Origin: Protula sp. h YS-2021
Taxonomy: Eukaryota > Annelida > Polychaeta > Sabellida > Serpulidae
DNA length: 64,000 nt
Reading direction: 5' to 3'
Assembly: GCA_949752745.1 (NCBI GenBank)
Contig: OX457033.1
Coordinates: 17,027,407-17,091,406 of the forward strand
Both the position numbers and the translations under genes were made by a program. Below the pieces are notes generated by a model. The model ran no database searches. It was not told where the DNA came from and was given only the letters and a program-made list of their open reading frames with translations. Every line of letters starts with the position of its first letter. Positions within the stretch are counted from its first letter, which is position 1. Of the stretch, positions 1 to 64,000 are shown piece by piece.

Positions 1-711
1 GAAAAAACAGAGGTTCTGTTTATTAAACCTAACACTAATAAGTCACCCATACCCAAACCAATTACCATTGACAGTTCGATAGTGAAACCTACCAAATTAG
101 CACGTAATTTTGCATAATCTTCGATGACTCCCTGACGATGCATGAACACATATCGTCTGTATGCCAATCATGCATGTTTCACCTTAGAAACATTTCGGCA
201 ATACGTCGCTATATCACTAGAGAAGCATGTGAATCACTCGTTCATGCAATACGTCCCGAATGGATTACGCCAATGCAACACTGCTAGGGCTACCATAAAC
301 AGAACTGGGCAGATTACAAAGAATACAAAACATCGCAGCTAGAATTATCCTTCAACAACCTAAACATGACCACGTAACACCGATGCTTCGTTCTTTGCAC
401 TGGCTACCAGTGGGCAAAAGGATAATTTTCAAAACGCTTATGCTCGTATTCAAATGTATACACAGGAAAGCTTCCCAATATCTACAAGAACGTATTGTTC
501 TCCACCAACCATCTCGCAGTTTACGGTCTGGAGACGGGCATATGCTCTTAAAAGTTCCACGCTCGGGCACGTACGATACGGTCAAAGGATATTCAGTTGC
601 AGAGGACCGTCACTCTAGAATCAATTGCCAGAGGAAATGCGAGTAGAAACTTCGTTTGAAATATTTAAGAAAAGGTTAAAGACTCATCTCTTTGCATTAG
701 CTTTTAATTGA
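1..711 (+). mobile_element. CR1/L2-like LINE, decayed 3' end of the reverse-transcriptase ORF
   Basis: The conceptual translation, in three pieces separated by frameshifts and stops, follows the C-terminal region of CR1/L2-type non-LTR retrotransposon proteins. Motifs in order are a KTEVLF-like start, ARNF (usually ARNLGV), LRNISAIRRYIT, RLQRIQNIAARII, SLHWLPV, a PSRSLRSGD-like piece and a final FKKRLKTHLF before a TGA at 709-711. The order and spacing match the family, but in-frame stops (for example just before TELGRLQ) and frameshifts show it is dead. The 5' part lies outside the window. Clade assignment is from memory of the motif pattern, not a search. Confidence 0.85.
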
Positions 712-3250
712 CTTTTCACTTTTTTAGTACGAACCTACTATCCAGTATTAGCTTTTTTGCAGTACTTATTAGATATATGTGATAGTCAGATGTCGTTTGC
801 ATTAACTGAACTGAGTTTTATAATTTTCTTTCATATTAATCTTATCTGATTTGTAATGGTGTCATCGAATACTTTTGTAGATTTTGGCATCTTAAATCTG
901 TTACTATGTATACTATATATACTGATTTTAGTCAGGCACAGATTAATAAAGCACGGCAACTTCATTCTAAGAACTCATTAGCTAATGTTTGGATTTTTCC
1001 GATAATTCAATTGAAATGGTTACAATTCCTCCTGCACTCAACATGGTTGATACAGAAAAGTTTTGCACCGAATCAGAACAAGTTCTAAAGCCAGGAGGCG
1101 TTTGGCAGCTTATACATTTACGGACAGAACTGTAACACTGGATCAAGAAGAAACTAAAGTTACATTCTCCTGTTGTAACTGCCTGTGAAACATTGAACTT
1201 GGTATACTCCTCCCAACCGCCTTAAATATATTCAACATCTAAACTTAAAATCAATTTGATCAGTTTTTATATGCTTTATCGGTGAATTTGTGTTGTGAGG
1301 GAACACCAAGTATAACATGTCTCCACTTGACCATTTCGAAAGGTAGCATAATACAATTTTCAAAAGGTGTAGGTTTTATTCCAAAAATAGGAAAACAATA
1401 TAAACAAAATTTAATCTTTAGATAAATTTTCAACGAATATACTATGTGCACTTCAGGTTTGCTCAAAATGATGCTGATTTTGTTCATATCCTTATTTTTC
1501 TAAAACGCTGACAACTGATTTCACTATGAACAACGCAATTATAACCATATTAATTATAAACATAAATATATATAAACCTGGACAAAGAAAGGTTTTTAAA
1601 AATTGAAGCAGTAACAAAAACGTAAACAAAATAACAATTCAGTGTTCTTAATATTAACTGTTTATTGTGTGCAATTGCTAAAATAATTTCGTATCCAAAA
1701 CTAGGTTTCGTTCACTTATGTGATTTGAAGTTAAAGTAGTATAACACTAACTTCTCCAACTGAAATAAATGTTGCAAAAATATTACCAAAACATACATTA
1801 TGTAACTTCTGTAATAAAAAGTTGCATGTTGTGTTGTGTTTTTAATTTTGTTGAGTATATTAGTGACCGCCCAGAGCACCATGTGGAATATCTACACCAC
1901 AGTGCAAGCTGAAAACTGTGAATACAGATTGATGTGCTCACGAATACATGAGCTGAAAACTGTAAATACAAATAGATGTGCTCACGAAAGTAAGATATAA
2001 GTTGACCATTAACTGCAATCTATATGAAGAAATTGAGAAGTAATTCGTAAAAAAATGAATAACATTTTCAACTTGTCTTGACAATGTAATATATTATTGT
2101 TCTAATGCATTTGTTTTACAACTCAACGCACATGGAAAACAATTATGGTCCTCAGTGGATACAATACACCTTGTTTGAACTGGTGCAAAGCCCATGGACA
2201 ATCTGCTGACAAATATGAACGCTGATTCTTTCTATCGGTTTCTAATTCTTTACACAACGCAAATGCAACTGGGCCTGCAATTAGAACCTCATAATTGATA
2301 CCTTGTTTGTTTTTCTCCATCATAAAATTTTTTGATTGAAATTTAATATATTAGAACCTGTATTTTAAGCTATAAACAGCCAAAGGAAACCTATTGAATT
2401 GAAATCCATTCTGAAACTGTCTTATTGAAACTCAATTAAAAACAAGGAAAGTCATCCGTCTATGTACTAAGTTACCCAACGCCGTATTCAGGAGGGCACC
2501 TCTAAGCTATCCAAGACCTGTAAACGGTATCAATTGTGATCAATGATCTCCATAAGAAATATTTTTGGAACCTAATAAATACTTATACTGCATTTAGAAC
2601 ATAAAATAAAACTATGCGTTCAAATTATCACCGGAATATATACCTGTGTATGGTGACGAGAAACGATTTTTCCCTCTTTTGATGCCCCTGTGTACCCCAT
2701 TATGTATCCCCAACCCATTCCCGACAAATGTCTAATCTGGGTATAAAGGAAAAGAATGAGCAAGTTAAGGCGGTGGGTGGGGAAATGGGAAGTCGACATA
2801 TAAAAATATATCAAAATATGTATTATAACATCAAATAAAAAGGAACTTATCCCAGCCTTTATTTCATTAAATTATGAAATAAAACACAGGTTGGAAAATT
2901 CAGCAGTTGCCTATAAATTAATACCTACAATCTTGTCATTCTACAATTAGAAATGCAAACGGTTTTAATTAGATTTTTGTAAGATTAATGTTTGCATTTA
3001 AATTTCTTTTTTATTTAAATTTGCATTTAAATTTCTTCTCATATTAATCTGGTAGCAGTGTACCTGGGTGCAACGCACGTAAAAATGCCAACAACCCATT
3101 TATTCAGGATTTGCCTGTTTTAGAGTTCTAAAACAGCAATTAAATAGCGTGATTAAAGAGAGATTTTCAGTGTGAATTACATGGCAAAGGCATAAACAGA
3201 CATTCAGAAAAGGTTGTGCGAAGGGAAAGCGAAAGCAATTTGAAACCCTA
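712..3250. other. AT-rich spacer, no gene seen
   Basis: Only short ORFs without splice or protein-family support. It contains the LINE 3' trailer (about 712-900) and a 44-bp tandem duplication listed separately. Nothing else could be supported. Confidence 0.5.
1907..1989. repeat. 44-bp unit in two tandem copies
   Basis: AGCTGAAAACTGT followed by an AATACA..GATGTGCTCACGAA block occurs at 1907-1950 and again from 1951, with a few substitutions. Confidence 0.75.
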
Positions 3251-3319
3251 GGGAGGGAGGGAGGGAGGGAGGGAGGGAGGGAGGGAGGGAGGGAGGGAGG
3301 GAGGGAGGGAGGGAGGGAG
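3251..3319. repeat. (GGGA)n microsatellite
   Basis: About 17 uninterrupted GGGA units, followed by an imperfect purine stretch to about 3338. The plus strand could form G-quadruplexes. The proline-rich minus-strand ORF across it is a by-product of the repeat. Confidence 0.95.
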
Positions 3320-4805
3320 AGGGAAAGGGAGGGAGGTCTGCAGGTCGGCAGGTCTTTGCATCCGCATCTACATTTCCATGTGCATTCCCTTCATTATGCA
3401 TGTAGCTTAAAACAGTTGTTTTTCAGCTTTCAATTTACTGCTAGGGTTTTGGTACATTAAAATCTACAATCCTCAGTAATTCACTGTATGCGTGAGGTGT
3501 ATTGTTTTCTCATTTTCCCACAATAGTAAAAAGCTATGCAACATTGTTAAAAGCTTATTACTGGTTAAATGCTGAAATCAAAAAAAAAAAAAAATGAACA
3601 ACTTTTCTTCAATGTTAAGATCGTACATAAAATAAGCTTTTACATTGTAACTGAAGCATCCGGTTTTAACTCAGGTAAATATTGCTGGTACATCGGCCAA
3701 TACATCTGCACGTTTTGAACAACATTCATAAACACCTTTTTCAACAAGTGATAAAAGTTTGCCATGCAAGTTGTTGCGTAGATTGACATGAGCACCTGCG
3801 AGATAATAAATAACAGCTTCATGACCTAAATCGTCATCTTTTAGATGTTAGTTTCCAAGGATACCACCAAAGGAATATACGACGTTGGATAGACTTGTAA
3901 AAATCGACATGCCTGAGATGTTACAACCGCCTTTGTATAAAAAAAACCTTTTGTCACCCTGTGTATTTGAATATGTGCAAAGTGGCTTTTCTTGCATATT
4001 TTAATGTAAAAGTAGGCGACAAAAAACTTGCTTTACGCATATTCTTACTTTTTAAAGAATAATTTTGACTTCCCAAACCGATTTTGTCTTTTGAGTTTCT
4101 AAAAGCAATAACATGACTAAACTATGACTTGAGTGATAATGTTATAAGGTTGACTGTTGGTCTCCTGGCGTCGCATAGAAACCCTTTTTCTTGAAATAGT
4201 CCAGATCATCCAGATCATACCAGGAAACAGACTATAAAGCGCAAATCAGACTTAAAAATTTGACTGCAAAAAAAGTGCCATGCTAAACCTGACGCAGACG
4301 ACTTTTCCTATTTTGTGTCTCATGCCTTTTTCTTACTCAGTTTCAGTCTTCTCGTTCGTCAGGTTCTTTTTACCTTTTAAGAATTTTCGAGACATTTATT
4401 TTTGTAGAGAACACATTTTAAAAACCTATTGCATTCCGTAGATTTTTACTTGTTTTAGATTTTGTGCTGGGCTAGTGGAGTGAGTGACATGGAAATCAAG
4501 ATAAAAAGGAATTATACATGGGAGAAATAAGTGAACGAAAGGTTTATTTGCAGCGCAATAAACTTCACTTTGCTTTTGAATCTGAAATAAAAGATGAACA
4601 ACGCAGGAAAATAACTGCCAGATTTGTTCCTCATTGTTCCACATGGTTCCTCGTTATTGTTTGCAAATTAAACATATTGTATCTGTTTGAAATCATCAGG
4701 ATGCTTAAATCAATGAAAAATTATTTTGTCTATTTTTAGGAGGGGGTCAATTATGACGTTTCTTGTCGACCGGGTAAAAGCATCTAAATTTCGGGTTAAT
4801 TCAAA

Positions 4806-5520
4806 CAACCGCCCCATGACTAAACCGCCCCCAATTTTGCAAATCGCCTCTAGGAAAAAACCGCCCCAGGAGTAAACTGCTCCTGTCACAAACAATAAGT
4901 GAATAAATTATACTGTCTGCATTCTTGTTTTTTTTATAATTTATATTTACTGAACGCCACCATTAAAGTCAATTGCTATTGCGATTTTAGTTAACTTAAC
5001 AATTTCGATCAATGATCAATGAAAATGGCGATCAGTGATCGAACGCTAGAAATACGCATTAAATATTATAAAGTGTACTCCGGTTTGTATTAAAGGGAAT
5101 CAAAGAGCTTAGTAAGTTGTCTTAAATAAACACTAAATGCTAAGAAATGCACCTCGGTTTGTAAGAAGTGAATACAGAACTTCACTTATGCTATTGATAT
5201 GTTACCTATTGTCAAAAAGTGCAATCAATTATCAAACGATATTGCCAAGAACTTACCCCGGTACATGCTCATCAATAAGTTCCTTTAAATGCCCCGAACT
5301 GTTCCTTAATTGGTTCCTTAATTCCTCAAAGTGAATTAAAAGGAACCACCGTGAAATAATCTGACCGAAAATAAAAAAGTGTTTCTGTTATCCAATGAAC
5401 TAAGAATATTACATGGGGCGGTTTATTTATGGGGCGACTAGTTTTTTGGAGTGGTTTAGTCCTACTTTGCCAAATTGGGGGCGGTGTAGTCCTGGTGCGG
5501 TTTTGTCCGTTTCTCCCGCC
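4806..5520. mobile_element. Foldback-type element with CCGCCCC subterminal repeats
   Basis: Left arm (about 4806-4890) and right arm (about 5413-5520) are inverted relative to each other. Each carries several copies of a ~17-20 bp motif around GACTAAACCGCCCC, and both share CCGCCCCCAATTT-GCAAA. The ~520-bp interior has no coding potential. The architecture (clustered inverted subrepeats) is that of non-autonomous foldback DNA elements. The exact ends and a target duplication could not be fixed. Confidence 0.6.
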
Positions 5521-6850
5521 AGCCACATCATAAGCATGATTACATGACGGTATGTTTTCACCCAGATGCCTGAAGATATCTTAGGCCAGCAATTCCCGTC
5601 CCAGGTAATGTCTCTGCCATCGGCCCTTTTACGAAGCTTTAAAAGACAACTTTATGAGTTTGCCAAGGGTTTTTAACTGCTCCACTCGTTATTCACAATT
5701 GACTCATTTGCAATTTAGGTTGGAGGCCGTGTCTTACTATAATAAATGGAGGCAGTCTTTGGCAAAAGCGTTGATTAAAAAATGCTCATAATTAAGACAA
5801 AGCAATATCTAATGCTTCAGAACTTTTATTAAGCATTAAATTCTAACATATTTCCAACGGAAAAAATCACTAAGCATAGTTATTTATACTGTACACAAAG
5901 AATCACAAAGCAAAATTTCACTTGTTTATTTTATTATTATTATTATTATTTTAATGTTTAATTTTTACAAAATGATGAGCGTCCACTTCAAAATCGATTA
6001 AATTCTCTCTTTGTATATAAAAAAATAACCACAACTTCATTACAACAAAAACATACTTCCAGAAAGATGATTTAAGTACATTTTCAGGATAATTTAGACT
6101 ACACAGTTCGCATCACTTAAAACCGATTAAGGAATTGATCAAAACTTCAACTACGAAATATTATTGAAATTGATAAAAATCTATTTTTTGATAATTGCAT
6201 TTAGGCAAAAGATTCTGTTGATTCATCAAAGAAAATGGCAAGTCGTACAGTTACTCGGGTAATGGAATTCAGATTTTTAATCGAGATGAATTAACCATAA
6301 AATAGTAAATTGTAACTTATTTATGTAACAAATCTGCTATTAACATTCTAAACTCTAAATGGAAAACCTAGCTCCAGCAACAAGGAGACCTGGCAAAGTC
6401 TGACATACCGTAACCTCCATTACCTCCTACCACCCTCGTCAGCTTGAACATAGCTACGGAATTAGTTCCAGAGCCGAAGCCAGCTCCCTACCGCTTCTGC
6501 TACATTGCAGTTAGAGCTCAGTGGTAAACAATTCAAGCACAACTAAAGTATCCGGCGCATAGGACAACATCGCAGTTAGAACTACGTTTCAAAATCGCAT
6601 TCTTGGCCTTGCAATATAAAAAACAAAAACAAGCAAATATTTTTTATCTTGTTTGGTATTAACTGCAGACCATCTGCACTCTCTATGTTCCAACCTGAGA
6701 TGGAATCCAATGGCCATTACTGAAAGGAAATCGGTTCGAAAATCAACATGTTCTAAAATATTTATATGCACCCAACAGGCAGGAACAGTCCTTTTACGCA
6801 GCTACTAGTAGTAAAAAATTTGCATGTAGTATCAGTTACTTTTGTTTAAT
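5521..6850. other. Spacer downstream of the receptor gene
   Basis: Contains a (TTA)n tract at about 5929-5951 and, on the minus strand, an AATAAA hexamer at 5825-5830 that could end the receptor transcript (long 3' UTR). No other gene seen. Confidence 0.4.
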
Positions 6851-8661
6851 TTAAGCGTTTTTGGATTTTGGCCTTAAATACACAAAGCTAACTGGGTCGA
6901 TATAATCTTCAGCATCTTCATTGTGTTCCTCTTCTTGCAAACTTGATTGTTCGATCACACTATCGCATGGGATAGCTGTGACGATTGCCCTTGTATTGCG
7001 ACTCCTCTTTAGGTAGCTGGCGTTGCTACTGCACGTGCTGCTGTAGCTTGATTTAGGTGAACTGCTGATACTACTTAGGCACATATCAAGTGATAGGAAA
7101 TTCATGGTATGAAGCGGACGTTGTCTGACCTTAGACTGAACCATTTTGGAGTCCTCACAAGAGCTGGAACTACCACACCACGCATTTTTCACGTCTGAAA
7201 GGCTGCGGGGGCGATGATACTGAACATCAGAATGCTCGTCGTTGATCTGTTTGTTGTTCCATACACAAAACGGATTATCCGAAGATGTAGAGCGCATGGA
7301 CATTCTACTATTTCTCATTCGATTTTCCTTATCTGAGAAGGAATTTGTTAAAACAGAGATGTGGCTGCTAATAGAACTACGTGGACTGTGCATCGCAATA
7401 GCACACCTAATTTCTGCTGTAGGGATCATACCGTCACTTCCCGTCGCGCTGGAAAGACTACAGAGGCACATGTCATGATTTATGGTGTAAGATGGTGGGG
7501 TGGAAGCTTTAACGTGTTTTCTCGTTAGTTTACTTGAACCACAAATAAACCTTCCCGTGTTATCCTCCTTGCTGAAAGCAGCTAAACCATGTAATCCCTT
7601 TCTTCCAAGGCTTGAAGTATCGTCATGAGAGCTGGTAGAAATCCAAGCATTTTTAACTTCCGATAAAGAGCGAGGGCGATTTGACGGTGTTATGTCCAAA
7701 GGCTTGCCTTGGTTGGAGCTTTTAAAACTCAGACTAATATTAGTTTCCATATCATACATTTCAGGAGAGGAATGTAATCTACGCCGATTTCCATTGCTAA
7801 AAGAACTGTTGAGGGGTATAACCGGTGTCTGAAAACACGCGTCGTCAGATGAACCAGAACTACGACTCGATGAATCGTTTTCCCGATTGCTCGACATTGC
7901 TTGCTTATCGTTGTTCAATCGCGAGGATGAATTTTGGCGATACATGTGTCTGATTCTTACCGATGCCAACGCGCTGTTCGCACCTTCTTGGATTGAACTT
8001 GTTTTTTTGCTACACCCTGAAGAAGCGATGCTTTCGTGTACTTCGATATCAGCCTTGATATCGGTTATACCAATATTGGCGGAATCCATACCATTGGTTG
8101 TGTCAAACTTGTTCCGAGTTACTGAGGTTGTATTAGTTTCGCATTTCGAATGCTGCATTTCAAGTCCTTCTTCAGTCACTGGTGCCCTAGCAACAAGTTT
8201 CGTCCTCCTCGGCGGAAAATGTGTGGTCTCCACGGAAAAGGAATTCACTGCTGTAGGAATGCACTCACGAAGACTCGAAAACCATAGCTTGCGAAAGGGA
8301 CTGCTAGCTACCACAAGACAGATTGTTGTATTCCCCAGAAAGGGCAATGTGACGGCTTTTATTATGGAGATGTAAAACGCAGTTTTAATGCTGAGTCGAA
8401 ATGTATTCATAGTAAGAATGAAATCTGTTGTGTATAAAATCAGGTTCCAGGTAATTAGCGTAATTAGAAGCTTCATCTCGTGAGTACCTTTTCTCTGCGA
8501 TGCTGAGGGATGGATTGTATTTCTTAATCTAATCAAAGCTCTTACGACCAGTCCAGTTGACAGCAAGTACGAGCTTATGTTTAAAGTAGCAAGAAAAGCA
8601 ATAGAGCTGTACCTTTCTGTATCTTTTCCATTAATCGACCGTGAAATGATAACCATAACAA
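6851..8661 (-). CDS. Receptor exon 4 (end of TM4 to C-terminus)
   Basis: Acceptor CATTTTTCAG|TTGTT, then an open frame of 603 codons to the stop at 6851. It encodes TM5-TM7, FRKLW and the long tail. Two tail segments, one around 7640-7680 and one around 7173-7212, encode the related motifs RPRSLSEVKNAW and RPRSLSDVKNAW, each followed by a DMCL-S-(L/I)SS motif. Confidence 0.85.
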
Positions 8662-11086
8662 CTGAAAAATGAAAGATTCACTAGAGTATGGTAAAGAAAA
8701 ACAAAAAACTGTAAAATATCTATATGACTGAACTGATACAAATAAATCTGCATATCATTTTCTTATGTATTATATAAGGATTTTTAAAATTACTTCTCTT
8801 GTAAATATAATGCTGTTTGCTTTGGGATGTCACTTCAGTTTTATTTCTTACTGAGAAACATCTCAACCAATTAGTGATGATGAGCGTTAATTGAAATACA
8901 ATACATTTATTAAACTCAAATACAAAGTTAATTTAATAAAATAAAGTAATTTAATAAGACCTGGAATTAGTATACATTCCTCTGACCGATCAATTAAATT
9001 ATTAAATAATTCGAAATTGAAAAAAGTGACAAGCCTGGTCTGAAAATGTCGAATAAACAAAACAAAATCTACAAACAAGCTGGATTTACAAAATTTGAAA
9101 ATAAACAAAAACTATCCGAAAGACAAAAAACCCTGAAAATAGCCTTTTTGAGAGTGAAATTTTCCTTAACCTACTGCGCTTGCCTCTTCAAAGCTCGAAT
9201 TTTTGCAACAAGCACTTCATGAACAACTGCTAATAAATTGGTAATATAAAAATAACCGCTTTACCATATAGATGTCTATGAAATATCAAATCATATTCTT
9301 CTTACAAAATCAGAACAGCAATTTTAGCCACTGACAGTTGCAAAGCGCAGTCAGTCCCGGACAAATTAAAACTTTTACCGCTGGTGAATTCTGACAAGTT
9401 AATTTTTAAAAATCAAATGAGAAACAAGACTGTCTGTCTTTCTGGCCCTACAGAAAAGTTTTCCGAGCATTTGGAGGTGAAGAAGGGTGAGATTACGTCA
9501 TTGAAAAGGCAACGGTTGTTATAGAAACAGCCATTATTACTGGAACGGTACCGCTCCTATGTAATATTATCATCACAGTATATGCGTAAAGATAAATCGT
9601 GCTATAAATATTTACTCAAGGACAACTACAAATTGTTTTCTGAGATTGCATTTTTCTTCCAGTACTGAATAAACTGACACCTTCCAATTTAACATAGCTT
9701 ATCATCACACATCTCAAAGTAAACTGCACTAAATTTCATTAGAACTGTTTTAATCCATTTGTAGCTACCTGCATTTCAAAAAGTCATTTCGCTCTGATAA
9801 ATAATTATATGATCATATTTATAAAGCTACAGTGTAAGTGATGAATTGAAATGAAGTGGAAATATTATTAATAGAGTACTAAACTGAATAGTCGTCTAGA
9901 TCCATGTAAAATTCCAACTTTCTAGGTATTCAAGTTGTTCAAACAAGATTTTCAAAACAAAATACGAGAAATTTGTTCATACAAAGGCAGCGCAACTCTT
10001 CAAGTGGAGTTACATCAAGTATATATCAAGTTGCTGAAGAAATACAAAGCAGAATACCGAAATGTAGATGTTTTGTTTAACTCGTTCCTACATTACTTAC
10101 CTGATATAACTACCGAGATGCCGACTTTAACAGCATAACTTTTTGTTCGAGTTGATTGACTATGCAGACTGCGACGCCTGATCATTGAAGCATAATACAA
10201 GAGCAATACAGTATGTTGATGTAAAGTACCAAGAACTAGAGGAAATAAGTATTGCCCAATTAATATAGACATCTGCTTACAAATCACTTCTCCTTTCTGT
10301 ATGATTTTTAAATACTAATCTAAAGGGGAGTTTTGCTTTAAATACTTTGAATATTGTTTACACATATAATAACACTGACCTTTCTATGATAGCTAATAGT
10401 AACAGCTTGCAGCTCAAGCAGTCAAGTACGTCTTGGATGTAGCTGCTTGCTACGGTAAAGCCAATTTTAATAAACATGGCTGGATACGCCATTAAGACAA
10501 TGGCATAGACAAGCATATTTGTGCACATAACTACATCTTTTATACACAGCGCTGACGTCAGTTGTTCTGAAAAAGATAGATTCGGTCAGGTTTACACGTT
10601 TAGACTAAGGCAGATTGCATCAGTCCCAATTTATTAGAGTTGCGAAGTCATTGTAAAAATTGCAGTTTATCTTTTCATCGAGACTGTTATGCCAGACCTT
10701 TTATTTCTTGAATATCTAATAAGCACTGAATAAACGTTGTTCTAGAAAAAAATTGGGACACTGAGCAAAAATAACTTAACTATGAGATTATATCTTTTTA
10801 TAACGCATTTATTGTGAAGTGGTGCCGATAACAGACAAGTGTAGTTGCAATGGTTTAACGAAATTACATTGTGGCAAAAATTACCATCAATTCAAGCAAG
10901 TCCGCGATTTCACTTACCTCTGCCTTGCGTGATCTGTCTTTTCTTTACGATTGTTACTACTGAAAATATGCTAACGCAGAACTCCCCAAGCCACAAGATG
11001 ACCAGTCCTGCGAACATCACACCATACCCTGTCTTGCTCGTCATGCCGGCTAGCCCATTAGTACTAACGTTCTGTGAACTGTTCAT
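6851..11086 (-). CDS. Seven-transmembrane receptor (rhodopsin-like GPCR), four exons, 747 aa
   Basis: Joining 10918-11086, 10380-10566, 10101-10177 and 6851-8661 on the minus strand gives 2244 bases, 748 codons including the stop, with matching splice phases (1, 2, 1) at every junction. The protein has a 20-residue N-terminus with two N-glycosylation sites (NSS, NVS), then helices at about 21-48, 66-90, 98-117, 133-152, 162-188, 207-229 and 238-263, and a helix-8-like FRKLW at 267-271. An E-R pair (118-119) sits where DRY is expected. The usual Cys at the top of helix 3 and a Cys in the very short second extracellular loop are absent, and NPxxY is replaced by a GNTTICL stretch, so this is a divergent receptor. 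The ~475-residue tail is Ser-rich with RPRSLS motifs. Ligand unknown. The receptor class is inferred from topology. Confidence 0.75.
10101..10177 (-). CDS. Receptor exon 3 (second intracellular loop, TM4)
   Basis: 77 nt. The acceptor ATGATCAG|G is the only AG that restores the reading frame from exon 2. The donor ATATCAG|GTAAGTA is strong. It encodes the basic loop RRSLHSQSTRTK and the start of TM4. Confidence 0.65.
10380..10566 (-). CDS. Receptor exon 2 (TM2, first extracellular loop, TM3)
   Basis: Acceptor TTTTTCAG|AAC and donor GAAAG|GTCAGTG. Only one frame is open across the exon. It encodes two hydrophobic helices ending in LLLLAIIE. 187 nt, phase 1 in and phase 2 out. Confidence 0.75.
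10918..11086 (-). CDS. Receptor exon 1 (N-terminus, TM1)
   Basis: ATG at 11086 opens MNSSQNVSTNG, then a hydrophobic helix ending in VKKR. Donor GGCAGAG|GTAAGTG leaves phase 1. 169 nt. Confidence 0.75.
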
Positions 11087-14000
11087 TTTCTTTACTTTGT
11101 TCTGGCTAAGTTATTGTTATTCCAATTTAAATACGATAAAGCTGTCTCATTATTATAACCTTGTAATGGTCCATTTCCAAAGTTGCAGTTTCTATCGTTG
11201 AATTCTAATTTCGAAGAAACTGCGCTTATAATTTACATAACTGAAATCTCTTTGTTGAAGTGAGATATTTTATATCTTTATATGCCTGTTGCTTATTTGC
11301 TTGAAGAATTGCTACAGTGCTCTTATTTTATACAGAAATATTCAGCGGTAATCAACACGTCATTAACGAAAGTGATAAACTGCCGGAATCTTTCTTTCTA
11401 CATAAGGTACAGCTGCAAGGTATATATTTCCGTTAAAAATCTATGACATTTTGAAGTAATTAGCGACCGAAAAGGGCATTCCACTACACCATATCTGCAT
11501 CAGAAACTGCTAATTATTCCATCCAGATGTTTCAACTTTCCTGTCACAGTACTCAGCCGCAGTATTCACAAAATAACATTTAACATAATTGAACTTTACT
11601 CCTAGAAGCTAAAATTAATTATCTAATTGTAACATAATTTTAGGTAAATATTTGGTTTAAATATTTTGTTAAATATGTGAAATTTATTAATTTGCTTTTA
11701 GATGTTGTGGTCGGCTACGGAGCAGTTAACGGAATCAGTTAGCTGTATAGTTACCTTTTGTAAATACGGCTGGACGTGTTATTGTATTTTATCTTTAAAA
11801 TAACCAACTAATAACATTGAATTACAATTTGCTCATTGCCGAGTATAAATGCAGTAGTAGTAAATTTATTTCATAAGTGGTTAGTTACTGAGAATTTAAT
11901 TCAACATCTCTCTGATGCAGACGAGCCAGAGGAAGGAATGATTTGAAGATGTAAATGGAGACAATTTAGCGCTTTTTGGCCTAAAACCTAAACATATTTG
12001 ATAAAAGGAGAAGCCCTCTTCGGGTGGAACAAACTGAAAATTTGTAAGCCAATCAGTTCCAACCACGTGAAACTGCTTGTAATATAATCGTATGTAGGGA
12101 TCATCTTCCACATTCAGGTGATGTATGGATGCCTACATGGAACATTGATATTGGCTGCAGAAAATAGTTTAACCGAGGGCTATTAGTTTGAACGATTAGC
12201 CGTGAGTACTATTGGCATGATATCATCACTAAAGAAGGTCTTTTGTTGGTATTTGAGGCAGTCATTTTGTATTATCATAATGAGAAACTGAGGCAAAACA
12301 GATAAAGCGAGAGCTTCATAAATATAAACTATAAATTAGCTCTAAAAGAGATACTACGAAAGAAAAGGTTGCATTCCCTACATCGTATGCGTTTACTTAC
12401 TACCTTTTGGATATAAAAAACACTCCCTACACCATAGTCCAACCGCGGATATCAAGGAAGCAACAGTGCAGATTTACACCATTTTTGTTTTTGGCAAAAA
12501 AGTACTATGGACTGTCAGAAAGATACGGTATCCAAGTGGAACATTTCTGTATTACGCATAGTTATTTAAGTGTATATTTTCTGGATCCAACTAAAACAAA
12601 ATAAAAGTCGCATTTTGATAAAGGCATGAATTACAGTCCACTGTGACGATAATTCAAAACTTTAATCGAACAGCTAAAATTAAGGTGAAAAGTTTAAATT
12701 GGGGTGAACAAGAATTTCAAAAGGATGCAAAATAACAAACCTACTGCCTCCAGAGATATGAAATATTCTGAAACCTTGGCAGCCCCGAGGTCCACATTTT
12801 CAAACCCTACCCAAATAAAGTCTCTATTCTCTACAAGTTTTGCAATGTACAATTTTTGCTTTTATATTAACTCGAACATTTATGAAAATCAAATAGACAA
12901 ATATTTCAAAACGAACTGACTGAGCCCATTAAGGTATTAAATAATTAACGAAGTCGAAACTATGGAGGTTTTTTTTATTAGTAAATGGGTCATTAGATAT
13001 TATTTTAATTAATGCGTGAAAAAATGCCCTTGTTCCTCTTCCAATGGAGAACTTTTTCCTTTGGAATGCCAGTTGTAATGTTCTTATTCTAAGGGGACTT
13101 TATGGTTATGTAGAAAGATAGATTTCGTTACTACGCACCAGAAACATACCATATTCGAAAGAGCATGGAGTTACATTACAGCTTGCCTAGCAAACAAGAA
13201 AAAGATTGGTTACATTCAAAATATTAGAATTTTTATTAGAATTAGTGGTTATCTTTTCACTCCATGTGTGGAGCGCTCTGTCGCTTAGTGAGATATATTA
13301 GCCACCAACATGGAACGTATTAATGAGATTCCTTCAAAGTCTACCTTTTTGAATGGCTGCTCTCGTAAGTAGACATGCAGTAATGCCACACTGGGTTCCA
13401 TATAAAGGAGCGTGGTACCAAGCTTTACCGATTTGAATGGCTTATATATATATAAGAGGAATTAAACTGGGTACATGTTTTGATGTTGTTAGTTTTTTTA
13501 TAGTTTCACCGTTCGTTTTTGAACAGTAAAAGAGTTCAATAATGAAAGACCTCTTCCTGATCGGTGCGTTCGTTCGCCCGTTCATCCGCCCGTTTGGTGC
13601 AGGCACCGCCACAAAATCTCTGATGCTGAATATTATTTTTTGCAGAAATATCCAATTGCATGTGTCCCTTTCAAGGGCTTTTCAGTAAAAAATGAAAGTC
13701 AATGTTTGCACCACTGATTTAAAGCGGCATGATTAATTCGAATTCAAACAATGCACATTACAAGCACTGACGGGCACATGTAGGATATTTTACAAGGGTT
13801 ATATTTTGCTCCATAGGCTTGTGAGCTGTTATTTATAGTGATAAAAAATCGCGTTCAAATCAAGTTAAATAGAAATAGGAACAGTGAAATGTTAAAACTT
13901 CACCATGATAAAATTGAAAACGGTTTTGTCGAGTTTCCTTAAACTTTAACTGTTCCGGAGTTTTCGGTATATCATACAATATCAGTTGCTTTACTTTTGA

Positions 14001-14232
14001 CGTCACTTACTTCAGGGAATATCGGTGTATTGACCCTATCTTTCGCTTTATATATACAAATAAAATACAATTGCTCTCACAATCCAAACCAGTTGTGTAA
14101 GTATTGCACTTTTCGATGTCGCTTTTAAGTTATTGCGTAAGTTGTGCCTTGTTCTAATCCCATCTCAAAACATTTGACATTTGTTTCGTGCGTCTAAGTC
14201 ATAATCTTTCAGTCCGTGTACTGGTGGGATGT
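11087..14232. other. Spacer upstream of the receptor gene
   Basis: AT-rich. Only short, unsupported ORFs. The promoter of the receptor should lie at its left end, but no TATA or initiator element could be identified with confidence. Confidence 0.4.
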
Positions 14233-14242
14233 ACTGCAACAT

Positions 14243-14876
14243 GGGAACCGGACAAAATACCACCGGACATAATACCACCGGACATAATACCACCGGGCAA
14301 AATACCACCGGACATAATACCACCAAGGAAATGAAAACTAGGACAAAATACCACCAACGATATCTTTTTATTATACAGCGTGACAACGCAGACTCGGTGG
14401 CGTCCAGTTATCGAACTAGCTCAAATGGGACGCGAAACGGAGACGGCTTAGGGATTGTTAAAATCAGATGCAGTAGGTCGCAGAGAATAAGAGCAAATAC
14501 TCCGCTATGTCATTGTTGATAAGGGATTGCCAAAGCGCGAGACTTTTCGCATATAAATAGGGCACTAAAATGAGTAGAATTTAAACCAATATCAACAGCA
14601 ATAAACCACGACAATAAACTAAGTAGGACCTACAAAAAAGAACAGTTACAGTAAAACAGAATGTCTCAGTGAATGTAATTTTACGTTTGTTTTTGTTACA
14701 TTCAGTTATAAAAAGCGCCGGTGATCTGACAAAGCAATAAAAGATTGTGGTGGTATTTTGTCCTAGTTTTCATTTCCTTGGTGGTATTATGTCCGGTGGT
14801 ATTATGTCCGGTGGTATTTTGTCCGGTGGTATTATGTCCTTTGGTATTATGTCCGGTGGTATTTTGTCCTACACCC
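14243..14876. mobile_element. Foldback (MULE-like) element with 15-bp subterminal repeats and 10-bp target duplication
   Basis: Left arm 14250-14356 and right arm 14747-14870 are inverted copies built from the 15-bp unit GGACATAATACCACC and its variant GGACAAAATACCACC (about 6-7 units per arm). They share an identical inner segment containing AAGGAAATGAAAACTAGG. The direct repeat ACTGCAACAT at 14233-14242 and 14877-14886 brackets the element exactly, as a target-site duplication would. Duplications of 9-10 bp are typical of Mutator-like elements. No transposase is present, so it is non-autonomous. The ORFs in the arms are repeat artefacts. Confidence 0.8.
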
Positions 14877-14998
14877 ACTGCAACATACCGACTTGTCAGA
14901 GGTTAGGCAGCATTAATTCAAGCGATATTATTGGTTAAAACATACAAACCATATATATTCTGTTCTTAGTGATTTGAGTAAGTATATATACACTTAAG

Positions 14999-15020
14999 CG
15001 CAATGTAACGTTACATTGCG
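14999..15020. repeat. 22-bp perfect palindrome
   Basis: Centre AATGTAACGTTACATT flanked by CGC/GCG. Every position is self-complementary. Function unknown. Confidence 0.9.
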
Positions 15021-15493
15021 GTTGACCATATGCGCTTCTAATTTGGGAATCGATTACGAGAACCAAGAGGTCATGTGTACTTGAGCATCTGCGATCTCTC
15101 CTTATTAGCCGTTTATTCTTCTGGTCTGGAAATGCGCCTGGAAGATAATTTAAGATGGAAGGAAGATTTGGAGACAGGAGATATTCTTGTTATATCGGAA
15201 GGTTTTGTCTTGTGCATTTATTGAATTTGTATCGCTTTCTTTTAGCAATATCACCCTTTCTGATAACAACATGTATCTCCTAGACTGTTTAGGCTACGCT
15301 AGTTGACCGAATAGGCAGTAGACCACTGTTTTATATGATGTGTGCAATGAGTGGATTAGTAAGAATACAGACTAACTAGAGCTGAATTTTAATTGTTTAA
15401 ACGAAATGGTGCACTTGAAAAGGAGAAAATTCCCTATATGTTTAACTTTGGCACAAAATAGGATTTTCAAAGAAAGCAAAGGCAAAATATAAT

Positions 15494-16129
15494 TTGGGTT
15501 CCCGCATTACAGTGGACAGTGACAGGTATGGAATAAGCAATCACTGGGCAAGAAAATCAAGAGATGAGTTTGGTTTTGTTAATTTCCATACGAGAAACAA
15601 GCGCAACAGCTTGGTCTGGAGGCAGACAGGAAAACGTATGCATTTTGTATCAAAGTGTTTTTTTCATATTTTGCATCATTTGACAAAACCGGTGTTGCAG
15701 TTTCAAGTTTTGGACGATGTCAAGCACCTCTCTCCTGGTCTGCCAAAAACATTTTTGGATGCCATGCAGTGCAGCAATTTTTCTGAGAGCACATTGAAGC
15801 TACATGGAATTTTTTCAAGGGCAGACAAATTTCAAAATATATATAATTTTGACAGGAACGAAGTTATAGGATGGCCCTTTGTTTGTCATTCCGAAGTAAG
15901 TGGATTAAAAACAAACACAAAAATTTCTTTACCAAGCAGTCTTAAACTCTTAACTGAATTGGTACGGTTTGGGGAGGACTCTAGTTTAAAATTTATTCTT
16001 CGCCGAATGCTATCTTATAGAGACACCGTTGGTGGTCTTGCTAATTACCTGTGTAAATGGATGGTCATTGCTGTATTTACTGTTCAGGAATTCCTGGACG
16101 TCAATAGTCAACAAAACCATCACAAATAA
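15494..16129 (+). CDS. Unrecognised ORF, probably the terminal exon of a plus-strand gene
   Basis: An open frame of about 212 codons ends with TAA at 16127-16129 and is followed at once by AATAAA signals. The frame is open back to 15446, but there is no upstream ATG; the first internal ATG is at 15638. An acceptor such as TTTTCAAAG near 15464-15472 could begin it as a last exon. The protein is mixed in composition with no repeats, no clear membrane segment and no motif I recognise; segments such as SLVWRQTGKRMHFV and LPSSLKLLTELVRFGED look like ordinary folded protein. It could be a real gene end, a recent retrocopy or a mobile-element fragment. No function is assigned. Confidence 0.4.
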   Translation: MGSRITVDSDRYGISNHWARKSRDEFGFVNFHTRNKRNSLVWRQTGKRMHFVSKCFFHILHHLTKPVLQFQVLDDVKHLSPGLPKTFLDAMQCSNFSESTLKLHGIFSRADKFQNIYNFDRNEVIGWPFVCHSEVSGLKTNTKISLPSSLKLLTELVRFGEDSSLKFILRRMLSYRDTVGGLANYLCKWMVIAVFTVQEFLDVNSQQNHHK

Positions 16130-16135
16130 ACACCA

Positions 16136-16149
16136 AATAAAGAAATAAA
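16136..16149 (+). terminator. Polyadenylation signals after the unrecognised ORF
   Basis: AATAAA at 16136-16141 and again at 16144-16149, within 20 bases of the stop codon. A third overlaps the stop at 16125-16130. Confidence 0.5.
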
Positions 16150-18330
16150 ACTTTATGCTTTTGTAATTGCGAATCACTTTGTCTTGCAAAGGCTTCTTTT
16201 AAAAGACATGAATGATATATCTTTCATTCTTGATTTTATTTAATAAAAATATGAAAATAGTTGGTCGTTCAACAAACAATATACAGCATCTAATGTCATT
16301 TTGGACGGATAGTAATAAAGTAAACTAAGATACACAAACAAACGGGTACATAAATAAAAACATACAATGTACCAAAACGCAGCATTTGTTATCTGGGACA
16401 CCTGTGACGTCACTCACAACTACTTATCGCATCTTTTTTTATGAAGTTTACGTTAGTTCAAAACATTGGACACAGAGCAAAATCCGTGAAGGCCGAGCCA
16501 TCAACACAGTTATGTACATCGCCGCATTAAACATGTCAATGGCGATATCTTGTAAAATTATAACATATTTCCTATAAAGGTCAGGATTAAAAAAAAATGG
16601 TAGTAGGGAAGTATTTCGAAATGTGTATTCCACCCTCCTAAGAAATGCAACAATTTTGCGAGTGGTTTTTTTTTCTAAATACTTGCTTTGCAAAATACTA
16701 TTAACTGTTTTCTTAAATCAACTTCAACTTTATTTATTTCTTATAAAACAGAACAAATCAACTTCCAGAGTCTGCCTACCCGGATCACTTGCTGATCACA
16801 GCCCTTGACACTGCAGCCATTTAGCCCTCTGTGTTGGTCAAATTCCCGCGTAATGATTTCGCCATTCATAATATAGTTTGGAAACGTTTTTAAAACTTGT
16901 AGCCCATTGGTGACGTAATTACTGGAGTGAGACTAGAATCTAGTCGTTCATACTTGCACACAATTATAAACGAACAATCATAAATATCTAAAATTCTAAA
17001 TGCGGCTACACTCTTAAGCGGTTATACTCGACATGGTTAGGACTTTTAGATTCTACTCCTACTGGTTATGCACTGGGGATTAATCTCCAGCTGGTTATAT
17101 GGGAACTAACAGGTTATGCTTCTACGGCTGTACAAGTCTTTGGCACGAATTGGAACAGAAGAAAATAAAAAAAAAAGAATGCGAATACACAGTGGGCGCA
17201 CATTCATAAACGCACGACCCCATTATCTCATCTGGAACTTTCTACCATAATAGGCAAGTAGTTACTGACATTTTATGTATGCGTGTCGTTCAAAACTATA
17301 AAACTAGTTCTTAGTCACTCTCATCTATACAATACAGGAAGGTTTATTGGAGAAAATATTTACAACAAAAGATTTTTTGTCATTTTGTCCTTTAACAAAG
17401 AGGAAAACGTTACCATTTTGCTATCTCAAGGGACCAATGGAATAAATCGCAAGACCTCTATACACTTCGGAGTGTGCCACGTCATAATAAAACAATGACG
17501 TAAAAATAAAACCAGACAAAAATGAAAGCAAATACAATGGCAGCACACAATGAACAAGCAATGCTAAAACTACAGTGTAAACACTGAAACAGAAATCGAC
17601 TTCTAAATTCTTTTTATAGACGTGACTATAAAAATCCAAATTAATTTTCCAGAACAAGTGTCCAAGTAACTAGGCATGTTGAGCCCATTTACGCCGGAAA
17701 TCGCAGTCTAATCGCTTACTACTATAATCAGAAGGGTGGGGGATGGGGGGCGGGGGTCTTGTTTGCACGCAGCCCGGGATTGGGAAACAAGCCCTGACCA
17801 TAAGGACGACACTGCACCAGTTTACAACACGATACAAATACCCGCACACCCGGTTAGTGATTATATCACAGAATACGTATTACCTCCTAATACTGCCCTG
17901 GATACTCACTAAAAATCGAATATAACATACGACATGCTTTAAAATACTGTACATGGAGCCCGCATCCATGAAAGGTTGCTTTGGTAAAAGTTGTTGAAAG
18001 TGTGACCACACATTTACATTCAGCAGTATATAAAATCAGAAATTATTTGATTAACAAGTTTGTCCAAGGACAAAGTCCCAGCTTACGAAAAGCAATAAGA
18101 CCCATTCCAGCGTAAATGAGCGAAGGAATTTCCCTGAAATATCAAGCTTCAAAAGATGAGACGGCAAAGAGCTAGCTCAATAATTAATTTAGCACTGGAC
18201 CAGAACATAGACCGATAAATGCATACAAAGATTTCTTTCCCAGAAAAATGGGGAACAGATTTTTTGTATATCTGGTAGAATGGATAGTTTGCCATAGATA
18301 CCTTCAAACAACGCTCGCATTTCGGACCAG
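16150..18330. other. Spacer, no gene seen
   Basis: AT-rich with short unsupported ORFs and a G-rich patch near 17735-17757. No splice-consistent coding sequence found. Confidence 0.4.
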
Positions 18331-18560
18331 TGCGCATATTTCTGTAACTTGCCTCGATGCGCGGTTCTAATTCAGACAAGTGCGCATGTTTATTTAATTT
18401 GCGTTGATGCGCGGCTCTCATTTTGGAACAGTGCACATGTTTATTTAACTTAATAAAGATAAATGCGCGGTTCTTATTCCAGACCAATGCGCATGTTTAT
18501 TTTACTTTCGTACTTATTTTGGACAAGTGCACAAGTTTCCTTAGGTTGACTTGATGCGCG
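18331..18560. repeat. Degenerate ~50-bp minisatellite
   Basis: About five diverged copies of a 40-57 bp unit with the landmarks TGCGCATGTTTATTTAA and GATGCGCGG. It runs directly into the 114-bp satellite. Confidence 0.7.
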
Positions 18561-21500
18561 GGTCACAACTTTCGTACATTATCGCCCAATGTTCCCTATT
18601 ATCGCCCACCCGAAAAATATTATGTTTATCATATTTTCGGGTCCTAGAATTGTTTCCTGCACTTTTAAAGCGAAAATTACAACTTTCTTGCATTATCGCC
18701 CAATATTCCCTATTATCGCCCACCCGAAAAATATCACATTTATCATATTTTCGGGTCATAGAATTGATTCCTGCACTTTTAAAGCGAAAATTACAACTTT
18801 CTTGCATTATCGCCCAATGTTCCCTATTATCGCCCACCCGAAAAATATCACATTTATCATATTTTCGGGTCATAGAATTGATTCCTGCACTTTTAAAGCG
18901 AAAATTACAACTTTCTTGTATTATCGCCCAATCATTCCCCATTATCGCCCATCCGAAAAAATTTCACATTTATCATAATTTCGGGTCATAGAATTGATTC
19001 CTGCTCTTTTAAAGCGTAAATTACAACTTTCTTGCTTTATCGCCCAATATTCCCAGTCATCGCCCACCCGTAAAATATCACATTGATCATATTTTCGGGT
19101 CACAGAATTGATTCCTGCACTTTTAAAGCGAAAATTACAACTTTCTTGCATTATCGCCCAATATTCCCTATTATCGCCCACACGAAAAATATCACATTTA
19201 TCATATTTTCGGGTCATAGAATTGATTCCTGCACTTTTAAAGCGAAAATTACAACTTTCTTGCATTATCGCCCAATGTTCCCTATTATCGCCCATCCAAA
19301 AAATATCATATTCATCATATTTTCGGGACATAGAATTGATCCCTGCACATTTAAAGCGAAAATTACAACTTTCTTGCATTATCGCCCAATATTCCCTATT
19401 ATCGCCCATCCGAAAACTATCATATTTATCATATTATCGGGATATAGAATTGATTCCTGCTCTTTTAAAGCGAAAATTACAACTTTCTTACATTATCGCC
19501 CAATATTCCCTATTATCGCCCACACGAAAAATATTATATTTATCATATTTTCGGGTCCTAGAATTGTTTCCTGCACTTTTAAAGCGAAAATTACAACTTT
19601 CTTGCTTTATCGCCCAATATTCCCTGTTATCGCCCACCCGTAAAATATCACATTGATCATATTTTCGGGTCACAGAATTGATTCCTGCACTTTTAAAGCG
19701 AGAATTACAACTTTTTTGCATTATCGCCCAATGTTCCCTATTATCGCCCACACGAAAAATATCACATTTATCATATTTTCGGGTCAAAGAATTGATTCCT
19801 GCACTTTTAAAGCGAAAATTACAACTTTCTTGTATTATCGCCCAATATTCCCTATTATCGCCCATCCGAAAAATATCACATTTATCATATTTTCGGGTCA
19901 TAGAATTGATTCCTGCTCTTTTAAAGTGTAAATTACAACTTTCTTGCTTTATCGCCCAATATTCCCTGTCATCGCCCACCCGTAAAATATCACATTGATA
20001 ATATTTTCGGGTCACAGAATTGATTCCTGCACTTTTAAAGCGAAAATTACAACTTTTTTGCATTATCGCCCAATGTTCCCTATTATCGCCCACACGAAAA
20101 ATATCACATTTATCATATTTTCGGGTCATAGAATTGATTCCTGCACTTTTAAAGCGAAAATTACAACTTTCTTGCATTATCGCCCAATGTTCCCTATTAT
20201 CGCCCATCCAAAAAATATCATATTCATCATATTTTCGGGACATAGAATTGATCCCTGCACATTTAAAGCGAAAATTACAACTTTCTTGCATTATCGCCCA
20301 ATATTCCCTATTATCGCCCATCCGAAAACTATCATATTTATCATATTTTCGGGATATAGAATTGATTCCTGCTCTTTTAAAGCGAAAATTACAACTTCTT
20401 TACATTATCGCCCAATATTCCCTATTATCGCCCACACGAAAAATATTATATTTATCATATTTTCGGGTCCTAGAATTGTTTCCTGCACTTTTAAAGCGAA
20501 AATTACAACTTTCTTGCTTTATCGCCCAATATTCCCTGTTATCGCCCACCCGTAAAATATCACATTGATCATATTTTCGGGTCACAGAATTGATTCCAGC
20601 ACTTCTAAAGCGAAAATTACAACTTTTTTGCATTATCGCCCAATGTTCCCTATTATCGCCCACACGAAAAATATCACATTTATCATATTTTCGGGTCAAA
20701 GAATTGATTCCTGCACTTTTAAAGCGAAAATTACAACTTTCTTGTATTATCGCCCAATATTCCCTATTATCGCCCATCCGAAAAATATCACATTTATCAT
20801 ATTTTCGGGTCATAGAATTGATTCCTGCTCTTTTAAAGCGTAAATTACAACTTTCTTGCTTTATCGCCCAATATTCCCTGTCATCGCCCACCCGTAAAAT
20901 ATCACATTGATAATATTTTCGGGTCACAGAATTGATTCCTGCACTTTTAAAGCGTAAATTACAACTTTCTTGCTTTATCGCCCAATATTCCCTGTCATCG
21001 CCCACCCGTAAAATATCACATTGATAATATTTTCGGGTCACAGAATTGATTCCTGCACTTTTAAAGCGAAAATTACAACTTTCTTGCATTATCGCCCAAT
21101 ATTCCCTATTATCGCCCACACGAAAAATATCACATTTATCATATTTCCGGGTCATAGAATTGATTCCTGCACTTTTAAAGCGAAAATTACAACTTTCTTG
21201 CATTATCGCCCAATGTTCCCTATTATCGCCCATCCAAAAAATATCATATTCATCACATTTTCGGGACATAGAATTGATCCCTGCACATTTAAAGCGAAAA
21301 TTACAACTTTCTTGCATTATCGCCCAATATTCCCTATTATCGCCCATCCGAAAACTATCATATTTATCATATTTTCGGGATATAGAATTGATTCCTGCTC
21401 TTTTAAAGCGAAAATTACAACTTCTTTACATTATCGCCCAATATTCCCTATTATCACCCACACGAAAAATATTATATTTATCATATTTTCGGGTCCTAGA

Positions 21501-23757
21501 ATTGTTTTCTGCACTTTTAAAGCGAAAATTACAACTTTCTTGCTTTATCGCCCAATATTCCCTGTTATCGCCCACCCGTAAAATATCACATTGATCATAT
21601 TTTCGGGTCACAGAATTGATTCCTGCACTTTTAAAGCGAAAATTACAACTTTTTTGCATTATCGCCCAATGTTCCCTATTATCGCCCACACGAAAAAATA
21701 TCACATTTATCATATTTTCGGGTCATAGAATTGATTCCTGCTCTTTTAAAGCGAAAATTACAACTTTCTTGTATTATCGCCCAATATTCCCTATTATCGC
21801 CCATCCGAAAAATATCACATTTATCATATTTTCGGGTCATAGAATTGATTCCTGCTCTTTTAAAGCGTAAATTACAACTTTCTTGCTTTATCGCCCAATA
21901 TTCCCTGTCATCGCCCACCCGTAAAATATCACATTGATAATATTTCCGGGTCATAGAATTGATTCCTGCACTTTTAAAGCGAAAATTACAACTTTCTTGC
22001 ATTATCGCCCAATGTTCCCTATTATCGCCCATCCAAAAAATATCATATTCATCATATTTTCGGGACATAGAATTGATCCCTGCACATTTAAAGCGAAAAT
22101 TACAACTTTCTTGCATTATCGCCCAATATTCCCTATTATCGCCCATCCGAAAACTATCATATTTATCATATTTTCGGGATATAGAATTGATTCCTGCTCT
22201 TTTAAAGCGAAAATTACAACTTCTTTACATTATCGCCCAATATTCCCTATTATCACCCACACGAAAAATATTATATTTATCATATTTTCGGGTCCTAGAA
22301 TTGTTTCCTGCACTTTTAAAGCGAAAATTACAACTTTCTTGCTTTATCGCCCAATATTCCCTGTTATCGCCCACCCGTAAAATATCACATTGATCATATT
22401 TTCGGGTCACAGAATTGATTCCTGCACTTTTAAAGCGAAAATTACAACTTTTTTTGCATTATCGCCCAATGTTCCCTATTATCGCCCACACGAAAAAATA
22501 TCACATTTATCATATTTTCGGGTCATAGAATTGATTCCTGCTCTTTTAAAGCGAAAATTACAACTTTCGTACATTATCGCCCAATGTTCCCTATTATCGC
22601 CCACACGAAAAATATTATATGTATCATATTTTCGGGTCCTAGAATTGTTTCCTGCACTTTTAAAGCGAAAATTACAACTTTCTTGCTTTATCGCCCAATA
22701 TTCCCTGTTATCGCCCACCCGTAAAATATCACATTGATCATATTTTCGGGTCATAGAATTGATTCCTGCACTTTTAAAGCGAAAATTACAACTTTCTTGC
22801 ATTATCGCCCAAGATTCCCTATTATCGCCCACACGAAAAATATCACATTTATCATATTTTCGGGTCATAGAATTGATTCCTGCACTTTTAAAGCAAAAAT
22901 TACAATTTTCTTACATTATCGCCCAATGCTCCCTATTATCACCCACCCGAAAAATATCACATTTATCATATTTTCGGGTCATAGAATTGATCCCTGCTCT
23001 TTTAAAGCGAAAATTACAACTTTCTTGCATTATCGCCCAATGCTCCCTATTATCGCCCACACGAAAAATATCATATTTATCATATTTTCGGGTCATAGAA
23101 TTGATTCCTGCACTTTTAAAGCGAAAATTACAACTTTCTTGCATTATCGCAAAATGTTCCCTATTATCGCCCACCCGAAAAATATTATATTTATCATATT
23201 TTCGGGTCTTAGAATTGTTTCCTGCACATTTAAAGCGAAAATTACAACTTTCTTGCAGTATCGACCAATATTCCCTATTATCGCCCATCCAAAAAATATC
23301 ATATTTATCATATTTTCGGGACATAGAATTGATCCCTGCACTTTTAAAGCGAAAATTACAACTTTCTTGCATTATCGCCCAATGCTCCCTATTATCGCCC
23401 ACACGAAAAATATCATATTTATCATATTTTCGGGTCATAGAATTGATTCCTGCACTTTTAAAGCGAAAATTACAACTTTCTTGCATTATCGCAAAATGTT
23501 CCCTATTATCGCCCACCCGAAAAATATTATATTTATCATATTTTCGGGTCTTAGAATTGTTTCCTGCACATTTAAAGCGAAAATTACAACTTTCTTGCAG
23601 TATCGACCAATATTCCCTATTATCGCCCATCCAAAAAATATCATATTTATCATATTTTCGGGACATAGAATTGATCCCTGCACTTTTAAAGCGAAAATTA
23701 CAACTTTCTTGCTTTATCGCCCAATGTTCCTTATTATCGCCCACTTGAAAATATCAT
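18556..23757. repeat. 114-bp satellite, about 45 tandem copies
   Basis: The monomer contains two TTATCGCCCA boxes about 20 bp apart, an inverted repeat CCCGAAAA...TTTTCGGG, then GAATTGATTCCTGC and AAAGCGAAAATTACAACTTT. The period of 114 is a multiple of three and the monomer lacks stops in several frames, so 38-residue-periodic ORFs appear on both strands. Higher-order structure is visible: blocks recur at 912 bp (8 monomers), 1026 bp (9 monomers) and, near 23.1-23.7 kb, 342 bp (3 monomers). It is not protein coding. Confidence 0.97.
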
Positions 23758-23759
23758 AG

Positions 23760-25626
23760 AAATGACCTACTGACAACAAAATTACTGAAAATTCCAACCA
23801 AAAGTACTTGCATGTAACATATTGTGCCCCTCTGCAAATTGAAACTTTGCTTTTTTAAGAAGAAAAATGGAAATTTCCAATTTTTTAAAAGCTGCAAACT
23901 TCGAAGCTCAGTAGATTCAAAAATAAGGCGAAATTCAAAAATCGAAAAATGTACTTTTTTCACCCCTTAGTTCTAGTTTCTTCATAACAAATTTCGGAAT
24001 CTTCCGATGAAAAATGAGGGACTAGATAGATTTTTTCGTATTTTGCCCAAATTGGCAATAAAATCGCTAAAAATGGTTTAAACCAAAAAATAAAAAAAAA
24101 TTCCTAATGCAGTAGAAGGTTAAAAACTCGCGTTTAAAATTTGGTACGAATCGGATGAAAAATAAAAAAGATATTCCACTTTAACTACTTTGTTAAGAAA
24201 AAAAAATGGAAATTTGCCAATTTTTAGAAGTTGCAAACTTTGAAGCTCAGTAGATTCAAAAATAAGGCGAAATTCAAAAATCGAAAAAAGTACTTTTTTC
24301 ACCCCTTAGTTCTAGTTTCTTCATGAAAAATTTTGATATCTTCCGATGAAAAATGAGGGACTAGATAGGTTTTTTCGTATTCTGCCCAAATTGGCAATAA
24401 AATCGCCGAAAATGGTATAAACCAAAAAATAAAAAAATTCCTAATGCAGTAGAAGGTTAAAAACTCGTGTTAAAAATTTGGTACGAATCGGATAAAAAAT
24501 AAAAAAGATATTCCACTTTAACTACTTTGTTAAGAAAAAAAAATTGGAAATTTGCCAATTTTTAGAAGCTGCAAACTTCGAAGCTCAGTAGATTCAAAAA
24601 TAAGGCGAAATTCAAAAATCGAAAAATGTACTTTTTTCACCCCTTAGTTCTAGTTTCTTCATAACAAATTTCGGAATCTTCCGATGAAAAATGAGGGACT
24701 AGATAGATTTTTTCGTATTTTGCCCAAATTGGCAATAAAATCGCTAAAAATGGTTTAAACCAAAAAATAAAAAAAAATTCCTAATGCAGTAGAAGGTTAA
24801 AAACTCGCGTTTAAAATTTGGTACGAATCGGATGAAAAATAAAAAAGATATTCCACTTTAACTACTTTGTTAAGAAAAAAAAATGGAAATTTGCCAATTT
24901 TTAGAAGTTGCAAACTTTGAAGCTCAGTAGATTCAAAAATAAGGCGAAATTCAAAAATCGAAAAAAGTACTTTTTTCACCCCTTAGTTCTAGTTTCTTCA
25001 TGAAAAATTTTGATATCTTCCGATGAAAAATGAGGGACTAGATAGGTTTTTTCGTATTCTGCCCAAATTGGCAATAAAATCGCCGAAAATGGTATAAACC
25101 AAAAAATAAAAAAATTCCTAATGCAGTAGAAGGTTAAAAACTCGTGTTAAAAATTTGGTACGAATCGGATAAAAAATAAAAAAGATATTCCACTTTAACT
25201 ACTTTGTTAAGAAAAAAAAATTGGAAATTTGCCAATTTTTAGAAGTTGCAAACTTTGAAGCTCAGTAGATTCAAAAATAAGGCGAAATTCAAAAATCGAA
25301 AAAAGTACTTTTTTTACCCCTGAGTCCTAGTTTCTTCATAAAAAATTTCGGAATCTTCCGATGAAAAATGAGGGACTAGATAGGTTTTTTCGTATTTTGC
25401 CCAAATTGGCAATAAAATCGCCAAAAATGGTTTAAACCGCAAAAATAAAAATATTTCCTAATGCAGTAAAGGGTTAGGAACTCGTGTTTAAAATTTGGTA
25501 AGAATCGGATAAAAAATAAAAAAGTTATTCCACTTTTAACGGTCGCGGGACGGACAGACGGACGGACGGACGACACTTGCCCCCATCTGTATAGCCCTGT
25601 TGGCTAAAAAGCCAACTGGGCTAAAA
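23760..25626. mobile_element. Helentron/pearl-like tandem-repeat element 1
   Basis: About 5.5 copies of an AT-rich ~338-bp unit (two units form a near-identical 677-bp dimer, for example 24120 versus 24797) are followed by an (ACGG)n tract at about 25549-25572. Then comes a hairpin at 25595-25620, with stem CCCTGTTGGCT / AGCCAACTGGG and one mismatch, directly followed by CTAAAA. Core tandem repeats, a tetranucleotide tract, then a 3' hairpin before CTRR is the plan of pearl/HINE-type non-autonomous Helentrons. The left end could not be fixed. Confidence 0.65.
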
Positions 25627-26281
25627 AAAAAGACATCGGATCAAAAATGTAGGACGAGATACATTTTTAATTTTTTTCTTCAAAAATTCCCCAAAAATTA
25701 AAAAATCACCCGATCGACTAGAAAAGCACAAGCCGTATGCACGACACTTTAGGGGTGCCTCATACCAAAAATAAATCACATCGGGTCAAAAATGTAGGAG
25801 GAGACACATTTTAAATTTTTTTCTTTAAAAATTCCCCTAAAATTCAAAAATCACCCGATCGACTAAAAAAGCACAAGCCGTATGCACGACTCCTTAGGGA
25901 TGCCTCACACCAAAAATAAATGACATCGAATCAAAATTGTAGGAGTAGATGCATTTTGAATTATTTTCGAAAATTTTGCTTTAAAAATTCCCCAAAAATA
26001 CAAAAATTGCGCGATCGACTAAAAAAGCACAAGCCGTATGCACGACCCTTTAGGGGTGCCTCATACCAAAAATAAATGACATCGGGTCAAAAATGTAGGA
26101 GGAGATACATTTTAAAATTTTTTCTTTAAAAATTCGCCAAAAATTCAAAAATCACCCGATCGACTAGAAAAGCACAAGCCGTATGCACGACCCCTTAGGG
26201 ATGCCTCACACCAAAAATAAATGACATCGGATCAAAATTGTAGGAGGAGATGCATTTTGAACCAAAGTTTACTAAATAAAC

Positions 26282-26332
<51 letters not shown>

Positions 26333-26394
26333 GGACACCGCCCGCAAACCGATAGGAATACCCCAGCTTACGTGTAACGTAAGCTGGGCTAAAA
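25627..26394. mobile_element. Helentron/pearl-like tandem-repeat element 2
   Basis: Four copies of a 145-156 bp unit (landmark AGCCGTATGCACGAC at 25731, 25876, 26032 and 26177) are followed by (AACT)n at about 26280-26332. A perfect 11-bp-stem hairpin follows at 26362-26388, CCCAGCTTACG / CGTAAGCTGGG with a 5-nt loop, then CTAAAA at 26389. It has the same plan and the same GGG-CTAAAA end as element 1, but a different core and different microsatellite. Confidence 0.65.
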
Positions 26395-27349
26395 AAGCCA
26401 TGACAAGAACATCGCATATGATTGGCTGCAAGCAAACAGATAAACCAATTGCTATGATACTGTAATACTTTTCAGTCATCACGAGAACATTGATATTGTG
26501 GGAAGAACAGTCACACACAACAGACACCGTAACAGCTTATACACGACGACTGTCAAAATTCTCAAGTTTTTGTCCATTACGCAGGAAGTATAACGTACAA
26601 AGTATAACAATACATAATAATACACACTTACAGTGAGGTATCGCTCTCACAACATAATTCTATAAAAACAGTTAAGAATCAACAGTCAAACATGTGTTTA
26701 ATACTTCATTTTGATATCACATTTGCCCTATTTTGCTATGTAACTAATATAAACCAACGCTAATGTTTGGTATCCTGGATTTCCCTAAAATGATCCCTGA
26801 ACTACATGTGCTTGAAATTCCATTTATAAAAATGTCAAGGACGATTCTTGTAAAATAACACAGCCTTGTTACAGTCAGAGAGTTAGGCCGCGACTACTTG
26901 CTGAACATGAAACCCACATACATGTGGCGCGGAATAAAAACATTACAGATACAGAGTCTGAAAAAATCTATAGCTACAGCGTAAAAAAAAAACATTTTTG
27001 TGGTGTCTGGTGTAACACAAGACTTCTGTCCTTCAGACTGAATATAGATGGCCTCAGTAGGAAGGCCTCACAGTCCCAGCAGATGGATGTCCTTGACCTC
27101 CCTGACGTAGACCTGGAATTAACTGTTCTCCTCTGGCCTCTTGCCGAAAACAGCCGACCCATGAGCGTTTGGGGGGAGGTGGGGGCGGAGAGAGGGGGGG
27201 AGGGGTAGGCTGGAGGGAGGAGGTGAGGTTGGGATTGACATTCTTGCTGATCAGCCGCCCTATTGGCATGGTACGGTTTGCAGTGGGAGGGGGGGGGGGG
27301 GGGGGGCTTGAGGGGAGGGGTTGAAACTGTTATTGACATTCTTTCAATG
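26395..27349. other. 3' flank of the AKNA-like gene
   Basis: Probably 3' UTR or intergenic. A minus-strand ATTAAA lies at 26697-26702. The G-rich tracts at 27170-27310 resemble the spacers between the duplicated terminal-exon copies, and a GGGATTGACATTCTTG piece near 27229 may be the oldest copy. Confidence 0.35.
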
Positions 27350-27671
27350 CGCAAACAGGAAGAAAACTTCCTTGATAGGAGGGATTGATCTCTTCATTGA
27401 CCTTTAGACGGAAAGCTGTGGGTGAGGGGGTTCCGGGGTGGAGGGGGGAGGGGGAGAGGTTATATTCACATCCCTCTATGTGCAAACAGGAAGCAGCCTT
27501 CCTTCATCGAACGATTGATTTCGCTCACCTTTAGCGGGGGGGGGGGGGGGGGCTCAGCATGGGTGGGTGTGGGGGGGGGGCGGAGAGGTTGGATTCACAT
27601 TGGTGTAGCGCGCAAACAGGAAGCAGCCTTCCTTCATGGAACGATTGATTTTGCTCACCTTTGGCGGGGGG
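27350..27671 (-). repeat. Three tandem copies of the AKNA-like terminal-exon 3' end
   Basis: The block CGCAAACAGGAAG...ACGATTGAT, whose minus-strand reading encodes the NRSIKEG-FLFAH end of the protein, recurs at 27350, 27481 and 27611 besides the genuine one at 27731 (spacings 131, 130 and 120 bp). Poly-G tracts lie between copies. The copy at 27611 would read INRSMKEGCFLFAR. Confidence 0.85.
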
Positions 27672-27724
27672 GGGGGGACCTCAGCATGGGTGGCTGTGTG
27701 GGGGGAGGTTGGATTCACATCGGT

Positions 27725-27877
27725 CTAGTGCGCAAACAGGAAGGAGCCCTCCTTGATGGAACGATTGATCTCGTCGTTGAGCGAGTCCCGCATACGGCTC
27801 GACATCATCTTCAGTCTGTTCGCTGTTTTCAAAGCTTGCTCCAGAGACCTCCCTTCTGGCCTTCCACGGCCTTCGTC
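27725..27877 (-). CDS. AKNA: AKNA-like terminal exon 23
   Basis: Acceptor ATGTTGCAG|GACGAA, phase 0, 153 nt to TAG at 27725-27727. Encodes an RGRP core (DEGRGRPEGRS), then a helix SLEQALKTANRLKMMSSRM and the end SIKEGSFLFAH. Human AKNA ends in a comparable helix and GSCLF. Confidence 0.9.
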   Translation of the reverse strand, partial: DEGRGRPEGRSLEQALKTANRLKMMSSRMRDSLNDEINRSIKEGSFLFAH

Positions 27878-30800
27878 CTGCAACATCAAAAATAAACAGA
27901 ATAAATAAATAAATAATAAATAAATAAATAAAATAAAAATAATTATTATTGTTATTATTATTATTTTTACATTTTTGTATTTTATTTTATTTATTTTTTA
28001 CTTATTTTATTTTATTTTTTTTTTTAGATAAACGTTCGTTATTTTTCCGTATGTTCCGGGAATATTTATTAGGCTGGCTGAAACATTAAGCTGCCTTTTT
28101 ATGGTTAATAAAGAAATCGATAAAATGTAGTTTGAATCTAATGTGGCAAGGGTGTCTCACTGATAACTAAAGACAATTTTAAAACTAAACTAATTTAAAA
28201 TTTCTGCGGCCTCATTTCTTAGTATTACTTTGGATTTTAAAATCTAACGTTATGACAAAAAACTACAAGCTCATGGTACAGCTGTGCTATGCTACTATTT
28301 TAACAGGAATGTTTTAATAACAGAAGCATCCATGACAACTGTTGTCTTCGTTGCCTTGGTTACGCCACCCCCCCTTAACTCTCCACCCCCACCCACTCCA
28401 AACACCAGCCCCTTCTGTTTCCGCTATTCATACTACATTGACACTTCCATTAACACCATTTCAAGAAGGATGCTTAACACCTTCAGGGTTCATAGTCGAT
28501 TTTCAAAATCAAATTCCATGATTTTTCCATGATTTTTCCCGGATCTCAAATTTTTTTCCATGTATTGTTTTGGTGAGGTTTTCACGGATATATATATATA
28601 AAAATGAACGAAAAAACAGTTTCAACCCATTTTTTATTCTGTAAAATACAAAATGGTAACAGAACTACAACTAAATTGACAAATTTCGACATTTTCATAC
28701 CCATCACACATAAAGCACCCTTCCCAGAGCTATATGAGGCTCAACGAGTCAAGATGTGCTTTTGGTTTGACACTCCCCCCCCCCACCCATTTGCAAACAA
28801 TTTTCTCACCGGATTTGCAGCGTTCTCAAAAATGACAGTTTTCTTGGAAATTGAAAAATAATTACCCATTTTCGTTTTCGTTGATTTTTCCATGATTTTT
28901 GGCCTTTTTTTTTTAAATTTCACGATTTTTCCATGATTTTTCCAGGTATTGAAAAAATTCCAGGTTTTCCAGGTGGCCTATGAACCCTGACCTTCTCCTA
29001 ATCGATGACTGACAGATATAATACAAAGCTGTGCAACTGTTAATACTTCCTACCTCGGTACCGTCATCTAAGACATATGTTTTAACTCTCGAGGATTTCC
29101 GATAAACACGGGCCTCCGCTTCGGATGCCGACTCTCCGCCATACTCGCGCACATAATACCGAACCTTAAACATGACAAAGGCACTGGGAATTGTTAAGGC
29201 CACTCACAGTGACAGAAACGAAGCAGGATTATTACTTTTACAGTTACTTGTAAAATATATTATTTGAAACCAGCTAGAAGAAACTAAAATATTGATATGA
29301 GAACAGCTATATTTTGGCTGTTTAGTCATGAAATAATTAACTGCACATATGGCTAACTATCAACTACCATTATCTTATCACGTGACTAGGGCGGGGTTTT
29401 CCTGTTATGACGTCATTACAGATATACACTAAACATCAATCAGTGAAGTATGCTACTTTTCTCTCGTTCACAGCCGCTGTTAATACATTGTTAGCAAGCA
29501 GAACATGGAAATAAACAAGATGTATACTATTACAATGAACTATCCGGAAGTGTGTTTTTGAGCTTAGAAAAGATTTTCTTTTATCAAATGGTAAGTTTCT
29601 AAGTTTTTCTTAAGACCTACAACATGATGTTTATGATTACCTTTGGGGGTTTTTGTGTTTGAGAAGCTGCTATTATCTTAACCGGAACCAACCCAGCACT
29701 GTAAATAAAACATACAAGTTAATTATTTACACTGCATATTTTGGCATTTATTTACTACCTTTATGAATATGCTGTCGCGCATTCAATTTACAGTTGATTT
29801 ACACAATTACCATTTGGTTTTATTGCACCATGCCTTCTTGGAAATTGTTTAAAACCAGCATCACGCATTAACACTGAACTTGTTCGATCTTTTATTTTTC
29901 TTCTTTTTTTATGATTTTACGCAAAACTGGTTGCAATGGGAACTTTTGAGGTTTTCCGTCGCCGTGAGACAACACAGAACTTACGAAGGTGCGTTGCTCT
30001 GTTGCGACTGTGCAGCGGCGACCCCTTGCGGCAGGAAATGGTACTCCCCGTGCGAATGCTGACTTACTCCCCCGCACAGTGGACAATCCGTTGTCTGGTT
30101 CACCTGGTAACTGCCGCCAGTCTGGTAACCATTGGTCAAGCTACCACCATTCTGATATCCACTCGTAGCTCCTGAGGGTTGTAGCAAATGCATAGGAATG
30201 GCGCCATTTTGATTTTGTTGTGCGGCGTAAGTACCCGGATGAGTAGCGTTGCTGCCATACATGCTACCGTCCTGGCCTGGAACATACGCGCTGCTTTGTG
30301 GGACGGCACTCTGTGTCATCCCCGCGGTAACGCCAAGCTGCGGCGCATTTACACTTTGAATACCAGCCTGTGGGGTTACGCCTAGTTGGGGATTTGGAAC
30401 AGCTGGCTGGGCCCCATAATATGGATTCTGAGGTTGTGTATAAGGTTGAAGGTAAGGCACTGGCTGAGTTGATTGAACCGGTTGGCGGGGCCTAATTGGG
30501 GACATATGCCTACGCGGGGCGCGAATCGGTGAAGGAACGCGTCTGCTTGGAGATCCTCGGCGTGGAATGAAGTGTCGTCGCATTTCCGATATTCGCTCGG
30601 GAGATCTCGGTGGTGACTCGGGATCGGAGTAATAAGCCTTCCGCTCGCGACTTCGTCCTCTACTCTGACTTCTGTTCCGCCCAATCCGGTCATAGTCGAA
30701 CGTGCTACCGTCGTCTCTGGAACGACCGCCGTACCGGTCCCCACTTCCGTAACGGTCCCCGCTTCCGTACCGCTCCCCACTTCCATAGCGATCCCGAATT

Positions 30801-33800
30801 CCACGCCGGTCTCCGCTCCGGTAGCGGTGTCCGCTTTCATACCGGTCGCCGGTTCCATACCGGTCCCCGCTACCATACCGCTTCCCATCCGCATCACCAT
30901 AGCGCCTGGTGTACCGTGCCCTATTCCCTGAGTCATGTTCTTGGTCGCTCTCGTAAAAGTCACCGCCTCTCTCGTATTCACGACTCGGGGTCCCGTTCCG
31001 GTACCGCTCTCGCGATCCGGATCTATGCGGTCTCCTTTCCCTGCCGTCTGCTGAATTCGATCTATATCTACTATATTTTAGATCATATCCATCTCTGTCC
31101 GGATAACTGTCATAATCCAAGTCATTTTCCGGATACTCATCAAAGACGTCATATCCGGCGGCGTAAGGATCCTCATAGCCGTTGTAGTGGGCGGGGTAAG
31201 GATAAGCGGCAGGCTGATTGGCATAGATAGGCATTTGCGCTTGAGTGACAGCTTGATTTGCATACGCTGCTGCCACCGGTGGCTGACTGGCGGCATAGGT
31301 GGACGGCATCTGCGCCTGAATGACAGGTTGATTTGCATACGTAGGCGGTACTTGTGCATGACTGACAGCCTGCTGTGCATACGCATTTGTAGCTTGCGGT
31401 GGCTGATTGAGCGGCAGGGGCGGGACTACTTGTGAGGAAGGCGGGCCCTGCGTATTTTGAGAGAACTGCTGTGAATATGCAGCGCCAGTTTCACTGGTTT
31501 GTTGAGGGCAGCGACCAGGATTTAGTTGTTGTTTTAAACGTTCCACTTCGTCAGTCAGCGACCGTAGCTTATCACTGAAACATAAAAAAAAACAAATATT
31601 TTTTAAAAGTTAACAACTACAAGTAAATATACTTTTTGGAGAAACATTCTACGTAACAGCAATTATTCTGAAGACAGCAGATTCGAATGGTTTGAATGCT
31701 CGCGGAGGCCTGAAGAGCACCCATACCAAAAATTAAATCGGGTTCGCTTGAATTTATTCTAACCTGCAGCAACTGCAGTACAAATTTATAAACTATTGTC
31801 TCCAGAAAAGAAAATACCTCCTGGGACTCGTTTTATCTTCACTGTAATCATCTGACGCGGAATGCACTTGTGGCCTCCCTCGTGACCTCGAACGTGACCT
31901 CGAGCCTTGCCTTAACCTTGAACTTTGGCGTCTACTACCAGAAATGGGCTCGCGTTCGCGACCGTTACCTGCATCACCTGCACATAAATAACACCTTTAT
32001 ATTTCTCTTTTTTTTTTAAATTTCTTTCTTTATTTCCTCCCAACAATCTTATAAGGTATTTCTCCGTGCTAATGAAACTTAACAAGAACTTAAAAGTGTT
32101 CATTTCTTTCGACACCGCGATAGCAGAGACAGTACCACCCCCTACCCCCCCTCCCCCCCCCCCCCCACATACAACCATTTTACGAGACAAACCTGCCAGT
32201 CTATCCAGACTGCCCCTCGGCTCATCATCAGCCTGCTTCTCGCGACTCCCCGAGCGCCGCCGACCGTTGTAAATCACGCTGTCTGCCGAACCCCAGCTGG
32301 AAGCACTGTCCGACAGCTCATCCTCTGACCTTGACCTACTTCTTGGACTCGTGTGTGACGCCATAGCAGACGACTTTGCGCCCGGTTTTGGCGGGAGACT
32401 TCTGCAAGTAACAATACATGCACAAGTGGCAATGATCTAAGGCAAGCATGAAGAGAATATATTACTGATCAGCTATGAGCGATACGAAGAAATATTGCCC
32501 TTAAGGCCCAATATCTAAAATAAAAAAAAACATATTCCATGAACTGATACAGAGCCAAGCTCAATGTTATAACTTCTTTCTTTCTGACTGATGACTACAG
32601 AATCTGGCTTAATTCTGTTGTTCCTTCTTTTAACTATTCTGTGGTACTTTCATTGGCGATCTACGCCCCTCATTGGACTGCAACTTTTCATTCCCATTCA
32701 CAACATACAAACACTACCTTGTGCCGCTTCCGCCCACCCCCACGCCGGACGCTGTGGAGGAGCCTCTCTGACCGCCCCGGGGACCAGTCGCTGACGTCAC
32801 GCCATAGCCGCTGCTGTGCCCGGAAGCCGCGGAGTCACGTGCACGGGAACGTGGCCCAGGTCCGGGCCTAGGCAACCTTACAGAAGCGATAATACGATAA
32901 ATTCCCCGTCAGAAATTCCCGCTAACAATCAGACTAGAGTGACAGTAAAATGTACTTTATTCTAAGAAAATTAAGTGAATAGTATTTCTTAGCAAGACCA
33001 AGGCCTACCTGCGCGATGTGGGCTCCCTGTCGTATCGACCGCGTCCTCTGGTCGGCACCGGCGCGTCGCTCTCGCTCTCCGTGCCGTACGCGCCCCTCCT
33101 CGCCGCACTCGCCGCCAGTGCCTCCGACACGGCCGTGCTGTCCGAGTTGAACCGATCGCGGCGCGGGTTGCTGTATCGATCGCCTCTGGGGTTGGAGCTT
33201 TCGGTGGCGCGGGTCGCGCGGGAATGCAGGCCGGCGGGAGGGCGACCTGACGTGCGAGGCCCCCGCTCGGCGGCCGATTCGACGTAGTCACTTTCGTGGT
33301 CTGACGTCACCGCGTCATCCAATGATGCCTGGGAAAATTAAAGATGAGATCAAAAGCAAGAATGCATCACTTGGAAGACACGGCAGAACACAATAACGCA
33401 AGAACAAAGTATCTGCCTAACTGCATTCATGATGTATTAAGTAGATATGTTGCAGGATGCCTGGATCAATGATTGCTTTTTTCAGTAGGGCGCAAACTCG
33501 ACCTCCCCACACCCCCCCCCCCTCCTCCGACTCGCCAGGGAGGTGATATTTCATTTCCAGCTTCTTGCAATGTGGTTTTGCTGATCTGTTCTATCCTACA
33601 TAACACTGACCCTATTGTGTCGGTGTCCGTACAGAGGGCGGCCTCCCCGAGGTTCTCCTTCTTCGGGGTGCGTGAGCTTTTCGGCAGGAAGGAACGATCC
33701 CGCCGCACTGCTGTATCTTCAAAGGAAAAAAAATAAATGCACATATTTCACATAAAATAATTTAAAAATGATTCATAAAACTAGAGTGGCTAGAGCACCC

Positions 33801-36800
33801 CAACAACAGTGGGGTGCTCGAACATGCTAAGCACTGTCATTAACCAGCCTGAAATCGGCATTTCTACTTCTATCCATCCTACTGTCGAACCTTTAGACAT
33901 GATAATATACACTATGATAGGTTATGGCAGAAGATCAAAGTCAATGATATGCTATATATAGAACTTTATACGCCTGCAACTCTATTTAGGGAATCAATTA
34001 AAGGGATCATTTTTTTTTAATTTAAAAAAATTAAATTTATTTGTTCTTATGTACAGGTAACATATTTTAATGGTTTTATAAAAACAATTATATTCAATGT
34101 TCATCCGAGTCATTTTTTTAACAAATTTAAACTCAATCTACGGCTCTAACATGCAAATATAGCAACTAACTGGGGAAACTTGCCCTTTACATGCAAACAA
34201 GCAGAATACGGAGAGAAAACGTACGCTTACAAAATTATTTGACAAAAAAAAAAACATGAAAAAGTTGAAAACTGATAGAGATCTAGAAAATTCTGCCAAT
34301 GAAATGCATCTAAATTCCAACAGGTATTTTTTTTTTCTCAAAACTAAGCGTAATTTGCAGAAAAAAGCGACATGGCACTCTGGCCGAATCTGAAGGTAGA
34401 GTATCTTTTGTTCCCATTGTGAGCTAAGCTTGTGTGAGACAGTCACGTCAAGAAAATGCTAATGTAGAACCATATTTCTATCGTTCCATGCAGGTCGTGC
34501 ATGGAACTCTTTTCTTTGTTTTTGTAGTTTCACAGGAATAAGAATATCACCGAGGCCCTGAGATGACGGGAGAAGATGGTGGGGGGGGGGGCGGGGGGGG
34601 GGGCGGGGGGGGGGGGGTTGCGGAGAGAGGGAGGAGGGTGTGCAATGTTTAAGCGTATCTCCTTTAAGCACAGCTGACAACAGTGCTTTCTGCTCAATGC
34701 GCAACGAAAGCTTGTATCATAATGCAACAAGAGTCACCGAACGCTCGATTAATCGTGCGCACACAAAACGAGGAAACTGCTCCTTATTTACAAGTTCAAG
34801 TACACGGGTTCAAACTGTATACAATTCATATGACATCTTCATGCACAGCCCCTGGTCAGAATCACAGTGGAATCCCCAGAAACAATTGCAAACGTCACAA
34901 AATACGTGTCCAGTCCGTAATTTAAAACTAAATTGTGTGTTGACATTCAGATAGAACGATAAGGTCAGCACATGAGGGATTTTACTGTATCCCGTTGCTC
35001 CTCCCCCTCGCCTCCCTCCCGACCCCCTAACACCCCCCGCCCACTGGCGTGGGCATCTTCGTTTTAATTTTGGCCCTCAGCATGCCTGCACACACAGCCG
35101 GGCACTTACCTCAGCCACGCGAACACTTTAGGTATGCATCGTTTCGGAATGTAACGATTCAAAACGATACCGTTTAACTTCGAGTCAGGAGTTAAGCTTG
35201 TAAAAAAAAAAAAAATAGAGAAATAGGCTTAAATTGGAACACTGAAACAGCCGCCAGCCAGAAGAACCACAGAATCAACCAGAGACAATCTATTGTGGGC
35301 TTTGGAAGGGCAGAGCGACTCTGATGCACAGAAAATAGATCCCTCCCTTCAGATCCAGCAATCCCATCCAGTTTTCATTGAATAAACGTGAAAGCAATTT
35401 AATGTAAATTGAAACGATTTATTCTTGTTATTGGATCTGTACAAAGAGCTGTCATTAACAGAAGCCATAAAACTGATCATAGGATATTAAATCAATTAAT
35501 GTCTTACTCCATTACGGGACTATGTACTTAAGTAAGAAATAATTCACGGCGTTTGGGGTTACTGTCTGTCACCGCATTTCAACCAATCACTACCGCGTAC
35601 GCTGTGAATGATGTTACTCTCTTTCGCCACATTTCAACCAATCAAAACGCTCTATATGAAATGACGTAGAATGCGTTCACTCACTGTTTCTCCAGCCCGG
35701 CAGGCAGCGCCGGTCTCCTATGCTCCGGTGTGCGCTCATACACTTCTTTCATTTTCTAAAAAAAAAAAACAAAAAAAAAAACCTATTTTGAAAACACGGC
35801 TTGCACCACTTCGCGTGCTTCTCTTCTTTCTTTTTCACATATTCACGAAGACAGAGAGACTGTGAAACGCTCAAGTCACATAAAACAGATAATGCGACAG
35901 CCACCGTCAACGTTTGACCGTAAGATACATAGGGGGGAAGAGGGGGGGGGGGGGGGGGGGAGGTAATGTGGGAGTCGAGATGGCGGTCACGCTCGGGGCT
36001 CCTCTCTAAGCCTTTGACGCGCATATACTGGTCCACCAGGTCCGTGTACAGCTTGTGGGAAGAGGGGGGGGGAAGCAGGTGGGCACTTACATCAAGGAGG
36101 GAGTCGAGCTGGCGATCACGCTCGGGGCTCTTCTTCAAGCCTTTCACACGCCTGTACAGGTCCATCAGATCCGTATACACCTTGTGGAGGGGGGAGGGGA
36201 GGGGGGTAGGGGGAGGACGGGGCAAGCAGGGGGTGCACTTACATCGAGGAGGGAGTCGAGTTTGCGGTCACGCTCGGGGCTCTTCTTCAAGCCTTTTACA
36301 CGCCTGTACAGGTCCATCAGGACCGTGTACACCTTGTGGAGGGGGGGGGGGGATGACGGGGAGGGGGGTCACTCACGTCGAGGAGGGAGTCGAGTTGGCG
36401 GTCACGCTCGGGGCTCTTCTTCAAGCCTTTCACACGCCTGTACAGGTCCATCAGATCCGTGTACTCCTTGTGCAGGGCGTGCAGCTTCTGGTCTACGCCC
36501 GCCCCTCCTGAAATAATGGGGTTATACAAGCGCTTAACGACACGTTTCTACATCCAAACTACTTCCGTCCCCCACCCACCCCATCCACAAAGTAAAAAAG
36601 GAAAAAAAAAACACTGCATATATTACAGTCTGGATAATCATAATAACGTCATTCTGGACATTAACTGCAGTTTTTGGCGCCTGTTTTCCCCGTGGCGTGC
36701 CAAAAAAACGACATTGGCTACCATGCAAGTTGTCAAGCAGCCAGTAAATCCGCCAATGTCATTGGATGAATCGATTAGTTGCTAGAAACGCCCAGAAATA

Positions 36801-38440
36801 GTGACCTCATGCTGCCGGAAATCACTTTCCATCCATGTAGCTATGGTGCAATACGATTTAAAATTTCAAACAATATACCGACAAGGCTGCCTAGGCTTGG
36901 CGGCCTGTCCGCGCTGACGTCATCGGCCGAAGCACTGGGCTTCATTCGCGTGGCGGCATCCGTACTGATGCTGTGGTCGGCCTTCACCGGCCCTGTTTTC
37001 CCAGAAAACGGCTTCCTGTGATCAGAGCACAAATTTTACAACTATACCTTCTTTATTTTGTCATATTTCAAAATAGGCAATAAAGTATAACATATAATAA
37101 TTTATAATATATATATGTTACAGGCAAACTGTCAAATCAGGCAGATTATAATCTGCCTGAAAATTTCAGGCAGATTGTAAAATTCCTGGTTCGACCAGGC
37201 ACATTGTAATCTGCCTAAAATTTTTAGGCAGATTGTAATCTGCCTGATTTTGGAGCCTGATCCATCGTTTGTAATCATGATCCATCCCATTCATAACCGG
37301 CTGTTTCATGCGATTTGGTTGTTACCTATTTAAATATGTGATCGTAAGAATAAAAGGCAATTGATGTGATCAATTGCAATTATATAGAGCAAAACATTCG
37401 GTTATGATCATGCATAACACTGGATTTTTAGTATCTACTCACGCGTTTTATGGGATTTGGTTGTCATTTATTCTGATATCTGATCGTAGGGATAAAAAGC
37501 GATTGATGTGTCTAATTGCAATTAAAAACACGTGAGTGGTCGGTTTGCTCGTTCGTTTCATGTGATTTGTTTACCACTTGCTTTCTTTTATGCCTTGAGT
37601 TATTACACCTGCATAATGCTATTGATATGTTTTAATGCAATTCTAATTACAATGTCTTGATTAATTTAATGCGCGACTTTTTTGCTGATTGCTTTGTTTT
37701 ATGTCTTGATTGAGCACATTTTTACAATAGCATTGATGTGATTGAATGCAATTGGAAATTGCAATTTCTTGATAAAAAAATGCAATGATATAAATCTCAA
37801 TCCAGCCCCCCCCCCCCCCCCCTACACCTATATAATGTATTATATTTTGAGATCAACATGCCAGTGTAGCTTCCTAATTCTTACTCCTCCGGTATTTGAT
37901 GGGGTTTTTGTGCACAGTATAAATAGGGCGTGAAAAATTGATACCTGATAAATATATTTACAGTGTTACATAGTTATTTTTTAGCTAGTACAATAAATAA
38001 AAAAATATTTGCGTTTAATTGCAATCTCAAAAACCCCATAGATCGATACAATTGCATTTAAATACATTGCTGCAGCTGTGATGAAGACATGCGATAAAAG
38101 TAACAATAGAAAATGCACGGCAATCAAATCGCATGAAACGCGCGAGCGGACCCATTGTTCACGCCCACTGAATTGCAGTTGACCATATCAATCGCCTTTT
38201 ATTCCTAAGATCACATATTTGAATAGACAACAACCAAATCGCATGGGGGATCATGATTACAAACGTTCCTTTCATTTCAGGCAAATTGTCAAATTTTCAG
38301 GCTCTAAAATCAGGCAGATTACAATCTGCCTAAAAATTTTAGGCAGATTACAATGTGCCTGGTTGAACCAGGAATTTTACAATCTGCCTGATATTTTCAG
38401 GCAGATTATAATCTGCCTGATTTGACAGTTTGCCTGTAAC

Positions 38441-38526
<86 letters not shown>

Positions 38527-40207
38527 AGATAGATAGAGATAGATAGATAGACTACCAATAGTTCGAATGTCAGTTAAATCAATAATGCTTTATTTTTCTT
38601 ACTTCAATTTATTCGAAGGTTTAGGACCGATCCGAAGTATTTTTTTTTTCAGGGAGCGAATAAGTTCGTGAGGGTGGCTCCTACTGCATTCCAGATTGTG
38701 TGGAATCGCTCCTGGGGTCGCGGATTTGGCATGGGGCTCTCGAGCAGGCTGTTCGTGAGGCTTTTTGTTTAAGACTTTCCGGCACGCCCCAAGATTTCGG
38801 ACTTGCTTTGGGGCAGTGAGTTGGGGGGGGGGGGGGGTAGGGAGTTGCACTTGGTGGATTTTTGCTTGAGGTTTTTTCTGTGGTGCCCGTGTGAGGGTGG
38901 GGGTAGGGGGTGAGGGGACTGTACCTACAGACTTGTGATTGAGGTTCACACTGTGTGAGGGTGGCAGGGAACCTGACGGTGGGGGTGGGGGTGGGGGGTG
39001 AGGGGGCTGTACCTGGCAGACTTCTGCTTGAGGTTTTCCTGCACACTGTGCTCCAGGTCGTCCAGACGCATGTTGATCTTGTACAGCTCCCCGTCCACTT
39101 CTTTCGTCTCGTCAAACGCTGGCTCGTTCGCGCCTTCTCCAAGCAGTCCTGAAATGTACCCCAAATCACGCCTTTGTGCAGCTATCGCAACAAAACCAAC
39201 TTCAAATCTTGATTTACTAATGCAATTATCGTCACAGATCATTGACATTGCAACCCGTCTTGCCCTGTGAACCTGATTTGTTCCAGAATCGAAAAGCCAG
39301 GAGAGATGGGGGCAAGGGGAGGGGGGGGGGGGAGAGTTGACACGTGACTCACCCTGCCTGCGCCTGTAGTCATACTCCTCCCGGGCATTGCGGTAATCCT
39401 GCGTCAGATTCCCGTAATTATGTTTAATGTTCTCCAGCGCTTTGCTTTGGTCCTCCGGAGGGATGGTGGGGGGGGGGGGGAGGGGGCGGGAGTTGACACG
39501 TGACTCACCCTGCCTGCGCCTGTAGTCATACTCCTCCCGGGCATTGCGGTAATCCTGCGTCAGATTCTCGTAATTATGTTTGATGTTCTCCAGCGCTTTG
39601 CTTTGGTCCTCCAGTGTTAGCTGCTTCTCATCCAGCAGGATTTGAAACGCATTTGTCTGGAAAATAAATAAAATATATAAATGTCACGAAAAAGTTTAAG
39701 AATTTTATTTTGCATTCATGTATTGTCTATACCATCGTTCAATAAAGGCAATACATTGATTTATCAACATCATATCATTTTCTTTGGTTACGATATAACA
39801 CGATTGTAATGACGTATCTAAGAGGCGCACCTGTTCCTCGATGGCTTTGGCCTTGACCAGCAGCGACAATTTGACGCCGTCACCCTGCAGCGACTCCAGG
39901 TCGTCCGTGGACATGGCTGTGTGCACGTCACTCTGCTGGGCAGAGCCTGGCACATGCTCGGGGTAGGCGGCGCCCGAAGTGCCCTGGCCCGCGGGCTGTG
40001 AGGTCTGAGAGTTCTCCGAGTTCACTCCCACGGAACTGGAATGGCTTGATCGGGAAGGAGGTCGCACCCCCGCTGCATCGAGACGCCAAACGTACATCTT
40101 ATTTATTTATTTATTTATTTTTTTTTACAATTCTTGAATTTGTCCGTTATTTAAATGCGGGGAAAATGACATTTTACACATATGCCTAATGTAATAGATC
40201 CTCACCA

Positions 40208-40262
<55 letters not shown>

Positions 40263-43200
40263 GAATCACGTGGATCTGAAGCATTTAAACGAGGACACTG
40301 CCCCGACATCCAAATGTGTGTCTAATTTTAGAATGGCACTTACACTGCTGCAGACTGCCGACGATGGCTTGGTGCGCCATTTGGGTGGGCGTCATCCTGC
40401 CCTGTGTGCCCTGCCCCATGACGCCCAGCGGGAACGTCTTGCCACCCTGGCTGCTGCTGTTCATGCTGCCCGGCACGGCCGTGCCCGGGGGAGCACCCTC
40501 CACGTACAGCTTCACCTGTCACACGTTAACGCATGTGTCAACTCCAACTCCCATCCCACTAAGTTGAATAACTTCACGGCCTAATATACGGACCGGTAAT
40601 CTAGATAACTTATTTTGTAACCTGCACCACTTTTCCAAAAAACCAACGAACCGATTATCGCGAGATTTGTATGTAAGACCGTGAGGCGTAGGTCGTCCAT
40701 GCATCCCCCCCCCTCCCGTGTAAATCCCTCGCCTTACCTTAGCGCCGAGGCGTAGGTCGTCAATGACATTGTCCGCCCCCACACCACACCCCCCGTGTAA
40801 ATCCCTCCTGCCTTATCTTAGCGCCGAGGCGTAGGTCGTCAATGACACCCCCCCCCCCCCCCCGTGTAAATCCCTCCTGTCTTACTTTAGCGCCGAGGCG
40901 TAGGTCGTCTATGACATTCTCTGCCTCCGCGTATTTCTTGAGCAGATTCTGGTACTCCTTCTGCAGCTGGTTGAGCGTCTCCTCATTCTGCTTGCGGCTG
41001 TTCACCTCCTCGATGTAGCGCGTTTTCAGCTCGCGCCGGGACGCGGTCGAGCTCTGGCTCAGGTCCTCCCCGCCGCTCTCCTCTGCCGACGTGCGCAGCT
41101 CCGGACTCGCATCTTTGCCTGCAAACGCTCCCACACTTACACCACAACACCAGCCTGTCTGTTACTCACTAACACATTCTGCAAATGTGATATTTCTCCG
41201 TTCTATTGGTTTTAATCTCTGCGTCTGCCAAGACACACCCCACTTTACGTGGCAGTTAATAGTGACGAAACGCCTGACGAAACACGCAGTTGGGTTCTAA
41301 AAGTCATCACGAAACACTTGGCTAATTCTACAAATTTTTAAGTCTGTTGGACTGAGAGAAGATTGTGTTTACCCGGTGAACGATCGCGATGTGTTCTATT
41401 GGGTGTGTTGGATTTTGGGCGGGGCGAGTGTGACGTCAGACTTGGGACAAGGTCTTGCTCTTCTTCTACGAATTCCGCACGTTTCGGTGACGTCAGTCTC
41501 TTGTGTACTTCGTCATCATCCATGAGAAGCCACTTCGCAGCTCTCCCGAGTTCACTCTCCCCCTACAGAGCGAAGCCAAAGTTAATGCGTCGAATTGCTG
41601 GACACTGCTGCACGAGTGATCAACTTATTTCAATATTTACAAAGTATTTCAAAGATACGCCATAATTCAATAGAATTAAAAGTTTCTTTATCTTGCGCAT
41701 CACATCTTGCCACAACACGTACCGTTCGCATTAAAAAGTTCTACCTACGAGAGAGAGAGACGTTTATTTGTCTCAATGGTTTGATAATGTAAAGCTGACA
41801 CTTCTCATGAGCCCACTTCCTTGAAATAAATGGCGGCACCGCGTACCTGTGACAACTGGTTGCTGATGGCCGTTTCGTTGGTGCGACTAGCATCAGACCT
41901 GGCGCTGGCAAGGGCCTCGCTCACGGGCCGGGGTGACTTGCCATCGCCGTTGCCGCTCGAGGGCGATATTCCCTGGCGGCGCTTCTGTGGGGTCAAGGGC
42001 AAAGCTCTGCGTGGACCCCTGCTACTTCCGGGTGCTGGACCTGGAATACCTGAAACCATCAACATGATCCTGTAGAAACATTCTTTTAATTCACCTGGTT
42101 TTCTTTCAATTTATAATTCATTGCCCCAACCATCTGTATAACCATTTTTCCCGCGCACGACTGCTGAGCGAGCGACTTTTAGACACCACATTTCATATTC
42201 TATCATCTGTAAACGTGTATCTTAACATACGGATGGCGTTTCGCTTTCAGACATAACGACTTGGATGGACTAGATTGTGTCAATGCGCCACCTATGGACT
42301 GATTGTATCAATGCGCCACCTGATTACCTGTCTGACTGGGTCCCAGGGGCTTGCGATCGGGACTCCCGGGCCGGCTACCCGCGCCTCGGCTGGACGGCCT
42401 ACTTCCGGGACCGCGGCTGGCCGAGCGGCTGGTCGGCCTGCTGCCCGTGCCGCGACTTCCGGGCCGTGACCTTGACGGTGACCCGGATCGAAGTATCGGT
42501 ATTCGGCTACGACTCGGCGTCTCTGAACGCGGTGCTGAGAGTTCTGCAAGAGTGCAAGAAACATTTCACTAGACACTGCCGCGTGTACTTCTGTACACAG
42601 CCTGAAAGGGCACGTCATTACATTAATTTAGTGATGTCTGCATGGCCAATCATGTCACATCTCAGCAGTCACGTGTACATAACGTGTCACTGTCTCGCCC
42701 TAATCACCAACAGTAAACCATGCAAACCATTTTTATTACCCTTTTACAAATTAATTCGTAGATATTCACTACAGAATGAGGAAACTGCCTGACGGGCAAG
42801 ACAAAGGAGGTTAGCGAGAACATAATGCCAGTATAAAATAATTCACTTCACTGTCAAAGAAAACAGACAAAACTATACTTGTCAAAAAAATGACCAAACT
42901 GCACCTTTTCATAGATGTAAATCACTTTGCAAAAACTTAATAAAAAAAGCAGTATCGTCTCTGTAAGAAGACGCTTTTTTCAAACAATCACTTGAAAATA
43001 AAATACAAATTCACTGTGGAACACGGTAAGACTGTTAATTACTACCTCTCGAAAACTATGAATTACTACCTACTTTCCAGTTAATATACCAGTTATTCTA
43101 AACCAATTATTCTTCTGACCAAAAAAAAAAAAAAAAAAATTCTACCGAATTCGTATTCATGAGATGCCACAACAGAGAAGGAAATAACTGAATTAAAACA

Positions 43201-46200
43201 ACTAAAGAATTGCATTGGTCATAAGTGAAATAACCGACCCCATGCTGGGAAGAAATGGCACAATAGTTCACAAACCTCCCATGCAAAAAGTCATACAGAT
43301 ATGCTTTAGATCATTCCACAGCTTTTCACGCTTCCTGACACGCAAACCGAGTTCAATAACTAAAAGGAAATTAAATCAGTATATGATATTCATAAACAAA
43401 ATGACAGGAGCATGCTACACCAGGCTACACCAGTTCATCGAACAAGTGACAGTGCAGAGCTTTGCGATACGTTGGATTAACTGAAATCCGAGATAAGCGG
43501 GCCCAACAGTGTTAATTCTTCCCTGTATTTGGTCTCGAAAGTTCTCCACTAAACACCTAAAAATGACACCCGAGCCCCCCAACAGGTCTTAAGAAAAATC
43601 TAAGTAAGTCACACGTGACACCTAGATAAACGAAGAATGTTAATTTAAATAAATAAACCAACAAAAATCCATTTCATACAATAAGACTTTCAATTTCAAG
43701 CAAAACCAAAAAACAAAAGGACACACTATTAGTTGCACGCATTACGTCACTTATGACGTGTCACGCCAGAGAAGCGGCGTCACTGTTTACCGTCATGACG
43801 AGGGTGGTGTTGCAGCGACACTAGGTTCTCGTCAGAATAGTTGTACTCGGAGTACAGAGCAGTCACGTCAAAACTGCGCTCAAAGGGCAACGAGTCCCCG
43901 AACGACTGAACTGTATCTAAAACCACACAGCACTGCTTTTTGCATCTGCCCTGCGAAAACCTACACACCTCTGAACTATTGGGTACTAGAGGTGTGTTCC
44001 GGGGCAATTAGTGTTGGGCCGGATAGTGTCGGGTCACGGAACACATCCCTATGAGTACTACCACAAAACAGTACACACACTTTCCTCATATTTTCATATT
44101 TAAATAGATGGTTACTCTAAAGATTTTTTAAGTATAAAGTATTGCTCAGATCTGTAGCAAAGATTTTGTTGTTTTTGCTTTAACTGAGGACAATGACAAG
44201 AGTATAGGTAGATTAGCGGAAAATACGACCTCGAGCTGGACGCATCCGGACAATACATGGCAGCAGGATCAACACGGAGCGATCCAGATCTACACGGAAT
44301 GAGTGTCACGCTTCCCTCCCCCCCCCCCCCCCCTCCCTTATCCTACCGCCTCCGCCTATCGGTTCACCTCGCACACATTGCTGCGTACCTGCAAGGGTGG
44401 GCAGAGCACCGGGCTGGTCTGGTTCCCCCTCCCGCGGCTCGGAGTTGTCTCCAGCCACGTGCGGTTCCAGCATGATCTCATCGACGGAGCCGGAGATCAT
44501 GCTGATGGAGTCCTGCTGGTGGCGTGTATACCTGTCAATCAAAATCACCCATCAAACACCCCCTAAAGCCCAAATCTCAGCGATGCTTTTTTCATAACTG
44601 AATCAAGACATTATATAATATGCAGCTCTACTTGTCTTAAAAGCAGTGTACGCTAAAATTATATCAAAACAAATAGCAATAGAATGAGTCTTGCCGGGCA
44701 AGCTATCACGGGTCCACTAGATAAGTACCACAATGTCTCACCCATTTTGTTCCGTGTCGTACACGCGTGGCGACCTGGGCGACGCCGCGGACCTCTTACT
44801 CTGCTCGCTGGCAGCAGGTCCTGGGTCACGTGACGGAAGCCCCTGGTCACGTGAGCGGCGCATGCGCTGATCGTTCTCCGAGTGATACGCAATCTCATCG
44901 TCATTGGCTGCATCGTCTTCCTCAGTCTCTTTCAAACCTACAACATGGTACGGGTTAGAATTTTTTTAGCCCCGGGATCAATATATTTACCGTCAGAGCA
45001 ACAGAGTAAATTCTCATCTTTTACGGAAAAATACAGGTAGATCTTTGGTCCAAATGAGCTGTTTCTAACCGATTCTTGTCGCTGCTAATCAATACATCCA
45101 TAAATGTTCTTTCCACTATATATCATTCTTAGGGAAGACATATTCATTACCGTTAATTGGTTTCTTATTTTATGGTTAAGTAAACATCGTACAATAACAC
45201 TGTCACAAGTAATGGCGGTAAAGCCTATAGGAAACCTGCCTGAGTGAACTAGATATCGACCGCCACAAACGCATGACAAAACGAAGGAGACGTGACATGT
45301 TAAAAACAATACCTTTTAAATAAGCACCGATCAGATCCAGCTGGTTATCCGCAGCTTCGCTTTCGCTCACGTTATGTTCAATCGCCGCCTCCAGTTGTTC
45401 GAATTCCGCCAATGACTGGCGGTTATTTGAGAACTCTTCTTGCGTGAAAATGCTATCCCCAACGATAGGCGGCCGCTTCCCATCGCTGTCACTTTCTTGG
45501 TCTGAAGAGCCCAGTCTTTTTTTAGTTCTCCTTGGAATATTTCGCGCAACACGAGGCAGTATGTTCGGATCTTGAAATCGCGCGAAATCGGCATTTGCTT
45601 GAAAGTTGTCGTAATTTTCCTCAATATCGCTCACTTCCTCTCCTTCGCTGCTATGCTCTGATTGGTCCAAGTTATCGTCAGCCATGACAGCTTGCGCAAT
45701 CTCCTCCGCTGTCTGCACGTATGGCTGTCGCTCTTCCCGAACTTGATCTTCATCTTCGAACTTATGACCTTGACCCAGGTCATGAAAGACATCGGCGTAA
45801 TTGGAAGACTGTACGTATTTGTCAAAGTCAACACTTTTCTCGTCGCTATGTCCACGGCTACCGGACCTCGCTTTTGTGTTTGATTGGTCGCTAAATAAAT
45901 AGCTCTCATCGTTCAGCTCAGGAAATTCCAAAGCCTGGTCACTGTCGTAGGAATGATGCTCAAAAGAGATGTTTTCCTGAAAGCAAATGAAAGTACTGAA
46001 AATGGAAGTACGACCAAATTTCGGTATACACTACACAGTACAACACTTTTTAAAAGAAATTTATATACCTCCTTTATCTTTTTTTTACTCTAGAAAAATG
46101 TGAAGATGAAGGTTACCCACCTGTTGTGACTCGGAATGTTCCAGCTCGCTGATGTGATACGAAGTGGTACTCTTGCTGTCAATCTGCGAACCAGTTTCCT

Positions 46201-49200
46201 TCGCCGGAGTGCCACTCTTTTCCCGCCCTGGCGTAGGGATATATCCCTGCGGTCCGTAATCCTCCTCGGAGCCGTACTCGGAGCGGAACTGGTTGAGGGT
46301 GGCGCTGGAGGATTTGCCGGTGCCCGGGCCAATGCCGGAATCCGTGTGGAAGGTGCGCAGGCTGTAGTGCGATAGCTGGTCTGCAGGCTCGTCTCGCCAT
46401 ATACCCTCCTCGTCCACAAGGATACCTATACAGCACACCCACACCAAAAGAAGGTTAAAAGCGATCCGTCGTCGCTATGTCTAGCCGTCTCTGACATATC
46501 ATTCATACGTTTTTAAGCGAATAAAAACATTTTAATCAATCGTTGGTATGTTGATGTGTTTAAGTGAAAGTGTCATACATTCACCGAACAAACAAAAAAT
46601 CACCAAACGACCTCAGACATGAAATTTATTCGTCCTTGAACGACCCAAAAGGGAAAAGAACGACTAAATTACTTTAAACAAGACATTAAATTCACATGAA
46701 TTTAATCTCAATTTCCTGCCCATAAATTCATTTTGCACGAACTTGACGCTAAAATTGCAAGATAAATTTGATACAACAATTATAAAGAGATGAACCAAAT
46801 TATCTTATTCATATTCTGGTGATTCTATATGTGAAAAATCTATGTAAGCAATATTTCATTCGGGAAATCAAACGTTTTTTGTTCCGTAAAATGTTGTTCT
46901 GTTTTGAATAAAATTTCCTGTTTCTTATAGCTTCATGAGGTTGTTCCTTTCAGTTTGCAACATTCCATGAATTGTGATCAAGATGCACTTCAAAACGTTT
47001 CTTTGTGATTTTGCAGGCTATGAAGGAGTACCATGAAAACTCCCACAGCATTCATTTCAACCGAAACCACACACACATCTCTCTTTTCTGTGGCATTTTC
47101 CTTCTAACAAAAATTGCCAATCGAATTTGAAATTGGTATAACCCGAACGCACCAGAATATCGTGTATACTTATAATCAAAATCCCAGCAAACAGACAATG
47201 TCATGCTCCTGTTAAAAACGACAGCTCTTTGTTGAGATCTAAAAGGTGTACGAGTTTCGCAGTAATCCCATGATGTTAAGGTTTCCTCCCCTAACTTCCA
47301 CGTCACATCCCGAAACATGACCTCTGGGACAGGATATAGGATGAAATTGATTTCCTGGAACAGCTGAGATTTAAGACGAAAGCTCCAATCCAACGAGAAC
47401 AACGTGATATCTGTAAGCTCAAGTCATTCCTGTGACTCACATAACGTACAAAAAAATCCTGTAATTTTGCACTTGTTGCTTAACAGCATTACAAGCAGGT
47501 CTGAATTTTCATATCTCAGTTACATACAGTACATTTTATACGATTTTAGCCAGACCATTTCCACACAACGCCCATTCTTCGGTACTAAACAACGAAGTAA
47601 GCGGGGGCCGTATTCACATCGCGTCGTTCACCCCAAAGTCTACATTTACCACTTTATATAACCATAGAAGAATTAAGTTTGCACTGTTTTATCACTGTGA
47701 CTACGCCCGGTCACGTGAGCTGTCGCGACGGGAACGTAATCCCGCCCCCTCCCCCCAACAAAACACTAAACCATCAGCCAGATCGTCTTCTTTTCACTCT
47801 GGAATTGCTTTCTTTTCACCCACTTCATGTGGTTGAGACAGAGCACCCTGAGCATGATTACATGCTCTATCGGCGCATTCAGCCTCACAGCACCACGCCA
47901 GCCGGCCAACACAGGAACTTAGCCCATAAAGGACTCGGTGCATTTGGCACCTTTGGCTTGTAGATATCTATATTTCCATGGCATTTGTGCAGAGTTTAAC
48001 ACATTCACTTTTCGAGTTGTAGGCCTAAATGCGGATACGCCGCTGGTTCGCCGTTACGTCACTCTGACGTCGGCAATGTAACTTATACTAGGAGAGAACT
48101 TAAAAAGAGCAACATATGGTGATCCAGCCTAATCACGTCACCGACACAACGCAAAACTGTTTAAACACATTGCAGCATTTTAATGTGCACTGGAAATAAA
48201 TATCATTCACACAAACACAATTGCAAATTGGTCTCATTTTATACAGACCCAGCAATGCATTATGTTTGTTGTCGGCGCTGTGACGCGTGCCTATTTCCTC
48301 CAATGTGAACTTGTTGAGAATCGGAAACTCACTCACGCTAGTTTCTATCTAAGCTTCCTTCGGGATTTTGCACAACTTTTCACCATTTGCAATATCCGTT
48401 CACGAGGTGGGGGAGGGGGGGGGGGGGGTGAAGGGTAATAAAAGAAACATAACTGACTGGTACAAACACTAAATTTTCCGGATTAGTGAAGTCGAGATAT
48501 CTGATACGGAAGGCAGGCTTACTTATCAAGGAATCCAGCCGAGTGAGGCGCTTCTGTAGCTTATCCAGCGCTTGCTGTGCTTGTGTTTTATCCATGACGT
48601 CACGAGGCTGATCCGCTCAGATGGCGTGCGATTTATACGCTTGAAGCATGTGCCGAATGGTGGTGTCATTCACTCACACATGCATGCTGAACACGGTCCT
48701 GTATTCGCAAACGGCGAGCACGACACAGTAACACATGCTCACATCGCCCATAAAAGCGTGGCATATCCACGTATCACCTGGCTTGTTTGAAGTCATGACG
48801 GGTACCGCGCGAGTCAATTTAGTCCATGAACATCACGCGCATGTCAATTATGATAAACGGTCTATTGCTATATTTGTATATCGCTACAACATCACTTTCT
48901 ATCACCTTAACGAGGCAAATGACTGGCAGGCCCGCTGCAGTAATCCAGTCCCATCTTCCGAGGAACAGACATTTCAAAAGGTTAAAGCCATGTTTTGTTC
49001 GAAATTAAAATAATTCTAGCGAAAGTCACTGCCCTCAAACTTTCACAGAAGGCCTGCTGATGTGTTTGATCCTAAGAGATATACATATATATATTGTGTT
49101 CCAGCTCCGGTCCGTGGATTACAACAGGCTTTGTTCTTTCCCAACAAAAACGATGCCATCCAAAAACGATGAGTCTATTTACTCAGGCCTGTTGTCACCT

Positions 49201-52200
49201 CAAGGTGTAACACACTAAGCATATATAAAACTATTAACTGATTATTGACTGTCCACGCGAGCATTTTGTACCACGTCACCCGTGTACACATCCATTTAAT
49301 CTATGATCTCCTATTTTTTTTATAACACAGGTATTGAACCTAAGACAAGGCTTGGCGTTATTGATTCGCTTCCGACGCTGCATTTTTGTAAACAAGCACA
49401 GAATCCGCCGATATTAACCGTTTATGCTGCTAAAAAAATACAACAAAGCATTCAAGGATGACACGATAAGGACTTCTTACAGCGCTACGAAAAAACTAGA
49501 CTAGACCACTTGCTAGGGATTTGGCGACATCCTATTTAGAAGAATGATTGAATACGTAAGCTTTCAGCAGTGGCTTAGCCGCCCAACGCGACTTCGCAAA
49601 TCTCGTGTTGTTTATCTATGGAAAGTATTGCAATGAGACGCTCCAGAGGTAGGAGTTATTTGGTTTGGGTGTGCTTCACGGGGGAGCGAGGGAGGAGTCG
49701 GGATGCTTCTGAAGGAGAAGCCTGTCAATCATCAATTAGATATGCCTGACTGTATCCAGCAGAATGGTGCCGTGGTATTTGTTCCCTACTTCACACATTG
49801 CTTGCGTTTGCTCACGGAAATTCTTAACTACATATCCATGGAAATTCTTGGCTGCATATCCATGGAAATTCTTGGCTGCATATCCATAGAAATTCTTTGC
49901 TACACATCGATGGAAATTCCTGAAGCATTACGTCATGTCCACACGACAACAGTCAGCTACCCACAACCAGTCCAGTACTGATCACGCATGACGCGATAAC
50001 CACATGCGGACAGTCGCGTTACAATATCCTTATCACTTTCCACACGCCGAGAAACAACTTCAACGAATCTTTCAGAAAAAACTTTTCTCAGCTCAACCCA
50101 AAACAGTGCATGATTTTTATTAATATCCAAACAATATTGAACCTATTTTATACTGCAGCCAGTATTGTATTCCCAATTTGACTGACTTGTGATTTTTTTA
50201 CACTTCAAATCTTCATTGATCCTTTTGTTAGGATCCTTTCTAATCTGCACTGGAATCCTGATCAACTGAAGGATTGTCTCATATCTCCGGGCCAGATCAA
50301 GTCCCCACATAATTCCCGCCCACTGGTCCCCTCAAACATATACAATGAAAACTGCGTAACTTTTCAACAAATCTCCCAATTAACTTCAATTCTGAAGTTA
50401 CAAAGCGTCGTTATTTTCTGCTTAGTTGTGTGATAAAAACACAGTGTGATTAATTACAAAAATCCGTCAAGACATAGCAGTGGCAGATTGTCCCTGCCCG
50501 ACAGTCCGAGAAACACGACGTTACGTCACATCCGCCGGAAACGGCACAGCCGCAAGATACTGGTATCACAACCAACTAGAGAATACTTTCTTCGTTATTA
50601 ACAAAGAAACTCACTTAAATATTAAACAGGGCCATGGAACCGTTTGCCCGGCCCGCGGTCCAGAGTTACGGGTACTGGTCATGTTTACAACCCTGCGTCG
50701 TGTGTCATCGAGCCTTTTCATGTCCTGTCGAGCCTACTTACAATCAATGAGATCGGTAAACCATTATCTAAGTGAATCTCATTTGTTCACACACACAAAC
50801 CACACGCCCCTGATCCCATGTATATAAAGCACCTAACAAAACACAGAAAATGACAATCCGGATTTTCTATTAAAAAAATCAATGTATGATATAGAGAGCC
50901 ATAAAGCTATTGCACCAGTGGCTGGATATACGAGGCTATTATTATGGGTGTATTTTTGGCGGACTTTTCGGGGTTTTTTTCACGCATAAGCTCTGTTCGC
51001 TCGAATTAACGAAGTCCTTGCGGGTTTGTGAGAATGTGCCTTTTTAAAGAATCCGACCTAAAAAATAACAACTTGCACAAACTTTTTTGATAACAAGTGG
51101 TTCTTTTAACAACCGAAATGAAAAGGGTCAAGGCAGAGGCGCGCGGGCTGATTGGAAAAGCTCGCGAGCACGTGATCTCGAACTGGCGCCAACTACTGGC
51201 AGTGTCTGCTCGTGTTGAGCTGAGTAACTAAGAGACTAGGAGAGATCGTGGGTAAGTCCTCACGAATGATGGACTGACTAACTGATATACGGGTGAACTC
51301 GGGAAGTTGATTGAATTCACTTGTTGCAGAGGCATTGGAGCTCAACAAAATTGGGATGTACATCAGAAAACCATCACCCCAAGTTTAGGGTGTAAATGAT
51401 ATGTTCCGACAGCGCCTACAATGAGGTGTGACTCAAACGGTTCAGTACGAGCGGTGCTAACCCTGCGTGACGTAGGTCACTCATTTCAGTACGAACTGTG
51501 TTCACCCTGAGAGACCTAGATCATTCGGTTCATCGTGGTCTGTGCTTACCCTGCGTGACGTGGGTCTTTCGGTCCATTACGATCTGTGCTTACCCTGCGT
51601 GACGTAAGTCATTGGGTTCATTGCGATTTGTGCTTACCCTGTGTGATGTAAGTCATTCGGTTCATTGCGATTTGTGCTTACCCTGCGTAACGTAAGTCAT
51701 TCGGTTCATTACGATTTACGGTTACCCTGCGTGACGTAAGTCATTCGGTTCATTACGATTTACGCTTACCCTGCGTGACGTGGATCATCTTGTTCAGCTT
51801 ATCCAACCGCTGCTGAAGGTCGTCAAATTTCACAGTGAAGTCAAACTTGGCTTTTGGCATTTGGGTCGATGGGAAGCGAGATCGCTTTGCCCGACCGTAG
51901 TTTGCATTTCTGTACATTTTTATTTCTTATCCTTCCTTTTCTCTCTAATTTAATCTTTGTGCTGCATATAATTACTTAGAAATTTGTGTCAAGACCCTTT
52001 TCTAACTGAGGGTTTTGTTTGTGTTCCTTGATGATTATCAATTATTTCAGTATCATTTTTAAGGTACTAACTTTCCGTGCAAGTCGAAACAGTTTTCACG
52101 TGCAGTGTTTACATATTCCATGTGCAATGTGCGGACATAACCGGCTGCCCCTATACCGAACAATACTGAACGATTGATCCATAATTATGTTCTCATATTC

Positions 52201-53876
52201 AGGCAAATACATAAAATTAACCTACGCCAATGAAATTGACACCTCAAACACACCCCAAAGGTTTCATACGTCACATAGACACGGATAGCAGCCCTGGGGA
52301 GAAGCCCAGGACAGGAGCCCAGAACAGCAGTTACAGGACGATGGGGCGTCCAGTTTAAGTCCCAGTTCCCGTTTGGACTACTGGTACGCGATGCAAGTTT
52401 ATCCACTGTTTTACAGAACGTAAAAAGTTTGGTGATTGATGTACAATATGTGCAGCGATTGACAACTGTTTTTGACGATGTTCGGTAACTATACCAGAAC
52501 ACATCCAATATCTTTTCACATACTTTCTGCCACACACACACACACTTGCATAATTCAATGAAGGGTCGATCACAGAAAATGTTGCAGAACGTGGGTTAAG
52601 GATTTCGGGATTGTCGCAATATTAGCGTGCTTATCCCATTATACTGTATAAATAGATAAACACGGTGAATTGGAGGAGAAGACGTGGAGTATATCCAGTC
52701 ACTATTCACCCGCTCCGTACCAGCTCTGCAATGTCAAATCCTACAGTACCAAGGAAGTCGCCGGATAAATAATATCATAAAGACATACTCTCCACATAGG
52801 ACGCTAAAAGAGGCAAAAACCAAGCAAACAGACGCAGAAATACTAATGACAGCTCTGTTTGTTGGCCTGAAACCCTGTGCAGCTGTTTTTGTTTTTTTGT
52901 TTGTTTTTGTTTTGTTTTGTTTGTTTGTTTGTTTGTTTTTTTTGTGAGATTTCTCACCATTAGCGCCCTGCCCAAGCGACACAGGCATGTATGGGGGTAG
53001 CACAACTCCCCCCCCCCCCAAAAAAAAAAAAGAACATTTATAACAATTGGCACGTCCAAGACTTGTAAAGAGTATATTGAAATTGTGCGGGACCGATGTT
53101 TCGACCTTTTTTTCTCTTTGCTGGGGCGTCATTTTGTCTTTACTACGCCTCTACCCATGCTGGCTCCAGGACTCACAAATTTCGCACACAGGCAAATTGA
53201 CCAGTGATTGTTTGACCAAGAAATGCAACGCGTAAGGGCTGAGTAAAGTTTGCAGCAGCATTTGCGCACAAGCCTCTTATATAGATCTCTCAACAGTCAC
53301 ACTGTGCATTACATAAATGATGTGTGCTTTATTTCCCTAAGTCAAACTGAGCATAGAGAAATATATTGTGTTGGTTTTATAATAACGAGGCGAGCATTAC
53401 AATCTTACCTGAATACACTGATTGTTAAGACAATTTATAAGCTTCTTGGTTGGGGGAATGGGGGGGGGGGGGTTTCATAGAGTAAGTAGCAATGGAAACT
53501 GGAAAAAAGCAAATGTTTAATATTTTGCTTTGAGAAATAGATTCTCGTTTCAATTTTAAAAAGCGTCGCACTTGCTGAGAGAGTGCATGAAAAATGGACA
53601 CTACGTTCAACTTAGGATTTGCCCATAAAGTGCGTACGCACCGAAAGGGACGCGGGGGAGGGGGGGGGGGGTGGAGACTTGAATCTGTACAGAGGGGTAA
53701 GATCGACAGGGTGGGGGAGGGAAAAGGGATACAAAAGCCTGAACACTATGAGTCCGTATTTCACAGATAGATCCTTAATGGCCTTCATCGTTACCTTGGT
53801 CACCGTTGGCACTACTTCCGGCACTGTGCGGCTTCTCGCGATAGATGCCCTTCTCATCCACGTCGAACTCGTCCAT
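27725..53876 (-). CDS. AKNA: AKNA homologue (AT-hook / centrosomal microtubule-organising protein), 23 exons, ~2009 aa
   Basis: Splicing the 23 exons listed below gives 6030 coding bases with every phase compatible. In vertebrates AKNA is a centrosomal protein of subdistal appendages that promotes microtubule growth, first described as an AT-hook transcription factor. Seen here: an acidic N-terminal third (about 28-460); a Ser/Arg/Pro-rich basic stretch with SRIP and TGIP, possible EB-binding SxIP motifs (about 505-580); the AKNA core YAEAENVIDDLRLGAK ending near residue 784; coiled coils at about 900-1106; RGRP AT-hook cores near 1360 and 1963; Gly/Ser/Arg/Tyr repeats near 1600-1700; CPLCGG with nearby His; and a C-terminal helix ending GSFLFAH, comparable to vertebrate AKNA. 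Human AKNA is about 1439 residues, so this is longer. Exon ends are repeatedly duplicated in tandem. The homology claim rests on recalled family sequence. Confidence 0.85.
28484..28989. mobile_element. MITE with 12-bp terminal inverted repeats and 5-bp target duplication
   Basis: Starts CAGGGTTCATAG and ends CTATGAACCCTG. ACCTT occurs immediately before (28479-28483) and after (28990-28994). The interior has CCATGATTTTTCC motifs near both ends and no transposase. It lies in the last intron of the AKNA-like gene. Superfamily unassigned; CAGGG ends occur in hAT-type elements, but those usually make 8-bp duplications. Confidence 0.75.
29054..29183 (-). CDS. AKNA: AKNA-like exon 22
   Basis: Acceptor ATTCCCAG|TGCCTT, donor ACCGAG|GTAGGA, 130 nt, phase 2 in and phase 0 out. 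Encodes VRYYVREYGGESASEAEARV and SSRVKTYVLDDGTE. Confidence 0.75.
29985..31574 (-). CDS. AKNA: AKNA-like exon 21 (large, repeat-rich, CPLC cluster)
   Basis: 1590 nt, acceptor ATGTTTCAG|TGATAA, donor CACCTTC|GTAAGT, phase 2 in and out. Starts with the coil LRSLTDEVERLKQQL. Then come Pro/Gln/Ala-rich repeats (YANQ-V-QAQMP), an Asp/Tyr-rich part and about ten copies of a six-residue YGSGDR unit. SR-rich and Pro-rich parts follow, then TDCPLCGGVSQHSHGEYHFL. EYHFLPQGVA resembles the vertebrate EYHVLSPKAV. The ORF continues to a stop at 29981, but splicing removes that stop. Confidence 0.85.
31818..31977 (-). CDS. AKNA: AKNA-like exon 20 (AT-hook)
   Basis: Acceptor TATGTGCAG|GTGATG, donor CCAGGAG|GTATTT, 160 nt, phase 1 in and phase 2 out. 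Encodes SRSRSRGRPQVHS. RGRP with flanking basic residues is the AT-hook core, and vertebrate AKNA has a TRGRPADS hook. Confidence 0.8.
32193..32401 (-). CDS. AKNA: AKNA-like exon 19
   Basis: Acceptor ACTTGCAG|AAGTCT, donor CTGGCAG|GTTTGT, 209 nt, phase 2 in and phase 1 out. Encodes MASHTSPRSRSRSEDELSDS and SWGSADSVIYNGRRRSGSRE. Confidence 0.8.
32718..32867 (-). CDS. AKNA: AKNA-like exon 18
   Basis: Acceptor TTGCCTAG|GCCCGG, donor GCACAAG|GTAGTG, 150 nt, phase 2 in and out. Gly/Ser/Arg-rich (PGPGPRSRARDSAASGHSS). Confidence 0.65.
33009..33328 (-). CDS. AKNA: AKNA-like exon 17
   Basis: Acceptor TTTCCCAG|GCATCA, donor TCGCGCAG|GTAGGC, 320 nt, phase 0 in and phase 2 out. Encodes SLDDAVTSDHESDYVES, then Arg/Ser-rich sequence with NPRGDRYSNPRRDRF. 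Confidence 0.8.
33633..33716 (-). CDS. Doubtful cassette exon of the AKNA-like gene
   Basis: A GC-rich island with acceptor CCTTTGAAG|ATACAG and possible donor CCCTCT|GTACGG is 84 nt and phase 0/0, so it would fit between exons 16 and 17. Another frame (SFLPKSSRTPKKENLGEAA) looks more protein-like but does not fit the phases. The donor is weak. Confidence 0.25.
35966..36051 (-). pseudogene. Exon 16 copy D, donor lost
   Basis: The reading frame is still open (LYTDLVDQYMRVKGLERSPE) but the donor is destroyed (CACATTACC instead of CTCGATGTAAG). It is the most diverged copy and the furthest downstream. A 20-base G-run borders it. Confidence 0.7.
36091..36180 (-). CDS. Exon 16 copy C, possible cassette exon
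   Basis: 90 nt, same arrangement as copy B, donor CTTGAT|GTAAGTG. Encodes VYTDLMDLYRRVKG ... DRQLDSLLD. It is closer to exon 16 than copy B is at the TD site. Confidence 0.4.
36243..36332 (-). CDS. Exon 16 copy B, possible cassette exon
   Basis: 90 nt, phase 0 in and out if the CCACAAG|GTGTAC acceptor, preceded by poly-C, is used. Donor CTCGAT|GTAAGTG is a good match. Encodes VYTVLMDLYRRVKG ... DRKLDSLLD with no stop. Including it would add 30 residues without a frameshift. Confidence 0.4.
36377..36507 (-). CDS. AKNA: AKNA-like exon 16 (YTDLMDLYRRVKGL helix)
   Basis: Acceptor ATTTCAG|GAGGGG, donor CTCGAC|GTGAGTG, 131 nt, phase 1 in and phase 0 out. Encodes VDQKLHALHKEYTDLMDLY and LKKSPERDRQLDSLLD; comparable to a YHGLMERYLSVKSL helix in vertebrate AKNA. 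Confidence 0.85.
36879..37015 (-). CDS. AKNA: AKNA-like exon 15
   Basis: Acceptor ATCACAG|GAAGCC, donor CTTGTCG|GTATATT, 137 nt, phase 2 in and phase 1 out, which is exactly what is needed between exons 14 and 16. Encodes KPFSGKTGPVKADHSIST and MKPSASADDVSADRPPS. Confidence 0.75.
37117..38440. mobile_element. Foldback element with long inverted arms made of palindromes
   Basis: Begins GTTACAGGCAAACTG and ends with its complement. The arms (about 170-260 bp) match in inverted orientation and contain nested perfect palindromes such as AGGCAGATTATAATCTGCCT. The interior holds degenerate ~115-bp repeats (CGATTTGGTTGT ... GATTGATGTG ... AATTGCAAT) and no ORF. It sits in TA-rich sequence in the intron between exons 14 and 15. 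Non-autonomous DNA element; superfamily unknown. Confidence 0.8.
38447..38522. repeat. (TA)n microsatellite
   Basis: About 36 TA units directly beside the right end of the foldback element at 37117-38440. A shorter TA-rich stretch flanks the left end. Confidence 0.95.
38850..38978 (-). repeat. Two degenerate copies of the exon 14 3' end
   Basis: Copies end at about 38925 (donor GTAC retained) and 38850, spaced 88 and about 75 bp, with (C)n and CCCCAC-rich gene-strand spacers. Their frames are broken. Confidence 0.7.
39013..39148 (-). CDS. AKNA: AKNA-like exon 14 (coiled coil)
   Basis: Acceptor ATTTCAG|GACTGC, donor GCCAG|GTACAG, 136 nt, phase 1 in and phase 2 out. Encodes GELYKINMRLDDLEHSVQEN, a helix at the place of the vertebrate EAEIYRLGSCLEEL-type helix. 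Confidence 0.8.
39353..39456 (-). repeat. Second copy of the exon 13 3' two-thirds
   Basis: Nearly identical to exon 13 from EDQSKALEN to the donor, which is intact (GGCAGG|GTGAGTC), 156 bp downstream. It is preceded on the gene strand by poly-C and CTCCGGAG, which could act as an acceptor. With AG|GAC it would enter in phase 0 and leave in phase 1 like exon 13, so it could be a mutually exclusive exon. Confidence 0.85.
39509..39656 (-). CDS. AKNA: AKNA-like exon 13 (coiled coil)
   Basis: Acceptor TTTTCCAG|ACAAAT, donor GGCAGG|GTGAGTC, 148 nt, phase 0 in and phase 1 out. Encodes TNAFQILLDEKQLTLEDQSK and a further helix ending DYRNAREEYDYRRRQ. Confidence 0.85.
39831..40072 (-). CDS. AKNA: AKNA-like exon 12
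   Basis: Acceptor GATGCAG|CGGGGG, donor GAACAG|GTGCGC, 242 nt, phase 1 in and phase 0 out. Ser/Gln-rich, ending in the helix KLSLLVKAKAIEEQ, which continues into exon 13. The donor is weak but gives the expected coiled-coil continuity. Confidence 0.8.
40209..40261. repeat. (ATT)n microsatellite
   Basis: About 17 ATT units in the intron between exons 11 and 12. Confidence 0.95.
40344..40515 (-). CDS. AKNA: AKNA-like exon 11
   Basis: Acceptor GTGACAG|GTGAAG, donor CAGCAGT|GTAAGT, 172 nt, phase 0 in and phase 1 out. Encodes VKLYVEGAPPG, continuing the core as in the vertebrate protein, then PLGVMGQGTQGRMTPTQMA. Confidence 0.85.
40678..40870 (-). repeat. Tandem copies of the exon 10 3' end with splice donor
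   Basis: The segment encoding VIDDLRLGAK plus donor and intron start recurs ending at about 40818 and 40738, and partially near 40678. C-runs on the plus strand separate copies. The donor is AAG|GTAAGG in the 40738 copy and broken (GATAAG) in the 40818 copy. Their frames would read VIDDLRLGAKIRQEG and VIDDLRLGAKVRRGI. Confidence 0.9.
40886..41118 (-). CDS. AKNA: AKNA-like exon 10 (family core motif)
   Basis: Acceptor TTTGCAG|GCAAAG, donor GCTAAA|GTAAGA, 233 nt, phase 1 in and phase 0 out. A coiled coil leads into YAEAENVIDDLRLGAK, the most diagnostic AKNA block; the human protein reads YAEAENTIDQLRLGAK here. Confidence 0.9.
41373..41562 (-). CDS. AKNA: AKNA-like exon 9
   Basis: Acceptor CTCTGTAG|GGGGAG, donor TCACCGG|GTAAAC, 190 nt, phase 0 in and phase 1 out. 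Encodes LGRAAKWLLMDDDEVHKRL, then Ser/Pro/Arg-rich sequence. Confidence 0.8.
41847..42049 (-). CDS. AKNA: AKNA-like exon 8
   Basis: Acceptor GTTTCAG|GTATTCC, donor TCACAG|GTACGC, 203 nt, phase 1 in and phase 0 out. With exon 7 it forms TGIPGPAPG, a second possible EB-binding motif. Then LTPQKRRQG and a Ser-rich segment. Confidence 0.8.
42257..42325 (-). repeat. 29-bp duplication next to the exon 7 donor
   Basis: ATTGTGTCAATGCGCCACCT and ATTGTATCAATGCGCCACCT lie in tandem just downstream (in gene sense) of exon 7. Confidence 0.8.
42328..42543 (-). CDS. AKNA: AKNA-like exon 7 (Ser/Arg/Pro/Gly-rich, SxIP)
   Basis: Acceptor CTTGCAG|AACTC, donor CAGACAG|GTAATC, 216 nt, phase 1 in and out. Very basic, with repeated GSR/SRP steps. 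Contains SRSRIPIL, matching the [ST]-x-[IL]-P EB-binding pattern in the Ser/Pro/basic context that pattern needs. A 29-bp duplication abuts the donor side. Confidence 0.75.
43791..43910 (-). CDS. AKNA: AKNA-like exon 6
   Basis: Acceptor GATACAG|TTCAG, donor ATGACG|GTAAAC, 120 nt, phase 1 in and out. Encodes QSFGDSLPFERSFDVTAL and NYSDENLVSLQ. Confidence 0.75.
44389..44531 (-). CDS. AKNA: AKNA-like exon 5
   Basis: Acceptor ATTGACAG|GTATAC, donor CTTGCAG|GTACGC, 143 nt, phase 2 in and phase 1 out. Encodes RHQQDSISMISGSVDEIML and a Glu/Pro-rich end. Confidence 0.8.
44742..44937 (-). CDS. AKNA: AKNA-like exon 4
   Basis: Acceptor GTTGTAG|GTTTG, donor AAATGG|GTGAGAC, 196 nt, phase 1 in and phase 2 out. 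Encodes KETEEDDAANDDE, then a basic RMRRSRDQ and Ser/Pro-rich segment. Confidence 0.8.
45313..45976 (-). CDS. AKNA: AKNA-like exon 3 (acidic)
   Basis: Acceptor TTTCAG|GAAAAC, donor TTAAAAG|GTATTG, 664 nt, phase 0 in and phase 1 out. Strongly Glu/Asp/Ser-rich, with an RRTKKRLGSSDQESDSDGK basic-acidic patch that offers casein-kinase-like sites. Confidence 0.85.
46121..46425 (-). CDS. AKNA: AKNA-like exon 2 (common exon)
   Basis: Acceptor TGTATAG|GTATCC accepts phase 1. Encodes ILVDEEGIWRDE, then FHTDSGIGPG and a Ser/Glu-rich stretch. Donor CAACAG|GTGGGT, phase 0. 305 nt. Confidence 0.8.
48523..48595 (-). CDS. AKNA: AKNA-like exon 1c (alternative first exon)
   Basis: ATG at 48595 with an in-frame upstream TGA. 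24 codons beginning MDKTQAQQALDKLQKRL, ending TTGATAA|GTAAGCC in phase 1. The short coiled coil resembles the end of exon 1b. A CRE-like TGACGTCA overlaps the start codon. Confidence 0.6.
48595..48602 (-). promoter_or_regulatory. CRE-like palindrome at the exon 1c start
   Basis: TGACGTCA, the full CREB/ATF consensus, overlaps the first base of the exon 1c ATG. If transcription starts nearby it would be a core-promoter site. This is inference from position only. Confidence 0.4.
49828..49926. repeat. 24-bp minisatellite, about four copies
   Basis: Unit CATATCCATGGAAATTCTTG plus GCTG, with substitutions. It explains the ISMEILGC-periodic ORF. Confidence 0.85.
51121..51260. promoter_or_regulatory. 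GC-rich patch with E-box, possible promoter
   Basis: A locally GC-rich stretch with CACGTG at 51169-51174 and an inverted CCAAT (GATTGG) at about 51150, followed on the plus strand by a donor-like GTGG|GTAAGTC near 51249. It could drive exon 1c or a divergent noncoding transcript. Weak. Confidence 0.25.
51430..51769 (-). repeat. 44-bp tandem array derived from the exon 1b splice donor
   Basis: About eight copies of a 44-bp unit including the final one inside exon 1b. On the gene strand each contains ACGTCACGCAGGGTAAGC, so the exon/intron boundary itself is repeated. Most copies keep GTAAGC. Copies further from the exon are more diverged. Confidence 0.92.
51770..51917 (-). CDS. AKNA: AKNA-like exon 1b (alternative first exon)
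   Basis: ATG at 51917 with an in-frame TAA shortly upstream. 49 codons beginning MYRNANYGRAKRSRF and containing a heptad-like LQQRLDKLNKMI. Ends CACGCAGG|GTAAGCG in phase 1, so it can join exon 2. No acceptor is seen upstream, which supports a first exon. Its donor is the founder of a 44-bp tandem array. Confidence 0.6.
53795..53876 (-). CDS. AKNA: AKNA-like exon 1a (first exon, distal promoter)
   Basis: ATG at 53876. Encodes MDEFDVDEKGIYREKPHSAG and seven further residues, and ends GACCAAG|GTAACG in phase 1. 82 nt. Its VDEKGIYRE resembles VDEEGIWRD at the start of exon 2. Confidence 0.7.
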
Positions 53877-56580
53877 TCTTCTCTCAATCTTATCTCTTCT
53901 CCACCCTGCCCTCCTATATTCAGCTGGGTATACGGTTAACTTGGGAGTTTTCGCTTCTGCTTTCCTCTTTTTTATAATTTATTTTTATTATTTTATGTTC
54001 GTTTTCACTCTTTATTTCACGCTTGTTATTTCGTTTTTTCGCATCTCACTGTATCATGGGTAGTTTTTTAGCTAGAGTGCTGTAAAACTGAGAACGTATT
54101 CAAAAAAAACAAAAAAACTCATTGACTATGAATAAAACTTTTCTGCACCTCTCGGAGCTAATATCCGGGCAAATTTTTGCGACGCCCAGCTCTCCCTTCT
54201 CAGCTAATATCCAGGCTGTTTTAGTATCATAATGCCCTCATTTTTCGCACGTTAAGGCAGGAGTTGTTATCCTGAATGTTCACAGCTCAATGACATGTGA
54301 CTAGAGGTTTTTAAATGTCAGACTTTTTTATCAATATCACAGTTCCTTTGATTCTCCGGCTGTCCATATATAATGGCACGATTGTTTGTTTCAGCAGTGT
54401 TCACTATATTAAAGTATGTGCAATGACATCCACATAACTAAAATAATACTGACCATATCAGCAGCTAGTTTAATACTGATCTCTCTTAAAAATTGATTCA
54501 TTTACTATCCATTATTTGATGTAACTTTTTGTTTTATTCCTGTAATCCACAGAACTTGTTATCCCAGCATAGGTGGATATTTCACACAGGTAAAGAACTT
54601 TGCTGTCCGCGGTGATCAGTGAGAACTGAAACAGAATGAGAAATCGAGATTTAGCACAACGCGACCTAATTTTTGTACACTCACATGTGGCGTTTTCTAG
54701 TGTGAATTATTATTAACCACCAAATAAAGCAATACCCTTGCGCTGGAGGCTAAAAATAAGTTGTGAGTATTTGCATAAGTGGCTTATTGCTGCGAATAAC
54801 AAATGCTTTACATAAACAAACACGCGCAATTAATTACTTGCGCCGTAATAGACGTGCCTCACAAGGCCACTAATCCTATTGGTCCTTTTATACTTCGTGA
54901 ACAAGTTGAATTATGTTAGATTTGACCATGAGTTTTAATGTACATTTCTTTCATTTACCCTCCCCACATCCCCCACCCCAAAACAAGTATGTATCGTGTA
55001 TTTATATCCGTGGGTCTGTTCATTACACCTTTTATTTCACAATTTAAACCCTTTTGCCAGGACTTCAAACGCTGTTCATATCCTGACTCACTCATTTTTT
55101 TTCAAATCGTTGTTATACTCACGGCTTACATCACAGCAAGACCTGTGTTTACATACAGGAAACGCGCCATTTCTTTCCTGTAAACAAAGTGAAACACGTC
55201 ACTATTCAACTAACATTCCCCACTGCTGACCATTTCCACCCCAATGCATTTAAACACGGTTATTAAGCCATAAATGAACATGACTAAAATTTCAAGAAAC
55301 TGATCCATAAATTAACCCGATTTGGCTTTACCTGTAGTCGAACACTTTTATCGATACTGGAACAACGTCACATAGTCAAGCTCTGTTATTTATATTGCAG
55401 GGACGAAACAAGGCAGCCCGGACCACCACACCACCCATTCCCGTTTTGCAATTTTGTGCTAGCTACTCTCTCTGAGCCAAGCACTGCACCAAATAACCAC
55501 CTCTACCCCTCTCCCCTATCCGCCGCACATACACATCCCTGCCCCCCCCCCCTCCCGGCACACACACATACACATACAACTGCCACGCGATGCGATCCGC
55601 TCCTGGGTGCATACAAGTCCTGGATCGAACACAATGCAATAAATCAAAGACAAATACACAGAGTGGTTATTGAGCGCCGTGTAATCTATTCACTGAAGTT
55701 ACTGACATACGGTACAGTGGGGCGCACATTCATAAAGCTCACCTTTATCGTCACACCACAAGGTAAACAACTTTCACCAGCTACTTTTCAATGCACCTAC
55801 ATTTTACGAACGCAACGCTGAATAAAACAGTTGATGTTTGAAATCCAGAGCTATTTTAGTAAATATTTCTAACTGCTTCAACAATTTTGGTGTATAATCG
55901 GACTATCCAGCCCGAGAATTACTTATTGGATAAAGCTCTACACAGTACATAATACTTTCTCTTTAAATCAGGAAATAAAGTCAGGATTTTACTCACAAAT
56001 ACGAGCCCTTGTACCATACTGGTGCATTTGAACAAAAGAATATGGTTTTATGTTTCTTAGTCTCACTTACTCACTTTCCCGACAATTGATCTCTTAATCC
56101 CACTAATTCACAACACTGGCGATTATGTGCCAACTGCTAATACATGTTTATGTGCCTCAGAACAGTGCTGGGTGGAGCAAGGGGTAGCGCAATTCACAAG
56201 TCTTAAGTTCTTAAGTAATATGTTTAATACTAGATTTCTCATGAGTCAATAATTTACTGAGTTAACCACTTCTTAAAAAGATTTTAAAACTTATAGCGTT
56301 CTAGTCTCTAGCCGTTATGGCTGGCAAGACGAATGAGAGAGTGGTTTGGGTACAAATGTTTATTGCCTGACTGCTGAACACATTATGCATAAAACAAACA
56401 TACTTTAAGAAACTGTCCACTAACCATACTAACATATTCAACATAAAACTGTACTTGTAAACAATTAAACAGGGAAGGGGAAGGGGGATGGAGGTGGGTC
56501 TCTGGAAGCGCTTGCTTGACCAGTGCTTGCTTTGCATTTGTGAGGGGAAGCTTGGAAGAGCCTTGTTATGTATCGTCCGA
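53877..56580. other. 5' flank of the AKNA-like gene and spacer
   Basis: The pyrimidine-rich plus strand just right of exon 1a is its probable 5' UTR and promoter. Further right no coding sequence with splice support was found; C-runs occur near 55545. Confidence 0.35.
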
Positions 56581-56760
56581 CTTAATCCCCGCACGACTCA
56601 ACGGCCAATAGAACACAGGCATGACAGAAGGTACTCTGGGGCGAGCTCCGCCCCCGAGTTACTGAGTGTGTGCTTCGCTCCCGCCTTGCATGACGGCACG
56701 CTGTAACCCGAGACGCTCTGTCTACATCTCCGTCTGGCACGCTCCGTCGCTGTCAAGTCG
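56580..56760. promoter_or_regulatory. CpG-rich island, candidate promoter
   Basis: Abrupt rise in GC and CpG, with CCAAT at about 56606 and an Sp1-like CTCCGCCCCC at about 56647 next to the near-palindrome GGGGCGAGCTCCGCCCC. No gene on either side was identified, so it could also be part of a repeat. Confidence 0.25.
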
Positions 56761-58079
56761 AGTAGCGTGGGGGATTAAGGGGGAAAAGGGGCAGCGCATC
56801 ACCCGAGTTTTAAAATCAAATAACACTTTATTTTTTAATTAATTTCCGTGAATCCATGGCTGACCACCACTAGCGACAGAAAGACTTGAAACATACGGCC
56901 GAAACACTTACACAAACTTATTGCATTCTACTCAAGAACAAGAAAAAATACACAGAAAAAAACTTTTGGTACTTTTAAATAGTTCAGAGATTAATAAACA
57001 ACTGAAGAAATGCTGATAATCTTTTATGAACGAAATTATAAAACTAAATGTAAGATATGCAGGATTATTCATGTCACCACAAGCTCATCATAAATGAAAA
57101 CTCCCATCAATTGAAAATTTTGGAGCCACCACTGTAGGGATAAAATTTAGCCAAAACCCCTAGCCTTTCTGGTTTTCTTTTCTCTCTCTATTTAACGCCT
57201 CCAAGCTGGCTAGGTCTGGAGGGAGATAGTGTGTCTGACTTAATCGCATGTCCTTCCGTGCATCACGCTTGTGAACATAATTCCGCAAAGCCGCGAATAG
57301 CTTTTAATGAAACCAGGTTCCTGTGTTTATCTGGATGTCCCTCTCAGGCTGGTTAGATTTTTAAAACCTCCACTGGCTTCTCAAGGTCGCAGTTAGGCCT
57401 TCAAGTTCTACTTTCCACACCTTTGTGTGTGTGGGTTTTATGCATTTCGTGAATAATATTCAACTAAGCACGTGAGCAGACTATGACGAAATTCGATACG
57501 AGTGCTCACACAAATGACTTCTGCGGCTGGTTATATCTTGTGACCTCTCGTGACTCTCCGTATGAATTGTGAACACAATTTTGCTGAAGACTGTAAATGG
57601 TTTTTTCGTAAAACTGGGCATGAGTATTCATATAGATGGCCTCTACACATGATGATATTTTGATATGCGCAGTCACTGAAGACCACTACTAAATTTTGAA
57701 CTTCAAATCCAAACACTGCCGTTCACTGCTCACGCTATTATAATACCAGCATGCCCCAAATGTTGATTCGCATTTTACTGTTTATTTATTCAGCTGGGTC
57801 ATCCGTGTGGCGATGAGCACCTTTTCTTATAATTTATTTCCTTTGCAAAAGACTGGCAGTGAGCAGGTTTAATTTTTTTAAACTAAAACTTTCATAGTAT
57901 AATTTTCCATTCTACATAATCCGTAGTTGATAATTTATATGCACATCGAATGTATTACATTTGACCAAGTGAGATTTTATAAGCCCACCCCGTTCTTATA
58001 AAACTAATACTAGCATGTCTTTGCATCACGGCTGGTATGATTTAAATCAAATGATTTAAATCAACGCAAAAAATAACTT

Positions 58080-58215
58080 TTGATTTTTTTTTTTTTTTTT
58101 TATTTGTCAGTAAGCCTTATTTTTTTTTTTTTTTTATTTTATTTGTCAGTAAGCCTTATTTTTTTTATTTTTTTTTTTTTATTATTTTTTTTTTATTTTA
58201 TTTGTCAGTAAGCCT
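58080..58215. repeat. T-tract tandem duplication
   Basis: TTTATTTGTCAGTAAGCCTT occurs three times, separated by long T runs. Confidence 0.85.
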
Positions 58216-59709
58216 TTGTGCGCAGTACAGGCACTCACCTTTTTGTTTAAACAAAGCATTTCGTATCGTACGTTTATCAGTGCACATGAGCTTTGGAGGT
58301 GAGGAGGGAGGGGGATCAGCAGTGAGCAGCAGGTTACGAGGGGCCAGTCACGGCAGCTGCAACTACTCCGATGTTGGTCAAGCATGTCTCTATCCCCCGT
58401 GCGCTTGCAAACAAGGTATTAGTGTTGCGCAAGGTGTATTTAAATCCCCCCAAATGACTGCTTATTCAGTTGTTAATTGAAAATCTGACTGAAATTTCTG
58501 GGAGACGTCTTGCTAATATGTTGAGCTACTTTGATAGAAACAGTTCAAACAGTAAAAATCCTAAAGGAATCTATACAACTGAACTTGCGGACCGTTATCT
58601 GAACAACTGAATTTGCGGACAGTTATCGGAGATATTGTCAATGTAAATGTACTTAGAAATATCTTTCACTATGGCGTTATGACGTCTGCAATAAAGTGTT
58701 AAAAGCTTGGTATTATTTTTTCTGCTTCCATTTTTCGAGTTTGAGTCGCATAAAAAACCCGATTTCAATTATAAAAATAAAAAATCATGATTTAAAAAAA
58801 ATTGGATTTTTTTCCAACCCTGCTTAGCATATGGTACTTTTTATGGTACTCTTGGTACTTTGTATTTTGAGCACAAAATTGAAAACATACTCGAAAACAA
58901 AAAAAAATAAATAAATAACACGGTGTATAACTTCACATCATGTACAACAATATGCGTGCAATAATTGGCGGTGCTAGGGCTAATATGTTCAGAGAAGCAG
59001 CCTATTTGAGAAAAGCCTCGGTGCCGTGAATCAAAGGTCCAAGCCTGTATATTTCACACCTATGGTCATTTCAATCTGCGAATATGGGACCGTTTCTGCC
59101 CTGATAACTTAGAAAGGGTCCCCTTGGACTACGTGCATAGCAATACGAACTGAAGAGTACATCGAAACTGGTGAAACTGAAAATATGACAGCTGAGTGTG
59201 AAAACAGCGTTTGTGGCCACTATAAGCCAGTTCACGGTTTCGAGTGCGCATACTCAGTAGAGGAAACTCGCAGGATTCTAGTGAGGAAAAAAAAACAAAG
59301 AAACAAGTAAAATACATCAGAAATTGGTTTTCTCTGCCATTCTATTTTATCGGAATATGGGAAAGTTTATTCATGGTATTATTATAATGCGTTTCTAACA
59401 GCAAAAGAACGCTAAATCTATTTCACAGTTATTTTACATATTCCTCCATCGACTTCTATGTTTCTAAGTTTCCTTGCTTATATGTTTATCGCCAAGAAAT
59501 TGATTCTTTTTTTTCGTAAATATCGCAATTGAAACTGTGAATCGGCTTATTCAACGTTTACATCAAACATATAAGCCACGCAGATCGCGTTCCTGTTGTA
59601 GGCAACGGTAGTTTTGTGCGGCTGGTATATGGGAGTCACATACGGTGCCGAGGGGTAAGGAAATGAGACGCTTTTTAAATATGTATTGCCACAAATAGGT
59701 AACTTTCAA

Positions 59710-60077
59710 TATAAGCCAAATCATACTTTGGGTGTTTCGAATAAAATGCGGAAGAATTCTGAATTTCGACTGCGAGGAAACCGGGTAAAAAAACGAAAGA
59801 AATGATAGAAAAATACAGAAGAAATATCACAAAAACTGCTTATACTCGGAACATAAAATAAATTGAAAATTGAAACTATTTGCTAAAACCTATAATAGAT
59901 TTTTAAAATAATATACAGGTTGTTAAAAACCCGATTGTTATTTGGTTCAAGAGAAATTCGACATGTAGACGAAATCTCTCTATCATTTCTTTCATTATTC
60001 ATCCGGTTATTTTTATTCGAAACTCAGAATTTTTGCGCATTTTTATTGGGAACGCCCCGAGTGTGATCTGGCTTATA
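59710..60077. mobile_element. MITE with ~115-bp inverted arms
   Basis: Starts TATAAGCCAAATCA and ends with the diverged complement (TGATCTGGCTTATA). The arms pair through a shared AAGAAATGATAGA and AAAATGCG segment and enclose a ~130-bp loop. No ORF. Non-autonomous; family unknown. Confidence 0.75.
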
Positions 60078-60604
60078 CATTTTAATGAAACAATATAGTT
60101 TAAACTAAAAAAATTAACAAGAAAAAATGAGAAATGACAAATTTCCATATCGCTTCCCTCGTACACGAATACGCAATTTAGCCAACTCAGTCCCGACTAC
60201 ATAGCCAACTATGAGGTACTCGTACTGATCAAGTTCATGGCTTGCCTCTGTGCATCGCAATTACCCGCAAAATTTACAAATCCGTCCCCCAATTCTCGAA
60301 GCATTTCTTGGCCATGCTTTTGACAATGGCACTCAAAAGGTGAAACGGAAAACAAGCCTGGGCTTGCAACCTCTTCAACGAGTACAACACTGTGAATCTT
60401 TTCAAACTTTAAGCTTCAAAAATTAACCACAAATGCACAGGACCCAATTCAGCTTGAGAATATCACAGGGAGTTGTTAATAACATTATTTATAATAACAT
60501 GCCTTTTCAACTCAAACGTTGGGCGAAAATCTGTGATTGAGAAATTGGTGAGGCTATTATAACAGCAAGTCTGGAAATATTTGCCATAAGGATTCGTTAT
60601 TGTT

Positions 60605-60634
60605 CGCTGGAGGTCTGCGTTCAAACCTCCAGCG
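60605..60634. repeat. Perfect 10-bp-stem hairpin between direct repeats
   Basis: CGCTGGAGGT / ACCTCCAGCG with a 10-nt loop, bracketed by the 12-bp direct repeat TCGTTATTGTTC at 60594-60605 and 60637-60648. Confidence 0.8.
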
Positions 60635-60949
60635 ACTCGTTATTGTTCAATAGACAAGTTAGGATAAGATCATTGTTTATTTTAATATCAAGCATATATA
60701 CAATGTACAAAATAGCTTACAAGATATAAACATAATTGAAATTTTGCTCGTTTGACTACCAGAAGGGTAAAGCATGAAGCTTATCTGGTGCCTGCTCTTG
60801 CAAAGAATTTTTTCGTGCACAAAATAATGGATATGAAATAATTGAAGGAAATAATGAAAGATGCTATTCCTGGGCATACGGCAACAAATAGTGGGTATTA
60901 AATCCGTATAATATAATTATAAACAGTCTAGTTAACATAAAAGTTACAT

Positions 60950-62460
60950 ATACACTGGCAACAAGACACTTCCTATATTAATTTTTGAAAGCACCAACGG
61001 AGGTACTCGAAGAGACGTTTTTTGGTAAAATATTCCAGAGTCTTGGGCCGACTACTGATATACATTTTGATTTAAGACTAAGATTTCACACATATTTAAT
61101 TTTAAAATTTTGGCATCGGCGGGTTTCATGCTTGTTTCCAATACCAACGCCAACGGCAAAATAAAAATTTATTACCGCCTTGGTAATACATAGTGAAATG
61201 CTTGAAACATAATGGCAACTGAATATAATACGACAATATCACTGAACTTCAAAATACCGGCCTCATCAAAGAGGTTGTTTGGATGTATTTGAGAACGTTG
61301 AAGATGACTCTTATAGCACGTTTTTGCATAGTCACAGCAGGCTGTAACTTAGATTTCTGAGTATTTGCCCGGATTGGGCTACAATAATTAAAATACGGTA
61401 TCATTAAAGAATTGTATAACGAAACCATTGTTCTTTCGTTCCTATATGTCTAACATTGTACACTGCACCAATTCTCTTACCCGTAGACAGTTTAGCTAAA
61501 ACGATAGCAATATGATCATTCCAGCCCAATTTATCACCAATTTAAACCCCCAAAAATTTGGTGGTGCGTACCCTTTCAAGCTGAGTATCGTTAATAATTA
61601 CATTTACACTGGCACTTATTGGCAAATAACTGAAGATCATAAAATGTGTCTTAGAACATTCAGAGAAAGTTTGTTACTATTGAATCAGGTATGAAGCTTA
61701 ATTATTTCATCATTCATTTCTTTACACAATAGTTCAATGTCATTACCACTCTTAAAAATGTTTGCATTTTCGGCGAATAATATAAATTTTAGAAGTTCGG
61801 AAATGTTTTATATATCGTTGATGTACATTCCACAGATCCCTGAGGAACACCACAAAATATATCCAAAAGACCACATTTATTGTCCCCAACATGAACAAAT
61901 TGCTTTCACTTTGATATAAATCTTTCGATGCAATTGTTTGTCACACCCCGAATGCCATAATATTCTAGTTTCTACAAAAGCAGGAAATGGTCAATAGTAT
62001 CAAAGGACTCATTTAAATCAATGAAGACCATACTGTATGTTTTTCTGTTCTATTGCTTCACAAATTTCTTCGACCAATTCGATTAAAGCCATTGAGGTAA
62101 AATGATTCTTTTTATATTTGTTTTCACTATTCGATAAGAGATTACAATTATCATTCAATTTTTGCAGTCTTACATTAAAAAGGTTTTTTCCAATAGGAGA
62201 GAGCACACTGATTTTGTTTATAAACATTTCTTCCAAAACAGCACATACACTGTCTAATATTTATAAGAAACATGACCAGCTTAAGAATAAAGCTCATTTT
62301 AATAAATTCCAAGTTGAAATAACCCACAAAAATTATCTCATCTCAATGGGAAAGAATTTAACTTTGCTCAGCAAAACAATGGCCAAATGTTGTCTATTTT
62401 GTTTGCCTTACTTGCCCTTTAAAGTTACAAATTGCGCAGAATTTTTTACATTGTGAGTTA
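60950..62460 (-). mobile_element. Dead non-LTR retrotransposon (reverse transcriptase region)
   Basis: Read on the minus strand, broken frames follow a LINE reverse transcriptase. HFTSMALIELVEEI is followed by VFIDLNESFDTIDH (motif A), LEYYGIRGV, a degraded PQGS region and INDI. FILFAENANIF stands where FILFADDTNIF is expected, so both catalytic Asp are lost. Then come TKFLGVQIDDKLGWNDHI-like and thumb-region motifs. Multiple stops and frameshifts. Oriented opposite to the LINE at the left edge. Confidence 0.85.
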
Positions 62461-62674
62461 TTTTGGGTGTACAAACATTCCTCTGTTCACTAAATTTTCA
62501 TGCAGATTACCCAGAAAAACCTATGTTGAGGCATACATTATCTTAAAGCTTGTTTTCTTGCATTTCAAACGGTGTAGTTTTCTAGTAGATACGTGATTAT
62601 TTATAAGAATTATAAGCGTTCGTTTAGAGATGTTTATCTCCGTTTAGCGTGAACACATGCTGCTCTCTGACGCA

Positions 62675-62688
62675 GTAACCATAGCAAC
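62675..62688 (+). promoter_or_regulatory. RFX-type X-box
   Basis: GTAACCATAGCAAC fits the GTHNYYATRRNAAC consensus at every position. Such sites mark ciliary gene promoters in many animals. No convincing ciliary gene follows within the window. Confidence 0.45.
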
Positions 62689-62887
62689 AGCTCCCTGCAC
62701 AGCATAAATCCTAAAATACAGCCAAAGAACACTGCGTATTTACAATAGTGTGCAGAGCCGTAGTAAAAAGAAGGAATTCAAAGTAATTCGGATAAAATAT
62801 AAAAAATGTCGCTTTCAAAAGAAGTCATTTTTTTTAAAGCACAACACGGCTCTCAGTTAACTGTGCCGCATTTACGATAATAGAGCG

Positions 62888-63533
62888 ATGTCAAAACTAG
62901 AGACAAAAGTAAAAAGAAGTCCAGTGAAATTAGTATCAAACTATGTGAATGATATTAGAAGCGTTTTCTGCGTTGATGTTTTGTGTGATGAAAAAGAGGC
63001 ATCCACCCCATGAAAATTTGCTCAAAGTGTTATACCAACATGATGCGAATTAAATTAAAATTTAAGTCTAAACGTGATAATCTTAGAGTATTTAAGTGGA
63101 AAGAACAGGTGCGTGGTTACAAGAAATCTAATACTTTTAACAGGCTTGATCAAAAAAAGATTTAACATGTCTGTAACAAATAAAAGCAAAGAAAGTTGAC
63201 AAACAATCTGTATCGACTGTTTCTAAGAAAAATTAGTTGAAATCCCATCGAAACCATATTAGAAAGTCTCTTTCCGGAAGAGCAAGAGAATCTGATCAGC
63301 AATTAGTGGCATATGAATTGAAGTTTATGTACAAAACAAAGCAAAATACTATTCTGAAACATGCTGGGGTAAAATTGCGTGTGCATATGAGCGGGAAAAT
63401 ATTACTTGGAATGAAAACGTCTGTTGAGTTAACCGTATCGCAAAAGCAAAAAAGTGTTCGTTACCTTAAGAGCTCAGGGGCTGTGATTGATGGAGAACAT
63501 AGGGCACAAGAGCTACGTACTGAACAATATTGA
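62888..63533 (+). pseudogene. Fragmented unrecognised ORF, possibly mobile-element derived
   Basis: A 41-codon ORF from ATG at 62888 (MSKLETKVKRSPVKL) is followed in other frames by ICSKCYTNMMRIKLKFKSKR and, from 63237 to the stop at 63531-63533, a basic 98-codon ORF. The C-x2-C piece and basic composition recall the N-terminal part of transposon- or retroelement-encoded proteins, but no family was recognised. Confidence 0.3.
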
Positions 63534-64000
63534 ACAACAGAGTGAGTGTGAAAATGGTCGATCTAGCATTTAAAAATGATACTTCACCTTACAGTTTGAG
63601 AGGCCTAAATTTTAAAAGTAGAATCCATGTAATTATAGCAGATTTGAAGTAGCTTACCGTTGACTTACTGAATGAATATGAACCACTAGGAAAATTAAAT
63701 CACATAAATGGTATGATACCAAATGACGAAATATAGGTAATGGTTTTTGGAGACTACAGTGGGGTAGCTTTAAGTTGTGCTTGCAAGTTTTGAACATAGA
63801 AAATCCGAATTCAAGGGACCATACCTTTGTTATTAATATGCTTGCTGGAAAAGACTTCAATCTGGAAAAGATTATAGGTGATACAGGGATTAGTTGTCTG
63901 CTTTAGAAAATATACCGTGGAATGAAAAATCAATTAGGGTGTTTCTGTGCGTACGCGATTACGCGTATTTTTATAACACATTTCATATCAGGTTCAACAG

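Follow-up and report, generated by a model that had tools for sequence, protein, structure and literature searches.

The AKNA-like gene in the window (the 64,000-nucleotide stretch of DNA analysed here) raises the question of why several of its exons have their 3' ends repeated just downstream, and whether splice donors are a preferred site for such duplication. The gene lies at 27725..51917 on the minus strand, as do all the window features described below, and was modelled with 24 coding exons, the last of which (exon 24) is exon 23 of the first-pass annotation. The model assembles to 1979 aa without exon 17 and is weakest at the exon 2 acceptor, the exon 15 donor and exon 17, whose junctions are out of phase; it reads open throughout when the first donor of every array is used. 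Protein searches over the best 8000 candidates by shared words recovered five distant AKNA relatives. The homologues share about 29-36% identity with the gene and one carries Pfam PF12443, and no AKNA protein above ~36% identity over the core was present among those 8000 candidates. The neighbouring receptor gene had no protein match among its best 8000 candidates by the same measure. Pfam scans gave no match over the curated cut-off, the Rfam and tRNA scans were empty, and comparison of the satellite with a phage collection gave no match. The COX1 of this genome is divergent and carries terminal extensions.

Each exon edge of the 24-exon model was locally aligned to its flank and scored against 100 shuffles of that flank. 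Local copies were found downstream of 6/24 exon 3' ends (exons 1b, 10, 13, 14, 16 and 24) and upstream of 0/24 exon 5' ends, and the six duplicated ends comprise five splice donors and one coding end with its stop codon. The exon 1b array (51438..51781; TRF score 408) holds ~7.8 copies of a 44-bp unit made up of 12 bp of exon end, the donor and the intron start, with no C/G run (test score 43 against a shuffle maximum of 27). The exon 10 array (40700..40918; 71 against 22) repeats the exon end, donor and a G tract at 69-79 bp in three copies and a short partial fourth, and the GT has gone from copy 2. At exon 13 (39316..39612; 222 against 22) two copies of a 156-bp unit take in the exon end, donor and a C tract, and differ at 2 of 102 coding bases. 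The exon 14 array (38816..39040; 46 against 21) consists of three decayed copies of the exon end, donor and C-rich intron start, spaced 75-88 bp. At exon 16 (35928..36476; 171 against 24) units of 129-152 bp, with up to 90 coding bases, the donor and a C tract, are present in four copies, all with an open reading frame, although the fourth has no donor. Finally, the last exon (27332..27773; 84 against 25) has four copies of its coding end, stop and C tract, spaced 120-131 bp.

The six arrays and the unit sizes first described are thus confirmed, and the exon-edge test bears out their absence from the acceptor side of this gene. That they arose as separate events is borne out by their different unit sizes and divergence, and by the exon 13 array, which has a single matching place in the whole 863-Mb genome. 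For exon 13 this one genomic place also rules out a dispersed repeat as the source of the unit. A further short repeat beside exon 7 had been counted with the set; the 28-bp pair concerned (42265..42321) lies in intron 7, is not exon-derived and falls outside the junction arrays.

When 14 local arrays, hand-chosen from the tandem-repeat listings of the gene, were placed at random within it, at least six exon ends were struck in 2.8% of trials, zero acceptors in 4.6%, and a difference between ends and starts of at least six arose in 0.2%; these within-gene statistics carry the selection of a gene that was picked for its striking look. Within the gene, the proposed bias towards donors thus looks real. 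To place it in context, exons of myosin and dynein genes from the same genome were taken as a control, comprising 66/87 myosin and 30/108 dynein matches, of which one donor and four acceptors could not be placed; a further 139 kinesin matches fall outside this control. By the strict test copies occur at 4/95 donors and 2/92 acceptors, compared with 4/93 and 5/92 at the corresponding intron control points. In this sample both sides of exons are duplicated and there is no excess of copies at junctions over intron points, so that no role for exons in the mechanism is called for.

Inspection by eye likewise showed copies on both sides. A first screen of 60/87 myosin matches flagged five downstream and eight upstream cases; 11 of these 13 were viewed, together with C5:77491883, which lay below threshold, making 12. 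Two (C3:13020104 and C5:14443727) were set aside as chance or unrelated to a junction, and C5:14441568 was set apart as a whole-exon copy, its partner C5:14441902 not being in the viewed set. Among the 60 myosin exons there are accordingly four donor cases, five acceptor cases and one whole-exon copy, with C7:51201225 a weak case outside the viewed set. The exon at C8:27973392 is a donor-side example whose 128-bp unit comes with a C tract, whereas C11:5627288 and C3:13027601 are duplicated on the acceptor side.

The AKNA-like gene is not unusual in how many arrays it holds. At 4.49 arrays per 10 kb it is close to the 3.96 found in 190 kb around the myosin and dynein genes, an ordinary value for gene regions. 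The receptor gene next to it has no C/G run of at least 8 and about three introns; with so few introns, an absence of boundary copies there would carry little weight. On the other hand, 6/24 exon ends are duplicated in the AKNA-like gene compared with 5/95 in the sample (four strict cases plus C1:75916383; p 0.009), and runs of C or G are denser in it (9.0 against 4.5 per 10 kb). The gene stands above the sample in both respects, its flanks hold just ~1 array per 10 kb, and it may therefore have something of its own.

These runs have a marked position. In the myosin and dynein sample, counted over 95 of the 96 exons with C5:14441902 excluded as a copy, C/G runs of at least 8 within 150 nt follow 12/95 exon ends and precede 2/95 exon starts, and their density over the initial 25 nt reaches 2.5 per kb, compared with 0.45 overall. 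Exon ends with a run are also more often duplicated: 8/21 against 4/98 without one when gene and sample are pooled, an association that is no independent proof of cause because the run is itself part of many units. Within the AKNA-like gene the figures are 5/9 and 1/15, with exon 14 scored as run-bearing on a C6 tract, and in the sample 3/12 and 3/83. The sample row rests on 6/95 duplicated ends judged by eye, those with a run being C8:27973392, C5:14441568 and C1:75916383 and those without C11:5624666, C7:51199461 and C5:77491883. Four runs in the gene have no duplication beside them, namely a C14 run 94 nt past exon 2 (48415..48428), a G16 run 55 nt past exon 6 (44318..44333), a G11 run 88 nt past the uncertain exon 17 (33512..33522) and a G14 run 26 nt past exon 20 (32153..32166). 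As an association, the donor-side link of C/G runs with exon-end duplication holds. R-loops prefer G-rich RNA. Within 150 nt after exon ends, C runs on the sense strand number 10 in the sample and 5 in the AKNA-like gene and G runs 3 and 4, respectively, and strand thus adds nothing to an R-loop origin. The suggestion of G-tract or R-loop-linked repair is consequently upheld as an association with the tracts, but what its R-loop form predicts for strand finds no support.

Taken together, the arrays are probably junction repeats of the type called mirages in lancelets, present genome-wide, in many cases including a C/G tract within the unit, and mostly neutral for splicing. They would arise as local tandem duplications (44-156 bp here) whose unit happens to take in an exon edge, through slips in DNA copying, by template switching or slippage, in many genes of the genome; an array could then grow or shrink by unequal exchange. 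In many of the donor-side units a long C or G tract lies a few tens of bases past the donor, and at exons 10, 13, 16 and 24 the copy-to-copy junction sits at the tract, as might be expected if the tract stalled the polymerase and it reattached upstream, in the exon. Since the first copy retains the exon in full together with its original donor, the extra copies would be removed with the intron and drift, although a few that remain open might come into use as extra exons. A run of at least 8 is missing from the exon 1b array and from three cases of the sample, which speaks against this scheme, as does the finding that some of the extra ('ghost') copies differ mainly at silent sites, which plain drift does not predict.

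This last observation leads to an alternative, in which the ghosts are functional alternative or repeated exons that add or swap a protein segment in frame, the C tract of one unit serving as the pyrimidine tract of the next copy. Exon 16 offers the best case for it: its copies are 30 codons each, in phase 0 and open in all four, a C-rich tract ending CACAAG precedes each ghost, and copy 3 shows a silent-site excess, with 5 silent and 1 replacing differences between copies 1 and 3 and 6 and 2 between copies 2 and 3. A precedent exists in the same genome, where a myosin exon pair whose second copy is preceded by a C13 run shows differences at 86% of silent and 3% of replacing sites and clearly reads, on this pattern, as a used duplicate. 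However, the gaps between exon 16 copies (unit length less 90) are 39-62 nt and short for introns, and the acceptors would read AAG rather than CAG. Moreover, the second copy of exon 10 lacks a GT donor, the exon 14 copies are decayed, those of the last exon sit beyond the stop, and several ghost-copy pairs in the gene show no silent excess. Such an excess could also be obtained from former coding alleles moved to a ghost position by unequal exchange, and on balance we regard functional exons as an unlikely explanation for the arrays.

A bolder form of the tract-based mechanism, also doubtful, is that C/G homopolymers past donors act genome-wide as an engine duplicating the exon tail and donor. 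Because the tract precedes each new copy, it would there serve as a ready pyrimidine tract, giving splice-ready copies of which some (exon 16, the myosin pair) would be under coding constraint. Genome searches for CAG|GTAAGT with C10 placed 3-33 nt downstream returned 17 forward and 36 reverse matches, and the backward pattern 13 and 2; with G10 the counts were 20 and 46, and 17 and 4. By our own count these matches represent 33 distinct sites for C and 30 for G. As statistics these counts are weak: reverse matches are tallied per run position, some sites are dispersed repeats, and the backward motif occurs at a frequency of its own, its sites being unlisted and hence unthinned. At three loci (L059-L061) arrays of ~7, 8 and 20 units consist of a tail, CAG|GTAAGT and a C-rich tract, and these count in favour of the genome-wide mirage reading; they were found through that pattern itself and so give no rate, and their exonic tails are assumed from the motif alone.

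The view first taken of this locus, that donor-specific break repair duplicates exon 3' ends, with this gene as a hot spot of the process, is improbable. The six-to-none split, the gene's higher rate of duplicated ends and the donor-side position of the runs favour it, but the five acceptor-side myosin cases, the equal intron control points and the choice of a striking gene argue against it, and the claim of a new, donor-biased phenomenon does not hold. Sequencing through C/G homopolymers is difficult, and the near-identity of the copies at exon 13 and C8:27973392 might suggest false copies from assembly or polishing errors, yet other copies carry many substitutions and similar arrays occur at unrelated loci, which makes such errors a most implausible source.

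Known systems resemble these arrays to differing degrees. Tandem duplicated mutually exclusive exons are matched by one myosin exon pair of this genome, whereas the AKNA-like copies are partial, without the exon start and its acceptor. In intron gain by tandem genomic duplication of AGGT segments, as outlined in PMC3443670, a segment with a splice motif is likewise duplicated and yields new candidate splice sites; there, however, the copied segment comes from an exon and gives rise to a new intron, whereas in the present gene the copied junction already existed and no new intron is seen. The closest parallel is provided by the mirages of lancelet Adh3, globin, PGBD5 and other genes, which PMC3087553 and PMC3902484 describe as tandem units of 10-160 bp spanning the exon-intron boundary, at both 5' and 3' boundaries, with diverged copies and splicing reportedly undisturbed. 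Junction-spanning repeats at both boundaries had thus been published for lancelets (PMC3087553), and the suggestion of a hitherto undescribed bias to donor junctions finds no support. As in those accounts, the unit here spans the boundary (five donors and one coding end of 24), and both boundaries are involved in this genome (myosin exon starts; 2/92 acceptors by the strict test), although not within the AKNA-like gene; the splicing neutrality reported there may also apply here, where the gene model is open. The mirage cases described in those papers come from cephalochordates, and the distant AKNA matches, the 863-Mb genome size and the divergent COX1 speak against Branchiostoma as the present host. 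Should the host lie outside the lancelets, mirages would not be peculiar to that group, and this genome, whose donor-bearing arrays run to ~20 units, would be well suited to following the first steps of new exons and introns. Unlike the lancelet mirages as those papers describe them, many of the units here carry a long C/G tract, which, lying after the donor, is a concrete and countable feature.

The AKNA-like gene (window 27725..51917, minus strand) was modelled as 24 coding exons, with open frames, splice signals and phase as guides; the uncertain parts of this model are the exon 2 acceptor, the exon 15 donor, and exon 17 together with its junctions. Among the matches listed, homologues at about 29-36% identity include one nemertean, three molluscan and one turtle protein, the last of which contains Pfam PF12443, and no close AKNA relative was found among the annotated proteins scored as candidates. 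A candidate alternative first exon, 1a (MDEFDVDEKGIYREK, about 53796-53880, minus strand), resembles the start of the molluscan homologues and is followed by a C12 run at 53660-53671; this exon was left out of the exon statistics. The large exon 22 contains in-frame repeats (an 18-bp unit and a 75-bp pair, at 30729-30887 and 31230-31369) that are separate from the junction arrays, and intron 14 holds two related palindromic stretches (37135-37249 and 38308-38422, about 1.1 kb apart) which look like miniature inverted-repeat elements.

Comparison of the exon edges with shuffled flanks revealed tandem copies directly downstream of six of the 24 exon 3' ends, five of which are donors and the last the point where the coding sequence ends with its stop codon, whereas none of the 24 exon starts displayed clear copies. 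Scores for the exon-end copies range from 43 to 222, whereas the best shuffled flanks reach 21 to 27, so the copies are certainly real beyond chance. The first-pass annotation had described several tandemly copied exon 3' ends with no equivalent at acceptor sides, and both observations are borne out; the piece beside exon 7 that it had counted with them is an intronic pair. When 14 local arrays were placed randomly within the gene, a mean of 2.7 exon-end matches was obtained, with at least six in 2.8% of trials, no acceptor match in 4.6% and a difference of at least six in 0.2%, figures that flatter the AKNA-like gene because it was chosen for looking striking. The exon-end preference inside this gene is moderate to strong.

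As a control, conserved motor-protein exons selected without regard to repeats were used as landmarks in the source genome assembly (863 Mb, 218 contigs). These gave 87 myosin, 108 dynein and 139 kinesin matches, from which 66 myosin and 30 dynein exons were taken in and the kinesin matches left out. A first pass over 60 myosin exons placed copies downstream of five and upstream of eight. In the alignments read, copies were donor-side at C8:27973392, C11:5624666, C7:51199461 and C5:77491883 (contig and position in the assembly), acceptor-side at C7:67415485, C11:5629398, C3:13027601, C11:5627288 and C5:77494938, and spanned the whole exon at C5:14441568; two further cases were put aside after alignment reading. 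Under a strict test, in which the predicted boundary must fall inside the copied stretch, 4/95 donors (the whole-exon case included) and 2/92 acceptors were positive, as were 4/93 and 5/92 of the control points 250 bp inside introns; the 30 dynein exons examined yielded no strict case. On these rates, and with small numbers, junctions are not duplicated more than introns, and donors are not clearly favoured over acceptors. The proposed donor bias looks real within the AKNA-like gene (six versus none) but is not supported by the genome sample.

Relative to this sample of myosin and dynein exons, the AKNA-like gene has 4.49 versus 3.96 arrays per 10 kb (about 1 in the window flanks), an array coverage of 8.0% versus 11.6%, duplicated exon ends at 6/24 versus 5/95 (p 0.009, for a gene selected as striking) and twice the density of C or G homopolymers of at least 8 nt (C/G runs; 9.0 versus 4.5 per 10 kb).

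Such runs are concentrated directly 3' of exons. A run lies no more than 100 nt downstream of AKNA-like exons 2, 6, 10, 13, 16, 17, 20 and 24, and 0/24 exon starts have one in the 150 nt upstream. In the sample, runs follow 12/95 exon ends versus preceding 2/95 starts (p 0.01), at 2.5 per kb in the first 25 nt past exon ends versus 0.45 per kb overall; with the AKNA introns pooled, the counts are 19/118 versus 2/115 (p 0.0001). A shortage of runs close to acceptors is probably part of this contrast, since pyrimidine tracts and branch points would leave little room there. Exon ends with a run are duplicated in 5/9 cases versus 1/15 without in the AKNA-like gene, 3/12 versus 3/83 in the sample and 8/21 versus 4/98 pooled. 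Four AKNA exons carry a run without copies, which suggests that the run precedes the duplication; that it also causes it we infer, because the run is itself part of many units.

Differences are mostly silent in several copy pairs of AKNA exons 10, 13, 14, 16 and the last, and not in others, the tallies being small, uncorrected for transitions and from picked pairs. With copy 1 as the original exon, silent and replacing changes in exon 16 number 5 and 1 (copies 1-3), 6 and 2 (2-3), 3 and 3 (1-2), 5 and 8 (1-4), 4 and 9 (2-4) and 7 and 7 (3-4). The last exon gave 5 and 2 (1-3) and 2 and 4 (1-2), exon 10 gave 3 and 1 (1-3), exon 13 gave 1 and 1, and exon 14 gave 1 and 3 (1-2). Pairings that involve copy 1 are biased because that copy is coding. 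Neither copy 2 nor copy 3 of exon 16 is the original exon, so copy 3 may either be in use or have been a coding allele until recently, shifted by unequal exchange. The myosin pair at about C5:14441628 and 14441908, with 29.5 silent and 3.5 replacing changes and a C13 run plus AAG upstream of copy 2, is plainly a used duplicate.

A whole-genome search for CAG/GTAAGT followed by ten C identified clusters of that motif, and three were read: locus L059 repeats an 89-bp unit about 6.7 times, L060 a 121-bp unit about 8 times, and L061 a unit of roughly 60 bp about 20 times. In these units a tail with CAG at its end is joined to GTAAGT, or a variant of that motif, and a C-rich tract; judged from the motif alone, the tails are putatively exonic. 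Because they were picked by pattern, these arrays indicate existence and not frequency. G-tract versions are also closely grouped, for example at C6:41201665 and 41201791 and at C8:875055, 875136 and 875455. Similar sequences that start CAGGTAAGTGT and have a C tract at the end lie far apart at five places (C4:47442808, C4:54821524, C5:21679586, C9:38757340 and C3:49894480); they may represent a dispersed element with a donor-like motif, which would bear on how introns originate.

Elsewhere in the window, there is a 114-bp satellite of about 45 copies (18565-23756), and beyond it, as far as 26258, lie 339-bp and 145-bp arrays; GC skew is -0.26 to -0.36 across 18-24 kb. A receptor-like gene (6854-11110, minus strand) has a long tail rich in serine; the pieces scanned gave no Pfam match, and the candidates scored included no homologue. 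Mitochondrial COX1 on contig C218 (L052), read with table 5, has 605 codons and unusual N- and C-terminal extensions and is presumably divergent relative to lancelet COX1; after it come repeats in tandem, each roughly 400-450 bp long. Contig C74 matches long stretches of C11 (7.27 Mb), which hold a myosin gene, at 99.3-99.8% identity, and is likely an alternative haplotype.

The first-pass annotation knew of no described bias to donor junctions in one gene. Boundary-spanning tandem repeats are published for lancelet genes: 150-160 bp units at both exon-intron boundaries of globin genes, named 'mirages' after work on Adh3 and described together with a model for intron gain (PMC3087553), and similar repeats in PGBD5, with troponin C cited (PMC3902484). 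Tandem duplication of AGGT segments has likewise been reviewed as a route to introns (PMC3443670). A search that covered few subscription journals found no literature linking C/G tracts to boundary-spanning repeats. The AKNA junction repeats are already known in kind, tandem units that span the boundary being common to them and to the lancelet mirages. Three features tell against Branchiostoma as host: no close AKNA relative among the annotated proteins scored, a genome of 863 Mb where lancelets have about 0.5 Gb, and the presumably divergent COX1 with its terminal extensions. If the host is not Branchiostoma, mirages would, by an argument from absence, occur outside lancelets.
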